From: Actinoallomurus soli
GTDB lineage: Bacteria > Actinomycetota > Actinomycetes > Streptosporangiales > Streptosporangiaceae
Length of the DNA stretch: 64,000 bases
Reading direction: 5' to 3'
Assembly: GCF_024055715.1 (NCBI RefSeq)
Contig: NZ_JAMXMV010000003.1
Location: 372,001 to 436,000, forward strand
Shown here: piece by piece, positions 1 to 64,000 of the stretch
Layout of the letters: the number at the start of each line of letters is the position of its first letter
Position numbering within the stretch: position 1 is the stretch's first letter
Translations under genes and position numbers: made by a program
Notes under the pieces: generated by a model
The model's database searches: none
Told to the model about the DNA's origin: nothing
What the model saw: the letters and a program-made list of their open reading frames with translations, nothing else

Positions 1-447
1 CTGGACAACCCGATCGGCCGCGCGTCGGCGGGCTACCTCCTGGAACTGCAGATCGCCGTGGCCGAGGCGCTCGGCGTGCAGCTCGTCTACACGACCGGGC
101 TGTTCGACACCGGGGCATTGAGCGTGTTCCCGCTCATCATCCGCCTCCGCAACGACGCCGACCTGCGCGCCGGCCTGAAGTACCTGTCGGTCGACGAGAC
201 GATCCGCCGCTCGCTGGACGGCCTCCCCGCCCCCGACGAGACCGGCGAGGTCACCGCCACCCGAGCCTTCACCCGCCCGCCGGCTCCCGAGGCCGCCCGG
301 CCCCGCACGACCGACGCGGACGGCGGTGGCGCGAGCGCGGGCGACGTGAGCAGGGGTGACGCGAGCGCGAGCGGCGTGAGCGAGGGTGACGCGAGCGCGG
401 GCGATGTCAGAGCGCCCGATCCGACCGGCGCCGAGGACGCGCGATGA
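1..447 (+). CDS. jetC: Wadjet SMC-like ATPase JetC, C-terminal end (5' truncated by window edge)
   Basis: The frame is open from base 1, so only the last 148 residues are present. The first residues, LDNPIGRAS, look like the Walker B/D-loop region of an SMC or Rad50-type ABC ATPase. They are followed by an ATPase-core-like stretch (QLVYTTGLFDTGALSVFPLIIRL, given here in outline) typical of JetC ends. The gene overlaps jetD by ATGA, and that order (jetC then jetD) is the known Wadjet arrangement; Wadjet loop-extrudes and cleaves plasmid DNA. The last ~50 residues are low complexity, with repeated Gly-Asp-Ala-Ser units that look dispensable. The identification rests mainly on the short ATPase end and on the neighbour; jetA and jetB would lie to the left of the window. 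Confidence 0.7.
   Translation: MDNPIGRASAGYLLELQIAVAEALGVQLVYTTGLFDTGALSVFPLIIRLRNDADLRAGLKYLSVDETIRRSLDGLPAPDETGEVTATRAFTRPPAPEAARPRTTDADGGGASAGDVSRGDASASGVSEGDASAGDVRAPDPTGAEDAR
331..410 (+). repeat. 30-bp tandem repeat in the 3' end of jetC
   Basis: Two full units (331-360 and 361-390) and a partial third (391-410) each begin GCGAGCGCG and the full units end GGTGAC. The unit is a multiple of three, so copy-number change keeps the frame and only alters the acidic Ser/Gly tail of JetC. I see no recombination site or hairpin function. Confidence 0.7.
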
Positions 448-1724
448 CCACCCCCGACCGCCACGACCCGACCGGCGCCGCGCTCGGCGGAACGGCCGAC
501 ACGGCCGGTGCGGGCGTCGGCTCGGGCGGCACGGACGGGCTCGGGACCGGCGTAAGCGGCACGGACGCGCCCGGCGTCGGCACGGGCCGCGGGGGTGGCG
601 CGGGCAGCGGGGGCGGCGCGGGCGGCACAGGCAGCGGGGGCGGCGCGGGCGGCACAGGCAGCGGGGGCGGCGCGGGCAGCGGCGGGGTCGGTGTTCGTGC
701 ACAGCGGATGGCCGCGCTGCTGCGCGGCCGTAAGAACCGGCGGGTCCACCTGCGCGATCTGTGGGCGATCCTCGACGAGGCCGACCCGGCCCTCGGCACG
801 GACGCCCGCCGCCGCTCCGTCCTCGCCGACGTCCTGGCCGAACTGGCCGGCGCCGGGCTCCTCACCCTGCCCGGCGAACGCTCCTACGACCGTACGGAGC
901 ACCCGCCGCTACCCCGCTTCGTCACCCTGCCCGCCCCGCAGACGCCCGCGCCCGTACGTCACCAGGTCGTGTGGCACCACGACCTGAACTGGATCCCCGA
1001 GACCCGGATCACGCCCGCCCAGCGGGACCGCCTCGAAGCGGTCGACCGGTGGCTGAAGTCGGCCCGGCGCGACGCCTCCCCGGCCCCGCTGCGCGAACGC
1101 TCGCTGGAGATCTTCGGCGACGAGAAGGCCCTGGACCGGCTACTGCGGACCGGCCTGTTCGGACCGGGCCGGCTGACCCTGGACCTGCTCGTCACGTACC
1201 GCGCGGCCGTACGTTTCACGAGCGAGACCGTGGGCTCCGGCGACCTGTTGCTCGTGGTGGAGAACGCCGACACGTTCGACTCCCTCGTCCACGCGCTCCG
1301 GGACCGCCCCGGCCACCGCGTCGGCGCGGTCGCCTGGGGCGCCGGCGCGGCCTTCGAGGCGTCCGTCCTGTCCATCGCCCGGCTCCCGTTGCCCGTCGCC
1401 GAGGTCGCCTACTTCGGCGACCTGGACGAGAAGGGCCTCCGCATCCCCGCGAACGCCGCAGCACTCGCCGCCGCCGAGGGCCTGCCCGCCGTCCGCCCCG
1501 CCACCGGCCTGTACGGCGCCCTGCTGGAGCGGGCACGCCCGCAGGGCGGACAACGCAAGCTCACCGCCGCGGCCGCCGACGAGGTCACCGCCTGGCTCGA
1601 CCCGCCGCACCGCACCCGGGTCCGCGAGCTCCTGATGGCAGGCGAACGTGCCGCCCAGGAGGCCGTCGGCCGCCAATACCTCACTGCGCACGACGCCTGG
1701 ACCACCGACCTGTACCCCCGCTGA
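444..1724 (+). CDS. jetD: Wadjet nuclease subunit JetD (DUF3322/DUF2220, Toprim-type)
   Basis: This 426-aa protein matches the JetD layout: an N-terminal DUF3322-like part from about residue 85, then a DUF2220 domain with a Toprim-like fold. Visible acidic motifs are VVEN near residue 270 and FGDLDEKG near 325-332; the latter is the DxD-like metal-binding signature. JetD is the nuclease that cleaves plasmids trapped by the JetABC condensin-like complex. ATG 444 overlaps the jetC stop (ATGA), which indicates translational coupling. The first ~80 residues are a Gly/Ser/Thr-rich low-complexity extension made of tandem repeats and are not part of the family core; an internal start is possible (for example near the first Met after the repeats, VRAQRMAALL). 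Family assignment is confident; whether the system is intact depends on genes outside the window. Confidence 0.82.
   Translation: MTTPDRHDPTGAALGGTADTAGAGVGSGGTDGLGTGVSGTDAPGVGTGRGGGAGSGGGAGGTGSGGGAGGTGSGGGAGSGGVGVRAQRMAALLRGRKNRRVHLRDLWAILDEADPALGTDARRRSVLADVLAELAGAGLLTLPGERSYDRTEHPPLPRFVTLPAPQTPAPVRHQVVWHHDLNWIPETRITPAQRDRLEAVDRWLKSARRDASPAPLRERSLEIFGDEKALDRLLRTGLFGPGRLTLDLLVTYRAAVRFTSETVGSGDLLLVVENADTFDSLVHALRDRPGHRVGAVAWGAGAAFEASVLSIARLPLPVAEVAYFGDLDEKGLRIPANAAALAAAEGLPAVRPATGLYGALLERARPQGGQRKLTAAAADEVTAWLDPPHRTRVRELLMAGERAAQEAVGRQYLTAHDAWTTDLYPR
601..685 (+). repeat. 27-bp tandem repeat encoding a Gly-rich linker in jetD
   Basis: Units at 619-645 and 646-672 are identical, with a shortened copy before (601-618) and a partial one after (from 673). 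Each unit encodes a nine-residue Gly/Ala/Thr/Ser block. Because the unit is 27 bp, slippage keeps the frame. It is coding sequence and not a CRISPR: the repeats are contiguous with no spacers. Confidence 0.8.
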
Positions 1725-2215
1725 GACGCACCGGCGGCCACCCCTGCCGCTCCGCCACACCCGCTCGCCGCCGAGTCGTTCGGCCGAGCGATCAGCGGTG
1801 GACGGCGCGAGAAGGTCTGGTTCTGGCTCGATTCCCGTAAACGGCTCCGGCTTGGGCGACCCTCACTGCTCACCGCCCCCGCCCGCACCGCATCGCAACG
1901 GCCGACCTTCCAACGACCTTTGCTCTGCTCACCCCAGGTATGCGTCTGGAGCGATCCACTGCATACCCGGCGTAAGCAGAGCGAAGGCCGGCGGAGAGCA
2001 TGCGGCCATGCCCGGGGCCCGGACGACCAGCGCACGCCACGCCGCGGTGATTCCTGGTGGGCGCTGCTATTAGGACGCAGCATTCGCCAGGGATGAGGTC
2101 GCGGCATCGAACTCGGTTCGCTGGGCTTGAAGCGTCCGCGAGCGGGCCGCCGCCATCACCGGAGGGAACGCTTCGTACGCTGATCGTCCTGTCGATCCCT
2201 CTAGGCTCCCGGCCC
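1725..2215. other. Intergenic region without a supported gene
   Basis: Nearly 500 bp separates jetD from the next gene. Open frames here on both strands have no plausible start or recognisable product. The only structure I can support is the imperfect inverted repeat at 1918-1986. The promoter of the 2216 gene presumably lies in the last 100 bp. Confidence 0.5.
1918..1986. repeat. Imperfect 26-bp inverted repeat
   Basis: The left arm 1918-1943 and the reverse complement of 1961-1986 agree at 22 of 26 positions, sharing GCTCTGCT and GGTATGC blocks, with a 17-bp spacer. It could form a long RNA hairpin (a terminator-like element for jetD, though it starts ~190 bp after the stop) or be a very short mobile-element remnant. 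No target-site duplication or U-tract is evident. Confidence 0.55.
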
Positions 2216-2833
2216 ATGACCATTCGCTTCGACCAGACCGGCTGGGAAGAGCTGCAGCCCGGCGCCTACCGGAACTCCGACGGCGACATCGCCGAGTTGC
2301 ACGTCTTCGACATTCCTCCCAACCTGGCGGCGCCGCTGGAGGACTTGGACGCGCTCCGGCGCGACACGGTGGCGCGCGTGGCCGCCTCCGGCGGAGGCCT
2401 GATCGAGCTGGACCCGGTCACCCTGCACGGCCTGCCCGCGTTCCAGCAGATCGTGAAGCTGCCGCTGCCCGACCGGCCCGGGGTGGCCTACATCCCGTCC
2501 TTCACGCTGCCACGGGCCGACCGCAGCCTGGTCTTCAAGTTCCTGTGCGTCGAACAGGGGGTGACCGGGATGCGGGACGCCGTGGCGCTCGACCGTTTCA
2601 TGACCGAGCACGGGAAGGGCCGTTCCCCTGAGGAGATGATGCGGTACTGGGCCCAGCACCCGTACGCGCCTGAGGTGCAGGGCGGTCTCCCCCGCAACTG
2701 GTCCGAGGACCCGTGGTGGGACCAGCACTTCCCCGATCATCCGCTGTCGCGTGCCCGCCGGCTCCTCCACGGCTTGGCGCCAACGATCGAGGTGCACCCG
2801 GCGTTCCATACGGCACCGCCCTGGCGCGGCTGA
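2216..2833 (+). CDS. Hypothetical protein, 205 aa
   Basis: I do not recognise the family. The protein begins MTIRFDQTGWEELQPGAYRN and has no signal peptide, membrane segment or nucleotide-binding motif. It is rich in Trp and Pro in its C-terminal third (WWDQHFPDHPLSRAR). Starting further upstream would add low-quality sequence read from the intergenic region, so ATG 2216 was preferred. The gene stands alone, followed by a strong hairpin at 2879-2900. Composition and codon use match the neighbours. Confidence 0.7.
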   Translation: MTIRFDQTGWEELQPGAYRNSDGDIAELHVFDIPPNLAAPLEDLDALRRDTVARVAASGGGLIELDPVTLHGLPAFQQIVKLPLPDRPGVAYIPSFTLPRADRSLVFKFLCVEQGVTGMRDAVALDRFMTEHGKGRSPEEMMRYWAQHPYAPEVQGGLPRNWSEDPWWDQHFPDHPLSRARRLLHGLAPTIEVHPAFHTAPPWRG

Positions 2834-2878
2834 ACCACGGACGGCCGATACGGGACCTCCACATGGTGGTCCCCTGAC

Positions 2879-2900
2879 GGGCGCTGCTGCTGCAGCGCCC
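2879..2900 (+). terminator. Hairpin terminator after the 2216 gene
   Basis: GGGCGCTGC and GCAGCGCCC form a perfect 9-bp GC stem with a 4-nt loop 45 bp downstream of the stop. There is no U-tract, as is usual for actinomycete terminators. Confidence 0.5.
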
Positions 2901-3101
2901 TGATCGCCAGGGAGCACCGACGATGGAGCCTTCTCCGAGGGGACGTCACCTGGCCGGGGAGCGCCATCGCCAACCGCATGATCGGCCGATACGCGGCCCG
3001 TCCGTCGCGCAGGGGAGCGGCCGACTACGAGCAGCATGTCGCCCAAGGCCCGAGCGGAGAGCCGGGTTCACGAAACCTCGAGCGTGGAACGAGCCCGCGG
3101 G

Positions 3102-3824
3102 TCACCCGAGCTTGAGCAGGAGCGAGGCGAGTTCGGCCGGCATGGTGATCATGCAGTCGTGGCCGGTCGGCAATTCCCACACCTGGGCGGGAGAGCCGTT
3201 GGGCTGCACCGCGGGGACGGGGCGTCGTTCATAGCCTTCCGGCACGTCGGCGACGCAGTGGATGTGCGTCCTCGGGATCAGGTTCACGGCCGGGTCGTCC
3301 AGTCGGACCGGTTGCTGGAGGCAACGCACCGACTGATCCGACAGCATCGTGCGCAGCCAGGCGACATCCGCCGGGTCGGTGACCCCGAACAGACCCGAGG
3401 ACGGCGGCAGGCCGGGAGGCGGAACCCGCCAGCCACCGTCGGACTTCGCCGCGCGGTCGATCAGGACCTGGGTCATGGGCATGATGTCCGCCGCGCTCTC
3501 GCCGTCTTCGGGGACCATCGCGTCGAGGTAGACCAGGTGGGCGATCCGGTCCGGGACCTGGTTGGCCGCGGACGAGATGACCAGTCCGGCGTAGCTGTGT
3601 CCTACGAGGATCACCTCGGTGAGGTCCTCCTCGGTGATCAGCCCGACGATGTCGTCGGCGTGCGTGTCGAGCCCGACGTCGGGGCCGAGCAGGTGCGCCT
3701 TGTCTCCGTGGCCGGTCAGCGACGGCGTGAGCACCCGGTGTCCGGCCGATGTCAGGAACGGAACCACCCGCTCCCAGCACCGTCCGCTGTGCCAGGCCCC
3801 ATGTACCAGGACATACGTCGCCAT
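3102..3824 (-). CDS. Alpha/beta-fold hydrolase, 240 aa
   Basis: A soluble alpha/beta hydrolase of the esterase/hydroxynitrile-lyase-like type. The oxyanion region LVHGAWHSG is at the N-terminus, the nucleophile elbow GHSYAG is near residue 76, and the likely catalytic His is in GHDCMI near the C-terminus. Length is normal for the family. The start is ATG 3824, preceded by GAGGAGC at good spacing. It is divergent from an MmyB-type regulator 158 bp away; such regulators often control the adjacent enzyme, so regulation by that neighbour is a reasonable inference. The substrate cannot be told from sequence. Confidence 0.85.
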   Translation of the reverse strand: MATYVLVHGAWHSGRCWERVVPFLTSAGHRVLTPSLTGHGDKAHLLGPDVGLDTHADDIVGLITEEDLTEVILVGHSYAGLVISSAANQVPDRIAHLVYLDAMVPEDGESAADIMPMTQVLIDRAAKSDGGWRVPPPGLPPSSGLFGVTDPADVAWLRTMLSDQSVRCLQQPVRLDDPAVNLIPRTHIHCVADVPEGYERRPVPAVQPNGSPAQVWELPTGHDCMITMPAELASLLLKLG

Positions 3825-3982
3825 GTCTTGCTCCTCGTCGTGCTCGTTAGCGATCAGGCCGGTATCGGCTCGGTGGAACGCCGATCAGGCTGCCGCCGAG
3901 GCTCTGACCGAGCCAGGGCCCCCGCGCCCCTGGGGGTGACAGGACCAGGCACGCGCCGCATCGCGCGAACTACGGTGGACGG

Positions 3983-4912
3983 ATGACCGAGGAATCGAAC
4001 CTGCTGGGTGATTACATTCGCGCCCGCCGCGAGCGCGTCACTCCGGAACAGGTCGGCATCCCCGTCCTGGGAGTACGCCGCGTGCCGGGACTGCGCCGTG
4101 AGGAGGTCGCGATGCTCGCCGGCATCAGCGTCGACTACTACCTACGGCTGGAGCAGGGCCGCGATCGCAACCCCTCTGCGCAGGTCCTCGAGTCCATCGC
4201 CCGCGTGCTGATGCTCGACGACGACGCGACGGCCTACCTGCTACGCCTCGGCGTGGACAGGCCGCGGAGGCACCGGCGTCGCCCCCGGAAGGAGACCGTC
4301 GCCCCGGGCATCGCCAAACTGGTGACCACGCTCCCGCTGCCCGCCTTCGTCGAGAGCCGTTACCTGGACGTCCTCGTCGCCAACGCCTTGGCGACGGCCG
4401 TGTCACCGCGAATCACGCCGGGGGCCAACCGTCTGCGGGACGTGTTCCTCGACCCTGCCGAGCAGGCCCTTCACCCGGACTGGAACAAGGCCACCGCGAT
4501 CATGGTCGCCGGTTTCCGCAACTCCGTCGGCACCGACACGGACGACCCCCGGTTCATCGAACTCGTCGGCGAGCTCTCTCTCGCCAGCCCTCATTTCAGC
4601 CGGCTCTGGGCCCGCCACGACGTACGCGCGTGCGAGGGCGCACCCGTGCACATCGACCATCCTCAGGTCGGCGGCCTCCGGCTGAATGTGGAGAGACTGG
4701 GCGCCGGCGGCGCGACCGGGCAGAAGCTCGTCATCTACCACCCGGACCCCGGCAGTGACAGCGCCGACCGCCTGGCGCTCCTCGCCTCCACCGTGCAGGC
4801 ACCGGCTGTGCCTCGGCGCACGACCGCCGACGAACGGGGAGGAGCGGATGCGCACCGCGGTGAGTCGACGGCGCCTCGAGCCACGGCTCCGCACGCGAGG
4901 TCCCGGGCCTGA
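3983..4912 (+). CDS. XRE-family regulator with MmyB-like ligand-binding domain
   Basis: 309 aa. An N-terminal helix-turn-helix covers about residues 10-75, with the family block RRVPGLRREEVAMLAGIS and VDYYLRLEQGRD. An MmyB-like sensor domain follows at ~105-265, with the characteristic NALA and RDVFLDP segments. The family binds small hydrophobic ligands and usually regulates an adjacent oxidoreductase or hydrolase, here the divergent alpha/beta hydrolase. The last ~40 residues are low-complexity Arg/Ala/Thr and not conserved. A paralogue of the same architecture sits at 18587-19492. Confidence 0.88.
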   Translation: MTEESNLLGDYIRARRERVTPEQVGIPVLGVRRVPGLRREEVAMLAGISVDYYLRLEQGRDRNPSAQVLESIARVLMLDDDATAYLLRLGVDRPRRHRRRPRKETVAPGIAKLVTTLPLPAFVESRYLDVLVANALATAVSPRITPGANRLRDVFLDPAEQALHPDWNKATAIMVAGFRNSVGTDTDDPRFIELVGELSLASPHFSRLWARHDVRACEGAPVHIDHPQVGGLRLNVERLGAGGATGQKLVIYHPDPGSDSADRLALLASTVQAPAVPRRTTADERGGADAHRGESTAPRATAPHARSRA

Positions 4913-4991
4913 TCGCGGCCTGTCACGCGACCCGGCGCCGTCACCCGCCTCCCCCGGAGTCCGCGCGGGCGCCTCCTCTGCGGCCGCGCGT

Positions 4992-6533
<1,542 letters not shown>

Positions 6534-6673
6534 CTATACGTTGAAACTGGAGGGGAATGAACAATCCCTTTTCCCCAACGCGGACATTCCGCCCATTCCC
6601 GTGTCGATACTCGCGGGAGTTCGGCCAGTCGCATGACCGGCGCTCGCAATCCGAACCTTCCGGGTGTTCTTGA

Positions 6674-7306
6674 TCAGCGAGGCCTGTGACGATCGGTGAC
6701 CCGTTCGGCGAACCGGCAGAGTCGCTCGATGTCTCGCTGGGCGTCGAACGGGTCATGTGCGGCGAACGACGATCGGTGCCACAGGCCGTCGGCGCAGAGG
6801 AACCGCTGGGCGTGGGTCGTGCCGAGTCTCGCGTCGAGGTGGAGCAGTGCGCCGATGGCCGAGTCCTGGTTGTAGTGGCAGTCCCCTCTCGGCAGGTACC
6901 GGTCCAGGTAGGCGGTCAGAATCTCCGCGTCCTCGGGTGCACCGAAACGCGCGAGCGCGAAGCAGTACCCCTGGCCGGCGTAGACGAGTTCGCCGGCCAG
7001 CAGCAGGTCGCCGAGTGTCCGCCGGAATCCGGTTCGCCTGCCGAGGCCGATGAGCCATGCGGCGGTGAGCCGGGCACGCCACTCGAATCCGAGCAGTTCG
7101 GCCAGTTCGGCGTCGCTGATGTCCTGAGCGTCTTCGGCCAGCGCGGCGATGAAGGCATCGCGATCGGGTTCGTCTTCCCGCAGCGCGTTGGTGTGGAGGA
7201 GGTTGAGGTAACGAGAACCGCCGGGACGTTCGGACCAGATCACGTAGCGGCGGACCAGGGCGAGCTCTTCGGGTGTCTGCGGCATGCGGAAGCTCATGCC
7301 CCCCAT
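6674..7306 (-). CDS. DUF6000-like protein, 210 aa
   Basis: A soluble protein with the RYLNLLHTN block near residue 35, a central ARLTAAWLIGLGRR helix and HYNQDSAIGALLHLD near 145. This resembles the DUF6000 family, whose function is unknown. Its helical repeats resemble HEAT-like scaffolds. Start ATG 7306 is preceded by AGGT at 5 nt; a second Met three residues later is an alternative. It lies upstream of rox on the same strand but is separated by 254 bp containing the RAE, so it is probably not in the rox transcript. Confidence 0.65.
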   Translation of the reverse strand: MGGMSFRMPQTPEELALVRRYVIWSERPGGSRYLNLLHTNALREDEPDRDAFIAALAEDAQDISDAELAELLGFEWRARLTAAWLIGLGRRTGFRRTLGDLLLAGELVYAGQGYCFALARFGAPEDAEILTAYLDRYLPRGDCHYNQDSAIGALLHLDARLGTTHAQRFLCADGLWHRSSFAAHDPFDAQRDIERLCRFAERVTDRHRPR

Positions 7307-7522
7307 GGTGACCTGGGCCGTCCGGCCCGTGCCCAGGCCGACGGTCCGGGCATGCCGGCGAGACGAAGCGAACCGCTCTCACCTGTTCCGGCGTTCGAAT
7401 TCGTAACGATCAGCGTCCGGTTCACGCCTCGCTGTGCACCGATGAGCGGTCTGGAACGTCAGAGGTGTCGGTGACCGATGCGAAGCTGGACGCGGAGGTC
7501 GAGGACACGGACGGGGGAGCCT

Positions 7523-10500
7523 ATGACGGATGGCGCGCGGACCCGCGACCGCATCACGCGGCTCTACGACTACCTGGGCGCGCTGGCCCAGGAGGTATAC
7601 GCCAAACCGATCCGGCACGTCGGGGATTACGACGTGCCGATCGCCCCCGCCGACGTTCCGGCGCATCCGTCGGTGCGCCTGGGCACGGCGGCGGGTGACG
7701 CGTGGCTGCGGGTGGCCAAGACGCCCAGGCCGGAGGCGCCCGCCGTGCCACACGCGCTGGCACCGTGCTTCCGCGGCGTCACCGTCGACGACCCGTACGC
7801 ACCGCCGCGGCCGCCCGCGAACCTCGCCGCGCGCCTCGGCCTGCCGGAGGACGACGCGGACGGCGCTGGTGCCCGCGCGGAGGCGGCGTTCTCCGCCTGG
7901 GTGGCCGAGGTGTGGCGGCCCTGGGCGGAGCGGGCGCGGCCGTCGGTCGCAGCGCGCCGCCTGTACGAGACGCTGTTCCAGCTCAGGCAGCGCATGCGCA
8001 CCGACGAGGCGACGTACGAGCTGGTCTGGGGGCACGGGATCCTGGGCTGGCGGTTCGGTGGACACCGCATCTGCCACCCGCTGCTGGTCAGCCGGGTTCG
8101 CATCGTGTTCGACGACGACTCCGGCGATCTGTCCGTGGTCCCCGACGGCGTGCCCGCCCTGGAGCTCGACTGCCTGCAGGGTCTCGGCGTCCCGAACCTG
8201 ACCGGGATCACCCGGATCGGTGAAGAGCTGCGCGGCGCGCCGGTGGACGTCTGGTCCCCCGACGAGATGCGCCCGCTGTACCGGAGGATCGCGGCGCCGC
8301 TGGGCCTGGACGACCGGCTCGACGACGGGCCGGACCTGCCCGAGGTCACCGACTCGCCGGTCATCGGCGACACCTGGCGGCTGGTGGTCCGGAAACGCCG
8401 CGTGATGTTCCTCAGGTTCTTCGAGCAGCTCAAGACGGCGGTGGCGGAGCGGGACACGCTCCCCGCCCCGATGGTCGCCCTCGCGGCGGGCGAGGACGCG
8501 GCCCGGCGGGAGGTCGGCGACCGCACGGACGAGTGGGCGCCGGTCGCGGAGCGCCTCCTCATGCCGCTGCCCGCCAACGACGAGCAGGAGCGGATCGCGC
8601 GCAAACTCGCCACGCACAGCGGCGTCACCGTGCAGGGCCCGCCCGGCACGGGGAAGAGCCACACGATCGCGAACCTCGTGTCCCATCTCGTGGCGCACGG
8701 CAAACGCGTGCTGGTCACGGCGCAGAAGGACCAGGCGCTCACCGTGCTGCGCGACAAGATCCCCGAGGAGCTCCGCGACCTGTCCCTGGCCGTACTGGGC
8801 TCCTCGTCGGCGCACCTCACCGACCTGCAGCGTTCCGTCCAGGCCATCACGTCGGCCGCGGACCGTGTGGACGAGGTACGCGAGACGGGAGCCGTGGAGG
8901 ACCTTCGCCGGCGCCTCGACGAGGTCGGGGCCGAGGTGCTGGTCCTGAAGAAACGCCTGCGTGACGGGCTCGAACGCGAGCAGGCCGCGCTGGAGCTGGA
9001 CGGCCACCGGCGCCGGGCCGGCGAGGTCGCCGACTGGCTCGCCCGGCACCAGGACGCGCTGGCCCGCGTCCCCGACGTCCTGCCGGTCGACGCGCGCTGC
9101 CCGCTCGGTGCCGCCGAGCTGAGCGAGCTGTTCGCCCTGGCCCGCCGGATCGGCGCCGACGACGCGGCCGCCTGCCGGGCCGAGCTGCCCCCCACGGGCG
9201 GGCTGCCGTCCGGGAGCGAGCTGGCGCACCGGCACGACGAGCTGCGCCGACTGGGCGAGGTGCTGGCCGGCTATCGCGACGTCGTGGCCGATCCCGCGCG
9301 GATCGACGCGTTCGCCGACGAGGTGCTCGACCGGCTGGCCGAGGATCTCGGCCGTGCCGCCACGACGCTCGCCGGGCTGGAGGACGGATGGCTGGCCCGG
9401 CTCCGTCTCCAGGTCGCCCAGGACCGCCAGTGGCTGATCCTCTGGTCGGGGCACACGGACAAGCTCCGGCAGGACGCCCACCAGTGCGCGCGCCTGCGCG
9501 CCACGCTCGCCGGAGCCCAGATCGAGGTGCCCTCCGATCTGGCGTACCGCGATGCCCTTGACCGGTTCGGGCAGTTGCGTCGCCGCTACGCCGAGAACAA
9601 GAAGGTCTCCCCCCTCGTCAACCGGTCCCTCGCCCAGTTCCTCAGGACACTCCGTGTCGACGGTGACGAGCCCCGCACGGTCGAGGACGTCGACAAGCTG
9701 ATCGCGTACGTCGAGCTGCGGCGGCTGCGCGGAGCCCTGGCCGGGCTGTGGAGCCAGGAGTTCGCCGCGGCGCTGTCCGCCCCCGGCGTTCCCGCCGGCC
9801 TGACCGCCGTCGAGACGTGGATCGACGAACGCGTCCAGCAGATCACCGAGGCGCTCCGCTGGGAGGCCGAGACGTGGCCGCGCCTGCGCGAGCCGCTCTC
9901 CCATCTCCTGACCGCCGGCGCCGTACCCGCCCGGCCGTCACCCGATGACCTGCACCGTATCGCGGACGTGCTCGGCGGCCTGCGCGCCCGGCACCGGCAG
10001 CGGTCGCTGCTGGACGAGCTGGCCCGCCTGGGTGAGTCGCTCTCGGCGTCCGCCGCCCGTACGGGAGCGAGCCCGCTGTGGACCGGCCTGCTGACCGCGC
10101 TCCGCGCCGGCGACTGGGAGCGCTGGGACGCGACCCTGGCCACCGCCGCGCGCCTCACCGCGCTCCGCCCGGAGGTCGCCCGCCTCATCGAGCTGCACGG
10201 CAGGCTCGCCACGGTCGCGCCCCGATGGGCCGATCGCATCCGGGACACCGGCGGCGACGAGGCCGAGTGCGGCGACCCGGGCGGCCTCGCCCAGCTGTGG
10301 CAGTGGCGGCGCGCCGAGACCTGGCTGGCCCAGATCATCGACGCCGACGACCTCGCGGAGGTGCAGCGGCGCCTGGACGAGGCGCAGGAGGACCAGCGCG
10401 GGCTCACGCTCGAGCTCACCCGCCGGTCGGCCTGGCTGGCGATGAAACAGGGGCTCGGCCACACGCAGCGTCAGGCCCTCATGGGCTGGCTGCAGACGCT

Positions 10501-11857
10501 TCGCAAGATCGGCAAGGGCACCGGCGCCGGCGCGAACAAGTGGCGTGCCGAGGCCCAGCGGCTCATGCCCCTGGCGATGACCGCGGTCCCCGTCTGGATC
10601 ATGCCGTACTACCGCGTCGTCGAGTCGTTCGATCCGACGGTCACGCCGCCGTTCGACGTCGTCATCATCGACGAGAGCAGCCAGTGCGACACCTTCGCGC
10701 TGGGCCTGCTCGGGCTCGGTCACAAGGTCGTCGTGGTCGGCGACGACCGGCAGATCAGCCCGTCCGCGATCGGCACCGGCCGCGCACGGGTCGACGAGCT
10801 CATCCGCAACCACCTGGACGGGTTCCCCAACGCGCTGCTGCTCGACCTCGAGTCCAGCCTGTACGACGCGTCCGCGCGCCTCTTCCCCGGCGTGGTCCGG
10901 CTGCGTGAGCACTTCCGCTGCCTGCCGCAGATCATCGAGTTCTCCTCCCAGCACTACTACGGCGGCGAGATCCAGCCGCTGCGGGAGGAGTCCGCCGACC
11001 GCCTGCCCGGCCCGGTCGTCCGCGCCGTCCACGTCCCCGACGGCGTACGCCAGGACTTCGCGATCGGCAACGTCAACGAGGCCGAGGCGAACGCCCTGGT
11101 CGACAAGCTCGTCGAGTGCTGCGCCGACCCCGCGTACGAAGGCCGCACCATGGGCGTCATCTCTCTGCTGGGCAGCACCAGCAGGCAGGCGCAGTACATC
11201 GACCAGCAGTTGCTGGACAAGCTCGGCCCTGAAGAGTACGAACGCCGCCGGCTGCGCTGCGGCGACGCGTACAGCTTCCAGGGGGACGAACGCGACGTCA
11301 TCTTCATCAGCGTCGTCGCCGACGACAGGCGCGGCGCCTTCACCTCCCGGGCGTACGAGCAGCGGATCAACGTCGCCGCCAGCCGCGCCCGCGACCAGAT
11401 GTGGGTGTTCCACAGCGTCCAGCCCGACCAGCTCCACCCGGACGACCAGCGGGCGGCGCTGATCCGGTACGCCCAGGACGGCCAGCGCTCCCGCGACCTC
11501 GGCCATGACCTCGAGGCCCGCTGCGAGTCCGACTTCGAGCGCCGCGTCCTCCGCATGCTGCTGGCCCGGGGCTACCTCGTCACCCCGCAGCACAACGTCG
11601 GCAACCTGCGCATCGACCTCGTCGTCCGCGGCGGCGGCCGCAGGCTCGCCATCGAGTGCGACGGTGACAAATACCACGGCCCTGAACAGTGGGAGGACGA
11701 CCTGCGCCGCCAGAGCGTCCTCGAACGCCTGGGCTGGCGTTTCTGGCGCGTCCGTGGCAGCGCCTTCCACCGCTCGCCGGAGACCGCGATGGCGTCCCTG
11801 TGGCCCCTCCTGGACGATCTGGGCATCCGCCCCGCAGACGACGGAGACGAACGATGA
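7523..11857 (+). CDS. Superfamily 1 helicase with C-terminal MTES_1575/Vsr-like nuclease domain (putative defence)
   Basis: 1444 aa. Walker A GPPGTGKSHT is near residue 371. A long coiled-coil-rich insertion follows (~440-960). Walker B, VVIIDESSQCD, is near 1045, and the Upf1-type C-terminal motifs FQGDERDVIF and NVAASRARDQMWVF are at ~1252 and ~1280. The last ~110 residues (DFERRVLRMLLARGY, RIDLVVRGGGRRLAIECDGD, RFWRVRGS) form a PD-(D/E)xK/Vsr-like DUF559-type nuclease. This fusion recalls the Hhe (DUF4011-helicase-Vsr) defence proteins, but I do not see DUF4011 at the N-terminus. ATG 7523 follows GGGGGAG; the frame is open further upstream but lacks a better start. A four-base overlap leads into the stub at 11854, implying a former operon. 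Confidence 0.85.
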   Translation: MTDGARTRDRITRLYDYLGALAQEVYAKPIRHVGDYDVPIAPADVPAHPSVRLGTAAGDAWLRVAKTPRPEAPAVPHALAPCFRGVTVDDPYAPPRPPANLAARLGLPEDDADGAGARAEAAFSAWVAEVWRPWAERARPSVAARRLYETLFQLRQRMRTDEATYELVWGHGILGWRFGGHRICHPLLVSRVRIVFDDDSGDLSVVPDGVPALELDCLQGLGVPNLTGITRIGEELRGAPVDVWSPDEMRPLYRRIAAPLGLDDRLDDGPDLPEVTDSPVIGDTWRLVVRKRRVMFLRFFEQLKTAVAERDTLPAPMVALAAGEDAARREVGDRTDEWAPVAERLLMPLPANDEQERIARKLATHSGVTVQGPPGTGKSHTIANLVSHLVAHGKRVLVTAQKDQALTVLRDKIPEELRDLSLAVLGSSSAHLTDLQRSVQAITSAADRVDEVRETGAVEDLRRRLDEVGAEVLVLKKRLRDGLEREQAALELDGHRRRAGEVADWLARHQDALARVPDVLPVDARCPLGAAELSELFALARRIGADDAAACRAELPPTGGLPSGSELAHRHDELRRLGEVLAGYRDVVADPARIDAFADEVLDRLAEDLGRAATTLAGLEDGWLARLRLQVAQDRQWLILWSGHTDKLRQDAHQCARLRATLAGAQIEVPSDLAYRDALDRFGQLRRRYAENKKVSPLVNRSLAQFLRTLRVDGDEPRTVEDVDKLIAYVELRRLRGALAGLWSQEFAAALSAPGVPAGLTAVETWIDERVQQITEALRWEAETWPRLREPLSHLLTAGAVPARPSPDDLHRIADVLGGLRARHRQRSLLDELARLGESLSASAARTGASPLWTGLLTALRAGDWERWDATLATAARLTALRPEVARLIELHGRLATVAPRWADRIRDTGGDEAECGDPGGLAQLWQWRRAETWLAQIIDADDLAEVQRRLDEAQEDQRGLTLELTRRSAWLAMKQGLGHTQRQALMGWLQTLRKIGKGTGAGANKWRAEAQRLMPLAMTAVPVWIMPYYRVVESFDPTVTPPFDVVIIDESSQCDTFALGLLGLGHKVVVVGDDRQISPSAIGTGRARVDELIRNHLDGFPNALLLDLESSLYDASARLFPGVVRLREHFRCLPQIIEFSSQHYYGGEIQPLREESADRLPGPVVRAVHVPDGVRQDFAIGNVNEAEANALVDKLVECCADPAYEGRTMGVISLLGSTSRQAQYIDQQLLDKLGPEEYERRRLRCGDAYSFQGDERDVIFISVVADDRRGAFTSRAYEQRINVAASRARDQMWVFHSVQPDQLHPDDQRAALIRYAQDGQRSRDLGHDLEARCESDFERRVLRMLLARGYLVTPQHNVGNLRIDLVVRGGGRRLAIECDGDKYHGPEQWEDDLRRQSVLERLGWRFWRVRGSAFHRSPETAMASLWPLLDDLGIRPADDGDER

Positions 11858-11928
11858 ACGAGACCGAACGCCGCTTCCACCGCGCGATGCCCCGCATCAT
11901 CGTCGGTCGAGCGGGCAGCGCGCCTTGA
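11854..11928 (+). pseudogene. 5' stub of a small helicase-partner gene
   Basis: ATG 11854 overlaps the helicase stop (ATGA) and encodes MNETERRFHRAM, then unrelated residues to a stop after 24 codons. The opening ...RFHRAM resembles small actinomycete proteins of ~100 aa (RFHRAMVDIY-type, from memory) that commonly sit as second genes in such pairs. The rest of that gene is absent, and a converging minus-strand gene occupies the space. I infer a truncation; it could instead be a chance short frame. Confidence 0.45.
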
Positions 11929-12310
11929 GGTCACGGTTGGGGCAGCAGATCACGGCCAGATCAACGAAGTTGCCGCCGGTGAGCCACCAGGCCCAGACCA
12001 CGTCGTTGCCCCGGCGGAGGGTGTCGAGGGCGGTCGCGGCCATCGCCCGTACGGTCGGCGCGTGCCGTCGCAGCTCGGGGTGGGCGATCAGCGGCTCGAT
12101 CTCGGCGTGCTGCCGTTCCAGCCAGGCGACCGCGTCGGCCGGGTCGTCCCAGGTGCCCCTGATGAACCGAGCGGGCTTGGCGAGCCAGGCGGAGGTCCGC
12201 TCGGGTGGGACGGGCGAGGTCTCGAACCCGCTCCCGCCCGGCGACCGTACGGTGTCGTAGGGCCGGACGGCCTCGCCGGGCCCCCGGTAGCCGTACGCGT
12301 GGAAATGCAC
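11897..12310 (-). CDS. Hypothetical protein, 137 aa
   Basis: Start GTG 12310 (VHFHAYGYRGPGE) was chosen because AGGAGG lies 4 nt upstream. The frame is open further 5' but would overlap the DUF397 gene. The protein has Trp-rich segments (RGTWDDPADAVAWLERQ, DVVWAWWLTGG) and a Cys pair near the end (ICCPNRDLKARC). Family not recognised. It is the third gene in a minus-strand cluster with an anti-sigma-type ATPase and a DUF397 protein, so a signalling role is possible but not shown. Confidence 0.6.
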   Translation of the reverse strand: MHFHAYGYRGPGEAVRPYDTVRSPGGSGFETSPVPPERTSAWLAKPARFIRGTWDDPADAVAWLERQHAEIEPLIAHPELRRHAPTVRAMAATALDTLRRGNDVVWAWWLTGGNFVDLAVICCPNRDLKARCPLDRR

Positions 12311-12366
12311 GGCGCCTCCTCTCGCGGACGCGGCCCGGGGCGGAACCCAGGGCCGCCATCCGTCGC

Positions 12367-12483
12367 TCACGGCCGGCCCGTCTCGACGACGGCGACGAGC
12401 ACGCATGCCTCGCCGTCCTCGCCCGTGTAGCCGCCGCACCGTGCCGTCTTGCGCCATGACACGCCGTTGAGCTGGTATTCCAT
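12367..12483 (-). CDS. DUF397-type small protein, 38 aa
   Basis: Reads MEYQLNGVSWRKTARCGG and later ACVLVAVVE. This is the short DUF397 signature (WRKS... C.EVA). Such proteins accompany XRE regulators and anti-sigma-like ATPases in actinomycetes, but their role is not settled. The stop is followed by the 137-aa gene; the ATPase stop lies 4 bp upstream of this start. Below the length cut-offs of most gene callers. Confidence 0.7.
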   Translation of the reverse strand: MEYQLNGVSWRKTARCGGYTGEDGEACVLVAVVETGRP

Positions 12484-12487
12484 GGTT

Positions 12488-12967
12488 TCACCTCCCCCCG
12501 GCGGTCGCCTGGGACCCGGACTCGGGGGCGGGGAGGCCGGCCGTCGCGGGCGGTTCCGCGGTGAAGACGGCGGTGACCGTACGGCCCTGGTCGTCGCCGT
12601 GCCAGCCCCAGCCGTCGGCGAGGAGCGCGACCGTACGCAGGCCGCGCCCGCACTCGGCGAGGTCGTCCGCGTCGGCGACCACCGGTTCGGCCGGGCCGCC
12701 CTGGTCGGTCACGGAGATCTCCGTACGGCCGGCCGCGTGGTAGACGTCGACGGTGAACGAGCCGCCCTGCCCGGAGCGGGTGTGCCTCAAGGCGTTCGCG
12801 ACGAGTTCACCGACGGCCAGGAGGATCTCGTCGAGCCGCGGCCGTTCGGGCAGCAGCGCGGTGACGAACGCCCGTACGGTGTGGGCCTGGTCGGGGGTGC
12901 CGGGGAACACCGCCCGCCAGTACATGACCGGCGCGGCGACGGCCGGTTCCGGTTGCGGGAGAAGCAT
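12488..12967 (-). CDS. Anti-sigma-factor-type serine kinase / HATPase_c protein
   Basis: 159 aa, RsbW/SpoIIAB-like GHKL ATPase. The N-box is visible as AVGELVANALRHT near residue 50 and the G1 box as VTDQGGPAEPV near 80, with GRGLRTVALLADGWGWHG as the G2/lid region. Such proteins bind or phosphorylate anti-anti-sigma factors. ATG 12967 has GAGG upstream; a GTG two codons earlier is also possible. A decayed paralogue lies at 20111-20549. A PAS-SpoIIE phosphatase nearby at 13773 could act in the same partner-switching network, which is inference from proximity. Confidence 0.82.
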   Translation of the reverse strand: MLLPQPEPAVAAPVMYWRAVFPGTPDQAHTVRAFVTALLPERPRLDEILLAVGELVANALRHTRSGQGGSFTVDVYHAAGRTEISVTDQGGPAEPVVADADDLAECGRGLRTVALLADGWGWHGDDQGRTVTAVFTAEPPATAGLPAPESGSQATAGGR

Positions 12968-13244
12968 GCACACCTCGTGGGGTGGAGGATCGGCGGCGTA
13001 CCGCCGGAGTGCTTCTCAGCTCACACGAGGCACACGGGTCGTCGCATTCGGTAGGCGGACGAGGACGCCCGGAACGGGAACTCGCACGTCAGGCCGTGCC
13101 ACGCCGCCGTCCGGCGAGCACCGTGCCCGAGCGTCACCGCGTCGAACGTTCGGCGGTCGGCTCGCGCTCGGGCAGGACGGAACGGGACAGAGCGCGCGCC
13201 TGGGAGACTATGTGGATCTTGAAGTCTGTCTCCGGAGTTCTCGC

Positions 13245-13745
13245 ATGCATCGTGGGGCCGTCATCTGTCTCCCGCTCGTTCTGCTGGCCCTGAGCGCCTG
13301 CCGGGACGACGGCGGGGCCGCCGCCCCGTCGGCATCGCCGTCGTCCGCGGCCACCTCGCCGGCGCCCGGCGCCACGGCCACCCCGACGACGGACAGTTCC
13401 GCCCCGAGCCCGGCGCCCACGAAGTCGCACCACGCCTCTGCTTCGCGGACCGCCCGCACGCCGGCACCGGCCGGACCGGGTAAGACCTGCGGCACCGTTC
13501 AGCCGCCCGGCAACGGCCCCGCAGCCGTGATCGGCGTACTCAAGGGACACGTCGACTGCGCCGCGGCCGTCACCGTCTTCCGCACCTACTACCGGCGGGA
13601 CACTCCGAAGCAGGGCAGCGCGGGCGTCGCGACCGTTCACGGCTGGCGCTGTGCCAGTAACTCGGCCGCCCAGGCGAACCTCACCGGCCGGATGTCCACC
13701 TGCCGGACCTCGACCATCACGATCGCCGCCGACATCATCCCCTGA
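13245..13745 (+). CDS. Secreted lipoprotein, 166 aa
   Basis: A short basic N-terminus and hydrophobic stretch (MHRGAVICLPLVLLALSAC) end in an LSAC lipobox, so Cys19 should be lipidated. A Ser/Pro/Thr/Ala-rich linker (~25-85) leads to a ~75-residue globular domain with four Cys (KTCGTVQPP, HVDCAAAV, WRCAS, STCRTS), probably two disulfides. Function unknown. ATG 13245 has CGGAG upstream; an in-frame GTG at 13212 is an alternative. Confidence 0.75.
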   Translation: MHRGAVICLPLVLLALSACRDDGGAAAPSASPSSAATSPAPGATATPTTDSSAPSPAPTKSHHASASRTARTPAPAGPGKTCGTVQPPGNGPAAVIGVLKGHVDCAAAVTVFRTYYRRDTPKQGSAGVATVHGWRCASNSAAQANLTGRMSTCRTSTITIAADIIP

Positions 13746-13772
13746 TCGGCGGACCGCTCTCCGGCCGGTTCA

Positions 13773-15014
13773 TCAGAGGCGGACGACCACCAGGGCGACA
13801 TCGTCGGAGGCACCGCAGCGGAGCCGGTCCAGGAGGGCGTCGGCCAGCTCCTGCGGCGGCAGTTCCCGGTACTCGGCGAGGGTGGCGGTCAGCCGGGCCA
13901 GCCCGATGTCGATGTCCTCACCGCGGCGTTCGATGAGCCCGTCGGTGTAGAGCACGAGGGTGTCCCCCGTGCGGTACTGCAGGGTGGCCTGGGGCCGGGG
14001 GACGACTTCGGGGCGAACGCCCAGCGGCGGGTCGGTCGCCCGATCGAGCAGTTCGTGGCCGCCGCCGGCATGCGCGAGCACCGGCGGCGGATGACCGGCG
14101 CTGCTGTAGGCGATGAGGCGGCTGCGAGGATGGATCACAGCCTTGACGGCGGTCGCGCCCAGCGCCCCTTCCACGGAACCGGCGTACTGGTCCAGCGACT
14201 GCAGCGCCTGCGCGGGGCTGTGGGTGTTCCGGACGGCGCCGCTCAGGACGAACCGCAGCGTGCCCATGATGGCGGCGGCCTCCAGCCCGTGGCCGACGAC
14301 GTCGCCGACCGCCATGGAGAAGACTCCGTCGGTCAGGTCCGCCACGTCGTACCAGTCACCGCAGACGTGCAGCGACTCGGTCGCCGGCTCGTACCGCACC
14401 GCGATCTCCGGGTGCCGGGCCAGGTCCGGGGTGTGCAGCATACGGTCCTGGATGGCGAGGGCGACCTGGCGTTCGCGGGCGTACGACCGGCGCAGCTCGT
14501 CGTTCAGCCGCTGCAGCTCCAGCGCATGGTCGAACAGCTCGGCGGCCAGCGCCTGCTCCCGCCCGCTCAGGTTCTCGTGCGACGGCCGGTCGCCGGTGTC
14601 GCAGAAGTCGACGAACGCCGTGACGTCCACGGTCCGCATCAGGAACCACGCCAACGTGCCGTCCGGGCCGGCCACGGGGGTGATGGTCGACGACCACCAG
14701 CGCTCCTCGAATTCCCCGGACCGCCCCGGCACCGCGACGTCGTACCGGATCGGCGCCATCGTGTCGGGCCGGCGCGACGTCGCCACCCAGCGCAGCGAGT
14801 CCTCCAGCCTGCGCTTCCCGCCACCGGAGGGGCCCGCGGGATCGGCCGGGAAGACCGAGAACAGGTCCTTCCCGATCAGCTCATCACGGGTCCGCTCCGT
14901 CACGTCGAGAAATGCCTGATTGACGTCCGCGATCACCAGGTGGGGGTCCAGCACCGCATAAGGAGTCGGAGCGACGGCGAACATCGCTCCAAAATCGATC
15001 TTCGCAGTGCTCAC
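13773..15014 (-). CDS. PAS-domain SpoIIE/RsbU-type PP2C phosphatase
   Basis: An N-terminal PAS domain (YAVLDPHLVIADVNQAFLDV through ~130), a helical linker (~145-190) and a SpoIIE phosphatase domain (~195-413). Metal-binding motifs seen are CGDWYDV, VGDVVGHG and GASDDVALVV. The family dephosphorylates anti-anti-sigma proteins in partner-switching regulation. GTG 15014 (VSTAKIDFG) is preferred because AGGA precedes it; GTG 15047 adds 11 residues but lacks a ribosome binding site. It converges with the lipoprotein gene, with 27 bp between stops. Confidence 0.85.
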   Translation of the reverse strand: MSTAKIDFGAMFAVAPTPYAVLDPHLVIADVNQAFLDVTERTRDELIGKDLFSVFPADPAGPSGGGKRRLEDSLRWVATSRRPDTMAPIRYDVAVPGRSGEFEERWWSSTITPVAGPDGTLAWFLMRTVDVTAFVDFCDTGDRPSHENLSGREQALAAELFDHALELQRLNDELRRSYARERQVALAIQDRMLHTPDLARHPEIAVRYEPATESLHVCGDWYDVADLTDGVFSMAVGDVVGHGLEAAAIMGTLRFVLSGAVRNTHSPAQALQSLDQYAGSVEGALGATAVKAVIHPRSRLIAYSSAGHPPPVLAHAGGGHELLDRATDPPLGVRPEVVPRPQATLQYRTGDTLVLYTDGLIERRGEDIDIGLARLTATLAEYRELPPQELADALLDRLRCGASDDVALVVVRL

Positions 15015-15145
15015 GGAGTCCTGCCCGTCCCCGACGACTGCCCCCACAGAAAATGCTAATTCAGACGGTGCGGTGATCCTCTGAGCCCCTGGGCCGGGCC
15101 TTCCCGCAAACCCCTCGACACCACCGGTGATCGGGTCGGCGCGAG

Positions 15146-15184
15146 GTGCGGGCCGCCGGCGTCTTCGGCTCCGGCGGCCCGCAC
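15146..15184 (-). terminator. Strong hairpin terminator after the Asp-box protein
   Basis: A perfect 14-bp GC stem (GTGCGGGCCGCCGG and its complement) with an 11-nt loop lies 8 bp past the stop at 15192. There is no T-tract. It would also block readthrough towards the phosphatase gene. Confidence 0.7.
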
Positions 15185-15191
15185 CGGCCGG

Positions 15192-16655
15192 TCAGTTGTA
15201 AAAGGTCGCGCTGTGGACGTCCACCGGGTTGGCGGTGTCGCCGGTGGCCGCGCCGTACACGGCCACGAAGGCCGAGCCGGTCGAGACCAGGCCGGTATAG
15301 TCGCCGAGCATCCGGCCCGAGCTCGTCGACGGCACCTTCCGCGCGTCGAACGAGCCCTCGATGTGCTGCTCGCGCCACGATCCGGAGCTCGTGCAGTCCT
15401 TCGCGCAGGTCACGGCCCAGAAGTCGGTGGGCAGGCCGGCGGCGGAGGTGTTGTTCCGGAAGTCGTAGTACGTGACCGCCACGGTGCCGCCGGGCGACAC
15501 GGCGACCGCCGGTACCGCGGCCGAACCGGTGGGCGTCCTGTCCACGCGAACCGGGCTCGACCAGGTCTTCCCGTCGTCCGTGGACCGCGCGTACGCGACG
15601 TGGAAGGTGCCGTCGGCGTCCTGGCTCTGCCAGACCGCGTTCACGACCGTGCTGTTCGGCTGGGCCGCCAGCAGCGGCAGTGTCGCGTTGCGCACCGGGT
15701 CACCCGAGTCGTCGGGGTCCGGGATCTTGGTACCCACGGTGAAGGGTGCCGCGACGTTCAGCGTCGGCGCCGACCAGGTGGCGCCGCCGTCGGTCGAGCG
15801 GATGACCTGGGTGGCGGCGGTGGTGTCGGTCTCGTCGTGCATGCCGATCAGCAGCGTCCCGTCCGCCATGGGTACGAGCTCGGTGCCGATGGCGCCGCTG
15901 TTGGTGGGGACGTCGTACGCCTTCTTCGTGCTCCAGCTGCGCCCATCGTCGGTCGACTTCGCCAGGTAGACCGGCTGGACCCAGCTCCCGTCCGACCGGG
16001 TGTCGACCCGGTCCCACACCGCGTAGACCACGCCCGGGTGGTACGGGTCGGCGGTGATCGACGGGCGGTCGTTGAAGAACTCGGGATCGTCGTCCCGCTG
16101 CAGGGTCGCCGGGGCGTCCCAGTGCTTGCCGCCGTCACCGGACCGCGACACCAGGATCGCCGTCACCTCACCGGTACGCGACAGCGAGAACGACGCGGCC
16201 ACCGCCGCACCGGACGGCGTCATCGTGACCCAGTGGTCCGTCGTGACGTCGTAGTCCCCGCCGTTCGCCGCGGTGCCGCCGTTGCACCGGGAGAACGCGG
16301 GCCGGCTCGCCGACGGATGCCACGTCGCGCCGTAGTCGTCGGACACGGCGGCGACGGCTCCGTTGCTGCCGTACCGGTTCCAGCGGTCCTGCTGGTAGAT
16401 GGTGACGAGATGCCACGGCCGCTTCGGGTCCCGCGCGACCATGGGCTGGACCTCGGTGTTCGGGTTCAGCACGTAGCCGTCGCCCTCGGGCTGCCCGCAA
16501 CCCGCCGGCAGCGCGCTGGTGCCCGATACCCGCACCACACTGGCAGGGTCGGAGCCGTCCGCGAACGCGGGCTGGGTCGCAACGGCGCAGGCGAACACGG
16601 TGGCCGCCGTGACCATCATTGACCTGGAACGTCGTTTCAACGGTGCCTTCCTCAT
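15192..16655 (-). CDS. Secreted Asp-box (sialidase-like) beta-propeller protein
   Basis: 487 aa. A basic N-terminus followed by a hydrophobic stretch and AFA cleavage site (~residue 32) gives a Sec signal peptide. Five Asp-box motifs (S-x-D-x-G-x-x-W) are seen: SDDYGATW, SGDGGKHW, STDDGRSW, STDGGATW and STDDGKTW. This indicates a six-bladed propeller of the sialidase/exo-alpha-sialidase superfamily. I do not see the sialidase Arg triad clearly, so enzymatic activity is uncertain. ATG 16655 has GAGG almost abutting; a downstream MM pair or an upstream start at 16703 are alternatives. Confidence 0.75.
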   Translation of the reverse strand: MRKAPLKRRSRSMMVTAATVFACAVATQPAFADGSDPASVVRVSGTSALPAGCGQPEGDGYVLNPNTEVQPMVARDPKRPWHLVTIYQQDRWNRYGSNGAVAAVSDDYGATWHPSASRPAFSRCNGGTAANGGDYDVTTDHWVTMTPSGAAVAASFSLSRTGEVTAILVSRSGDGGKHWDAPATLQRDDDPEFFNDRPSITADPYHPGVVYAVWDRVDTRSDGSWVQPVYLAKSTDDGRSWSTKKAYDVPTNSGAIGTELVPMADGTLLIGMHDETDTTAATQVIRSTDGGATWSAPTLNVAAPFTVGTKIPDPDDSGDPVRNATLPLLAAQPNSTVVNAVWQSQDADGTFHVAYARSTDDGKTWSSPVRVDRTPTGSAAVPAVAVSPGGTVAVTYYDFRNNTSAAGLPTDFWAVTCAKDCTSSGSWREQHIEGSFDARKVPSTSSGRMLGDYTGLVSTGSAFVAVYGAATGDTANPVDVHSATFYN

Positions 16656-16823
16656 CCTCGATGGGAGTGTCTGCGCAGGTGGCAGCGCCACCTGACCGGG
16701 CAACGTGGTGCCGGCACGCGCCGAACGGCGCGACCGACGTTACAGGTTCAAGATCATCTTCGTCCCCGTCTTGGCTCAGCAAGATCGACGAAGAGGCCGT
16801 GCGGACGCTCGCGGAGAGGCGCG

Positions 16824-17138
16824 TCAGTGCAGGAACTTGAGCCCCACGACACCACCGATGATCAGTGCGAGGCAGACCAGGCGGGCGGCGGTGGCCGGCT
16901 CACCGAGGACGGCCATCCCGTACACGGCCGTGCCGACGGCCCCGATCCCCACCCACACCGCGTAACCGGTGCCGATCGGGATGTCGCGGAGGGCGTACGA
17001 CAGGCCGGCCATGCTGGCGATCAGCGCGACAACGAACAGCGCGCTCGGGCGTACGCGGCTGAGGCCGTGCGAGGACGACAGGGCGGCGGCCCAGACGGTC
17101 TCCATGAGACCCGAGACGACGAGAACGATCCACGCCAC
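16824..17138 (-). CDS. gdx: SMR-family guanidinium exporter (Gdx/SugE type)
   Basis: 104 aa, four TM helices. The protein starts VAWIVLVVSGLMETVWA, with the essential membrane Glu in the first helix (GLMETVW), and shows the SMR-type GTGYAVWVGIGAVG helix. Length equals the SMR norm. GTG 17138 was chosen because GGAGG lies 9 nt upstream and because the family begins here; longer upstream starts would read through the riboswitch. A guanidine-III riboswitch precedes it, which argues for guanidinium rather than quaternary ammonium as substrate. Gdx proteins work as homodimers, and no SMR partner gene is present. Confidence 0.88.
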   Translation of the reverse strand: MAWIVLVVSGLMETVWAAALSSSHGLSRVRPSALFVVALIASMAGLSYALRDIPIGTGYAVWVGIGAVGTAVYGMAVLGEPATAARLVCLALIIGGVVGLKFLH

Positions 17139-17139
17139 G

Positions 17140-17182
17140 ACGACGTACCTCCGGGGAGAAGACTGACTAGTGACTACGTCGT
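17140..17182 (-). promoter_or_regulatory. Riboswitch expression platform masking the gdx ribosome binding site
   Basis: ACGACGUA (17182-17175), which overlaps the 3' strand of the aptamer helix, is perfectly complementary to UACGUCGU (17147-17140). That target lies between the GGAGG (17152-17148) and GTG start of gdx. The two pairings are mutually exclusive: guanidine would stabilise the aptamer helix and free the ribosome binding site. Translational control is an inference from this 8-bp complementarity. Confidence 0.65.
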
Positions 17183-17214
17183 CTTGTCCTGCCGGGTACG
17201 ACGTGCTCGTCCGG
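17176..17214 (-). promoter_or_regulatory. Guanidine-III (ykkC-III) riboswitch aptamer
   Basis: Read on the minus strand, the sequence holds CCGGACGAG, then ACGUCGU, CCCGG, the conserved CAGGACAAG, and ACGACGU. Helix pairs ACGUCGU/ACGACGU and CCGG/CCGG match the guanidine-III fold, and the conserved loop bases match the published Thermobifida fusca aptamer, while the main helix differs from it at paired positions (covariation). Location directly upstream of an SMR exporter is the expected context. Confidence 0.85.
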
Positions 17215-17533
17215 GGCCGGCCGCGGCATGTCAGGGGCCGTCCACTTCCGAGGCTAGCAAGCACGGACGTGGGTGCGGCCACCGCCGGCCGACCTGCTCA
17301 GGCGGCGACCGCAGGTGCACTGCTGCGAGTCCGTCGATCGGCCGCGGCTCGCGGCGTTCGCGGGTCAGATCGCCGGCCAGGACCGTCCGACCGGTCATCG
17401 ACGCGGCCGTGGGGTGGACTCGCAGTACCTGGATGAGCACGACCTTCCGCAGCGTGCGAGACGGGGTGCCCAATGGAGGTGCGGGCTCCGCCACTCCCCT
17501 GGGGCCCGATCCCGGAATGAGAGAAGGATCGTC

Positions 17534-18439
17534 ATGTCCGCTGCACCTCTGCTCACCCTGAACAACGGTGTCACGATGCCGGCGCTCGGGTTGGGCGTGT
17601 ACCAGAGCGCGTCGGAGGAGACCACCGCGGCCGTGGAGGCCGCGCTCGCCACCGGTTACCGCCACATCGACACCGCGGCCGTCTACTTCAACGAGCGCGA
17701 GGTCGGGGAGGGCATTCGTCGTTCGGGCGTCGACCGGTCCGAGGTCTTCATCGAGACGAAGGTCTGGATCACCGACTACGGCTACGAGAAGACCCTCCAC
17801 GCGTTCGACAAGAGCGCGGGGAAGCTGGGTGTCGACCGGATCGACCTGCTGATCCTGCACCAGCCGCTGCCCTCGGCCTTCGACCGGACCATCGCCTCCT
17901 ACCGGGCGCTGGAGAAGCTCCTCGCCGACGGCAGGGTGCGCTCGATCGGCGTCTCCAACTTCACCGCCGACCACATCGAGGCACTCCTCGAACGCACCGA
18001 GATCGTGCCCGCCGTCAACCAGGTCGAACTGCACCCGTACTTCGGCCAGCACGACGTGCGGCAGGCGCACGCCAAACACGGCATCCTGACGCAGGCGTGG
18101 TCGCCCATCGGCGGTGTCACCTTCTACCCGGACCCGCTCGGCTGGTCCGCCGAGAACCGCACCAGCACGCTCGCCGAGCCGGTGATCCTCGGCATCGCCG
18201 AAACGCACGGCAGGACCGCCGCTCAAGTGATGCTCGCCTGGCACCTGCAGCAGGGGCGCTCGGTGATCCCGAAGTCGATCAAGCCCGCACGCATCGCCGA
18301 GAACTTCGACGTCTTCGACCTCAAGCTCAGCGGCGAGGAACTGGCGGCGCTCGACGCGCTCGACAAGGGCGTTCGCAACGGCCCCGATCCGGCGGCCGTC
18401 ACGCTGGAGACCGGCAACTGGCCGATCCCGGAGGCGTGA
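17534..18439 (+). CDS. Aldo/keto reductase
   Basis: 301 aa, NADPH-dependent aldo/keto reductase. It shows GYRHIDTAAVYFNEREVG (catalytic Asp and Tyr near residues 45-51), ETKVWITDYG (Lys near 76), LLILHQPLP (His near 107), and the cofactor segment IPKSIKPARIAEN near 255. Length is typical of the 2,5-diketo-gluconate reductase-like branch. ATG 17534 follows GAGAAGGATCGTC. It is followed by a large hairpin, and then by an MmyB-type regulator 147 bp downstream; a regulatory link is possible but unproven. The substrate cannot be predicted. Confidence 0.88.
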   Translation: MSAAPLLTLNNGVTMPALGLGVYQSASEETTAAVEAALATGYRHIDTAAVYFNEREVGEGIRRSGVDRSEVFIETKVWITDYGYEKTLHAFDKSAGKLGVDRIDLLILHQPLPSAFDRTIASYRALEKLLADGRVRSIGVSNFTADHIEALLERTEIVPAVNQVELHPYFGQHDVRQAHAKHGILTQAWSPIGGVTFYPDPLGWSAENRTSTLAEPVILGIAETHGRTAAQVMLAWHLQQGRSVIPKSIKPARIAENFDVFDLKLSGEELAALDALDKGVRNGPDPAAVTLETGNWPIPEA

Positions 18440-18461
18440 CCGGCGCCCCCGTCCACGTCCG

Positions 18462-18512
18462 CCGCGCCGCGCGGAGGGCTCGCCTTCAGGGCGCGCCCCC
18501 TGCGCGGCGCGG
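18462..18512 (+). terminator. Long hairpin terminator after the aldo/keto reductase
   Basis: An 11-bp stem (CCGCGCCGCGC with its complement at 18502-18512) extended by a GGAGGG/CCCCCT inner helix. It starts 22 bp after the stop. No T-tract. Confidence 0.55.
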
Positions 18513-18586
18513 GGGCCGCAGCGGCCACGTTCGGGTGTACTGCCAGTACCTCCCGGACGCGGTCGCGGCTGATCTAACCTCGATTC

Positions 18587-19492
18587 ATGGGCCTGGAGAA
18601 CGAAGTACGCGACTTCCTGACCTCCCGTCGCGCCAGGATCACCCCGGACGACGCCGGTCTTCCGGCCTACGGCGGGATACGCCGTGTGCCGGGACTCCGC
18701 CGCGAAGAGGTCGCCCTGCTGGCCGGCGTGAGCGTCGACTACTACAACCGTCTCGAACGCGGCCGCCTCCGGGGCGTGTCGGAGCACGTACTGGACTCGA
18801 TCGCACGTGTCCTGCGGCTCGACGAGGCGGAGCACGCACACCTACGGGACCTCGCGCGCGCCGCGAACACCACCCCCGCCAGGCGGCGCCGCGCGACCCC
18901 GCGGGGTGTCCGTCCGGCCCTCCAGCAGCTGCTGGACGCGATGACGGAGGCCGCAGCCGGAATCCTGAACGACCGGATGGACATCCTGGCGGCCAACCGG
19001 CTCGGACGCGCGCTGTACGCCGGCGCCTTCAGCGAGTCCGGCCGTCCGGCCAACCTCGCGCGGTTCGCCTTCCTCGATCCCCGCAGCACGGACTTCTACG
19101 CGGACTGGGAGACGGCCGCCGACGACACCGTCGCGATCCTGCGCTCCGCCGCCGGCGGCAACCCGTACGACCGTGACCTGTCCGACCTCATCGGCGAACT
19201 CTCGACGCGCAGCGAGGACTTCCGGTCCCGGTGGGCGGCGCACGACGTCCGGTTCCATCGCACCGGCACGAAGAAGCTGCACCACGCCGTCGTCGGCGAT
19301 CTCACCCTGTCCTTCGAGGCCCTGGACCTCGGCTCGGACCCGGGCCTCACGCTCCTGGCCTACACCGCCGAAGCCGGCTCCACCTCCGAGGACGCCCTGC
19401 GCATGCTCGCGAGCTGGGCCGCGACAGAGCGCTACTCCCGGCGAACACTGAGTCGACGCGATCAGTGGTACAGCGCTGACGCTCCGCGATGA
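18587..19492 (+). CDS. XRE-family regulator with MmyB-like ligand-binding domain (second copy)
   Basis: 301 aa. The N-terminal HTH (~10-75) has RRVPGLRREEVALLAGVS and VDYYNRLERGR, and an MmyB-like sensor domain (~105-275) carries NRLGRALYAG and RFAFLDPRSTDFYADW. Same architecture as the regulator at 3983, but clearly diverged. Neighbouring aldo/keto reductase on the same strand is the likeliest target. ATG start, no signal or membrane segment. Confidence 0.87.
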   Translation: MGLENEVRDFLTSRRARITPDDAGLPAYGGIRRVPGLRREEVALLAGVSVDYYNRLERGRLRGVSEHVLDSIARVLRLDEAEHAHLRDLARAANTTPARRRRATPRGVRPALQQLLDAMTEAAAGILNDRMDILAANRLGRALYAGAFSESGRPANLARFAFLDPRSTDFYADWETAADDTVAILRSAAGGNPYDRDLSDLIGELSTRSEDFRSRWAAHDVRFHRTGTKKLHHAVVGDLTLSFEALDLGSDPGLTLLAYTAEAGSTSEDALRMLASWAATERYSRRTLSRRDQWYSADAPR

Positions 19493-19695
19493 AGCGTTGG
19501 CGACCCGGACCGCGGCGGCATAGGGGCTGGCGCGCCGGCTACGGGTGCACGACCCGGCTTGGTCTCCGAGCCATGCCGGGAGTCGCTCCGCTGGCTGGTA
19601 GTCGCCGGCGGAGCCGGGTCCGACGATTCCGGGCCGCACGAGGTTGACCAGCATCTAGACTGCCGATTCCGCGAGCAGAGAGGACGACTTGTCAG

Positions 19696-20154
19696 ATGGC
19701 AGAACCGGACGAGACACCCCGCCCTGCTAATGGTGATCCTGACCCTTCCGCCCCGACACCAGAAGGCAGCGACAGGTCCATCCGTCAGCGCATCGCTGAC
19801 CGATGGAACGGCCTCGGAGCCACTGGCAAAGTGGGTGCCGTCGTTGGCGCGACGGTTGTGCTGGGGGGAGCCGTCCTCGCCCTTAACCGCCTCGAGCAAA
19901 AACCCGGCCATAAAGACATTTCCGGTCTCGGCGACGGGCTCGCGAGCCTCCTCAGCTCGGCCGCCACCGAGCAGGAGTCCACCGGCTCCCTAACCGCCCC
20001 CCAGTATGTGACGGAGAGCTGGGAGGCGGACGAGTACGAGCGCGACACCTGCCTCAACCCCCGCCTCCACCCCCACGGGTGCACCCATGAGGTCCGCCGG
20101 GTGGCCCGCTCTACCAGGAATCGGCGCCGGGACCTTCTGACCGCGAAGTCCTGA
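19696..20154 (+). CDS. Hypothetical single-TM protein, 152 aa
   Basis: An acidic/Pro-rich N-terminal tail (~1-30) precedes one hydrophobic segment (GKVGAVVGATVVLGGAVLAL, ~45-64). The C-terminus is basic, with two Cys (DTCLNPRLHPHGCTHE). No family recognised. GAGAGGA precedes the ATG, but 12 nt away. Gene 34139-34468 has the same plan (charged N-tail, one TM, basic tail) though the sequences are not obviously related. The 3' end overlaps the converging pseudogene. Confidence 0.5.
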   Translation: MAEPDETPRPANGDPDPSAPTPEGSDRSIRQRIADRWNGLGATGKVGAVVGATVVLGGAVLALNRLEQKPGHKDISGLGDGLASLLSSAATEQESTGSLTAPQYVTESWEADEYERDTCLNPRLHPHGCTHEVRRVARSTRNRRRDLLTAKS

Positions 20155-20549
20155 GGCGACCAGCCGGAGCGAAGATCACCGTGACCGTACGGCCGGTGTG
20201 ATCGCCGTGCCGGCCCCAGCTGTCGGCGAGGATCGCGATCGTCCGCAGGCCGCGCCCGGATTCGTCGAGATCGCCGGCGTCGGTGACGACCGGCGCGGCC
20301 GGGCGGCCCTCGTCGGCGACCGAGACGGCCGTGCATCCCGCGGCGTGGCGAACGCCCACCGTGAACGACCCGCCGTGACCGGAGCGGCGGCAGGGTGGCG
20401 ACGAACCGCCGTACGGCGCGGGCCTGGTCGGGACGGCCGGGGAAGGTCCGCCGCCAGTACAGGACGGGCTCGGCGGACGTCAGAGGGCAAGCGGCATCGG
20501 GTACCTCACCGAGGAGTTCGTCGGCGCCCGTCGCCGGGCCGCCGGGCAC
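20111..20549 (-). pseudogene. Decayed anti-sigma-type HATPase (frameshift with internal deletion)
   Basis: Paralogue of the protein at 12488-12967. The 5' part in one frame reads PVLYWRRTFPGRPDQARAVR, matching MYWRAVFPGTPDQAH of the intact copy. The 3' part in another frame reads SVADEGRPAAPVV, GRGLRTIAILADSWGRHGD and RTVTVIF, matching the intact G1 and G2 regions. Between them, near 20385, about 24 residues including the N-box (GELVANALRHT in the intact copy) are missing and the frame changes. The remnant therefore cannot bind ATP. The GTG at 20549 is a likely original start. Confidence 0.8.
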
Positions 20550-20705
20550 GCTCCTCGGCTCAACCGCAGGCGACGCATCTCCCGCAGTCCGTACGCGGTG
20601 GAGGGCACGGTGACCCGCGGTTCGCACGCGCGGCCGAGCGGCGTGCCGCGCCGGCGCGTCGCCCGGCCGCACGGTCACCGGGCCGAACGCTCGGCGCTGA
20701 CGGTG

Positions 20706-21158
20706 TCAGCGCGGGGGCAGGGTGCTGCGCGGAGGGGTGGAGGGCCCTCCGTGGTCCGTGGCGTCAAGGCGCTGCTGCTTGAGCAGATCCCGGATCTCCC
20801 GGAGCAGCTCGACGTCCGGGGGATCCGCCGGGCCGGGCTCCTCGCCGCGCTTGCGCCGTTCCCGCAGCTGGTTCATCGGCAGCATGAACAGGAAGTAGAG
20901 CACCGCGGCCACGATGAGGAAGTTGATGGCGGCGTTGATCACCGAGCCGAGGTCGACGAACGTCGACGGGTTGCTGGGCCAGACGTGAAAGCCCAGTCCC
21001 TGCGCCGCGTGAGCGCCGCCGAGCGCGTTGATGACCGGCTGGATGACGCCTTTGGTGACCGACGTGACGATCGCCGTGAACGCCGTGCCGATCACCACGG
21101 CGACGGCCAGCTCGATGACGTTGCCGCGAGAGATGAAGTCCTTGAAGCCCTTGAGCAC
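20706..21158 (-). CDS. mscL: Large-conductance mechanosensitive channel MscL
   Basis: 150 aa. The opening VLKGFKDFISRGNVIELAVA is the conserved MscL amphipathic helix and TM1, followed by VVIGTAFTAIVTSV. TM2 is INFLIVAAVLYFLFMLP (~75-95), and a charged C-terminal bundle follows (LREIRDLLKQQ). MscL forms homopentamers releasing solutes on osmotic downshock. GTG 21158 was chosen because it begins at the conserved MscL N-terminus and has GAAGGT upstream; earlier starts add nonhomologous sequence. The C-terminal tail is slightly long. Confidence 0.92.
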   Translation of the reverse strand: MLKGFKDFISRGNVIELAVAVVIGTAFTAIVTSVTKGVIQPVINALGGAHAAQGLGFHVWPSNPSTFVDLGSVINAAINFLIVAAVLYFLFMLPMNQLRERRKRGEEPGPADPPDVELLREIRDLLKQQRLDATDHGGPSTPPRSTLPPR

Positions 21159-21422
21159 CTGTTTACCTTCCCAGACAGCGCGGTGTACCCGTGACCGGAC
21201 CGGCGCGCTACAGGTTGGCGGTTCGGTATGGCATAGGTCAAGGCGTTCTGCCGAGCGGACCTGCAGGTCGCGTGGCCGGGACGGCTCGGCCGGCGTTCCG
21301 CCGGCGGGGCTGCTCATCGCCTCGCCCGACGCCGGAGTGACGGGCTGCACGGCCATCGACATGCCGAGTCAGGGCTTGTACGTTCTGGGCGGGATATGTC
21401 GCTTTTCGGCGGGGTGAGGTGG

Positions 21423-21719
21423 ATGAGCGACCGGATCCGCGCCGAGCTGGCGGCCTTGGCCGCGGGCGAGCGGGCCTTCGCGGAAGTTCTGAAGTCCCTG
21501 CGGAAGACGCTGGCCGATCTGGAGCGCGACCTGTCGTCCGATCTGGACTCTTGGGACGGGGACGCCCGGCTCGCGTACGAGCACAGCCGCGAAGCATGGC
21601 GGGCGGCGGCCGATGACATGGCCCACCGGCTGGACGGGCTGAAGAAAGTGATCGGAGTCGCGCACCGCAACTACGGCCGGTCGCTGTCGGCGAATGTACG
21701 GATGTGGCGCGGCGCATGA
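21423..21719 (+). CDS. WXG100-family protein (toxin partner/chaperone)
   Basis: 98 aa, all helical, with the hairpin motif SWDGDARLAY (W-x-G) near residue 40. It fits type VII (ESX)-secreted WXG100 proteins. Its stop overlaps the start of the downstream toxin (ATGA), as is common for LXG/WXG toxin cassettes. ATG 21423 gives the usual family length. No ESX secretion-machinery genes lie in the window, so export would rely on a remote locus. Confidence 0.75.
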   Translation: MSDRIRAELAALAAGERAFAEVLKSLRKTLADLERDLSSDLDSWDGDARLAYEHSREAWRAAADDMAHRLDGLKKVIGVAHRNYGRSLSANVRMWRGA

Positions 21720-23116
21720 CGCCTCCGCGACCGCCGGCGCCCCCTTCCGGTGCCGTGCCGGCTTCGCCACCGAAGTTCGCCCGGTTGGTGGAAGGTCGGC
21801 CGACGCCGTTACCGCCGGGGATCGCTGCCCGCGTCGACATCACACCCGAGTCGGTGCAGCACGCGGCGGAGAACTTCGCGACCGGCCAGCAACACCTGGC
21901 CGATGCCTGGATGCGGCTGCGGTCCGGGCTGGACGCCAACGCGGGCATGGCCGGGACGGGCGAACCGGCCAAGGCGTTCGCCGGAAAGTACGATGCGGCG
22001 CTCAAGACGAGCTGGAAGGGCTTCGGCGCCGGGATCATCCACCTGGGCGGCACGTCCAAAGGACTGACCCAGATGGCCAACAACCATCTGAAGGCCGACC
22101 ATCATTCGCGTGCGGACCGGCCGGGCGGCGCCGCGGTGAAACTGCCGTTCGCGCGGGTGTACCCGAGCATGTCGATGGCCGTGCCGGCCCCGGCCATGGG
22201 CCGGGGCGGGTCGGGGCTGCCCGGACCGCTGGCGAAGCTGTGGCCCAACGCCTCGGTCGCCCGGCTGAAGGCCGCGGCCGGGGTCTGGAGAGCGGCGGCC
22301 AAGGAGATCCACTCGATCGGTGACTGGCTGAACTGGACGATCGGCACGATCACCGACACCAGCAGCGGTCCGGACATCGACGCGATGTACGACTACTACG
22401 GCAAGATCTGGACCCCAGGCGGCGGTGGCGTGCTCGGCAAACTCGAAGACGCCTGCTCCGCCATGGCCGACGCGTGCGAGCAGTACGCCGGGAAGGTCCG
22501 CGGCGCCCGCACCAAGATGAAGTGGGAACTGGTGGGCGCCGGGATCGGCGTCGCGCTCACCACCGCGGGTGGCCTCATCCTCACCGCGCCCACCGGCGGC
22601 GGATCCGACGCCCCGGCCGGCGTCGCGGACGCCGCCGAGGTCACCGCGGTCCTCTCGCCCACCGCCCATGAACTGGTCAGCTCGGTCACCGCCATGATGC
22701 TGTCCCTGCTGTCCGGCGACATCATCGGCGCCCTCACCATCGCATTAAGCACCATCCCGACCATCACCCTGATCGAGACCGAGGTCGAGGAAGAGCTCGA
22801 GCCCGCCCTCGAAGACGGCATGGCGGCGACAGAGGGGACGGCGACCGGTTGGCGTTCCATCTTCGATTCTCTTAAAGCCGGAAGGCAACCAGGAAGCGTC
22901 AAAGTAGTCGACAATCCCACCGAGTTGCGCAATCTATTCGACACGATGACACGGGGCGGAGAACAGATGCCCGCCCGAGGGCCTAAGATCCCAGAGGTGT
23001 ACCGGCTGAGTGATGGTACCGTCGTCCAGTGGCGCACGGCATCCAAGTCAGGTGGCGAGACAATAGACATCTTCCCAACCGATTCAAGGCCATTGAAGGT
23101 ACACGTCGATGACTGA
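21716..23116 (+). CDS. Polymorphic toxin with WXG-like N-terminus and variable C-terminal tip
   Basis: 466 aa. Pro-rich N-terminus, then a helical WXG/PPE-like region (~40-130), a linker, a second helical part (~200-280), hydrophobic segments (~285-365), and a toxin tip (~390-466: VKVVDNPTELRNLFDTMTRG, SDGTVVQWRTASKSGGETID). The tip pattern (DGT-x-VQWR-x-S-KSGG-TID) recalls small nuclease tips in the BECR group, but that assignment is from pattern only. GC falls visibly from ~22,850 onward, i.e. exactly over the tip and downstream genes. The ATG overlaps the WXG100 stop; the 3' end overlaps the immunity gene by 8 bp. Confidence 0.75.
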   Translation: MTPPRPPAPPSGAVPASPPKFARLVEGRPTPLPPGIAARVDITPESVQHAAENFATGQQHLADAWMRLRSGLDANAGMAGTGEPAKAFAGKYDAALKTSWKGFGAGIIHLGGTSKGLTQMANNHLKADHHSRADRPGGAAVKLPFARVYPSMSMAVPAPAMGRGGSGLPGPLAKLWPNASVARLKAAAGVWRAAAKEIHSIGDWLNWTIGTITDTSSGPDIDAMYDYYGKIWTPGGGGVLGKLEDACSAMADACEQYAGKVRGARTKMKWELVGAGIGVALTTAGGLILTAPTGGGSDAPAGVADAAEVTAVLSPTAHELVSSVTAMMLSLLSGDIIGALTIALSTIPTITLIETEVEEELEPALEDGMAATEGTATGWRSIFDSLKAGRQPGSVKVVDNPTELRNLFDTMTRGGEQMPARGPKIPEVYRLSDGTVVQWRTASKSGGETIDIFPTDSRPLKVHVDD

Positions 23117-23450
23117 AGCTCATGAGATAGCCGACGAAGTCCTGCGCGAAGGAGCAGACGACTGGGTTCCGCTGGACAGTCTCATTTGGTACGCCAGAGA
23201 GTCGGCGTCGAATTCAGGATCCGACTTCAAGAGGCTAGCGATCGAAGCCCTCGAGTTCCTGCTGTCCGAAGAGCTTGTGCTCGTCGGCGACCTCGGCGAG
23301 AGCGGATTCGAGCCTTGGGCGACCTCGACGACGAAGACCATCGAACGCATCGTCGCCGCCTGCGAAAGTACTGATTGGAAACCCTCCGGCGGACTCTGCT
23401 GGCTATCGACCACCCCCAAGGGCGATCAGCGCGTTCAGGGCACCGGGTGA
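23109..23450 (+). CDS. Putative cognate immunity protein, 113 aa
   Basis: Starts inside the end of the toxin gene (8-bp overlap), which is typical for toxin-immunity pairs. The protein is acidic and soluble (EIADEVLREGADDWVPLDSL, LSEELVLVGDLGESGF). No family recognised. Lower GC than the flanks, matching the toxin tip. Immunity function is inferred from position, size and acidity only. Confidence 0.6.
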   Translation: MTEAHEIADEVLREGADDWVPLDSLIWYARESASNSGSDFKRLAIEALEFLLSEELVLVGDLGESGFEPWATSTTKTIERIVAACESTDWKPSGGLCWLSTTPKGDQRVQGTG

Positions 23451-23515
23451 CACGCACATCAGCCCCTGGAGACCAATGAAAACGATCCCGGCCGGAACCG
23501 TACGCTTATACTGAA

Positions 23516-23782
23516 GTGCCCATCTTCATGGATGCATTCGGACTCAGAGAGTTCCAGCTTTATGTTCTGGCCTTCATGCCCTACTCGGATCAGGTCCAGG
23601 AGGTTCTCGATCGCCTCCATGCGACGCGGGACGAGGCTAAGGACATTCTCAGGGCTTCGAACCATACGGACCTCGCCAAGATGCATCATAAAGTAGACAT
23701 CGAGATATCGATGATGGGCGCACCAGAATACGAGAGGGACTTGACCGCGGACGAGATGCCCGAATCCGAAAGATTGATGTGA
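23516..23782 (+). CDS. Hypothetical protein, 88 aa, in toxin-immunity region
   Basis: GTG start (VPIFMDAFGLREFQL) with no clear ribosome binding site; an internal ATG at 23528 gives a shorter form. The sequence is charged and helical. It lies 65 bp after the putative immunity gene and has low-GC codon use, as expected for orphan immunity genes or toxin fragments displaced behind an active cassette. May be a remnant of a longer gene, since the next open frame lies in the same phase after one stop codon. Confidence 0.4.
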   Translation: MPIFMDAFGLREFQLYVLAFMPYSDQVQEVLDRLHATRDEAKDILRASNHTDLAKMHHKVDIEISMMGAPEYERDLTADEMPESERLM

Positions 23783-23839
23783 TCAAGGGTAGTCGGATTT
23801 CGCCTTCCCGCCTTTCATGATTTCGACTATCTCGTCAAC

Positions 23840-24124
23840 GTGGCTAGGCTCGGCTACGCCTGGGGTCAGCGTCTCGGTCGCCGGCCGGACATGACGGCAC
23901 CCCGTATCGAGACGCTTGAGGACCTACGGCCATGGGGATCGGTCAAGGGTGAGGCGTTGGGCGCGTTGACCGACGCCGAGAAGGTCGACGAGTTCTCTTA
24001 CTACGAACTCTATGAAGGACGCATCCGAGAGCGACGGACCGGCGAGCTCATCGAGGTCCTTGTGGAGTTCGATGTAGAACTGCTGCAGTGGGCAATGCCC
24101 GCATCCGAGGCACGAGAGCCATGA
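23840..24124 (+). CDS. Hypothetical protein, 94 aa, in toxin-immunity region
   Basis: GTG start (VARLGYAWGQRLGRR). The frame is open upstream to the stop of the preceding gene (RVVGFRLPAFHDFDYLV), so the true start may be missing or earlier. C-terminal part is acidic (EFDVELLQWAMPASEARE). No known family. Low GC relative to the region. Possibly an orphan immunity protein. Confidence 0.4.
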   Translation: MARLGYAWGQRLGRRPDMTAPRIETLEDLRPWGSVKGEALGALTDAEKVDEFSYYELYEGRIRERRTGELIEVLVEFDVELLQWAMPASEAREP

Positions 24125-24288
24125 ACACCGACGACTATGCACGCCGTTCCTGGTATTCCGTATCCGATAGGCGAGGCCAGTATTGCGCACGCACGCAGCC
24201 ATCTCCGCATCCGATCTCGGTCTACTCGGCCATCCGTAGCGCATCACCGAAGAGGGAAAATGTCGAGACATGCGCATGTGTTCGTTGA
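24121..24288 (+). CDS. Hypothetical short protein, 55 aa (probably truncated)
   Basis: ATG 24121 overlaps the stop of the preceding gene (ATGA), suggesting coupling. It begins MNTDDYARRSWYSVSDRRGQ and then becomes compositionally irregular. May be a 5' gene remnant. From here to the end of the next minus-strand gene (24289-24527) I see no supported gene. Confidence 0.3.
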   Translation: MNTDDYARRSWYSVSDRRGQYCARTQPSPHPISVYSAIRSASPKRENVETCACVR

Positions 24289-24527
24289 GGCGCGCCTTCA
24301 ATCGAGGAGGCAGCGTCTGAATCTTCGAAACCGCGAAGCATGCCGGTTGGCGAGCCGTCGCCGCCGATGACCTGCAAACAATCTTGGCCGCTACGATGCA
24401 ACCACGCTGACGTGCCGCGGGGCGTCTCGCTGTTGGCTGTAGATCGTCGACTTCAGCGCCCGTCGGACGAAGCCGACCTGGAGCTCGGAGTCCCGAAGCC
24501 CGGCACAGAGCCGGTGCTTCGGCGGGT

Positions 24528-25649
24528 TCACCAACTGATTCCGGCTGCCACCGGGAGGTGGTCGCTGCCGGTGGCCGGTAGCACCCACGAACGTACCGGC
24601 TGCACACCTCGGACCAGGATCTGGTCGAGCCGCACCATCGGGAAGCTCGCCGGCCAGGTGAACCCGAAGCCGCCCCCGGCGACGTCCTGGGCCGAACGCA
24701 GCCGCGAGGTGAGGCCGGCGAACGCACGGTCGTCCGTAGTGCCGTTCAGGTCGCCGAGCAGCACCACCCGCTTGTTCTGCTCGGCAGCGATGGCCTTGGC
24801 GAGCGCATGCGCACCGGCGTTCCGCTCACTCGTCCAGAAGCCCCGCCTGGGCATCACCCGTACGGACCCCAGATGAGCCACGTACACGGCCAGCGGCCCC
24901 TGGTCCGTGGTCACCGTGGCGCGCAGCGCCCGGGTCTCGTTCATCGTCGGGTCGCCACCGATGTCGAGCGGCCGGGTGTCCGACAACGGCAGCCTGCTCC
25001 ACAGCCCGACGTTGCCTTGCATCGTGTGGTACGGGTACGCCTCCCCCAGCATCTTCGCGTACGTGATCGTGGCCTGCCGGGCGCGCAGTTCGGTGGGGTC
25101 GACCATCAGCCGCGCGTCGGGTTGCGCCAGCTCCTCCAGCGCTACGACGTCCGCCCCGGACGCGATCAGGTCCCTGGCGGTTCCGGCCGGGTCGGGGTTG
25201 CCGGCGCTGACGTTGTGGCTGACCACGGTGAGGTCGCCGCCCGGGTGGTGGGACTTGTCGCTGAGCAGCCCGCCGAAGAGGGCCGGCCACACCGTGACCG
25301 GCAGCAGCAGCGCGGCCACCGCGGAGGCGGAGCGGCGCCAGAGCGCCCCGGCCAGCAGCACCGGGACGAACAGGCCGAACCACGGCAGGAAGGTCTCCAC
25401 CAGGCTGCCGAGGTTCCCGATCCGGTTCGGGATCTGCGCGTGCAGCAGCATGACCAGGCCGAGGAGCAGCGCCAGCGCCGCGAGGATCAGGCCACGCTTC
25501 CAGGGCCCCGGCCGGCAGCCGACGCGGATCGCCCGGCGGATGCCCGCGCGCCAGATGCGGGAGCCGGTATCCGAGCGGCCGGTGCCCCCCTGCCCGGTCT
25601 CCGCGGTGTCCGCCTGCGCGATGGCCTGTTCTCGCTCACTACCGGTCAC
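24528..25649 (-). CDS. Membrane-anchored endonuclease/exonuclease/phosphatase family protein
   Basis: 373 aa. Three TM segments at ~52-72, ~85-102 and ~105-125 precede an EEP catalytic domain (~140-373). EEP motifs: VSHNVSAGN, VVALEELAQ (metal Glu), NVGLWSRLPL, VYVAHLGS, LLGDLNGTTDD (Asp/Asn) and GSDHLPV (catalytic Asp-His). The catalytic set looks complete. The domain probably faces outside, as in actinomycete homologues, acting on nucleic acid, sphingolipid or phospho-ester. GTG 25649 start is tentative. Confidence 0.82.
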   Translation of the reverse strand: MTGSEREQAIAQADTAETGQGGTGRSDTGSRIWRAGIRRAIRVGCRPGPWKRGLILAALALLLGLVMLLHAQIPNRIGNLGSLVETFLPWFGLFVPVLLAGALWRRSASAVAALLLPVTVWPALFGGLLSDKSHHPGGDLTVVSHNVSAGNPDPAGTARDLIASGADVVALEELAQPDARLMVDPTELRARQATITYAKMLGEAYPYHTMQGNVGLWSRLPLSDTRPLDIGGDPTMNETRALRATVTTDQGPLAVYVAHLGSVRVMPRRGFWTSERNAGAHALAKAIAAEQNKRVVLLGDLNGTTDDRAFAGLTSRLRSAQDVAGGGFGFTWPASFPMVRLDQILVRGVQPVRSWVLPATGSDHLPVAAGISW

Positions 25650-25761
25650 TGCGGCATCCTCGGGTTCGAGCCATACCGCTAGTCAAGGCAGCGTGGTGTT
25701 GCGAGCGCGTATGCGATTTTCGATACGCCGACGATATGCGCCCGCTCCTGGCATCGAGAGC

Positions 25762-25806
25762 ATGCGTGTGCTGGTCGTCGAGGACGAAGCCCTGCCCTTC
25801 CGGTGA
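25762..25806 (+). pseudogene. Possible response-regulator stub
   Basis: Encodes MRVLVVEDEAL and stops after 14 codons. MRVLVVEDE is the first strand and acidic pocket of OmpR-type receiver domains and is rarely met by chance. The remaining receiver and DNA-binding domains are absent. The surrounding 25650-25937 segment otherwise holds no supported gene. Confidence 0.35.
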
Positions 25807-25937
25807 CGAGATCGCCGAACGCATCGCCGCCAACGGCGACGGCCTGCCCGGCGAACACCGAGCAGAGCGCGCGCGGGCCGCCTCATGCGGCTCCCGCCTA
25901 CGCCCCATCTGTCGCATACCGGGCGTACGGTTCGATC

Positions 25938-27173
25938 ATGGCGCTCACCGACATCACGCGCGAAGCGGTCCTCGCCGCGATCGCCGAGTTCGACCGGCTG
26001 GGCCGTGACGCCTTCCTGGAGAAGTACGGGTTCGACTCCTCCCGCCGGTACTGGCTCCTGCACGACGGAGCGCGCTACGACTCCAAGGCCATCGCGGGAG
26101 CCGCCCACGGCCACCTGCCCGGCCGCTCTCCCCTGGCGGCGAAGGAGTTCTCCGGCGGCAGGGACCACGCCGTGACCGTGCTACGGCGCCTCGGCTTCGA
26201 AGTGACCAGCGCACCCAACGGCGACTCGTCCAGCTTTCAGACCGCGGACGAGATCGCCTCGGCCATCGGCGACCTGCGTCCCGCCTCAGCCTCCGGCAAA
26301 CCGATGCTCAAGCAGGCCGTTGTCCTCCTGTGGGCGATCGGTCGCGCCCGCGCCGGACAGGACCGCCTTCTGGGATGGGCCGACACCGTTGCCGCGCTGA
26401 GCCCGCTGCTGCAGGCTTATCGCCGGGATGGCGAAAGCCGCCATGGCCGGCCGGACTACCCGATCGCCGCGCTGTTCAATGCCGGGCTGTGGGACTTGCC
26501 CGGCCGCACCGACGTCCCACGAGCCCACGGCACCGCCGCATGGGCGTGGTTCGCCGAACAGGAACCCGAAGGTGGCCTGCCAGAGTTCGTGTACGCGCTC
26601 GCCCGCCGCTCGGGCCCGGCGCGGGTCCGCATGATCGACGCGATCGCCGCGCGGTTCTTCGACGACTTCGACGAGAGCGGCCTCCTCACCGCCGTCGGGC
26701 TCTACGACGAAGGCGTCGCCGCCGACGAGGCACCACCGCGTGGAAGCTCCGACCAGGAGACGGCGCGCGGGCGCTCCCCCGAGGCAGCCAGATCCGACTA
26801 CGCCCGACTGTGCGAACTGGTGGCGCGCCGGGAGACCCGCACGCACGGGCAGCGGCGCACCAGGATCGCAGGCGACCCGATCCGGATCGGCGTCGCTCGC
26901 CGGGCGGTCCTGCTCCGGAGCGAAGGCCGCTGCGAGAACCCCGGATGCGCCAAGCCGGCCCCGGACCGCAACGATCGCGGAGAGCCGCTCCTGGAAGTCG
27001 ACCACGTCGAGCAGCTGGCCGACGGCGGCCGTGACCATCCCGTCCAGATGATCGCCCTGTGCCCCGACTGCCATCGGGTCAAGACGCACGGGCAGAGCCG
27101 CCACCAGCTCATTCCCGTACTAACTCAGCGGGCACGCGAACTCCACGACCAGTGGATGTGTACGGGCGGCTGA
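25938..27173 (+). CDS. HNH endonuclease with ScoMcrA-like N-terminal and sulfur-binding-like domains (type IV restriction candidate)
   Basis: 411 aa. The N-terminal domain (~1-90: MALTDITREAVLAAIAEFDR, YDSKAIAGAAHGH, FSGG) matches the head domain of ScoMcrA-type enzymes. A middle domain (~118-190: VVLLWAIGRA, RPDYPIAALFNAGLWDL) resembles the DNA sulfur-binding domain. The C-terminal HNH (~330-388) has CENPGC, LEVDHVEQLADGG, LCPDCHRVKTHG, i.e. the Zn Cys and catalytic His. ScoMcrA-family enzymes restrict phosphorothioated DNA. The PT-pocket residues differ from those I remember (LKQAVV at the usual HKPLLL position), so sulfur recognition is uncertain. No dnd genes are nearby, as expected for a type IV enzyme. 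Confidence 0.72.
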   Translation: MALTDITREAVLAAIAEFDRLGRDAFLEKYGFDSSRRYWLLHDGARYDSKAIAGAAHGHLPGRSPLAAKEFSGGRDHAVTVLRRLGFEVTSAPNGDSSSFQTADEIASAIGDLRPASASGKPMLKQAVVLLWAIGRARAGQDRLLGWADTVAALSPLLQAYRRDGESRHGRPDYPIAALFNAGLWDLPGRTDVPRAHGTAAWAWFAEQEPEGGLPEFVYALARRSGPARVRMIDAIAARFFDDFDESGLLTAVGLYDEGVAADEAPPRGSSDQETARGRSPEAARSDYARLCELVARRETRTHGQRRTRIAGDPIRIGVARRAVLLRSEGRCENPGCAKPAPDRNDRGEPLLEVDHVEQLADGGRDHPVQMIALCPDCHRVKTHGQSRHQLIPVLTQRARELHDQWMCTGG

Positions 27174-27195
27174 CTTTCGGGTTCGCAAGTTCTGA

Positions 27196-27213
27196 GTGGT
27201 CGGCCGCGGCCAC
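27196..27213. terminator. Bidirectional hairpin between convergent genes
   Basis: GTGGTCG and CGGCCAC pair (one wobble) around a 4-nt loop, midway between the HNH gene and the converging membrane-protein gene. Weak but well placed. Confidence 0.35.
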
Positions 27214-27257
27214 GAGGGCGTGGGCGGCACGTGGTGAACCTGGCCGGATACCCGAAC

Positions 27258-28487
27258 CTACCTGAACCGCTTACGTACGGAGCGGAGAACCACGCGGGCC
27301 GTACGGGTGGTCAGCAGGGCTGCCGTGAAGACGAGGCAGGCGGCGAGAACGATGCCGAACATCCATGGGCTGTGCGAGCCGAGGGCCTGCAGGAGCGCGA
27401 GGGCGAGGCCTGCCGGCACGGTGACGAGGGTGAACAGGACCAGAGCGTTGTTGACGTAGCGTTTCTCATCGTCCCTCGTCAGCCGGTTGTAGTCGCTGAT
27501 CTCCGTGAGCACCTGTTCGAAGCGCTCACGGAGCCGGTGCTGGCGCTGGTAGGCGCCGAGCAGCTGGTTGGGGACGCCGTGCGTGGACAGGTGCTGCCAC
27601 CACAGTTCGTGCCGGAACAGCGTCACCCGCCGTTCGAGCTCGGCCATCGCCGAGGCGAACGGCGCGTCGAGTGCCGAGACGAGGGCGTCCTCGAGGTCAC
27701 TGATGCCCTGCAGTTGGAGAACGCCGATGAGCACGGCGTCGAGGTAGATGCTGTGGAAGTACAGCTCGGCGTGGTTGTAGAAGGGGTCACGGGGTCCTTC
27801 GTCGGGACGACAGCCCACCAGTGACAGACCATCGCGGAGGACGAGGCCGCGCCAGTCCGCGGACAGCCGGACGAAGTCGAAGCCGGAGGGTCCGGTGTTC
27901 TGCGGTATCGGCAGCTGCCGAGGGTCCGGCGGATGGTCGGCGACGTTCGTACGCGACGCCAACGCCCAGAGCCATTGGTCGGCGCTCGACCAGCGCGCGT
28001 ACCGCAGATGCCGGTAGAGGCGAGGGAACCAGCGGCCCCGCTGCGTGACGAAGCTGAGGGTGTACGACACGGCCGCGTCGAGGACGGCCTGTTCATCGAC
28101 GAGTTCCCGTGGGTCGAATCCATCGAGCCGTGTGCCTCGTCGCCGGGCGAGCGCCCGGACGACGTCGAGCGGGTGGGCATCGACGGTCTTGAGATGCACG
28201 ATGACCAGGCCGTGCGCGCCGGGCTCCTCACGCAGGCAGACGGCTTCCATCCCCTGGATCTCAACGCCGCCCGTCCGCAGGTCGAGGAGCTTGTGCCAGC
28301 GGCGGGGCCGGCCGGTCGACCCGTACAGCAGGCGGGCCGTACGCGGCGGATAGTAGGTGGAGCGCTCGTCGGCGCCGGCGCGTACGTCGCCGTACTCGAA
28401 CGGCAGCGGGCCTTCGGCCCAGTCCGGTGTCTTGGGGAAGGTCGCCTGGTAGACGGCGGTGATGACGGCGCGCGCCGGCCGGGTCAT
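27258..28487 (-). CDS. CorA-like two-TM membrane protein (candidate effector), 409 aa
   Basis: A large soluble N-terminal part (~1-330) contains YLDAVLIGVLQLQG and a long charged helix with ERRVTLFRHELWWQHL. Two closely spaced TM helices end the protein (ALVLFTLVTVPAGLALALL ~345-365; FGIVLAACLVFTAALL ~373-392). This topology recalls CorA-like membrane effectors. ATG 28487 overlaps the stop of the 92-aa gene (ATGA), and it is the last gene of the four-gene operon. Pore formation on activation is a hypothesis from topology and context, not from a recognised motif. Confidence 0.65.
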   Translation of the reverse strand: MTRPARAVITAVYQATFPKTPDWAEGPLPFEYGDVRAGADERSTYYPPRTARLLYGSTGRPRRWHKLLDLRTGGVEIQGMEAVCLREEPGAHGLVIVHLKTVDAHPLDVVRALARRRGTRLDGFDPRELVDEQAVLDAAVSYTLSFVTQRGRWFPRLYRHLRYARWSSADQWLWALASRTNVADHPPDPRQLPIPQNTGPSGFDFVRLSADWRGLVLRDGLSLVGCRPDEGPRDPFYNHAELYFHSIYLDAVLIGVLQLQGISDLEDALVSALDAPFASAMAELERRVTLFRHELWWQHLSTHGVPNQLLGAYQRQHRLRERFEQVLTEISDYNRLTRDDEKRYVNNALVLFTLVTVPAGLALALLQALGSHSPWMFGIVLAACLVFTAALLTTRTARVVLRSVRKRFR

Positions 28488-28762
28488 CGGTAGTAGGCCT
28501 CTACCTCGGGGAGGTCGAGGCGGATGATGTAGGTGGCCTCGCTGGGCCGGTCGGGGTCGTCGATGAACCGCACGCGTTCTCCGGTGCGGATGGTCCGGAA
28601 CCCTTCGGTGACTATGTCGGCGTACATGAAGGTGTAGTCGTCTCCCGTGTCGACGTCACGGACGACGTAGACACCTGTTCGCCCGGCCTGGCCGCTGCCG
28701 AAGGGGCGGCGTTCGACGATGCGCCCGAGTCGCTGCCGGGCGTTGGCCGAAGGTTCGGTCAT
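28484..28762 (-). CDS. Small conserved-looking protein in HEPN-NACHT-FGE operon, 92 aa
   Basis: Reads MTEPSANARQRLGRIVERR, then a beta-rich core (GVYVVRDVDTGDDYTFMYAD, GERVRFIDDP, TYIIRLDLP) resembling a small OB/SH3-like cold-shock-type barrel. Both ends overlap neighbours by four bases. The short length and barrel-like pattern suggest nucleic acid or ligand binding. No family recognised. Confidence 0.6.
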   Translation of the reverse strand: MTEPSANARQRLGRIVERRPFGSGQAGRTGVYVVRDVDTGDDYTFMYADIVTEGFRTIRTGERVRFIDDPDRPSEATYIIRLDLPEVEAYYR

Positions 28763-31392
28763 CCGAGGTCCTCCACACAGCGGAAGCCGACGACGTTGCT
28801 GGCGCCGCGGCGCCGGTACAGGCCCTTCGACGAGGTCTGGACGGCGCGGTAGGGGTTGTCGTACGAGCCGCCGCACATCACGATGTCGCCGGTCTCTTCG
28901 ATGACGGTCGAGGTGAGTTCCCAGACGTTGCCCACCATCTGCCGGATCCCGAAGGGTGAGCGGTTCCGCGGATTCGCGTCGACCTGCACGCGGGTGGCGT
29001 CGCGCAGGCCGCCGCGGTCGAGTTCTTCCTTCCAGACCTCGTACGTGACGAGCGGGCGTCCGCTCCAGGTGTCGGCGCAGTTGACGGCCTCCAGGTCGAG
29101 GTCGTCGCCCCAGGGGAAGAGACGCCCGTCGGCACCGCGGGCGGCGGCCTCCCATTCCAGGGAGGTCGGCAGGCGTTTCCCTTCGAAGCGCGCGAAGGCG
29201 TAGGCGTTCCACCAGTTGATGCAGACCGCCGGGTGGTCGTCGTACGCGGGGTCGTCGTAGTAGTCGGGGACGGCGAGCCGTTCGCGCCATGGCTGGTGGG
29301 TCTGGTCGGGCGGCATGTCGGGGTGGTCCCACTCGGCCGATCCGTCGCGCTCGACGGCGGCGAGGAACCGCTTGTAGCGGCCGACGGTCACGGCGTACCG
29401 GTCGAAGCGCACGGGCCGTTCGACGGTGCGGAGCATCAGGTGGTGACTCGGGCCGACGAGGTACGTCCCGGCCGGCAGCACGCAGTCGTCGGTGGTGTCG
29501 TCGTTCCGGGAGCGGTGGTGCAGGAACGCGCGGGTCTGCGCGGACAGCGTCGACCCGCTCGCCGGGCGGTCGCGCCGGAGGTGTTCTGCGGCGAGCAGTT
29601 CCTGGTAGGCGGAGTGGGTGAAGGCGATCCGCTCGTCTCCGGCGGGCCGGAACAGCGGCCATAGCTTGAACGCCTCGAAGGCGATCCTGCCGCCCTCGAA
29701 GCAGCCGATCCCCAGCGCGTTGCACACGTCGATCAGCGTGAACGTCGTACGGCCCTGCAGCGCCGCGCCGCCGAAGTAGTCGACGAGCTGCGGGATCTGC
29801 TCGGGGATCCCGGCGTCGGCGACGGCCTGTTCGAGGTGGGTCCACAGCAGGTCCGGCAGTGGTGCCTCGTGTCCGAGCATGCGCGACAGCCGCAGTTCCA
29901 GCGGTGAGCCGTCGTCGGTGCCGTCGCCGTCGAAGTCGACGTCGTGCAGGTGCAGCGCGGAGAACCGCGGGATCTTCAAAGGGTCGACGCCCTGAGCGTG
30001 CAGGTGCTGGACGAGCTTCTCCGACATCAGCGCGGTGCCGTCGAGCAGCCGGCGTACCTCGGGTGAGTCCTCCAAAAACGACACCCGGGAGCTCATGACG
30101 ACCGCGGACTCGGCCGACAGGATCTCGGCGAGCTCGGCGAACAGGTCCAGGAACCCGGTGAGGGTCGTCTCGTGCACGGCCTCGTCAATGCCGTCCAGCG
30201 CGCACACGACCGACCCGGATCGGGCGAAGTAGTGGAAGACGTCGAAGACACGGGACGTCTCGACCGACATGCAGTCGGCGAGCGTACGAGTGACGAAGTC
30301 TCTGAAGCTCTCGTCCTTCCGCTTGAGGCTCATGTCGAAGTAGAAGCGGTAACGCCGTACGTCCGCGTCCCGGCCGTCCGCGACCAGCCGTTTCAACAGC
30401 GTGCTCTTGCCACTCCCCGACCGGCCGACGACCAGGACGTTCCCACCGGTCAGGGCCACGTCACCGAGCAGGTCCATGGCGTCGCCCAGCCGGGAGAGCG
30501 CCATCTCGCCCGAACGCTCGTCGGTGGTCAGCAGGTCCGCCGCGATCGGCAGCCGTTCCGGTGCGGGCAGCGCGCCGAGCGCCGGGTGCGCCTCGGCCGC
30601 CGCGTCCAGGTGCGCGTCCACATCGACGACGGTCTCCATGAACCGGTCGTACGTGACGACCCGGTAGTCCTCGAACGCCTCGGCCTCCTCGTCCTGTTCG
30701 TCCACGACGAGGAACCGGGTGAGCTTGGGCAGCCGCGTCTGCAGCAGCTCGCCGCCGGTGCTCCGCAGCACCTGGTGCAGCTCGCCGATGTGCCGGGTCA
30801 GCAGCAGCTCGACGTACTCGGTCCGCAGACCGGTCTCCCGGCTGAACAGCTGGTAGACGGTGTGCTGAGACAGTTCGAACCGTTTGACCGGCCGAAAGTC
30901 CAGCGTCAGGTAGAGGCCGGCGAGGAACTCCGCCTTCTTGGCGACGAGCGGAGTCAGTCGTGGTACGTCTCCGGTGAGCACGACGCTGCCGGTGCTGGTG
31001 AACCAGACGAGCACATCCAGCAGCCGGCGTACGGCGGTCAGCCCGTCCTCTTCGGCGATCTCGTACCCGTCGTGCGCGGAGCGGTTCCGCAGCCGCTGGA
31101 TGTCGCGGAGCGCGTCCAGCACGGCGCCGCTGGCGATGTGCGTCTGGCAGCCTTTGATCAGCTCGCTCAGCGACTTGCCGGACGGGTCGCCGGGCACGTC
31201 GTGGTGCCGCCAGAGCTGCTTGAGGATCCGCTCGGTGATCTTCCCGACCCACGAGATGGCGTTCTCGGGGTACCCGTCGCCGAGCGACTTGATGGGACGC
31301 TCGAAATCCAGGCCGAGGAACGTCGCGATCCGGGAATGGTCGTCGAGTTCGGTCTTCAGCCGGTGCAGGCGTTCATCCAGTTGCGGGCTCAC
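28759..31392 (-). CDS. HEPN-NACHT/STAND NTPase with C-terminal formylglycine-generating-enzyme-like domain
   Basis: 877 aa. The N-terminal helical region (~30-125) contains DIQRLRNRSAHDGYE near 97-110; R-N-R-S-A-H fits the HEPN RNase motif Rx4-6H. A NACHT-type NTPase follows: Walker A GRSGSGKST near 325, Walker B ALDGIDEAV near 400, and winged-helix/helical region to ~620. The C-terminal ~240 residues are an FGE/sulfatase-modifying-factor domain (YAVTVGRYKRFL, PAVCINWWNAYAFARFEGKR, LPTSLEWEAAARGADGR, QMVGNVWELTS, VMCGGSYDNP, VGFRC). FGE-like domains in STAND proteins are thought to be sensor/partner modules. GTG 31392 overlaps the methyltransferase stop. Confidence 0.82.
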   Translation of the reverse strand: MSPQLDERLHRLKTELDDHSRIATFLGLDFERPIKSLGDGYPENAISWVGKITERILKQLWRHHDVPGDPSGKSLSELIKGCQTHIASGAVLDALRDIQRLRNRSAHDGYEIAEEDGLTAVRRLLDVLVWFTSTGSVVLTGDVPRLTPLVAKKAEFLAGLYLTLDFRPVKRFELSQHTVYQLFSRETGLRTEYVELLLTRHIGELHQVLRSTGGELLQTRLPKLTRFLVVDEQDEEAEAFEDYRVVTYDRFMETVVDVDAHLDAAAEAHPALGALPAPERLPIAADLLTTDERSGEMALSRLGDAMDLLGDVALTGGNVLVVGRSGSGKSTLLKRLVADGRDADVRRYRFYFDMSLKRKDESFRDFVTRTLADCMSVETSRVFDVFHYFARSGSVVCALDGIDEAVHETTLTGFLDLFAELAEILSAESAVVMSSRVSFLEDSPEVRRLLDGTALMSEKLVQHLHAQGVDPLKIPRFSALHLHDVDFDGDGTDDGSPLELRLSRMLGHEAPLPDLLWTHLEQAVADAGIPEQIPQLVDYFGGAALQGRTTFTLIDVCNALGIGCFEGGRIAFEAFKLWPLFRPAGDERIAFTHSAYQELLAAEHLRRDRPASGSTLSAQTRAFLHHRSRNDDTTDDCVLPAGTYLVGPSHHLMLRTVERPVRFDRYAVTVGRYKRFLAAVERDGSAEWDHPDMPPDQTHQPWRERLAVPDYYDDPAYDDHPAVCINWWNAYAFARFEGKRLPTSLEWEAAARGADGRLFPWGDDLDLEAVNCADTWSGRPLVTYEVWKEELDRGGLRDATRVQVDANPRNRSPFGIRQMVGNVWELTSTVIEETGDIVMCGGSYDNPYRAVQTSSKGLYRRRGASNVVGFRCVEDLG

Positions 31393-32135
31393 GAGCGCAC
31401 CCCCCGGACGAAGGCGAACCGGTCGGGGAAGCTCAACCGCTCGCCGGGGTACCGCTTGTCGATCTCCGCGATGCCAGCCTCGATCTGCTCGTCGTCGAAG
31501 CACGACAGCAGGGACATGTACCGATTCCGCACCATCGTCAGGTACCGGGCCTTGCTGAACGACAGCGGGAAGGACGCATAGTCGAGGCCGACCCGCAGGC
31601 CGGCGTCCCGCAGGTACGCGGCGATGTCCTCGGGGTCCGGCTGCAGCCGTTCGAACATGGCGATGGCCTCGCCGAACAGCGGATACTCGATGCGCGTGGG
31701 GAGCATCACCACCAGCAGACGGCCGCCGTCGGCCAGCAGGTCGGCGAGGCCACGCAACACCGCTCGGCGGTCATCGACGTGGTGGATGGCCTCCTTGACC
31801 AGGACGGTGTCGAACCGGTCGTACGGCAGCGGCACCTCACCCGACGCAAGCTGTTCCGCCGATGCCTCCACTGGGAGGTAGGAGTCTCCGGTGGGCAGCT
31901 GCTTCAGCATCTTCGCCGACGGATCGACGCACACCACCCGGCCCGCCCGCTCGGCCAGCCCCCGCGCGTAAAGGCCGGTGCCGCATCCGACGTCGGCGAC
32001 CCGATCTCCGGGCGCGGGATCGAGCCGATCGAGGATGCATCCCGTCATCCAGCCGATGAACTCAGGGCTGTACGCCCAGTTCTCGTCGTAGCTGTCCGCC
32101 AGCCGGTCATAGTGAGCCCGTGTCTCGCCCTGCAC
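31389..32135 (-). CDS. Class I SAM-dependent methyltransferase
   Basis: 248 aa. Motif I VADVGCGTGLYARGL near residue 45, acidic VCVDPSAK (motif II) near 67, and VLVKEAIHHVDD (post-II/IV) near 108; Methyltransf_11 type. C-terminal helical part is not conserved. It is the first gene of the four-gene operon. GTG 32135 follows GGAGGAA 8 nt upstream. The substrate is unknown; it might modify the NTPase, or nucleic acid as a self-marker, but both are speculation. Confidence 0.82.
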   Translation of the reverse strand: MQGETRAHYDRLADSYDENWAYSPEFIGWMTGCILDRLDPAPGDRVADVGCGTGLYARGLAERAGRVVCVDPSAKMLKQLPTGDSYLPVEASAEQLASGEVPLPYDRFDTVLVKEAIHHVDDRRAVLRGLADLLADGGRLLVVMLPTRIEYPLFGEAIAMFERLQPDPEDIAAYLRDAGLRVGLDYASFPLSFSKARYLTMVRNRYMSLLSCFDDEQIEAGIAEIDKRYPGERLSFPDRFAFVRGVRS

Positions 32136-32479
32136 CGTGGGGATTCCTCCAGCCCATCAACTCGACCTCGCACTAACCGTAACCTGCGTGGTTGTGGACT
32201 TCCCGACCCTGACCAGTCAAGGCCATCGGGGAACCGCTCCGTCGGTGCGAGAGTCGAATCGCGTAGCCCGGTCATCTTCTTCGAGTGCGATTCGGTCTGA
32301 CACACAGCCACCGGTCTTTAGCCCTCGGGTAGAGAGCGCTCCAGAGCCGAACGTTCACGCCGCGCACCGGTTCGGGCATTGGACCTGCGCGAATGTCCGT
32401 TGATTCCGCAGCGTGTTCGAACAACACATGCTGTAATCGGCTCCAATACCCCCTGATCGACGGCCCGGGGAGGTCGACG
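32136..32479. other. Divergent intergenic region between the STAND operon and XRE regulator
   Basis: 344 bp with lower GC than the genes on either side. A TTGACT hexamer on the minus strand near 32,216 could be a -35 for the operon, but no convincing -10 follows. No gene is supported. The location suggests it contains promoters for both directions, so the regulator at 32480 could also control the operon. Confidence 0.4.
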
Positions 32480-33358
32480 ATGAGCAGCCCCTTCGTCCGC
32501 CGGCGACGCCTCGCCACCGAGTTGCGTACGCTCCGCGAAGCGCGCGGCCTGACCGCCGACCAGCTGGCGTGCCGGATCCACCAGTCGCGCATGAAGATCT
32601 CCAAGCTGGAGAACGCACACGTACGGCCAGACCTCGCCGACGTCATGAAGATCCTCGACGTCCTGGGCGTGACAGGCGACAAGTGGCACGACATCGTCCG
32701 CATCGCCCGCGACGCCGCCGAACGTGGCTGGTGGGACTCATACGGCGACGCGATGGGCGACCGACAGCGGCTGTACGCCGACATCGAGTCCGGCGCGAAG
32801 ACAATCCGCGAATACCAGCCCGGCGCCATGCCCGGCATCCTGCAGACCCCGGACTACACCTGGGCACTGATCGAGCACGCCAAGGCCGAAGGCCCCATCA
32901 CCTACATCCCCGAACGCCTCGTCGAGGCGAGACTCCAACGTCAGCGGACCGTACTCCGCCCAGATGGGCCGGAGTACGAGGTCATCCTCGATGAAGTCGG
33001 CCTCCGCCGTTTTACCGTCCCGCCTGACGTCATGTGCGCCCAACTGAATCACGTAATCAGGGTCGCTGAGACCCACGCTCGAGTCACTGTGCGGATATTT
33101 CCCCTGGTCACAGGGGTCGCATCTGCGCTGACTCCGGGAGCTCAGTTGATCGTCTACACGTTTCCAGATCCCGCAGATCCTACGATGGCGACTGTACAAA
33201 CGGTGGCCGCTGAGATATTCCATACAGAGCCAGAGGAGGTAGCGCGATACCTCCGCAGGTATCAATATGTACGAGAGGCAGCACTGTCGGAGGTAAGAAG
33301 TCTCAGCTTTCTGAGTGCACTCGCCAGCCAGATCAGCGACGAGAGAGAGCCGACATAG
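32480..33358 (+). CDS. XRE-family regulator with DUF5753 domain
   Basis: 292 aa. HTH (~10-65) with LREARGLTADQLACRIHQSR and ISKLENAHVRPDLADV, then a DUF5753 sensor domain (~95-285) with EPGAMPGILQTPDYT-type sequence (here EYQPGAMPGILQTPDYT) and VRIFPL near 210. ATG 32480 follows GGGGAGGT. Paired with a DUF397 gene (TAGTG overlap), the usual arrangement. It is divergent from the methyltransferase/NACHT operon and may regulate it, which I infer from position only. Confidence 0.9.
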   Translation: MSSPFVRRRRLATELRTLREARGLTADQLACRIHQSRMKISKLENAHVRPDLADVMKILDVLGVTGDKWHDIVRIARDAAERGWWDSYGDAMGDRQRLYADIESGAKTIREYQPGAMPGILQTPDYTWALIEHAKAEGPITYIPERLVEARLQRQRTVLRPDGPEYEVILDEVGLRRFTVPPDVMCAQLNHVIRVAETHARVTVRIFPLVTGVASALTPGAQLIVYTFPDPADPTMATVQTVAAEIFHTEPEEVARYLRRYQYVREAALSEVRSLSFLSALASQISDEREPT

Positions 33359-33489
33359 TGACCACGAACAGTGATTGGCGGAAGTCCCGGCGGAGCGAAC
33401 CTAACTCAGCGTGCGTAGAGGTTGCAGCCATCAACGTGTCGGAGGCCGAACAGAGTAGCGTTGCAGCAAAACTTTCGGGCCAGCTGTAA
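33358..33489 (+). CDS. DUF397 protein, 43 aa
   Basis: VTTNSDWRKSRRSEPNSACV then EVAAINVSEAE: the WRKS...C.EVA signature of DUF397. GTG start overlaps the regulator stop by one base (TAGTG). Its length was confirmed by counting 44 codons. The C-terminal tail is longer than in minimal family members. Confidence 0.8.
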   Translation: MTTNSDWRKSRRSEPNSACVEVAAINVSEAEQSSVAAKLSGQL

Positions 33490-34138
33490 TTATGTTTTTG
33501 TCAGTTACCGTTAACGCACGCCAACCGCGCGGTCTCCTCGGGCGCCGCGCCTTACTTCCGTGCTGTACAACAGGAGATGCCGCACCGAGCGCAGGCGGAT
33601 TTGAATAGGGTCGGCGATCTCGACGTCACACCCCCTACTGGCCTCGACATTCCTCCGGCGACCGCTCTGCGAGCGGAGGATTCATCCCGCGTATATCCCA
33701 CGATGGCGCGAAGGGAGACGCGGCGGAGGGGGCCCTGGCCTGAGCGTGATCAGAACCGGTTGTGTTATGCGAAGGATGCCCGGGAAGGTCCGTGCATGTC
33801 GATTACGGAATCCGGTCCTCGGAGCGTCGCCGACGTCTGCCGTCTGCAGGGTCGCGGCGGTCACACCCTCCAGGTTCCTGTCGGTTGGCGAGCTCCGTGC
33901 GGCGGGGAGCCCAGTATCCGGTGGCAAGCGGACCCGGAGCGCAGGGCCGGCCACGGCCGAGCACCGGAAGCCGCGCGGCAGCGATCGCCCTCAGCCGCGA
34001 CTGGCGATAACCACAAACGGCGATCGTCTTGAACAGCAACCGCCCGAACGACACAGATCATGACGCCTACTGAACTTGATCAGGTGATGTCGCGTGATTG
34101 CCTGACAGTTGAGGGGTGGATCCGGTAGGTCTGAGCGA
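33490..34138. other. Intergenic region without a supported gene
   Basis: About 650 bp. The first ~40 bp are AT-rich for this genome (TTATGTTTTTGTCAGTTACC). Later open frames have unbiased codon positions and no recognisable product or ribosome binding site. It separates the regulator cluster from the restriction-modification region and may be an old integration boundary. Confidence 0.45.
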
Positions 34139-34468
34139 GTGAACGCCTCCGAGCCCGACCAGACCACCTCCGAGGACGACGAGACCACCTCCGTCGCCGA
34201 GAGGCTGAAGAACCTGTTCAAGAAGAATAAAGAGATCATCATAGGCGGCACGGCCCTCGTCGTAGCGACCGGCGTGCTCATCAGTCGCTCCAAGGGGCAT
34301 GGCCTCACCGAGAACACCGAGGGCTTCGGGTCGTTCTCCGACCCAGTAGTTGAGGGCCAGAAACGCCAATCCCCTTCCCGGCATGTGGTGACCTCACATC
34401 AGAGGAGGACCAAGAACGGGGTCGTTACTGTTCGACCTTATGAGCGGGGTGGCTCCACGGTGGCCTGA
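34139..34468 (+). CDS. Hypothetical single-TM protein, 109 aa
   Basis: Acidic N-tail (VNASEPDQTTSEDDETTS), a basic helix (RLKNLFKKNKE), one hydrophobic segment (IIIGGTALVVATGVLI, ~39-54), then a basic C-terminus ending RTKNGVVTVRPYERGG. No family recognised. GTG 34139 chosen; TTG 34109 adds 10 residues. Layout resembles the protein at 19696. Confidence 0.5.
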   Translation: MNASEPDQTTSEDDETTSVAERLKNLFKKNKEIIIGGTALVVATGVLISRSKGHGLTENTEGFGSFSDPVVEGQKRQSPSRHVVTSHQRRTKNGVVTVRPYERGGSTVA

Positions 34469-34855
34469 AACCGGCTGCGCTCCCGCCCGACATGGCGTCC
34501 TTCCTTGTAACCGCGGTTCAGACCGGCGCGGAGCGGGTCCAAGGTCAGCAACCGATCGCATGCGACGCCGAAGGGCCCTGCCGGTTCTGGCCATCGGCCG
34601 CGGTGGTCCAGAGCTGCCGGGTGCGGCCTGTGCGAGGCGGAGTGCGCCGAGGTGCCTGACCTCTCGTTGCTGGCGCTTTGTGTCGGCCCCCTTCGCTACG
34701 GTGCAGGCGGGCCTGCAATCCCGCCTGACGGCCCGCGTACGCAGGAGGCTGAGGTGCGCGAAGATGGCCGCGGACGTGCGTTGCCTTGCGGGGGCGCGAC
34801 TACCCCAGTGGGCCGACGCAGCCATGCACGCTGAGTGATTTCTGTGAGGAGGCTT
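34469..34855. other. Region upstream of hsdM without a supported gene
   Basis: 387 bp. Open frames here give Arg/Cys-rich translations typical of noncoding GC-rich DNA. Presumably holds the hsdMSR promoter and the left boundary of the type I island. I could not recognise the missing 3' end of the DrmD-like helicase here. Confidence 0.4.
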
Positions 34856-36601
34856 GTGAGCACGCTCGGTAGTTTCATCTGGTCGATTGCCGACCAGCTT
34901 CGGGGTCCCTACCGCCCCAACCAGTACGGCAACGTAATCCTCCCGTTTACGATCCTTCGGCGCCTCGACTGCATCTTGGAGCCGGACCGCGAGACCGTCC
35001 GGGACCTGGCTGCGGCATACGAGAACCCGAACCGGCTCCGGATCCAGGTCAAGAAGGCCACCGGCCGGCCGTTCTACAACACGTCGAAGTACAGCTTCGC
35101 CAACCTTCTGAAGGACGCGGACGGGCTCGAGGACAACCTCGTCGACTACGTCGACCGGTTCTCCCCCGATGTCGATGTGTTCGAGTACTTCGATTTCAAG
35201 AAGGAGATCATCGCCCTGGAGAAGGCCGGTCTCCTGCGCGAGATCGTGAAGTCCTTCGGCGCCGTCGACCTGCACCCCGATGTCGTGTCCAACGCCGACA
35301 TGGGGGACGCGTTCGAGTACATCATTCGCAAGTTCAACGAGGCCGCGAACGAGACCTCCGGTGACCACTACACGCCGCGCGACGCGATCCGGCTGCTGGT
35401 CGACCTGCTCTTCGCCGAGAAGGACGCCGACCTGACCGAGGCAGGCATCGTCCGCACGCTCTACGATCCCACCGCTGGCACCGGCGGCATGCTCGCCCTA
35501 GCAGAGGAGCACCTACTCGCACAGAACCCGGACGCCCGGCTGAGCCTGTACGGCCAGGAGTACAACCCCCAGTCGTACGCGATCTGTAAGTCCGACCTGC
35601 TCGCCAAGGGCCACGACGCGTCCAACATCGCCTTCGGCAACACGCTCACCGACGACGCCTTCAAGGGCCGCCAGTTCGACTTCTGCATGTCCAACCCGCC
35701 GTACGGCGTCGACTGGAAGCAGTACGCCAAGGCCGTCACCAAAGAGCGCGACGAGGCCGGCCCGTACGGCCGCTTCGCGCCGGGCCTGCCAGCGACCTCA
35801 GACGGGCAGATGCTCTTCCTGCTGCACCTGGCGCACAAGATGCGCGCCCCCGAAGACGGCGGCGGCCGGGCCGGGATCGTCATGAACGGCTCGCCGCTCT
35901 TCAACGGGGCCGCGGAGTCCGGACCGTCCAACATCCGCAGGTGGCTGTTGGAGAGCGATCTGGTCGAGGCGATCGTCGCGCTGCCGACCAACATGTTCTT
36001 CAACACCGGCATTGCCACCTACATCTGGATCCTCGACAACAACAAGCACCCCGACCGCAAGGGCTTGGTCCAGCTCATCGACGGCACCTCGTTCTGGACC
36101 AAGATGCGCAAGAACCTCGGCTCCAAGGGCCGCGAGATCAGCGACACCGACCGCGCCCAGATCCTCCGCCTGTACGCCGACTTCACCGACGCCGACCCCG
36201 ACTTCTCCAAGGTGCTACGCAACGACGAATTCGGCTACTGGACCATCACTGTCGAGCGCCCGCTGCTGGATGAGTGTGGCAAGCCTGTCGTCGACCGCAA
36301 GGCGAAGCCGAAGCCCGACTCAAAGAAGCGCGATACCGAGAACGTGCCCTTCACCTACGGCGGCTCGACCGCCGGACCTGCGGGCAAGGCCGAGGTCATC
36401 CAGTCATACTTCGACACCGAGGTGAAGCCGCACGTACCCGACGCCTGGATCGACTGGGCCAAGGTCAAGACCGGCTATGAGATACCCTTCACCCGGCATT
36501 TCTACAAGTACGTCCCGCCCCGGCCGCTCGCCGAGATCGACGCCGACCTGGATAAACAGGTCGCCAAGATCCTCGACCTCCTGCGAGAGGTCGAGGGATG
36601 A
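34856..36601 (+). CDS. hsdM: Type I restriction-modification DNA methyltransferase subunit HsdM
   Basis: 581 aa N6-adenine methyltransferase. An N-terminal HsdM_N-type helical domain (~1-150: FIWSIADQLRGPYRPNQYGN) precedes the catalytic domain: SAM-binding motif I YDPTAGTGGML near 202-212 and motif IV NPPYGVDW near 280. Functions with HsdS as modification enzyme and with HsdR for restriction. GTG 34856 lies three bases after AGGAGG, closer than ideal; the in-frame GTG at 34844 would overlap that Shine-Dalgarno. Overlaps hsdS by ATGA. All key motifs are present. Confidence 0.93.
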   Translation: MSTLGSFIWSIADQLRGPYRPNQYGNVILPFTILRRLDCILEPDRETVRDLAAAYENPNRLRIQVKKATGRPFYNTSKYSFANLLKDADGLEDNLVDYVDRFSPDVDVFEYFDFKKEIIALEKAGLLREIVKSFGAVDLHPDVVSNADMGDAFEYIIRKFNEAANETSGDHYTPRDAIRLLVDLLFAEKDADLTEAGIVRTLYDPTAGTGGMLALAEEHLLAQNPDARLSLYGQEYNPQSYAICKSDLLAKGHDASNIAFGNTLTDDAFKGRQFDFCMSNPPYGVDWKQYAKAVTKERDEAGPYGRFAPGLPATSDGQMLFLLHLAHKMRAPEDGGGRAGIVMNGSPLFNGAAESGPSNIRRWLLESDLVEAIVALPTNMFFNTGIATYIWILDNNKHPDRKGLVQLIDGTSFWTKMRKNLGSKGREISDTDRAQILRLYADFTDADPDFSKVLRNDEFGYWTITVERPLLDECGKPVVDRKAKPKPDSKKRDTENVPFTYGGSTAGPAGKAEVIQSYFDTEVKPHVPDAWIDWAKVKTGYEIPFTRHFYKYVPPRPLAEIDADLDKQVAKILDLLREVEG

Positions 36602-37800
36602 CGCTTACCTGGCCCGGAGCGCCGGAACTTCCACAGTTGCCGTTCGGCCGTTTGTTCCGGCGGCTCGAACGTCCTATCCCCGAGGGGGCGGCGATCGTCA
36701 CCGCCTACACGGACGGTCAAGTTACTTTGCGCTCGAATCGCAAGAAGGAGCGTTACCACGAGGCCGCAGATCTTTCGTCCTTTCAGGGCGTCGAGGTCGG
36801 AGACTTTGTTGTGCATGGCCTCGACATCTTGCGAGGATCGGTTGGAATTTCAGACTCGGCTGGCGCAATGAGTCCAGTCGTCTCGGTGTGCGAGCCGGTT
36901 GGCGCCGTCGACTTGCGGTATGTCGCTCACGTGATCAGGATCCAAGCAGCGACGGGTTATACGAAGGCGATGGCCCGAGGTATCCGAGAAGGTGGCGCTG
37001 ACTTCCGTCGCTGGGGCACGCTCGCCGAGCTTCCGATCCCCGTTCCGCCATTGGAGTACCAGCGGCGGGTATGTGATTACCTCGACCGCGAGACCGCCCG
37101 CATCGACACCCTCATCGAGGAGCAGCAGCGCCTGATCGAGATGCTCCACGAGCGGCGACACTCACTTGTTGAGGTCGCCTTCTGTGATCGGATGCCCAAT
37201 GCACGTCTCCAGAACGCGTGCATCGACGTCGTTGATTGCCCGCACACAACTCCAGAAGCGTCTGACGACGGCGAGTACGAAGCCGTTCGAACCGCCTCAG
37301 TTCGGCATGGGAAGTTCCGACCGGGAAATGGGATTCCTGTCACGGCTGACACATGGAGCGCCCGTAACGCTGGGGGGGCACCAGCTATCGGCGATGTTCT
37401 ATTCACGCGCGAAGCGCCCGCCGGCGAGGCTTGCATGGTGCCAAACAATCGGATCTGCCTAGGCCAGCGGATGGTGTTGCTCCGGATTGACTCTTCCGCG
37501 TGTATTGGGAGGTTCTTGCTCTGGCAGATCTACTCCGACCGCGTTCAAGACTACTTTGTTCTCTCGGCGAACGGATCGACCGTGGCTAACGTTCGACTGC
37601 CGGTGTTGCGTACGACGCCGATCTGGTTGCCTAATCTCGACGAACAGCGACGCATTGCCGATGAATTGGACGAACAGACAGCAAAGATCGACCAACTCAT
37701 CACCGAGTCGGAGCGGTTCATCGAGCTCGCCCGCGAGCGGCGGTCTGCGCTGATCACGGCGGCAGTTACGGGTCAGATCGACGTCTCCAAGGTGGCGTGA
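36598..37800 (+). CDS. hsdS: Type I restriction specificity subunit HsdS
   Basis: 400 aa with two target-recognition domains (~1-150 and ~200-345). They are separated by conserved coiled-coil spacers: LEYQRRVCDYLDRETARIDT (~160-185) and DEQRRIADELDEQTAKIDQL (~345-370). The two spacers are repeats of one another, as usual. Determines the bipartite DNA target; the target cannot be read from sequence. Base composition in the first domain and second domain is lower in GC than hsdM/hsdR, typical of exchangeable TRDs. ATG overlaps the hsdM stop. Confidence 0.92.
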   Translation: MTLTWPGAPELPQLPFGRLFRRLERPIPEGAAIVTAYTDGQVTLRSNRKKERYHEAADLSSFQGVEVGDFVVHGLDILRGSVGISDSAGAMSPVVSVCEPVGAVDLRYVAHVIRIQAATGYTKAMARGIREGGADFRRWGTLAELPIPVPPLEYQRRVCDYLDRETARIDTLIEEQQRLIEMLHERRHSLVEVAFCDRMPNARLQNACIDVVDCPHTTPEASDDGEYEAVRTASVRHGKFRPGNGIPVTADTWSARNAGGAPAIGDVLFTREAPAGEACMVPNNRICLGQRMVLLRIDSSACIGRFLLWQIYSDRVQDYFVLSANGSTVANVRLPVLRTTPIWLPNLDEQRRIADELDEQTAKIDQLITESERFIELARERRSALITAAVTGQIDVSKVA

Positions 37801-40800
37801 TGGCCGATCACAACGAAGTTGTCTTCGAGGCCGAGATCTGCGAGCACCTTGCGGCCCACGGGTGGCTGTACTCGGCCAACGACACCGGCTATGACCGTGA
37901 GCGGGCGCTGTTCCCCGAGGATCTGTTCGCGTGGCTGGAGGCGACCCAGAAGCCAGCGTACGAGAAGGCGTTGAAGGCGGCGGGGTCGCAGGCGAAGTTC
38001 CTCGATGTGCTGACGACGGCGCTCGACAAGCCGCTGGAGCATGGCGGCGGGATGCTGAACATCCTGCGGACCGGGGTGCAGTACATCGGCGGTGGCCGGT
38101 TGAAGATGGCGCAGTTCCGGCCCGAGACGACGCTGAACGCGACAACGAACGCCGAATATGCGGCGATGCGCGTCCGAGTGATGCGACAGGTTCGCTTCTC
38201 GACCGCCGACCAGCGCAGCATCGACCTGGTGTTCTTCGTCAACGGGCTCCCGGTCGCGACGGTGGAACTGAAGACCGACTTCACCCAGTCGCTGGACGAG
38301 GCGGTCCAGCAGTACCGGAAAGAGCGCAATCCGCTGACCAACGGTCGGCGTGAGCCGCTGCTGTCGTTCGGGCATCGGGCGCTGGTCCACTTCGCGGTCT
38401 CCAACGACCTGGCCGCGATGACCACCCGGCTGGAGGGCGAGAAGACGCAATTCCTGCCGTTCAACACCGGCTTCGACGACGGTGCCGGGAACCCGCCCGG
38501 CGCGGACGGGAGGTCGGCGACGGCGTACCTGTGGGAGCGGGTCTGGGAGAAGAACGCCTGGCTGAACATCATCGGCCGGCTGGTGATCGTGGAGACCAAG
38601 GAGGAGTGGGATGTCGCGACCGGCACGTCGGTGCGTCGTACGAGCATGCTGTTCCCCCGGTTCCACCAGTGGGAGGCGGTCACGAACATCGTGGCTGCTG
38701 TGGCAGAAGAGGGGGTCGGCCAGCGCTACCTAATCGAGCACTCCGCGGGATCGGGGAAAACGAACACGATCGCCTGGACGGCGCACCGTCTCGCCAGGCT
38801 GCACATCGACGATGAGAAGGTCTTCGACTCGGTCATCGTGGTCGTGGACCGCAGGGTGCTCGATGGGCAGCTTCAGGACGCGATCCGGCAGATGGACGGT
38901 TCCGGGAAGATCTTTGCGACTATCACCCCCGAGGACGTGCGTAAGGCTGGCGTAAAGTCGAAGTCCGGCTTGCTGGCACAGGTGCTGAAGAGTGGCGAGT
39001 TGATCATCGCGGTGACGATTCAGACCTTCCCGTATGCGCTCGATGAGATCCGGGGCGACTCCGGCCTGAAGGGCAAGCGGTTCGCCGTCATCGCCGATGA
39101 GGCGCACTCCTCGCAGTCGGGGCAGATTTCCTCCAAGCTGAAGCAGGTTCTGACCGCCGAGGAGATCAAGGAGATCGAGGACGGCGGCTCGATCGACGTC
39201 GAGGCGGTCTTGGCCTCGGAGATGGCCGAGCGGGCCGAGTCGGAGAACATCTCCTACTTCGCCTTCACCGCAACCCCGAAGAACAAGACCAAAGAACTGT
39301 TCGGCCGCAAGGGGCCGGATGGCAAACCGCATGAGTTCCACCTGTACTCGATGAAGCAGGCGATCGAGGAGGGCTACATCCTCGACGTACTCAAGGGCTA
39401 CCAGTCCTACGACACTGCGTTGAAGATCGCCGGTAAGGCCGAGAGCGGCGACGGTGGCGAGGTTGAGGAGTCGGCTGCGCGCAAGGGGCTGATGCGGTGG
39501 GTGCAGCTGCATCCGACCAATATCAGCCGGAAGGTGCAGATCATCGTCGAGCACTTCCACGCCAACGTCGCCCATCTTCTGGAGGGCAAGGCGAAGGCGA
39601 TGGTCGTCACCGACTCGCGCAAGGCTGCGGTGAAGTACAAGAAGGCGATCGACGCCTACATCGCCAAGCGAGCCACCGAGGACGCGTCGTACAACTACCG
39701 GACCCTGGTCGCGTTCTCCGGTTCGGTGTCGATGGCCGAGAGCGAGAAGTGGAGCCAGGACTGGGGGCCGACGCCGTCCAAGGACGACGAGTTCACCGAG
39801 GCCAGCATGAACCCCGGAGCGGGCGCCGACCTGGCCGCGGCGTTCAAGGGCGAAACGTACAAGATCATGCTGGTCGCCAACAAGTTCCAGACTGGCTTCG
39901 ACCAGCCCCTGCTCTCGGCGATGTACATCGACAGGAAGCTCTCCGGGGTGACCGCCGTGCAGACGCTCTCCCGGCTCAACCGAACCCACCGCACCGCCAG
40001 CGGGGAGCAGAAGGCCAAGACCTTCGTCATCGACTTCGTCAACAAGCCCGAGGACATCAGAGCCGCCTTCGAGCCGTACTTCACCAACGCCACCCTGGAG
40101 ACCGAGACCGACCCGTACGTCGTCGTACACCTGGCGAACAAGCTCGCCCAGGCGGGGATCTACACCGAGGAGCAGGTTCGCCAGGTCGCCGAACTGTGGG
40201 TCACCCGCAAGGGCAACAACGCACTCTCGGCGGCGATCAGCCCGGCCCAGCACGACTTCCGGCGTCGCTACGCGGCAGCGATCGAGGCCGAGGACAAGGT
40301 CACGCTCAATGCCCTCGACCTCTTCCGCAAGGACGTCTCCACCTACGTGCGGCTCTACGACTTCATGAGCCAGATCGTCAACTACGGCGACACGTACATG
40401 GAGATGCTCTCGACCTTCCTCCGACTCCTGGAGAAGGTCATCGCCGAGTCCTCCTGGAGCGCCGACGTCGACCTTTCCGACGTGGTCCTGGTCGGGGTGA
40501 AGCACACCAAGAAGATCGCCGTCGACATTTCACTGACTGGAGACGGCGAGCTGAAGGGGATCAGCGCAGCAGGCACCGGCACCAAGAAGGAGCCGAAGTA
40601 CGTCGCGCTCCAGGTCGTTATCGACAAGATGAACGACCTCTTTGGCGCCCAGTCGTTCGCCGAGTCCCAGATCCGGGAGTTCGTGCAGGGGCTCGTGCAG
40701 CGGCTGCTCGCCAACCCGGACCTGGTGCAGCAGACCCAGGTGAACTCGAAGAAGCAGTTCATGGAATCGCAGGACTTCCAGTCCGCCGTCACCGAGGCCA

Positions 40801-40931
40801 TCGCCGACAACCAGGCGGCGCACAACACCATGGCCGACTACTTCTTCACCGACGGGCCTGCGATCAACGAAATCATCATGGCGCTCGCCGATGCGTTCTA
40901 CGAGGCCGCGATCGACAAGGGTGTCGTTTGA
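37800..40931 (+). CDS. hsdR: Type I restriction endonuclease subunit HsdR
   Basis: 1043 aa. N-terminal PD-(D/E)xK nuclease (DLVFFVNGLPVATVELKTD, ~141-160), helicase motor domains with Walker A HSAGSGKTNT near 313 and DEAH-type box VIADEAHSSQSG near 430, motif III YFAFTATPKNKT near 485, motif VI LSRLNRTHR near 725, and a helical C-terminus. Length and motifs are complete, so the hsdMSR system looks functional. ATG 37800 overlaps the hsdS stop by one base. The 3' end lies 67 bp from the broken end of the helicase on the opposite strand. Confidence 0.93.
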   Translation: MADHNEVVFEAEICEHLAAHGWLYSANDTGYDRERALFPEDLFAWLEATQKPAYEKALKAAGSQAKFLDVLTTALDKPLEHGGGMLNILRTGVQYIGGGRLKMAQFRPETTLNATTNAEYAAMRVRVMRQVRFSTADQRSIDLVFFVNGLPVATVELKTDFTQSLDEAVQQYRKERNPLTNGRREPLLSFGHRALVHFAVSNDLAAMTTRLEGEKTQFLPFNTGFDDGAGNPPGADGRSATAYLWERVWEKNAWLNIIGRLVIVETKEEWDVATGTSVRRTSMLFPRFHQWEAVTNIVAAVAEEGVGQRYLIEHSAGSGKTNTIAWTAHRLARLHIDDEKVFDSVIVVVDRRVLDGQLQDAIRQMDGSGKIFATITPEDVRKAGVKSKSGLLAQVLKSGELIIAVTIQTFPYALDEIRGDSGLKGKRFAVIADEAHSSQSGQISSKLKQVLTAEEIKEIEDGGSIDVEAVLASEMAERAESENISYFAFTATPKNKTKELFGRKGPDGKPHEFHLYSMKQAIEEGYILDVLKGYQSYDTALKIAGKAESGDGGEVEESAARKGLMRWVQLHPTNISRKVQIIVEHFHANVAHLLEGKAKAMVVTDSRKAAVKYKKAIDAYIAKRATEDASYNYRTLVAFSGSVSMAESEKWSQDWGPTPSKDDEFTEASMNPGAGADLAAAFKGETYKIMLVANKFQTGFDQPLLSAMYIDRKLSGVTAVQTLSRLNRTHRTASGEQKAKTFVIDFVNKPEDIRAAFEPYFTNATLETETDPYVVVHLANKLAQAGIYTEEQVRQVAELWVTRKGNNALSAAISPAQHDFRRRYAAAIEAEDKVTLNALDLFRKDVSTYVRLYDFMSQIVNYGDTYMEMLSTFLRLLEKVIAESSWSADVDLSDVVLVGVKHTKKIAVDISLTGDGELKGISAAGTGTKKEPKYVALQVVIDKMNDLFGAQSFAESQIREFVQGLVQRLLANPDLVQQTQVNSKKQFMESQDFQSAVTEAIADNQAAHNTMADYFFTDGPAINEIIMALADAFYEAAIDKGVV

Positions 40932-40997
40932 AGGGCGAGGCAATCGATCACCCGCAACCCTTGATGGTGCCGCCCGTTTGTTCACCCTCCGAGATAG

Positions 40998-42969
40998 GTA
41001 CCCGATGGCCTCGATCAGCAGCTCGCGCAGCGGCGTCTCGTCGAACGCCGAGCCCAGGACGTCGAAGACCTTGCCGCCGTACGCCTTGCGCTGTTCCTCG
41101 ATCTTCTGCAGCAGCCGGGTGAAGACCTCGCCTTCGCGGGTGTTGGCGGCGACGAGGTTCCACAGGCGGCAGACCTCGGTCTGGCCGATGCGGTGGATTC
41201 GGCCGAAGCGCTGCTCGATGCGGTTCGGATTCCACGGGAGGTCGTAGTTGACCATCAGGTGGGCGGCCTGGAGGTTAAGGCCCTCACCGGCCGCATCAGT
41301 GGCCAGGAGAACCTGGCAGGCGGGGTTCTTGGTGAACTCCTCGGTGATGGCACGCCGGTCGGAACGCCGTACGCCGCCGTGGATGGCCTGGACCGTGTCC
41401 GGCCTGCCGAACAGCGCGCGGATCTTGCGGGCGAGGTACGCGAGGGTGTCGCGGTGCTCGGTGAAGATGATGAGCTTGCGCGGCTTGTCGGCGCCCGGGT
41501 TGATGAGGTCGTCCTGCAGGATCCGGCGCAGCTCGACCCACTTGCGGTCGGTGTCGAGGTCGCGGACGCGGCGGGCGACGTGGATGAGCCGGTCGAGGTC
41601 GGCGAGCTCGGCGTTGAGCTCCTCGATCGTACGGGCGGTGGTGGCCGCGTCCAGCAGCTCCTCCTCGACGCGTTCGACCTCGTCGGCGCTGTGCTCGTCG
41701 TCGTCCCAGTCGGCCGGGTCGATGGGGGCGGGGTCGTCGGTGATTCGGCGGCCGTGGAGGAGGTCGTCGCGGTGGCGGGTGAGGCGTTCGGCGCGGCGTA
41801 CGAGGGACTGGTGGATCGCCTCGGGGCTGGAGGCGAGGCGCCGCTGGAGCACCGTGAGCGCGAAGCCCACCGTGTTGCGGCGCTTGTCGTCCAGGCGCGC
41901 GGCGCGGTTCATGCCCTCGCGGACGTACTCGGTGACGCGCTCGTACAGGTCCTGCTCATCCTCGGTGAGCTGGTACGGGACGGTCTGGGCGATGCGCTCG
42001 GGGAACAGCGGCCGGCCGTCGAACGTGAGCAGGTCCTCCTTGACCATGCGGCGCATCAGCCCGCTGGTGTCCGCCCGGTGCACGCCGGCCGTGAACCGGC
42101 CCTCGAAGCCGTCGCGTTCGAGGAGGGTGAGGAAGAGCTGGAAGTCCTCCTCTTTGCCCGCGTGCGGGGTGGCCGTCATCAGCAGCAGGTGACGGGTGCG
42201 GTCGCGCAGCCTCTCGCCGAGCTGGAACCGCCGGGTCTTGGTCAGCCTCCCGCCGAACCAGTGCGCGCCCATCCGGTGCGCCTCGTCCACGACGACCAGG
42301 TCGAACTCGGCGTCGTCGAGCTGAGCGGTCAGGGTCTCGTTGCGGGCGAGCTGGTCCATCCGCGCGATGAGCAGCGGGTACTGCTCGAACACGGTCGAGC
42401 CGAACGCGGCGTCGACCATCGCGGTGTTCAGGATGTCGAAGCGCAGGCCGAACTTGAGGAACAGCTCGTCCTGCCACTGGTCGACCAGCCCGCCGGGCGC
42501 CACGATCAGGCAGCGCTTCACGTCGTCGCGGAGCAGGAGCTCCTTGATGTACAGCCCGGCCATGATGGTCTTGCCGGCGCCCGGGTCGTCGGCCAGCAGG
42601 AACCGCAGCGGCGTACGGTCGAGCATCTCGCCGTACACCGCCCGGATCTGGTGCGGCAGCGGCTGCACGTCGCTGGTGGCCACCGCGAGCAATCGGGTCG
42701 AACAGCCCGGCCAGCGAGATTCGCTGCGCCTCGGCGACCAGCCGGAACTCCTCGGCGTCGGCGTCGTACGGCCGGCTGCCCGCGTCGGAGCGGCTCAGCC
42801 CGGCCTCGTCGGCGCGGGAGAGCATCCGCTGGCTCAGTCCCCCGCCCAGGGTCTGGTAGGTCAGCTCCACGTCGTCCGAGCCGTGCCACTGCGCCGCGAT
42901 CACCGAGACCGTCTCGCCGGGCACGACCCCCGTCACCCGGACACCGGGCGTGAGCTCCTCGAGCCTCAC
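40998..42969 (-). pseudogene. DrmD-like SNF2 helicase, frameshifted and 3'-truncated
   Basis: The N-terminus (VRLEELTPGVRVTGVVPGE) starts at GTG 42969 after GGGAGG. The frame breaks at base 42693: reading RISLAGLFDP in one frame and LLAVATSDVQPLPHQIRAVY in the next; removing one base restores continuity. The helicase core follows: LLADDPGAGKTIMAGL (Walker A), VVVDEAHRMGA, LLLMTATPHAGKEED, VLLATDAAGEGLNLQAAH, RFGRIHRIGQTEV. Similarity ends at ...LLIEAIGY near 40998, where full-length homologues (about 1000 aa or more, from memory) continue; beyond it the frame runs into antisense hsdR. Related to DISARM DrmD-type proteins, but no other drm gene is present. Confidence 0.8.
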
Positions 42970-43082
42970 CCGCCACCTCCCGATCCACAGCCCGCCCGCA
43001 GGACCCCACCGGCGGACGCGACTTCGCCGCTGAGCACGACGTCCGCACCGGCCGCGGCCTCGAAGGTCGCATTCCCCGTCAC
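42966..43082 (-). CDS. Possible small protein upstream of DrmD-like gene, 38 aa
   Basis: GTG 43082 follows AAAGGAG at good spacing; encodes VTGNATFEAAAGADVVLSGE and a Gly-rich end. Stop overlaps the helicase start (GTGA). Could be a leader peptide coupling translation or a true small subunit. No family recognised. Confidence 0.35.
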   Translation of the reverse strand: MTGNATFEAAAGADVVLSGEVASAGGVLRAGCGSGGGG

Positions 43083-43138
43083 TGGTTTCTCCTTTACCAT
43101 CACTCACGCTGACCCGTCGACTCTCTCCGTGGCGAGGC

Positions 43139-45802
43139 ATGAACAGAACAGAGCGCGAACAGCTCCGGCACCTCGTAGCGGACTTCCGGCGATGGAGTGA
43201 GCGAGCCGCGGGCGTACAGGCTTGGCGCCAGGCCGTCTCCGACGCCGCTCGCAACGTCGAACAGGTCCTCCACGCGCGCAGCGTCGTCATCGGCCGCGCG
43301 GGCGAGTCGGCCTGGCGGGTGGTCTCCCTCGGCGGGGACGATTCCGGGGCCGTCCGGCGCCTGCGGGAGCGCGCGTACCTGCCGGTGACGACGACGTCCG
43401 ACCAGAACCTGCTGCGGCTGCTCACCGACTCCGTTCCCCGCGCCCTCGCCGACGTGACCCCCGTGCTCGGCGTACGGCGCCTGTTCACCGGTGCGGCGAA
43501 GAGGCAGACGGCCGACGAGGCGGCCGAGTACCTGCGCAGCCGGCATGCGATGGTCGCCGCGAAGGACGGACCGCAGCGGCTGGAACGGATGAGTTCCTTC
43601 ACCGCTCCCGTCGACCGGGGGGAAGCCGGGTTCGCGGCGCTGCTCGATCCGGCCCTCGCCTTCGACCTCCTCCCGGGGCGGGGCGCCGCGGAGCCCGAGA
43701 TCCTCGACCGGTCCGCCGTCGACGGCCTGGCCGAGGCCCTCGACGTCATCGACCGCGCCGTTGCGGGCGAGGCCTCGTACCGCAAGGCCGCGCACGACGC
43801 GGGACAGCAGGTCCGAGACGCCGACGTACGGCGCGTCCTGCAGGAGATGCCGGTCGAGGCGTTGAAGGAGGCCACCGGCGAACGCCTCCGGCTGGGCGCG
43901 CTCACCCAGGCGGGCATCCGTACGGTGCAGGAGGTGCTGGACTGGCGCGGGCCCCTCCACGCCCTCCCGGGCATCGGAGAGGCCTCGGCGCGGCACATGC
44001 TCGGAGCCGCGCGGACGCTCCGGCAGACGGCGTACGACGAGATGCCCGTACGGATCGACGTCGGCAACCGCCGTCCGGAGACCACCGAGCTGTTGCGCCG
44101 CCTCGCCGAGTGGGACGCGTGCCGGCAGACCCGTGGCGCAGCGGCCGACCTCGAGCGCGCGGCCGAGCTCGCGCCGTTGCGGGCGGCGATCGGCCGCAGG
44201 ACGAGTCATCTCCTGGTGATTCCGACGAGGACGCTCCCGGTCGCGGGCCTGCGCGAGAGCATCGACATCGTCAAACGGCGCGCCGCCCTGCTCGGCGCCT
44301 CCCCCGACTCCCGCCGCCAGGGAAGCGCCGCCGCGGACCCATGGGAGGACTTTCTCGCCCGGCCCGCCGACTACTTCGCCATGCTCTCCGAGCTCGGCTT
44401 CCTCACCGAGAACGAGGACGCGGCGCACGGCGACCTCCCCGAGGAGATCATCAAGGCCGTACGCGACCAGGCGCTCAGCGGCGAGTACCTGACCGCGTCC
44501 CTGCGCGGGTACCAGAGCTTCGCGGCGCGGTTCGCGCTCGTGCAGCGCAAGGTGATTATCGGGGACGAGATGGGCCTCGGTAAGTCCGTGGAGGCCCTCG
44601 CCGTCCTCGCCCACCTGCGCAGCCGGGGTGAGACGCACTTCCTCGTCATCTGCCCGGCCGCGGTCGTGACCAACTGGATCCGCGAGATCGGCGAGAAGTC
44701 CAAGCTCCGGCCGCACCGGGTCCACGGGCCGGACCGCGAGCACGCGGCCCGGGCCTGGGTACGCGACGGCGGGGTCGCCGTCACGACGTACGAGACCCTG
44801 GCGTGGTGGGAGTCGGCCACACCGAACACCAGTGACCTGGCCTGCGTCGTGGTCGACGAGGCGCACTACATCAAGAACCCGGAGGCGCAGCGGACGATCC
44901 GCACCAACAGGTTCATCGCGCGCTGCGACCGCGTGCTCCTCCTCACCGGAACGCCGATGGAGAACCGGGTCGACGAGTTCCGCAACCTGGCGTCGTACAT
45001 CCGCCCCGACCTCGTCGTCGACGCCACGGACCTGTCGCCGATCAGGTTCCGGCGACAGATCGCACCCGCGTACCTGCGCCGCAACCAGGAAGACGTGCTC
45101 ACCGAGCTCCCGGAGCTCATCGAGGTCGCCGAATGGCTGCCCATGACCACACCCGACGCCGCCGCCTACCGCGCCGCCGTCGAGGACTCCAACTTCATGC
45201 AGATGCGCCAGGCGGCCATGCTCCAAGGGCCCCGGTCCGCGAAGGTGCAGCGGCTCACCGAGATCGTGCGTGAGGCGGAGGCGAACGGCCGGCGGGTCAT
45301 CGTGTTCTCCTACTTCCGGGAGGTCCTGGACCTGGTCGTCCGGTCGCTGCGAGGACCGGTGTTCGGGCCCCTGACGGGATCGGTGGCGGCGCACCAACGG
45401 CAGCGGATGGTGGACGACTTCGCGTCGGCCGGGGGCGGAGCCGTGCTGGTCGCGCAGATCGTGGCCGGCGGCGTCGGGCTCAATATCCAGTCCGCGTCCG
45501 TCGTCGTCATCTGCGAGCCGCAGCTCAAGCCCACCACCGAGGCCCAGGCCATCGCCCGCGCCCACCGGATGGGACAGGTGCACTCCGTGCAGGTCCACCG
45601 GCTGCTGTCCGAGGACAGCGTCGACCAGCGGATCGTCGAGCTGCTGGCCGGGAAGCAGCGGCTGTTCGACGACTTCGCCCGGGTCAGTGCCATGGCCGAC
45701 TCCACCCCCGAGGCCGTCGACCTGTCCGAGGCCGACCTCGTCCGCCAGGTCATCGCCGCCGAACGCCGACGCCTCGCCGAACGCACCCCCGCCGGAAGCT
45801 GA
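43139..45802 (+). CDS. SNF2-family DEAD/DEAH helicase, 887 aa
   Basis: The N-terminal ~420 residues carry a helix-hairpin-helix-like stretch (GIRTVQEVLDWRG...LPGIGEASARHM, ~260-290) and otherwise are not recognised. The SNF2 motor begins ~450: Walker A IIGDEMGLGKSVEA near 473, VVVDEAHYIKNP near 570, LLLTGTPMENRVDE near 602, and helicase-C motifs VLVAQIVAGGVGLNIQSA and ARAHRMGQVHSVQVHRLL near 770-820. Likely a DNA translocase. Divergent from the DrmD-like pseudogene by 57 bp, so the pair may once have shared a promoter region. Defence role is likely from context only. Confidence 0.85.
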   Translation: MNRTEREQLRHLVADFRRWSERAAGVQAWRQAVSDAARNVEQVLHARSVVIGRAGESAWRVVSLGGDDSGAVRRLRERAYLPVTTTSDQNLLRLLTDSVPRALADVTPVLGVRRLFTGAAKRQTADEAAEYLRSRHAMVAAKDGPQRLERMSSFTAPVDRGEAGFAALLDPALAFDLLPGRGAAEPEILDRSAVDGLAEALDVIDRAVAGEASYRKAAHDAGQQVRDADVRRVLQEMPVEALKEATGERLRLGALTQAGIRTVQEVLDWRGPLHALPGIGEASARHMLGAARTLRQTAYDEMPVRIDVGNRRPETTELLRRLAEWDACRQTRGAAADLERAAELAPLRAAIGRRTSHLLVIPTRTLPVAGLRESIDIVKRRAALLGASPDSRRQGSAAADPWEDFLARPADYFAMLSELGFLTENEDAAHGDLPEEIIKAVRDQALSGEYLTASLRGYQSFAARFALVQRKVIIGDEMGLGKSVEALAVLAHLRSRGETHFLVICPAAVVTNWIREIGEKSKLRPHRVHGPDREHAARAWVRDGGVAVTTYETLAWWESATPNTSDLACVVVDEAHYIKNPEAQRTIRTNRFIARCDRVLLLTGTPMENRVDEFRNLASYIRPDLVVDATDLSPIRFRRQIAPAYLRRNQEDVLTELPELIEVAEWLPMTTPDAAAYRAAVEDSNFMQMRQAAMLQGPRSAKVQRLTEIVREAEANGRRVIVFSYFREVLDLVVRSLRGPVFGPLTGSVAAHQRQRMVDDFASAGGGAVLVAQIVAGGVGLNIQSASVVVICEPQLKPTTEAQAIARAHRMGQVHSVQVHRLLSEDSVDQRIVELLAGKQRLFDDFARVSAMADSTPEAVDLSEADLVRQVIAAERRRLAERTPAGS

Positions 45803-45909
45803 ACCGCTATCGCAGCGGCGACGTCTGCCGGTCTTACGCGGGAGGTCGTTGTCCGAGCCGGGTCGCCATGTGATGCTCGAAGCCGAGCGGGAAGCAACGC
45901 GGAGGCGCG

Positions 45910-46179
45910 ATGAAGCGACCGTGGGAGGCCGACCCGGCAGCCGGGTTCAGACGGCGGCTCGGCAAGTCGGCCCTCGAACTGGGGAACACGAATGCCACCC
46001 CGGCGTGCCCTGACATCTGGGAACTCGACAACGGCGACATCGCGGTGATCGGCCGCGACATGACCGAGGCGTACAAGGCACGCCTGCCCGAGGACGTCAG
46101 CATCGTCGCCGACGAGCGGCTGGTCGTCATCCCACGGACCATGCTCATCGCCGCCAAGCCGCACATCCCCGATGCTTGA
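45910..46179 (+). CDS. Hypothetical partner of DUF6879 protein, 89 aa
   Basis: Short protein with IWELDNGDIAVIGRDMTEAY and SIVADERLVVIPRTML, a pattern typical of the small gene usually found upstream of DUF6879 proteins in actinomycetes. GGAGG precedes the ATG at a short distance. Overlaps the next gene by 8 bp. Confidence 0.7.
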   Translation: MKRPWEADPAAGFRRRLGKSALELGNTNATPACPDIWELDNGDIAVIGRDMTEAYKARLPEDVSIVADERLVVIPRTMLIAAKPHIPDA

Positions 46180-46774
46180 ACGAATCCCGGAGCTCCCCGG
46201 CATCGAGCTCGAACTGGACGACTACTTCGCCGACTTCGGCTCGCGCCTCTGGCAGGTCGACGCCACCTGGAAGCTCGAAAGACGCCAGAGCTTCCGGGAG
46301 CCCGACGTGCCGAGTTGGGTGGCGTGGGCCGAAGGAGACCGCGAGCGTTCCCTGGCCCTCGCCGAGGAGATGCGCGCCGGCATCGCCGAACTCCAGCGGC
46401 GTCTCGACGCCCAGGGCATCGTCCAGCGCCGGGTCCGGATCGTCGATCTCCCCGTGACCGATTACTTGGCCTGGGAGCTGAACGTCCTGCGGATCCGCGC
46501 TGAACTCGGCGAGCGCATCCGGGTGCTCTCGTCCTCCGCCCTGGCGGTCCTGGAGGCTTCCGGCCGCCCGGTGCCCGAGGTGATCATGCTCGGCGAGCAC
46601 ATCGCCTACCAGGTGCACTACGACGCCGGCGGTGTCGTCACCGGCGCCAAGCTGGTGACCGCGCCCCGGGTCACGGCCGCCTGCCTTCCCGAGGTGGCGG
46701 GTCTGTGGGAGCAGGGCGAGGACCTCGGTGCTTTCCTGGCGCGGACGAACGTCCTCAGCAGCGCGCGTTCCTAG
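46172..46774 (+). CDS. DUF6879 family protein, 200 aa
   Basis: Shows the family blocks LWQVDATWKLERRQSFREPD, SWVAWAEGDRERSLAL and RIVDLPVTDYLAWELNVLRI. Function unknown. Common next to XRE/DUF397 regulators and in actinomycete accessory regions. Overlaps its upstream partner by 8 bp; DUF6082 remnant lies 17 bp downstream, so the three were probably one operon. Confidence 0.8.
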   Translation: MLERIPELPGIELELDDYFADFGSRLWQVDATWKLERRQSFREPDVPSWVAWAEGDRERSLALAEEMRAGIAELQRRLDAQGIVQRRVRIVDLPVTDYLAWELNVLRIRAELGERIRVLSSSALAVLEASGRPVPEVIMLGEHIAYQVHYDAGGVVTGAKLVTAPRVTAACLPEVAGLWEQGEDLGAFLARTNVLSSARS

Positions 46775-46791
46775 GAGCAGGTGAAGGGCCC

Positions 46792-47432
46792 ATGACAGGG
46801 CGGCCACGACGAACGACGTCGACGGGGCTGCTGTTGGGGCGCCTGGCCGCCATCGCGCTCGCGGCGGTCTCCATCATCCTGGTCGCCATCTCGCCGCTGG
46901 CGCTCGACCTGTTCGGCGGGAACCAGGGCTCATGGGCGCGACGGGGGAATATCGGGCAGACCTACGGTGCGCCGCCGCTCTGCTGTCCGTCCTTGCCCTG
47001 GTCGGAGTCGGTGTGTCACTCGTCCTGCAGGCGCGCGAGTCGAAGGCGAATCGCGAGCAGGCGTCGCGGCTGATCCATACCGACCTGCTCAAGATGGCGA
47101 TGGACGACCCCGCCTATCTGGAGTGCTGGGGCCCGTACTACTCGACCAATGATCCCGTTGAGACCCGTCAGGCGTTGTACGTCAACATGATCCTTTCGTA
47201 CTGGGAGAGCAGGTACGAACTGGGGCAGCTCACCGAGACTCACCTGCGTGAGGCTGCGGCCCATATGTTCCGGGCTCCACCAGGTCGCCGTTTCTGGGCC
47301 GACGCGCGGTCCATCCGCGTCGGCACGGTCGAGAGCCGCGGGGCACGGCGTTTCCATCGGATCCTGGATGAGGAGTACCTCAGGGCCGTCACGCCCGGGC
47401 CTTCGGCCGAAGGTGCACGACCAGGGGCTTAG
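46792..47432 (+). pseudogene. DUF6082 family protein gene with one-base frameshift
   Basis: The 5' part from ATG 46792 encodes a TM segment (GRLAAIALAAVSIILVAIS) and reaches GQTYGA; the continuation LLSVLALVGVGVSLVLQARES, TDLLKMAMDDPAYLECWGPY and MILSYWESRYELGQLTE (each part of DUF6082) is in another frame. One missing base near 46970 explains the break: the total length of 641 bp is not a multiple of three. The downstream part could still be translated from ATG 46932, lacking the first TM helix. A sequencing error cannot be excluded. Confidence 0.75.
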
Positions 47433-47448
47433 CGGAGAACGGGGAAGC

Positions 47449-49044
47449 TTACTGACCGACTGCAGAAAGCAGCGGATCATCGGCCTGTACGGCGATATAG
47501 GTTTCCGCCGTCGCTCCTTCCAGGACAGACGGGTCGTCGATGACGACCTGCGGACGACGATCCGCAGCCAGATCCGACCAGGATGCCTCACCCGCGCGTT
47601 GGTATGCGCGGCGAACAGCCAGTCGGAGTCGTCCGCGCCGTTCGTCCATCAGCTCTCGATGCTGCGCGCGGCCCTGGTAGCGGAACTCGGCCAACTGGTC
47701 GTCGTCTTCCGGAGCCCATGTGTCCGTGGTGCGCGGGATTCCCGATTGATATTCGGCCTCTTCAATCGCGTGATCGCTTACCGGCGGTCCGAAGCGAGAA
47801 GCGATTTCTCCGGCGACCTCCATATGCTCCTCATGGACACGCGCACAGGCGGCGAACAGCCGACGGGACATGCCCAGCAGCACGTCGGTTCCCAGGACGC
47901 GCCCTACCAAGAAGGCGCTCGCATTCGTGGCGCTCCAGAGATCTCTTCCGCTCGTCGCCGGTCCCGTCCTGAGCTCGTTGCGGAACTCGATCGTTTCGAG
48001 GTCGGACTCCAGGAGGGTCAGGGAGCCTGTACGCATGCGCGGCCTGTTCCGGCGGGCGGGGCTGAGTGGCACCAACCGCAGATCGGACTGGGGACCGTAA
48101 CGAAGGTTCAGGTAAATGAGCAGCTGCGCCTCAGCGACGGCCAGGAGCGCGTCATCGTCCTCGTCAAGGTGGTCCTCCGCGTCCGGCCCTCCATCAGCAG
48201 AAGACACAACGGGCCCGGTGCCGGAAGGCCCGGTGCCGGAAGGCCCGGTGCCGGTGCCGGAAGGCCCGGTGCCGTCGGGCCCGGTGTCGTCGATCGCCAG
48301 GTCGTCGATCGTCATGAACACCTGATCGTGCAGGGACGTGCCGCAGAGCAGGAGGCGGTGCGGCTCACCGCCCATGAGGCTGCTGCCCGCGCGCAGCTGC
48401 TCCACCCCTTCCCGGAGCTGGGGTAGACCGATCTTCCGCGCCGCTTTGGCTTCGATCAGCCACCAACACCGCGCGTCGGAAGGATGCCTTCCCCAAAGGT
48501 CCGGCCTGCGCTCGTACGGGTTGGCGAACCCGGGGATGCCGTTCGGGCCTCCTGTCTCGGCATGCGTGGTGGGACCAAGCCCCATCAGTCCGCAACACGC
48601 CCACTGTGCCATGGTCATCCCGAGCCGATATGCGAAGGCACCCCGAGCGCTCCTCTCGGTGCCATGCTCATGGGCGATGCTGGCCACCAATCGGCGACCG
48701 GCGTTATGCGGGTAAGGCATGAACTTGGCGGCCTGGAGAGACAAGTACGCCCGCAGAGGCGAGATACGGGCCAGCAACTCCTGACCTGCCAGCTGCGGCA
48801 CCGCCCTCAGCCACGGAGTGACGTCACGCCCCACATCGGCGGCGTGTTTCAGGATCTCTCGCCACGTCGTGGTGACCAGGTACCAGCCGTTCGGCGGTAC
48901 AGCACCCAGCTCAGGCCATGGTTCGCGAGCCCAATGCCAGTGTGGCGTCGGTCGCCTCGCGGGCGCGGAACGTACGAGGACCGGAACGTCGATGCTGTCG
49001 TGGGCGTCCAGAACGGCGTCGACGGCGTTGGGCGGCGGCTGCAT
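47449..49044 (-). CDS. Hypothetical protein with possible restriction-type ExK motif, 531 aa
   Basis: ATG 49044 follows AAAGGTGG. No family recognised. Central CWWLIEAKAARKIGLPQLRE (~193-212) resembles a PD-(D/E)xK core (E-A-K followed by an amphipathic helix with Gln), making a nuclease possible. Downstream is a low-complexity GTGPSGTGPSG linker (~250-280) encoded by a DNA repeat, and an acidic stretch. The C-terminal part is helical. The stop faces the DUF6082 remnant, 16 bp away. Confidence 0.55.
   Translation of the reverse strand: MQPPPNAVDAVLDAHDSIDVPVLVRSAPARRPTPHWHWAREPWPELGAVPPNGWYLVTTTWREILKHAADVGRDVTPWLRAVPQLAGQELLARISPLRAYLSLQAAKFMPYPHNAGRRLVASIAHEHGTERSARGAFAYRLGMTMAQWACCGLMGLGPTTHAETGGPNGIPGFANPYERRPDLWGRHPSDARCWWLIEAKAARKIGLPQLREGVEQLRAGSSLMGGEPHRLLLCGTSLHDQVFMTIDDLAIDDTGPDGTGPSGTGTGPSGTGPSGTGPVVSSADGGPDAEDHLDEDDDALLAVAEAQLLIYLNLRYGPQSDLRLVPLSPARRNRPRMRTGSLTLLESDLETIEFRNELRTGPATSGRDLWSATNASAFLVGRVLGTDVLLGMSRRLFAACARVHEEHMEVAGEIASRFGPPVSDHAIEEAEYQSGIPRTTDTWAPEDDDQLAEFRYQGRAQHRELMDERRGRLRLAVRRAYQRAGEASWSDLAADRRPQVVIDDPSVLEGATAETYIAVQADDPLLSAVGQ
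48212..48286 (-). repeat. 15-bp tandem repeat coding a GTGPS linker
   Basis: Units beginning GGCCCGGTGCCG recur at 48212, 48227, 48242 (extended by 6 bp) and 48263, with a partial copy after. All changes are multiples of three, so the reading frame of the 531-aa protein is kept while linker length can vary. Confidence 0.75.
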
Positions 49045-49160
49045 GGTGCCACCTTTCCAGACGTCAGCGGCTCTTGGGCGGGGGCTGGGGAAGACTGATC
49101 AGGAAGTCGAGGCGAGGTGTGACGCAAGCCGAAGACTCATTCAGAGAGCTAACCCCAACG

Positions 49161-49865
49161 TCATTCCGTCACATCGACCGTTGGCGCGGCTGCGGGGAAC
49201 GACCTCCTTGCCAAACGCGCAACAAACCGAGTGAACGTGGCGTCGACCGCGCCGCCAACGACGCCGCCGACGCCCGGCACGAGCTTCGCCAGCGTGATGG
49301 CCGGTCGCTCCGTTCCATACTTCGCGACCAGCATGAATCCGGCACGCTTATTGATCTCACGGACGGTGGCGACCGGCAGCTTCTTGATCGCAACCTCGGC
49401 GCTCTTCTGCGCAACGGTCACGCCGAAGTCGGCGAGCGCAGCGTTAGGCCTACCACCCGCAATCGTGATCAGGATGCCGTTTCGGACGAACTCATCCTGC
49501 AAGTCCCAGCCACGAAGGTGCGCGATTGCGCCGACCATCCGAGCGTTCAAGATCGCCTGGCGAGTGACGTTCGCGGACAGGGGTCGGGGCAACGCGGCGA
49601 GGTGCCCTAATCCAGTCGCAAACCCAGCCGTCGTCGACGACACCATGGTCTCCATGATGATCCGATTGATCGCTTCCTCCGGGTCGCCGAACCGATTCAG
49701 TCTGTCTTCGGCGTAGTCGCGCGAGCCCGTAAGCGGACCAGCACCCTCATCGACGACCTTCAGCAACTGCTCCGCCATGGTGGTCCCGAGTTCGTCGAGC
49801 GGGGGCAGTTGCTTGGCCATCGCCGTTGCCTCGTCAGTGTTCGCGTTCAACTCGTCAGCGTTCAT
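49161..49865 (-). CDS. EcsC-family protein, 234 aa
   Basis: Family traits: an amphipathic N-terminal half, ARMVGAIAHLRGWDLQDEFV near 135, ITIAGG, AIKKLPVATVREINKRAG, and the Gly-rich VPGVGGVVGGAVDATFTRFVARLARRSF end. EcsC proteins are membrane-associated with unknown activity; several are found with defence or toxin genes. Start ATG 49865 lacks a strong ribosome binding site. Divergent from the five-gene operon starting at 50096. Confidence 0.72.
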   Translation of the reverse strand: MNADELNANTDEATAMAKQLPPLDELGTTMAEQLLKVVDEGAGPLTGSRDYAEDRLNRFGDPEEAINRIIMETMVSSTTAGFATGLGHLAALPRPLSANVTRQAILNARMVGAIAHLRGWDLQDEFVRNGILITIAGGRPNAALADFGVTVAQKSAEVAIKKLPVATVREINKRAGFMLVAKYGTERPAITLAKLVPGVGGVVGGAVDATFTRFVARLARRSFPAAAPTVDVTE

Positions 49866-50022
49866 GTTCAAAGGGTGACATATCTTTCGAACTCCCACCA
49901 AGTCTTGCAATGACCGGTGGAGCGAGACGCTCGATGGGCACTGTCCCTGCATCCCACTTGGATTGTGCTCTGACCAAAACCCGGAATAGCGCATGACAGT
50001 AATGTCGTTTCCGTGAGATTCC

Positions 50023-50052
50023 TTGACACTTCGGTGACGGTCGAGATGTGAT
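50023..50052 (+). promoter_or_regulatory. Candidate promoter of the DUF262 operon
   Basis: TTGACA (50023-50028), an 18-bp spacer, and TGTGAT (50047-50052). The expected transcript start near 50059 lies after the first possible start codons (50048, 50051), which favours GTG 50096 as the translation start. Confidence 0.4.
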
Positions 50053-50095
50053 GGCCCGTTATCCAGTTTCAGGGTCAGAAGGGGACGACGTCACC

Positions 50096-51895
50096 GTGGC
50101 GCTCGATAGTCCGAGGCTGAGCTTCGTGCTCGACCAGGTCGCGACCGGAAAAATCCAGCTTCCCGACTTCCAGCGGAACTGGAAGTGGGACGACGAGAGG
50201 ATCAAGGCGCTCATCGCCACGGTGACCCTCGATTATCCGCTCGGGGTCGTGATGACGCTCGAAACCGGCGGGGAGCCGCAGTTCAAGGCGCGTACGCTCA
50301 CCGGGGCGGACAGCGCCGCCGACGAGGTGCCCGACCTCCTGCTGCTGGACGGCCAGCAGCGGCTCACATCGCTGTTCCAGGCGCTGCGATCCGGCCGGCC
50401 GGTGGAGACCGAGGACGCCCGTGGCAAGAAGCTTCGCCGCTGGTACTACATCGACATCGCCAAGGCCGTCGACCCGAACGCCGACCGCGACGACGCGATA
50501 ATCTCGGTCCCCGAGGACCGGGTGCTACGCGAGGACTTCGCGCGCAAGGTGAAGCTCGATCTCAGCACGAAGGAACTGGAGTGCGCGGCCGGTTACTTCC
50601 CCCTGCACCTGGTGTTCGACAACACCCGCGTCGGCGACTGGCAGCGGGGCTTCGTCAAGGCCGACGATCGGAACTGGGACGTCTGGTCACAGTTCGGAGA
50701 CCGCGTGCTCCACAACATCCTGTCCTTCCAGATCCCGATGATCCGGCTGGCCCACAACACGACGAAGGACGCCGTGTGCTCGGTGTTCGAGCGAGTCAAC
50801 ACCGGCGGCGTGCCGCTCAACGTCTTCGAGCTGCTGACCGCGACGTACGCGGGTGACCGGACGTACAGGCGGGAATTCAGGGACGACTACCGGCTTCCCG
50901 ACGTCTGGGGGGACATCAAGAAGCGCCTGTGCACGGAGTTTCCGGTCTTCGGCCGGTTCGAGAACGGCGTCGAGGACGGCCTGAGCAACAGCGACTTCCT
51001 TCAGGCGGTCAGCCTCGTCCACTCCTGGGAGCTCAAGCAGCAAGGCAGAGCCGCGACGGTCGCCTGCAAGCGGCGTGACCTGCTGAGACTGCCGCTGGCC
51101 GACTTCCGCCGGCTCGAGCCGCGAGTCGCGGACGCTTTCACCTGGGTGGGCGACTTCCTCGCCCGCCAGTGCATCGTGCGGAGCATCGACCTGCCCTACC
51201 GTACGCAGTTGGTTCCGCTGGCCGCCGTCCGCGTGATCCTCGAGGAGAGGACCGACGAGCCGGAGGTGCTCGAGAGGATCACGCAGTGGTACTGGTGCGG
51301 CGTGCTGGGCGAGATGTACGGCAGCGCGACGGAGAGCCGATTCTCCCGCGACGTCGAGCAGCTCGTCGCCTGGCGCGGCACCGAGGACGGCGTCCCGGAC
51401 ACGATCACCGAGGCCGCGTTCATCGCCGACCGGATCAACAGCCTGACTTCGCGCCTCAGCGCGGCGTACAAGGGGATCTACGCCCTCATCATCAAGCAGG
51501 GCGCGGTCGACTGGGCGCATACCGAGGAGCCGCTGACGGCGACTCAGATCGCCGAGCAGAACATCGACGTCCGGTACATCTTCCCCAAGAGCTGGTTCGC
51601 CCGTCACAACCCCGACGATGGACGCCAGTCCTCGATCGTCAACAAGACCGTCCTGTCCTCCCAGGCGAACAAGAGCATGACGGGATCCCCTTCGTCCTAC
51701 CTCAAGACGCTCGCCCGGGCGTCCGGGATGCGCGCGGAGTGGTTCGACGATGTGGTGGCCACGCACCTCATCGACCCGGTGACTCTGCACGAGGAGAAGT
51801 TCGACCGTTTCTACGAGGACCGTTCGGAGCGTCTGCTGGCACTGGTGGAAGCCGCGATGGGCAAGCGCGTCGTACGGCGCGGCGGGGCTTGGTGA
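50096..51895 (+). CDS. DUF262 (GmrSD/ParB-like) protein with degenerate HNH-like C-terminus
   Basis: 599 aa. The DUF262 domain shows IQLPDFQRNWKWDDERIKAL near 20-40 and the NTPase/nuclease signature LLLDGQQRLTSLF near 82-94; FERVNTGGVPLNVFELLTA near 240. The C-terminal part aligns with DUF1524-type HNH regions (YIFPKSWFARH, SIVNKTVLSSQANKSM), but the usual catalytic HH before IFP is replaced by RY, so the HNH is probably inactive. DUF262 proteins include GmrSD/BrxU type IV enzymes for modified DNA. GTG 50096 preferred (AAGGGGA upstream; candidate promoter 50023); ATG 50051 is the alternative. First gene of a collinear five-gene cluster. Confidence 0.82.
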   Translation: MALDSPRLSFVLDQVATGKIQLPDFQRNWKWDDERIKALIATVTLDYPLGVVMTLETGGEPQFKARTLTGADSAADEVPDLLLLDGQQRLTSLFQALRSGRPVETEDARGKKLRRWYYIDIAKAVDPNADRDDAIISVPEDRVLREDFARKVKLDLSTKELECAAGYFPLHLVFDNTRVGDWQRGFVKADDRNWDVWSQFGDRVLHNILSFQIPMIRLAHNTTKDAVCSVFERVNTGGVPLNVFELLTATYAGDRTYRREFRDDYRLPDVWGDIKKRLCTEFPVFGRFENGVEDGLSNSDFLQAVSLVHSWELKQQGRAATVACKRRDLLRLPLADFRRLEPRVADAFTWVGDFLARQCIVRSIDLPYRTQLVPLAAVRVILEERTDEPEVLERITQWYWCGVLGEMYGSATESRFSRDVEQLVAWRGTEDGVPDTITEAAFIADRINSLTSRLSAAYKGIYALIIKQGAVDWAHTEEPLTATQIAEQNIDVRYIFPKSWFARHNPDDGRQSSIVNKTVLSSQANKSMTGSPSSYLKTLARASGMRAEWFDDVVATHLIDPVTLHEEKFDRFYEDRSERLLALVEAAMGKRVVRRGGAW

Positions 51896-52902
51896 GGTCT
51901 GCCGTGTTCCGCGATCCCTCTTCCGAGGATCTTCTCGCGCTCAAGGGCCGGACGATTCTGCTCCGGGACCTGCTCGACCTGTTCGGGGTCCGGGTCCGCA
52001 ACTTCGACACCGTGCCCCGGATCCAGCAGGCGCTCGCCGAGGCGGGCCTGTCCACCGTTCCCTCGTTCGCGACGTGCCCGGCCACGACCGAGGTGCACAT
52101 CGTCGCCGCGGAGGCCATACCATCCGCCGAGGACGGCGACGGCGATGGCGAAGGGGAACAGGACACACCGTCCAGCGCCGTGCCTCAGCAGTCCTTCAAG
52201 ATCGGTGACCTGCCGTCGGCCCGGGGCGACCTGACCTCGGTCCCTCCGAATGCCACGTTGGCGCAGGCCACCCACATGATGTGGATCCACAACTTCTCAC
52301 AGCTGCCGGTCATCGATGGGCTCGCCCATCTCCACGGTGTCATCACCTGGAGCTCGATCGCCACGCGGTACGCGACCGGGAAGCAGCCGACCCTGGCCGA
52401 GGCGATGGTCACCGACTCGTTGCCCATCGCCGAAGTCCACCAAGAGCTCTTCGCCCACCTTCCCGCCGTCAGCGAGTACGGATACCTCTTGGTGCGGGAG
52501 AACAACGGCAAGTTCACCGGCATCGTGACCGCCTCGGACATCACCGCGCGTTTCGAGGCGACGGCGAAGCCGTTCTTTCTCGTCGGCGAGATCGAGCAGC
52601 GGCTGCGCAAGTGCCTTGGCAGGGCCCTCTCAGCGGACGTCATCTGTGATGTCCAGCCCAACAACAAGAAGACGGGCAACATCGCGGACCTGATGTTCAG
52701 CGGATATCAGCGGCTGCTGAAGAAGGACGAGAACTGGAAGGCTCTCGGCTGGACGGGCGTCGACCGCGCGGAGTTCCTGAATGACCTTGATCGCGTACGC
52801 CTGATCCGGAACGAGATCGCTCACTTCGACCCGGCCCCCCTCACGGAGCAGAAACTGACCCGCCTGCACCAGTTCGCCGGTCTCCTCAAGCAGCTGACCT
52901 GA
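51892..52902 (+). CDS. CBS-domain protein with C-terminal HEPN-like domain
   Basis: 336 aa. Short N-terminal part and an acidic linker (AEDGDGDGEGEQD, ~80-92); tandem CBS domains (~105-225: ATLAQATHMMWIHNFSQLPV, GVITWSSIATRYATG, YLLVRENNGKFTGIVTASDI). The C-terminal ~110 residues (EIEQRLRKCLGRAL...DRVRLIRNEIAHFDPA) fit a Swt1/ApeA-type HEPN with R-N-E-I-A-H as Rx4-6H. This reads as a ligand-sensing (adenylate/nucleotide) module controlling an RNase effector, which is inference. GTG overlaps the DUF262 stop (GTGA). Confidence 0.8.
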   Translation: MRSAVFRDPSSEDLLALKGRTILLRDLLDLFGVRVRNFDTVPRIQQALAEAGLSTVPSFATCPATTEVHIVAAEAIPSAEDGDGDGEGEQDTPSSAVPQQSFKIGDLPSARGDLTSVPPNATLAQATHMMWIHNFSQLPVIDGLAHLHGVITWSSIATRYATGKQPTLAEAMVTDSLPIAEVHQELFAHLPAVSEYGYLLVRENNGKFTGIVTASDITARFEATAKPFFLVGEIEQRLRKCLGRALSADVICDVQPNNKKTGNIADLMFSGYQRLLKKDENWKALGWTGVDRAEFLNDLDRVRLIRNEIAHFDPAPLTEQKLTRLHQFAGLLKQLT

Positions 52903-52911
52903 CCGCGCACG

Positions 52912-53331
52912 GTGCCGACTCACCCGACCGAGATACGCCGAGGAGAGGACGTCACGTTGATCCTCACAGACGACGACCCGATGTGGTCGAAGGAAAGTGG
53001 AGGACACCAGGGTCCAGAATGGGGCCCGGATGACCGGGACCTGGCAGCGACCCAGGACCAACTGCCGACGAGCACCTACCTGATCCACAAGGTGCTGGTC
53101 GACCATCCAGGGCAGATGCTGTCAGTGCCCGAGCTGATAGAGCTGACGGGGAACCGTTTCAAGAACGCACACGCCGTCGCGAGCGCTCTGCAAGGTTATT
53201 CGGCGTGGTGCAAGCAGCACGACCGTATATTTCCTTTCTCCTGGTGGGCCGGCCGGAATGGTCGAGCTACTCACTACGCGATGAAGCCGAGAGTGGCGGC
53301 CCTGTTCCGTGAGGCACGCCAAGACCGCTGA
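52912..53331 (+). CDS. Small winged-helix-like protein (DUF6416-like), 139 aa
   Basis: The C-terminal ~95 residues look like a compact winged helix (YLIHKVLVDHPGQMLSVPEL, NAHAVASALQGYSAWCKQHD, GRNGRATHYAMKPRVAALF), similar to DUF6416. GTG 52912 gives the longest form; TTG 52957 follows GAGGAGAGG but at long spacing. Ten bases after the CBS-HEPN stop. Could be a DNA-binding regulator or subunit of the operon. Confidence 0.6.
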   Translation: MPTHPTEIRRGEDVTLILTDDDPMWSKESGGHQGPEWGPDDRDLAATQDQLPTSTYLIHKVLVDHPGQMLSVPELIELTGNRFKNAHAVASALQGYSAWCKQHDRIFPFSWWAGRNGRATHYAMKPRVAALFREARQDR

Positions 53332-53391
53332 CCAAAGGTCCGGCGGAGGATCTCCCGGTCGTCCGGATCGCACATGACGAGGAGGATTTCA

Positions 53392-56300
53392 TTGGCCGAA
53401 CAAGGCCCGAAAAAGGTCACCTCCATGGAGCTCCTCCGCATCCGGGAGAAACAGTGGGCCGGGCGGCTGCGCGGATATTCGCTGGTCGCCGAGTTGGAGG
53501 TCAAGGAGGACCACTGGCGGCAGGTCGCGCGGGTGCTCGGCGGCCTCTACGCCAAGCACGCCGGAACCGAGCAGGTCGGCCGGATGTTCGTCACCCGGCC
53601 GGCCTGCGTCGCGGTGGCGATCACCGGCATCGCGGCGCGGGACTACGAGCGGGGTGAGCTCTGGCCCCGCCTGTGGAAGGGGCTGGGCTACCAGGGCCAC
53701 CTCGACGACCGGGCGGTCTGGGGGCATGGGTTCCTCACCGCGCTGGAGGAGCTGGGCCTGCCGACGTTCCCCGAGCTGCCCATGCCGTACCTCGGGCCCA
53801 TGCTCATGCACACCGGCATCCCCACGTACTGCCTGGAGGACTACTTCCGGCTGATCGCGCACCGCCGCACCGTCGAACCCGGGCTGGACGCCGGGCACTT
53901 CCTCGACTGGGCGACCGGGCGGCCGCATCGCCTGAACGAACTCGACATGCCCGCCCAGCGGTTCCTGAAGTACGGGTCGGACTACGCGTTCGACTTCGTC
54001 GACCGTACCTTCGACCTGCTCGACCGGCTGCGCGCGCCGGCGCCGGATCTCGACGGGGTGGGCCTTCCGACCCGCGTCATGGAGCACGCGCAGCGGCTCG
54101 CGGCCGAAGGACGGCTCGACCTGCGGGCGATGCGGTCGGACTCCTCGGCACGGACCCGCTCCGAACGGCCCCGGATCGCGCTCGACCCGTTCGGCCGCGG
54201 GGTCGAGGTGGTGCTGCCCGCCGTCGGCGACACCCCGGACGGGGTCGCCCGGTGGCGGGTGACCGCCGACGGCGTGAGCACGACGGTTCGCAGCCAGGCG
54301 CAGTGGGAGGGGTCGGCCGAGGCCGTGCCGGCCACCACGTTCCCGCTGCTCCGGCCGGTGCGCACCGTGGTGGTCGCGATGGACGGCTGGGACCATGAGA
54401 CGGAGCTGAACGTCGTCGATCCCGGTGCGCCGATGCTGGTCTTCACCGAGGATGGCAGAAGGGTGGCGGCGAACCTGCCGCTGCCGCCCGACAACGTGTG
54501 GGTCGCCTACCCGGCCGAGGAGGAGCTGACCGCCGACGGTGAGGTCCGGGTCACCGTCGAGGGGCAGCTCCCGCTCGGCTGGAACGGCTGGCGGTTGCAG
54601 CAGGTGTCCCTCGAACGGGCGCAGTCCCTGGGACTGTCCGGGTTCCCGGCGAGCCGGCGGCCGGTACGCGGCTTCACCCGGCCGCGGATCTCCACCGGTG
54701 CTCCCGTGCCCGGGGTGACCACGCCGTACGGCACTCCCGTGCACGCGCGGGTTCCGGAGATCTGGCTGCCCGCCGAGGCCGGCGCGAAGACCGCGTGGAC
54801 GATCGACATCCGGCCGAGCGGGGGCGGTCCCGGCGTCTCCGAGACTCGGGAGATCACCGAGTCATGCACGGTCGCCGGACTGTGGGACGCGCTGCCGCGG
54901 CCGTTGCTCGGCTCGTTCGACATCGCGGTCCGGGGGCCGCTGGGCCGGGGCGCCGCTCGTACGGTCTTCATCGCCGAGGGCGTCGGCGTCTCGTTCACGC
55001 CCGCCGTCCGGCTGTTCGACGTCGCCGGCCTGACGAACGCGCGGGCCGAGATCTCCGCGCCCGTCGGCGCCGCCGCGCATCCGCGCACCGTCTCCTTCGG
55101 TCCCGCCAAGCGGGCCGCGGTCATCGAGTTCCGGGCCGGTCAGGAGTCCGAGCCGCTGGTCATCAGGCCGCCGCACCTGCAGGTGATGCACGAGCGGCCG
55201 GACGAGTCGCTGATCTGGCGGGCGGGTCCGCTGCGGATCCCCGCCGAGGTGTTCGCCGAAGACCCCGGAGCCCTGCTGGTGCAGGTTCCCGGCGCGACGA
55301 CCGTCCCACCGCTTCTGGTCTGCGTGGGAGACCAGATGGTCCAGGACGTACCGCCCAGCGGGCGTCCCCAGAACGGCACCGCGCGCTACGACCTGACCCG
55401 GATCATCGACACGGTCACCGAGCATCAACGCGCGGCACTGGTGCTCGACCTCGGCCGGCAGGTCCGCGTCGCGTACGTACGGCCGCGCCGGCTCGCCGAC
55501 CGCGTCGAGCGGGACGACGACGGGCTGCGGCTGATCGACTGTGCTCCCATCGAAGGGCTGACCGCGGGCGTGTACGTCAAAACCGCGCCCTGGCGGGAAC
55601 CGCTGGTCGTCCCGGTCACCGAGGACGGGTTCATCCGGCTCCCGGACGAGCTCCGGCACGCCGGCACGCTGTTCGTCGTGCTTCAGGTGGACGATCCGTG
55701 GACACCCGCCGAATGGCCGGACTGGCCGGAGAAGTTCATGCCCTCCGTGGGCGACGGGTACCTGATCGGCGATGACGTCGAGGAGACGGCGCTGGCGCGT
55801 TTCATCGCGGGCGCGGGTGAGTTCCCCGAGCACGTCGGTGACCTGCGACGGGTCTGGACGATGGTACGGCTGGCGCCACGCCTCCGGATCCGTTCCGAAC
55901 AGCCGCGTTTCCTGGCGGCCTGTGCCCGCCCGATCCGGCACCGCCCGCTGGAGGCGATCAGCGCGCTGGCCGATCTGGGGCTGGAGCCCGGCCGCACCAC
56001 GGCGGCGGTGATCTCCTCCGGTCTGGCGGCGACGGCCGTGCCGGATCCCGCCCACGCCGGCGAGGCGCGCAGGCTGTGGCCGGTGGCACCCGTGCTCGCC
56101 GCGCTGGCCGGTGGGCTGCGGGACCCCGACTGCTTCGAGGCCGCGGAGCAACAGTGCGGCACCACCCTGACGGACATTAAAGAAGGCGGCGGCGACCCGC
56201 ACGCCGCGATCGGCCGGTTCGGCCCGGAGGCCGAGCTCATGGTGCACATGGAGCCTCGGCGGATCGAGAGCATCTGGCGGGCCGCCCAGGTGGTCCCGCA

Positions 56301-56691
56301 GGCACTGCTCGACCCCGACACCCGCCTGGTCGCCGCCCGCCGGCTCTTCGACCGCCGCGAGAATCCCGACGTCAAAAGCGTCGGCAGGGGCGCGAAGAAC
56401 GTCGTGCACACGGCCCTCGCGCTGTTGAAGGACCGACCCGAGCTGACCGCCCAGGTCGAGGCGCGGCGGAACCCCAAGGACAGAGGCGGCTGGTTCGCGC
56501 TCCCCGCCGCGTCGGCGGCGCTGGCCGTCCTCGCCCGCCTGGCCGCTCGCGGTGACACCGCATGCCGCGACGCCGAACAGCTGATGCGCGCCGACTGGGC
56601 CCGCCTGGCCGACGTGGCACCGGATCTGATCACCATCGACCTCATCCTGGCCGAGCTTCTCGTCGGCCTCGGACGTACGGAGACGCAGTGA
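53392..56691 (+). CDS. Large protein of unknown family upstream of DUF1998 helicase, 1099 aa
   Basis: TTG 53392 was chosen because GAGGAGG lies 6 nt before it; ATG 53374 would overlap that site. N-terminal region (~1-215) is helical with RLRGYSLVAELEVKEDHW, YLGPMLMHTGIPTYCLEDYF and RFLKYGSDYAFDFVDR. The middle (~260-720) is beta-rich with Ig/fibronectin-like strands. The C-terminal part is helical (~780-1099). No catalytic motif is recognised. It is coupled to the helicase by GTGA overlap. The pair (about 1100-aa protein plus DUF1998 helicase) resembles Druantia type III (DruH-DruE) in size and order; I cannot confirm homology. Confidence 0.7.
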   Translation: MAEQGPKKVTSMELLRIREKQWAGRLRGYSLVAELEVKEDHWRQVARVLGGLYAKHAGTEQVGRMFVTRPACVAVAITGIAARDYERGELWPRLWKGLGYQGHLDDRAVWGHGFLTALEELGLPTFPELPMPYLGPMLMHTGIPTYCLEDYFRLIAHRRTVEPGLDAGHFLDWATGRPHRLNELDMPAQRFLKYGSDYAFDFVDRTFDLLDRLRAPAPDLDGVGLPTRVMEHAQRLAAEGRLDLRAMRSDSSARTRSERPRIALDPFGRGVEVVLPAVGDTPDGVARWRVTADGVSTTVRSQAQWEGSAEAVPATTFPLLRPVRTVVVAMDGWDHETELNVVDPGAPMLVFTEDGRRVAANLPLPPDNVWVAYPAEEELTADGEVRVTVEGQLPLGWNGWRLQQVSLERAQSLGLSGFPASRRPVRGFTRPRISTGAPVPGVTTPYGTPVHARVPEIWLPAEAGAKTAWTIDIRPSGGGPGVSETREITESCTVAGLWDALPRPLLGSFDIAVRGPLGRGAARTVFIAEGVGVSFTPAVRLFDVAGLTNARAEISAPVGAAAHPRTVSFGPAKRAAVIEFRAGQESEPLVIRPPHLQVMHERPDESLIWRAGPLRIPAEVFAEDPGALLVQVPGATTVPPLLVCVGDQMVQDVPPSGRPQNGTARYDLTRIIDTVTEHQRAALVLDLGRQVRVAYVRPRRLADRVERDDDGLRLIDCAPIEGLTAGVYVKTAPWREPLVVPVTEDGFIRLPDELRHAGTLFVVLQVDDPWTPAEWPDWPEKFMPSVGDGYLIGDDVEETALARFIAGAGEFPEHVGDLRRVWTMVRLAPRLRIRSEQPRFLAACARPIRHRPLEAISALADLGLEPGRTTAAVISSGLAATAVPDPAHAGEARRLWPVAPVLAALAGGLRDPDCFEAAEQQCGTTLTDIKEGGGDPHAAIGRFGPEAELMVHMEPRRIESIWRAAQVVPQALLDPDTRLVAARRLFDRRENPDVKSVGRGAKNVVHTALALLKDRPELTAQVEARRNPKDRGGWFALPAASAALAVLARLAARGDTACRDAEQLMRADWARLADVAPDLITIDLILAELLVGLGRTETQ

Positions 56692-59600
56692 GCAACACCC
56701 TGGATGCCCTGGCGACCAGTGAACTCATCGTCGAGAGTTACCGCCGCTACCTGCGGTCACTGCTCCCCGTCCGGGAACCCGGCATCGGCGACGCGCTCGC
56801 CGCGGAGATCACCCGCAGCCCCATCCTCGCCAAGGGCCCGCTGCTGGAGGCCACGCCGCCGTACGCTCCCGGCGCCACGCTGCGCGAGCTGATCGGCGAG
56901 GGCGTCCTCGACCGGTCCTTCGCAGCGCTGGCGAGCTCCGCGCTGCCGCTCGACCGGCCGCTGTACAAGCACCAGGAGAACGCCCTGCGCAAGGCCGCGC
57001 AGGGCCGCAACCTCGTCGTCGCGACCGGCACCGGGTCCGGCAAGACCGAGAGCTTCCTGCTGCCGATCCTCGACTCACTGGCCGCCGAGCACGCCCGCGG
57101 CGAGCTCGGCCCCGGCGTACGGGCGCTGCTGCTCTACCCGATGAACGCGCTGGCCAACGACCAGCTCAAGCGCCTGCGCCAACTGCTCGCCCACGTCCCG
57201 TACCTCACCTTCGGCCGGTACACCGGCGACACCCCGCACCGGGCCGGTGAAGGACAGTCCACCTTCGAGTCGCTGAACCCGGGCGAACCCCGGCTGCCGA
57301 ACGAGCTGCTCAGCCGCGAGGAGATGCGGGACCGGCCGCCGCATCTGCTGCTGACCAACTACGCCATGCTGGAGTACCTGCTGCTCCGGCCGGCCGACCT
57401 GGAGCTGTTCGAAGGTCAGAGCTGGCGGTTCATCGCCCTGGACGAGGCGCACGTGTACGACGGTGCCAAGGCGGCCGAGGTGGCGATGCTGCTGCGCCGG
57501 CTGCGGGACCGGGTCGCCCCGGACGCCTCGCTCCAGTGCATCGCCACCAGCGCGACGGTAGGCGACGACGAGCCGGCCGTCATGGACTTCGCCACGAAGC
57601 TGTTCGACGTGCCGTTCGAGTGGGTCGAGGCGGACTCGACTCGCCAGGACCTGGTGAGCGCCACCCGCGTCGACATGCCGAGTGGCCCGTTCTGGGGACC
57701 GCTGCCCGCGTCTGCGTACCGCAAGCTCGCCGTCTCCGAGGACCCGGCGACGGAGCTCGTACGGTCCGCGAAGGAGCACGGCTTCGAGCAGGAGGACGCC
57801 GGTCTCGCGCTCGCGCACGAGCACACCATGGCGCGCCTGCGGCAACGGCTCGCCGGTGGGCCGAGCGACTTCGACGACCTCGCGCGCGTGCTGTTCCCGG
57901 GAGATGAGCAGGCGCGTGAGACGCTGGCGGCCCTGGTCGCCGTCGGCAGCAAGGTCCACGACGACGCCGGGTCTCCGGTCCTGTCCGCGCGGTACCACCT
58001 CTTCGCCCGTGCGACCGAGGGGGCCTTCACCTGCCTCACCGCGTCCGGCCCGCATGTGTCCCTGGGCCGGCACGAGATCTGCGAGTCGTGCCAGGGGGCG
58101 ATGTTCGAGTTCGGCGCCTGCAAGCGATGCGGCGCCGTGCACCTCACCGGCACGGTGCTGGGCGGAGACCGCTTCGTGCCCCAGGTCAAGCGGGACGTAC
58201 GCCGGTCCTGGCTGCTGCTCGGCGACGCTCCGATGGTCGTCGACCAGGACGATGAGGATCTGGAGGAGACGCACCGGCTCGACGGCCACGACCGGTTCCT
58301 GTGCGCCGCCTGCGGCGGTCTGCACACCACCGCGCGGAGCACCTGCGGGCGGGACGACTGCACCGGCACCCGGCTCTGGCCCGTCCGGCTGCTCACCATC
58401 CGGCAGGAGTCTCCGGACGGCTGCGCGGCCTGCGGCGCGCGTGGCAGCGGCATGGTGCGGCTGTTCGAGAGCGGCAACGACGCGGCGGTCGCAGTCCTCG
58501 CCACGGCGTTGTACCAGGCGCAGCCTCCCGCCGACGACGACGTCCTGGCCGATCAGCCGGGGGAGGGCCGCAAGCTCCTCACCTTCAGCGACAGCCGGCA
58601 GGCGGCGGCCTTCTTCGCGCCCTACCTGCAGTCCAGTTACTCCTCCATCCAGCACCGCCGGCTGATCCTGGAAGGGCTGCGGGCCGGGACGCGCGACGAC
58701 GAGCCGTTGACCGTCGACGACCTGACCTTCCACGTCGCCAAGGCCGCGGACCGCGCGCACGTCTTCACCCGGAAGGACTCCCGTCAGGAGCGGGAGCGCA
58801 AGGCCGGGCTGTGGATCATGCAGGAGCTCGTCTCCCTCGACGACCGGCAGTCCCTCGAAGGCCTGGGCCTCCTACGGGTCGAGCTCGGGCGGGACCGGCG
58901 CTGGAAACTTCCGCCGGTGTTCGGGGCGATGGGCCTGGCCGAGGACGAGTCCTGGTCCCTCCTGTCGGAGCTGGTACGGAGCCTGCGCCAGCAGGGCGTC
59001 GTCGACATGCCCGAGGCAGTGGACCCGCGAGACGAGGCGTTCGATCCGCGCCGCGGGCCGATCTACGTGCGGGAGAACGGCTCCGAGCCCTCCCGCAAGG
59101 TGCTGAGCTGGCTGCCCACCCGCGGCGTCAACCGCCGCCTCGACTACGTACGGCGGGTCCTGCAGGCGCTGGGGTCGGACATGGATCCGGCCGACGTGCT
59201 GCGGGGCTGCTGGAAAGTGATCACCGGCTGGCACGACGGGTGGCTGACCACGGCCAACGTCGCCCGCCTCGGCACCGTACGCCAGATCGACCACACCTGG
59301 CTCCGGCTCGTGCCTGCCGCTCAGACGGTGTACCGCTGCGAACTCTGCCAGCGCATCGTCTCGGTGAGCGTACGAGGCGTCTGCCCGACCCTCGGCTGCC
59401 AGGGCAGGCTCGTGGAGTTCACGGTTCCCGCGCCCGAGGCCGACGACAGCCACTACCGGGTGCTCTACCGCGCGATGAATCCCGTCCCCATGAGCGCCCA
59501 AGAGCACACCGCCCAGTGGACGAGCACGGAGGCCGCCGACATCCAGCAGCGGTTCGTCCGGGGCCAGGTCAACGTGCTGTCCTGCTCGACCACGTTCGAG

Positions 59601-61331
59601 CTCGGCGTGGACGTCGGTGAGCTGCAGTCCGTGCTCCTGCGGAACATGCCGCCCACCACCGCGAACTACGTCCAGCGCGCCGGCCGCGCCGGGCGCCGTA
59701 CGGACTCCGCCGCGCTCGTCGTCACCTACGCGCAGCGGCGCTCCCACGACCTGTCCTGCTACCAGAGGCCCGCGTCGATGATCGCGGGCAAGGTACGGGC
59801 GCCGTACGTCCCCCTCGGCAACGAACGGATCGACCGGCGCCACGCTCACTCCATCGCGCTGGCCGCCTTCTTCCGCCACGCCAAGGACACCAGCGGGGAG
59901 ACCTGGACGACCGCCGGAGACTTCTTCATCGGTGACGACGCGCCCGTCACGCGCGTTCGATCGTTCCTGTCACCGGTGCCCGAAGGCGTCTCGCGATCGC
60001 TTCGGCGAGTCCTCCCGGACGAGGTACGACGAGAGATCGGGGTCGACTCCGGCGCGTGGGTGGACGAACTCTGCAAGCTGCTGGAGACGGTCAGGGCCCA
60101 GCTCGCCCAGGACGTCGAGGTCTTCGAAGAACGCCGGCGGCGAGCGTTCGAGGACCGGGCCGGCCACCTCGTGGAACGCTACGAGAAGACGATCAACACC
60201 CTCACCCGGCGCAACCTCATCGGCTTCCTGGCGAGCCGGAACATCCTGCCGAAGTACGGCTTCCCCGTCGACACCGTCGAGCTGCGCACCGCCTACTCCA
60301 ACTCCCCGGTCGGCCGGAAGCTCGAACTCACCCGTGACCTGTCCTCGGCGATCTACGAGTACGCGCCCGGATCGCAGGTCGTCGCCGGCGGCCGGCTGTG
60401 GCGCTCCGGCGGCGTCTACCGTCTGCCCGACCGCGAGCTCGTCGGGCGGTCCTACTTCATCTGTGACCAGTGCCAGCACTACTGGGAGGGCGACGAGGAC
60501 ATCGACCCGACCTGCCCGTCCTGCTCGTCGGTGTCCCACCGCAAGCCGAACCAGTACTACGTCCCCGAGTTCGGTTTCGTCGCCGAGTCCGACCCCGCCA
60601 GGACGACCACGACGCCGCCCAAGCGAAGCTGGAACGGCGCCACCTACGTCCTGTCCCTCGCCGCCGAGGACGTGACCGAGGTCCTCTGGAAGACACCGAA
60701 CGCCGGCACGGTGCGAGCCCGTGCGGGGTCCCGGGGTGAGCTGATCGCCATCTCCGAAGGACCCACCGGCGCCGGGTACCTGATCTGCGATTGGTGCGGG
60801 GCCGGGCGGCCCCTGGACGGGAAGAGGATCACTGCCCACCAGCACCTGCTGCGGGACAGTGAGTGCACCGGGCCGATGCGGCAACGATCACTGGCCCACC
60901 GTTACGAGACCGATCTCCTGGACCTCACCCTCGACCGCCTGGCCATGCCGGTGGACGCCGGTGTCACGGCATGGCAGTCGCTGCTGTACGCGCTGCTCGA
61001 GGGCGCTGCGGAACGCCTCCAGCTCAGCCGCGAGGACATCGACGGCACTCTGCACCGGCGTCCGGGAGGCGGAGTCGGCATCGTCATGTTCGACGCCGTC
61101 CCCGGCGGCGCAGGCGGCGTCCTGCGCATCGCCGGCGCCCTCGACCAGGTGGTGGAAGCGGCGTTGCAGCGCGTCTCATCCTGCGACTGCGGCGAGGAGA
61201 CCTCCTGCTACGGCTGCCTGAGGAGCTTCAGCAATCAGCGCTTCCACGAGAACCTCGGCCGCGGTGAGGCCCTGCGGACTCTCCACAGCCTCCACTCGGA
61301 GCACGGTTTGATCCGGGAAATCATTGAGTGA
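56688..61331 (+). CDS. DEAD/DEAH helicase with DUF1998 C-terminus (DruE/MrfA-like)
   Basis: 1547 aa. Superfamily 2 motor: VVATGTGSGKTESFLLP near 112 (Walker A), LLLYPMNALANDQ, LLTNYAMLEYLLL, FIALDEAHVYDGA near 247, CIATSATVGDDE, then a long insertion with several Cys pairs (CESCQ...CKRCG ~464-485; FLCAACGG; CAACGARG; YRCELC; FICDQC/CPSC) that look like zinc ribbons. Helicase C: VLSCSTTFELGVDVGELQSV, VQRAGRAGRR near 1000. C-terminal DUF1998/MZB region: VMFDAVPGGAGGVLRI, CDCGEETSCYGCLRSFSNQ near 1500-1520. Similar domain sets occur in DruE, DrmA/DpdJ and MrfA. GTG overlaps the previous stop. Confidence 0.86.
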   Translation: MSNTLDALATSELIVESYRRYLRSLLPVREPGIGDALAAEITRSPILAKGPLLEATPPYAPGATLRELIGEGVLDRSFAALASSALPLDRPLYKHQENALRKAAQGRNLVVATGTGSGKTESFLLPILDSLAAEHARGELGPGVRALLLYPMNALANDQLKRLRQLLAHVPYLTFGRYTGDTPHRAGEGQSTFESLNPGEPRLPNELLSREEMRDRPPHLLLTNYAMLEYLLLRPADLELFEGQSWRFIALDEAHVYDGAKAAEVAMLLRRLRDRVAPDASLQCIATSATVGDDEPAVMDFATKLFDVPFEWVEADSTRQDLVSATRVDMPSGPFWGPLPASAYRKLAVSEDPATELVRSAKEHGFEQEDAGLALAHEHTMARLRQRLAGGPSDFDDLARVLFPGDEQARETLAALVAVGSKVHDDAGSPVLSARYHLFARATEGAFTCLTASGPHVSLGRHEICESCQGAMFEFGACKRCGAVHLTGTVLGGDRFVPQVKRDVRRSWLLLGDAPMVVDQDDEDLEETHRLDGHDRFLCAACGGLHTTARSTCGRDDCTGTRLWPVRLLTIRQESPDGCAACGARGSGMVRLFESGNDAAVAVLATALYQAQPPADDDVLADQPGEGRKLLTFSDSRQAAAFFAPYLQSSYSSIQHRRLILEGLRAGTRDDEPLTVDDLTFHVAKAADRAHVFTRKDSRQERERKAGLWIMQELVSLDDRQSLEGLGLLRVELGRDRRWKLPPVFGAMGLAEDESWSLLSELVRSLRQQGVVDMPEAVDPRDEAFDPRRGPIYVRENGSEPSRKVLSWLPTRGVNRRLDYVRRVLQALGSDMDPADVLRGCWKVITGWHDGWLTTANVARLGTVRQIDHTWLRLVPAAQTVYRCELCQRIVSVSVRGVCPTLGCQGRLVEFTVPAPEADDSHYRVLYRAMNPVPMSAQEHTAQWTSTEAADIQQRFVRGQVNVLSCSTTFELGVDVGELQSVLLRNMPPTTANYVQRAGRAGRRTDSAALVVTYAQRRSHDLSCYQRPASMIAGKVRAPYVPLGNERIDRRHAHSIALAAFFRHAKDTSGETWTTAGDFFIGDDAPVTRVRSFLSPVPEGVSRSLRRVLPDEVRREIGVDSGAWVDELCKLLETVRAQLAQDVEVFEERRRRAFEDRAGHLVERYEKTINTLTRRNLIGFLASRNILPKYGFPVDTVELRTAYSNSPVGRKLELTRDLSSAIYEYAPGSQVVAGGRLWRSGGVYRLPDRELVGRSYFICDQCQHYWEGDEDIDPTCPSCSSVSHRKPNQYYVPEFGFVAESDPARTTTTPPKRSWNGATYVLSLAAEDVTEVLWKTPNAGTVRARAGSRGELIAISEGPTGAGYLICDWCGAGRPLDGKRITAHQHLLRDSECTGPMRQRSLAHRYETDLLDLTLDRLAMPVDAGVTAWQSLLYALLEGAAERLQLSREDIDGTLHRRPGGGVGIVMFDAVPGGAGGVLRIAGALDQVVEAALQRVSSCDCGEETSCYGCLRSFSNQRFHENLGRGEALRTLHSLHSEHGLIREIIE

Positions 61332-61532
61332 ATCCTGGAGGTCGGCGCGTGTTCTCGTATGGCGATCGTGTGGTCCAACGTCGAAGGGCACGCGTACGTC
61401 TCTCTTCGCCGGGAGCGCGCCGCCGTGAGCTGCTCGACGGTCGAGACGGCCGTTCGAGTGCCCGTGTGGAGGCTCTACGACAGTGAGGAACTTCCGCCGC
61501 GGTGATACCCGCTCTGACCAAGGACGCGTCGT

Positions 61533-62249
61533 TCACACGCCCTTGAGTTCGTCTGCGAGGTCGGGGCGGCCGTACGTGGTCATGACGTGGGCGGTGTTCT
61601 CGATCAGGCGCTGGCGGTCGATGGCCTCGAGGCCGGAGACGAAGCGCTCCAGCACGTCGGCGACCTGCAGCAGGGTGTTCGCGCGGCCGTCGTTCGCGGT
61701 GGTGAGGGCGGCGAGACGGTCGAAGACGGGGCCCATGGTCGCGAGCTTCTCAAGGCGTTCGGGATGGTCGGCCAGCCACCAGGCACACGCCATGACGGGA
61801 TCGGCCAGGACATGGTCCTTGAGGAGCCGCATGTCGTCGAGCTTCGCGCGGTTCTTCTCGCTCTCCCGCGCCGTCCTGATCGTGTCCTCGTCGACCGTGA
61901 TCCTGGCGGTCGCGTGGGTGATGACGGCGGGGCTGTGGGGCACCGGGTGCGGATAGCCGAGTTGGGCATTCAGCCGGTGCTCCGCCGCGAGCGGGTCGAG
62001 GACGGACATCTGGGCGGTGATGGTGGACGCGAGGGTGCGCACGTGATCTCTGGCGGCGTCCTCCGGGGTGCGGTGGTGCGCTCCGGTCGCGCGGTTCTCC
62101 CACGTCATGGCGAAGACCGCGTTGAACGTCAGTCCGTCGACGTCGCTGGGCAGCCGCGCCGGGAACTGGGTCTGATGCTCGACGGTGCGCTCGAACAGGC
62201 CGCGGATGAACTGCCGGAAGCTCGATCCGGTGGCGTACGAGGTGGTCAT
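61533..62249 (-). CDS. Hypothetical protein coupled to P-loop gene, 238 aa
   Basis: Soluble, with DAARDHVRTLASTITAQMSV, a charged coiled-coil-like segment (IRTARESEKNRAKLDDMRLL, ~130-150) and DPVMACAWWLADHPERLEKL. The central strand-rich ITVDEDTIRTARE recalls SPFH/band-7-like stalks, but only weakly. ATG 62249 overlaps the stop of the large upstream gene (ATGA), so the two are one operon. 61332-61532 before it holds no supported gene. Confidence 0.6.
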   Translation of the reverse strand: MTTSYATGSSFRQFIRGLFERTVEHQTQFPARLPSDVDGLTFNAVFAMTWENRATGAHHRTPEDAARDHVRTLASTITAQMSVLDPLAAEHRLNAQLGYPHPVPHSPAVITHATARITVDEDTIRTARESEKNRAKLDDMRLLKDHVLADPVMACAWWLADHPERLEKLATMGPVFDRLAALTTANDGRANTLLQVADVLERFVSGLEAIDRQRLIENTAHVMTTYGRPDLADELKGV

Positions 62250-64000
62250 TCCTTGTCCTCTTCCCTCTGGGCGGCCATCAGCGGGTCATTGGATGTGGCG
62301 GTGTCGATGAGCGTCCGGGAGAAGGCCTTGCAATCCGGGGTCTGCTCCGACCGGGCGTACCAGGCGTCCACCGCACGGACGAGTCTCGGCAGGTAGCGGG
62401 GGTCCTCTCTGGCCGCCTGGCCGAGGACACCGACGACCACCCGGGGACGGTCCACGTCGCCGGCCTCCAGGGAGACAAGGGCGTCGTCGAGCCAGGTCGC
62501 GATGAGCGTACGGGCGCGGTCCGTGGTGGCGGGTTCGACGAGCGCTGCTCCCCAGCCCTTGCGGAGTGCCTCCATGAGGCGGTCCGTGCGACGCCGCGCC
62601 GCCTCACCGATCGTCGCGAAGCGATCTTGGTCGTCCCGAGTCTCCATGACGTCGAGGAAGGCTTCGCAGCCGACGGCCCGGCCCTTCGTGCCTTGCAGCC
62701 AGGTTCCGAGGCCGTCGAGAATCCTCACCCGCACGCGGTCGTCACCGGCCAGGTCGGTGACGGCCTGCCGTACGGTGTTCCGTACGGTCTCCTGCTCGAC
62801 GGCGGCGAGGTGACGCAGGCGGGTGAGCGCGTTGTCGGGGTAGACGGTGCCGTACCTGGCGCAGGCCTCCGCGATGGCGGTCAGCGTCGGCACCGTGCCT
62901 CTACGGTGGTAGGCGCTGTCGTACATCCACTGGCGCGTCCCCCGGCCCAGTGTGGTGTCGACCGCCGCCATACCGAGCATCTCGACAGCGAGCGGTCGCG
63001 TCCCGGATGTGGACCAGCCCTCCGTCGCCCGCCGTACGAGTTCGAGGTCGTTCCGGCGACCCGCGACTTGCACCACCGTACGGGCCAGCCGGGCGAGGAC
63101 GGCCGGGGCATCGGGATCACTGCTCAGCCGCCGGGGCAGTTCGATCGTCCACTCCCGTACCTGCCGCCAGACCTCGGGATAGGTCCGCGCGACGTATTCC
63201 AGGACCGACTCGGCGAAGGCCGGCTTGGCGAACCGTACGACGCCGTCGTCGCACCTGATCTCGCCTCCGTCACGCAGGCAGCGGGTACCTGCCCCGGCGA
63301 GACCGTGGCCTTCTTCGGTGGGGACGCCGAGTCTCTCCGCCAGCGCGGTCGCGGCCTCGTACGCCGTCTGTTCGGGGGCGTTCTCCACCAGGGCGACGGC
63401 GATGAGGCGTACGCGTTCCCGCAGGTGCAACGCTGATGGCGCGAACCTGGTCTGGAGGTAGCCCTCCCAGCTCCGGTATGCCTCGATGAGGTCGGCGACG
63501 GCCGCTTCCGTGCAGCCGTGGACCGCCATGGTGGGCGGGATCAGCTTCACGAGCCGTACGACGTCCGCCGGGTGGGCGCCCTTGATGATGGGTTCGAGGT
63601 CCTGGCGGTCGCGCCACCAGGTGGCCTCGGCGGGGAGAAGGCGCGCGGTCAGGTTCCGGCGGAAGACGTTCTCGGGCAGAGGCGGCTCCAGGTGGATCCC
63701 GACGTCGGCCGCGAACGTCCCGGTGTGCTGGGTGACGTCCTGCGTCGTCCACACGACCAGGTACGAATCGTTGTCGCGGAGCCGGGCCGCGTAGTCCTGG
63801 ATGCTGGTCGCGTCCAGCGCGTCGGCGGCGTACAGGTAACCGCACCTCGGCTCGCACGGCGGCTCGGCGGTCAGATCCTGGCCTGGCTCTGGGACGAGTT
63901 CGTGCAGCGTGACGTTCCGCTCGTGGAGGAGTTGCACGGCGGTCGTACGGCGGCCGGTGCCCTCGCCGCCGATCAGTACGACCGCATGGTGGCGGTCCAG
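62246..64000 (-). CDS. P-loop NTPase (STAND-like), 5' truncated by window edge
   Basis: The frame stays open to base 64000, so the N-terminus is missing. The first visible residues LDRHHAVVLIGGEGTGRRTT contain a P-loop-like GGEGTGRRTTAV in which the Lys is replaced by Arg. A Walker B-like LVVWTT follows ~50 residues later. The rest is helical, with HEAT-like repeats (PAVLARLARTVVQVAGRR, TRLRHLAAVEQETVRNTVRQ). Consistent with an atypical STAND-type ATPase. Function unknown. The partner overlaps its stop by four bases. Confidence 0.65.
   Translation of the reverse strand: MDRHHAVVLIGGEGTGRRTTAVQLLHERNVTLHELVPEPGQDLTAEPPCEPRCGYLYAADALDATSIQDYAARLRDNDSYLVVWTTQDVTQHTGTFAADVGIHLEPPLPENVFRRNLTARLLPAEATWWRDRQDLEPIIKGAHPADVVRLVKLIPPTMAVHGCTEAAVADLIEAYRSWEGYLQTRFAPSALHLRERVRLIAVALVENAPEQTAYEAATALAERLGVPTEEGHGLAGAGTRCLRDGGEIRCDDGVVRFAKPAFAESVLEYVARTYPEVWRQVREWTIELPRRLSSDPDAPAVLARLARTVVQVAGRRNDLELVRRATEGWSTSGTRPLAVEMLGMAAVDTTLGRGTRQWMYDSAYHRRGTVPTLTAIAEACARYGTVYPDNALTRLRHLAAVEQETVRNTVRQAVTDLAGDDRVRVRILDGLGTWLQGTKGRAVGCEAFLDVMETRDDQDRFATIGEAARRRTDRLMEALRKGWGAALVEPATTDRARTLIATWLDDALVSLEAGDVDRPRVVVGVLGQAAREDPRYLPRLVRAVDAWYARSEQTPDCKAFSRTLIDTATSNDPLMAAQREEDKE

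What the first reader, a model, noticed from the sequence alone, without database searches (positions are those of the whole stretch)
27258..32135. Four-gene operon: SAM methyltransferase, HEPN-NACHT-FGE protein, 92-aa protein, two-TM membrane protein
All three junctions are four-base overlaps (31389-31392, 28759-28762, 28484-28487), so the genes form one translationally coupled unit. The central 877-aa protein joins a HEPN-like RNase motif (RNRSAH), a NACHT/STAND motor (GRSGSGKST; ALDGIDEA) and an FGE-like sensor domain. STAND proteins with FGE domains are known in prokaryotic conflict systems, but I know of no characterised system with this methyltransferase, barrel-like 92-aa protein and CorA-like membrane protein. 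A natural model is sensing by FGE, oligomerisation by NACHT, and killing by HEPN RNase and/or membrane disruption; the methyltransferase may set the off state. The model is inference.
Basis: partly seen in the sequence, partly recalled or inferred. Interest (0 to 1): 0.87.

Follow-up and report, generated by a model that had tools for sequence, protein, structure and literature searches.

The report
Four-gene bacterial NLR-like defence cassette
A fixed set of four genes in soil actinobacteria encodes an immune-receptor-like protein with a predicted RNA-cutting head, together with a predicted membrane protein, a small cold-shock-like protein and a methyltransferase, and it most likely stops infected cells from spreading viruses or plasmids, although nobody has tested it here.

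Summary
Confirmed: four minus-strand genes (27258-32135), each overlapping the next by 4 bp. The 877-aa protein is HEPN (residues 36-142) - NACHT/winged-helix (about 316-634) - FGE/C-lectin (638-873). Its HEPN motif RNRxxH and Walker residues are invariant in 22 of 22 full-length homologues. The 92-aa protein is a divergent cold-shock-like protein without the usual RNA-binding motifs (0 of 25). The membrane protein's C-terminal half resembles PADLOC 'CorA-like' defence effectors, not Pfam CorA channels. The key new result is synteny: all four genes in the same order in 24 distinct records (two with one gene broken), including Streptomyces, Nocardia and a Streptomyces plasmid. In 297 genomes, the HEPN domain and the cold-shock-like protein give strong hits in the same 10 genomes, always in this operon. 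No neighbouring family recurs in more than 4 of 23 loci. Known defence genes lie nearby in several loci; in two genomes the operon sits between CRISPR arrays. The membrane gene also occurs in a vWA/KH operon. Best reading: an NLR-type abortive-infection system with an RNase arm and a membrane arm; trigger and methyltransferase role unknown. Effector-STAND-FGE and HEPN-STAND proteins are in print; I did not find this combination.

The parts
31389..32135 (-). SAM-dependent methyltransferase, class I (Methyltransf_11), 248 aa; first gene
   Evidence: Pfam E=2.2e-17; upstream of the HEPN gene in the four-gene loci
28759..31392 (-). HEPN-NACHT-FGE protein, 877 aa
30967..31287 (-). HEPN domain, residues 36-142
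31072..31089 (-). HEPN catalytic motif R102-N-R-S-A-H107 (Rx4H)
   Evidence: R102, N103, R104, H107 invariant in 22 of 22
30067..30438 (-). NACHT P-loop NTPase core (residues 319-442)
   Evidence: Pfam NACHT E=6.6e-7
30403..30426 (-). Walker A GRSGSGKS (residues 323-330)
   Evidence: G323, G326, G328, K329 invariant in 22 of 22; position 330 S or T
30178..30201 (-). Walker B ALDGIDEA (residues 398-405)
   Evidence: D400, D403, E404 invariant in 22 of 22
29491..29940 (-). helical/winged-helix part of the NLR motor (residues 485-634)
28774..29481 (-). FGE-sulfatase / C-lectin-fold domain (residues 638-873), lacks the FGE cysteine pair
   Evidence: Pfam E=4.1e-31; alignment A6; no Cys within 15 residues after GG[SA] in 22 of 22; position of the catalytic cysteines recalled
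28484..28762 (-). 92-aa divergent cold-shock-domain-like protein
   Evidence: hhalign 93.3% over 36 columns to 30 cold-shock proteins, two control profiles about 0.2%; in 297 genomes its 10 strong hits all lie in this operon
27258..28487 (-). CorA-like two-helix membrane protein, 409 aa
   Evidence: PADLOC CorA-like E=1.3e-6, 10 of 10 relatives scanned; Foldseek rows 1-9 of the model are CorA, with low TM-scores; hydrophobic helices about 345-370 and 373-397
31389..31392 (-). GTGA stop/start overlap MTase/HEPN
28759..28762 (-). ATGA stop/start overlap
28484..28487 (-). ATGA stop/start overlap

Best explanation
The operon is a self-contained, horizontally spreading anti-invader (probably abortive-infection) system built around a bacterial NLR-like receptor. 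Shown here by sequence and predicted fold: the receptor has a HEPN head with an intact RNase motif, an intact NACHT ATPase with a winged-helix region, and a C-lectin/FGE tail; it is made with a methyltransferase, a cold-shock-like protein and a CorA-like membrane protein. Inferred: an invader-linked molecule is recognised by the FGE tail, perhaps with the cold-shock-like protein as co-sensor or adaptor; ATP-driven NACHT oligomerisation brings HEPN heads together, HEPN RNases being typically dimeric (PMC13092281, passage); RNA is cut and growth stops. The CorA-like protein is a second effector arm that opens a pore in the inner membrane. The methyltransferase most likely controls the threshold, by marking a self molecule (RNA or protein) or by acting on a small-molecule signal. 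Steps not shown: trigger, RNA target, pore activity, and MTase substrate.
Confidence: 0.6

Rival explanations
1. RNA-level restriction-modification: the methyltransferase marks self RNA (for example a tRNA or rRNA site) and the HEPN head cuts unmarked or invader RNA; NACHT-FGE only regulates the cutter, and the cold-shock-like and membrane proteins are accessories.
For: MTase is the first gene and translationally coupled to the HEPN gene; one relative of the CorA-like gene follows a protein in which a weak P-loop-like part and a methyltransferase are fused, with an isolated RNDFVH (Rx4H) sequence between.
Against: The MTase is a generic class I enzyme whose best solved relatives are small-molecule methyltransferases (phosphoethanolamine, UbiG-like); RNA and protein methyltransferases appear only lower in the list. 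The HEPN nature of the fusion protein is not supported by profile comparison (0.3-1.2%).
Confidence: 0.13
2. An addiction or stress-response module (toxin-antitoxin-like) that does not sense phages: HEPN and the membrane protein are toxins, and the MTase and/or cold-shock-like protein keep them off.
For: Tight coupling, plasmid copy, patchy distribution (10 of 297), broken copies.
Against: An 877-aa NACHT receptor with a lectin-fold tail is far larger than toxin-antitoxin pairs need, and NLR-like parts argue for conditional activation.
Confidence: 0.14
3. A developmental or surface-signalling system of multicellular actinobacteria, unrelated to invaders.
For: Strong hits only in actinobacterial groups that I recall as filamentous or sporulating; in a phylum sample of 286 genomes the HEPN region has only the own genome and one weak hit.
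Against: Patchy presence, presence on a plasmid, different neighbours, defence neighbours and CRISPR arrays.
Confidence: 0.08
4. Divalent-metal transport operon: the CorA-like protein is an Mg2+ channel.
For: CorA chains are Foldseek rows 1-9 of the model (best E 6e-3, probability 0.99).
Against: TM-scores 0.21-0.29; no Pfam CorA match; profile comparison 7.5%; a G-x-N motif in the last 120 residues in only 2 of 23 (that this motif marks the channels is recalled); partners are an RNase/NLR protein.
Confidence: 0.02

Closest known systems
Effector-STAND-FGS conflict proteins (PMC8195603, section 7 read, other passages)
   Same: N-terminal effector, central NACHT/STAND, C-terminal FGS (PF03781) lectin-fold domain
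   Different: Section 7 names EADs, TIR, DRHyd, calcineurin, caspase, trypsin, kinase and FHA as N-termini, not HEPN; it does not describe the MTase, cold-shock-like and CorA-like partners; the FGE domain here is conserved, and no neighbouring family recurs in more than 4 of 23 loci, so no constant retroelement was seen
HEPN-STAND proteins, some with cold-shock-like OB domains (PMC3710099, passages)
   Same: HEPN at the N-terminus of a STAND NTPase; cold-shock-like OB fold in the same system
   Different: There the cold-shock-like domain is at the C-terminus of the same protein; here the C-terminus is FGE and the cold-shock-like protein is a separate gene that lacks the RNP motifs
CorA-like effectors of type III CRISPR, activated by SAM-AMP (PMC10600005, passages)
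   Same: PADLOC CorA-like models match the C-terminal part; larger soluble N-terminal part plus C-terminal membrane helices
   Different: No detectable match in the N-terminal ligand-binding part; partners are HEPN-NACHT-FGE and an MTase; Cas10 was not searched for
bNACHT25-type antiphage NACHT proteins (PMC12169576, passages)
   Same: N-terminal nuclease + NACHT + C-terminal region; nuclease needed for protection
   Different: PD-(D/E)XK DNase instead of HEPN; the words FGE, HEPN and methyltransferase do not occur in that paper's main text; four-gene cassette here
CoCoNuT type IV restriction systems (PMC11090510, passages)
   Same: cold-shock-like folds and HEPN RNases combined with an NTPase motor, predicted to target RNA
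   Different: McrB GTPase motor, not NACHT; no FGE or CorA-like partner in the passages seen

Membership tests
STAND/NACHT-FGS conflict proteins | NACHT/STAND P-loop NTPase with intact Walker A and B | tested here: met
   Pfam NACHT over cut-off; invariant residues in 22 of 22
STAND/NACHT-FGS conflict proteins | C-terminal FGS domain (PF03781) | tested here: met
   E=4.1e-31, residues 638-873
STAND/NACHT-FGS conflict proteins | N-terminal effector or effector-associated domain | tested here: met
   HEPN domain; HEPN is not in the list of that paper's section 7
STAND/NACHT-FGS conflict proteins | frequent link to a diversity-generating retroelement | tested here: inconclusive
   No family recurs in more than 4 of 23 loci within 8 kb; reverse transcriptases as such were not searched
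HEPN RNase superfamily | Rx4-6H motif | tested here: met
   RNRxxH in 22 of 22, 15 of 15 in A5
HEPN RNase superfamily | HEPN helical-bundle fold | tested here: met
HEPN RNase superfamily | RNase activity | not testable with these tools
   needs biochemistry
Catalytic formylglycine-generating enzymes | cysteine pair shortly after the GGSY segment (position recalled) | tested here: not met
   No cysteine within 15 residues after GG[SA] in 22 of 22; four rows (L028, L030, L031, L086) have one further on, just before SN; HMMER alignments to catalytic FGEs end before this segment, so the position rests on recall
CorA Mg2+ channels (PF01544) | match to the CorA family profile | tested here: not met
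   no Pfam match; hhalign 7.5% with 28 actinobacterial CorA proteins
CorA Mg2+ channels (PF01544) | G-x-N (GMN-type) motif after the first membrane helix (motif recalled) | tested here: not met
   G[MVIAL]N in the last 120 residues in 2 of 23 proteins, absent in the window protein
CRISPR type III CorA-like effectors | CorA-like C-terminal membrane region of that family | tested here: met
   PADLOC CorA-like models in the window protein E=1.3e-6 and in 10 of 10 relatives scanned (7 from four-gene operons, 3 from other homes), best E 7e-3 to 2.4e-10; that these models derive from type III CRISPR loci is recalled
CRISPR type III CorA-like effectors | SAM-AMP-binding N-terminal domain | tested here: inconclusive
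   matches begin at profile position 241 or later; nothing found for the N-terminal half
CRISPR type III CorA-like effectors | genetic linkage to Cas10 and a SAM-AMP degrading enzyme | not tested
   Only recurring neighbours were compared and nine neighbours scanned; the CRISPR genes identified were Cas3e and Cas8e (type I-E)
Cold-shock domain (PF00313) | cold-shock sequence/fold | tested here: inconclusive
   hhalign 93.3% but only 36 columns, second half of the domain; single-sequence hits weak, E=0.01-0.09; profile against solved chains best E=0.02
Cold-shock domain (PF00313) | RNP1/RNP2 nucleic-acid-binding motifs (KG[FY]GF[IV], [VI][FY][VA]H) | tested here: not met
   0 of 25 family members, 30 of 30 true cold-shock proteins

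The most novel reading that the evidence does not exclude
The cassette is a CRISPR-independent relative of SAM-AMP signalling: after the NACHT receptor is triggered, the SAM-binding methyltransferase-fold protein makes, changes or removes a SAM-derived messenger that gates the CorA-like pore, while the HEPN head cuts RNA. NLR-type receptors in bacteria would then control two effectors at once, one by direct oligomerisation and one through a small molecule.
Probability: 0.09. Interest if true: 0.93.

Novelty: new variant of a known kind. Interest (0 to 1): 0.68.

Why it matters
It adds a conserved multi-gene NLR-type cassette to the catalogue of likely bacterial immune systems, in which one receptor comes with both an RNase head and a separate membrane protein. 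It links two subjects that have been treated apart, STAND-FGE receptors and CorA-like defence effectors, and shows that the CorA-like gene moves between at least two operon types. The cassette is compact (about 4.9 kb), occurs in Streptomyces and can be tested directly in laboratory Streptomyces.

Tried and rejected

Considered and rejected: formylglycine generation as the function; Mg2+ transport; a fifth operon gene (the two largest groups, 4 of 23 loci each, include the window's DUF5753/XRE regulator and L089's DruE-type helicase; gene calling there was a crude ORF/GC filter and some contigs end early); a second copy in the same genome (PF03781 finds two other FGE proteins, 30-33% alike over parts; the other profiles find one place each). 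The fusion protein in L088 was first read as ATPase-HEPN-MTase; the HEPN part is not supported and a full-length match occurs in 1 of 35 genomes searched, so it is only a lead. An '8-nt tandem array' in L026 is an artefact: that stretch is a run of N.

Rows dropped before counts: L033 (HEPN gene frame broken) left out of A1 and of the 22 full-length rows; L087 and L092 (truncated) too; the length filters kept 22 of 25 HEPN, 22 of 25 MTase, 25 of 25 cold-shock-like and 23 of 25 membrane proteins; L051 left out of the distance comparison because my automatic start/stop choice gave an overlong cold-shock-like protein (18 loci used); 16 of 17 DUF4145 and 28 of 30 CorA loci gave usable sequences. 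Duplicate fetches of one genome under two names (L026/L042, L028/L043, L030/L044, L033/L045, L032/L046, L034/L048, L029/L053, L049/L083) were counted once, judged from contig length. Paper searches: of the listings, six of 21 and three of 13 were not shown, and most listed papers were not opened.
Full report
OBSERVATION. The window (C33:372001-436000 of an unnamed 9.4-Mb genome) carries four minus-strand genes at exactly the coordinates given. The stops and starts overlap by 4 bp at all three junctions. A GGAGG lies just upstream of the first GTG. The unit is divergent from a DUF5753/XRE regulator (32393-33358 +) and convergent with an HNH protein that matches a type IV restriction model (25803-27173 +); a type I restriction-modification system follows at 34835-40931.

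SMALL PARTNERS. The 92-aa protein gives only weak single-sequence hits, to cold-shock proteins (E 0.01-0.09), and its profile is not significant against solved chains (best E 0.02, cold-shock type, with Apaf-1 chains at 0.2-0.3). Against a profile of 30 cold-shock proteins it scores 93.3%, over 36 columns of the second half, with two control profiles at about 0.2%. The RNP motifs are missing in 25 of 25 and present in 30 of 30 true cold-shock proteins, so RNA binding is uncertain. The membrane protein models as an alpha/beta N-terminal part followed by long helices and two C-terminal membrane helices (pLDDT 75; hydropathy). Foldseek rows 1-9 are CorA (best E 6e-3, probability 0.99) but with TM-scores of 0.21-0.29. 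By sequence it does not match Pfam CorA, and profile comparison with 28 actinobacterial CorA proteins gives only 7.5%, but PADLOC CorA-like models match the window protein (E 1.3e-6) and 10 of 10 relatives scanned, 7 of them from four-gene operons (best E 7e-3 to 2.4e-10), from about residue 200 on. Those models are, to my recollection, built from type III CRISPR loci, whose CorA is thought to be a SAM-AMP-activated membrane effector (PMC10600005, passages).

SYNTENY. Searching 297 genomes of the order with the membrane protein found 18 genomes. After fetching 17 regions (the own window makes 18), 10 of 18 have all four genes in order (L033 with the HEPN frame broken), 2 have the membrane gene in another operon (L029, L036), and 6 have only partial matches. 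Searches of the same 297 genomes with the 92-aa profile and the HEPN region each gave 10 strong hits, in those same 10 genomes and at those loci, plus one weak hit each elsewhere. The one genome-contig scan gave 14 loci, 12 with all four genes, among them Thermomonospora, Microtetraspora, Nonomuraea, Streptosporangium, Spongiactinospora, Streptomyces and Nocardia. A class-level sample of 394 genomes gave 16 with the membrane gene: two are from the order sample; of the other 14 (all fetched), 8 have all four genes (L093 with the MTase split in two pieces), 2 have truncated operons (L087, L092), 1 has the fusion (L088), and 3 have only the membrane gene or a piece of it. A 1.03-Mb linear plasmid of Streptomyces mirabilis carries all four. 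With duplicates removed, 24 distinct records have all four: 10 from the order sample, 8 new in the class sample, 5 new in genome contigs (L047, L050, L051, L052, L054) and the plasmid. The MTase/HEPN overlap is 4 bp in 21 of 22. Pairwise distances of the four proteins correlate at 0.86-0.97 over 18 loci; part of this is shared host ancestry.

BOUNDARIES AND NEIGHBOURS. Among 264 neighbour ORFs of 23 loci, no family recurs in more than 4 loci (one group includes the window's DUF5753/XRE regulator, the other L089's DruE-type helicase), so the conserved unit is these four genes (crude ORF calling). I picked nine neighbour proteins of seven genomes for a PADLOC scan: eight of nine matched a defence model at E 1e-5 or better, namely Cas3e and Cas8e (L042), mREase_IV (L031), DrmB (L046) and DrmA (L032, the same genome), DruE (L089), and two UvrD-type helicases (L049, L091) whose best hits are generic; one (L045) had none. 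These were chosen by eye, so they show association, not enrichment. In two genomes the operon lies between arrays of one 29-nt repeat at 61-nt period: L027 has 50 repeats at 4342-7422 and 33 at 12798-14780, on either side of the operon at 7667-12535; L026 has 9 at 6195-7957 (with a run of N inside) and 11 at 13264-14143, around the operon at 8222-13069.

OTHER HOMES OF THE MEMBRANE GENE. In L029 (Nocardiopsis sp. FR4) and L036 the gene precedes three others: a 580-613-aa protein without Pfam match, a protein with a C-terminal KH match and a vWA protein; the three are 35-42% identical between the two loci. A search for the first of these found 6 of 297 genomes, 2 of them (L029 and L036) being the genomes with this arrangement. 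In L088 the gene follows an 848-aa protein with a weak N-terminal P-loop match (E 0.016) and a C-terminal methyltransferase (E 1.5e-21). An RNDFVH sequence lies between, but profile comparison does not support a HEPN domain there, and only 1 of 35 genomes searched has this protein at full length.

MECHANISM. Best reading: a conditional RNase receptor of the NLR type with a second, membrane, effector. Conservation runs HEPN 77%, FGE 68%, NACHT 64%, linker 56%, helical/winged-helix 47% mean pairwise identity. The conserved FGE fits recognition of something constant (a host component disturbed by infection, or a conserved invader part) better than antigen-like diversification. The MTase keeps a SAM-binding motif by sequence, and its closest solved relatives are small-molecule enzymes, with RNA and protein methyltransferases lower in the list; I favour a regulatory role but cannot choose between self-marking and a small-molecule signal.

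KNOWN SYSTEMS. PMC8195603 (section 7 read; passages) describes effector-STAND-FGS proteins with many N-termini, HEPN not among those named there. PMC3710099 (passages) describes bacterial HEPN-STAND proteins, some with cold-shock-like C-terminal domains. PMC7159879, PMC10907252, PMC12839542, PMC11090510, PMC13092281 and PMC12169576 (passages) show related parts in other combinations. Searches for the combination showed no paper that I could recognise as describing this cassette; listings were partly capped, most listed papers were not opened, and subscription journals are mostly missing from the library. I therefore file it as a new variant of a known kind: it meets the architecture of STAND-FGS receptors and the motif and predicted fold of HEPN RNases, fails the definitions of catalytic FGE (with the recalled position) and of Mg2+ CorA channels, and is untested for function.

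Noticed in passing
L029:1700-8601 and L036:2984-9212: A second operon type uses the CorA-like gene: CorA-like, a 580-613-aa protein without Pfam match, a protein with a C-terminal KH match, and a vWA protein.
   Followed up: partly
L088:4509-8361: An 848-aa fusion of a weak P-loop-like part and a methyltransferase directly upstream of a CorA-like gene; full-length match in 1 of 35 genomes searched.
   Followed up: partly
L027:4342-14780 and L026:6195-14143: The four-gene operon lies between two arrays of the same 29-nt CRISPR repeat; near-identical segments (103 nt at 96% in L027; 176 nt at 93% in L026) that start at about the last repeat of each array are shared by the two arrays.
   Followed up: partly
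L086:13592-14671: A second, partial match to the receptor (helical part plus FGE only) downstream of the complete operon.
   Followed up: no
L087:8130-9572 and L092:8806-10837: Decayed operons: in L087 the MTase and the N-terminal half of the receptor are missing; in L092 the start of the MTase match is followed directly by the middle of the receptor.
   Followed up: no
window:25803-27173 (+) and L031:12942-14111 (+): Related type IV (mREase_IV) restriction proteins sit next to the operon in two genomes, on opposite sides.
   Followed up: partly
L001 and L002 (own genome C9 and C60): Two further FGE-domain proteins in the same genome; the one on C60 is about 30% alike to residues 590-873 of the receptor.
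   Followed up: no
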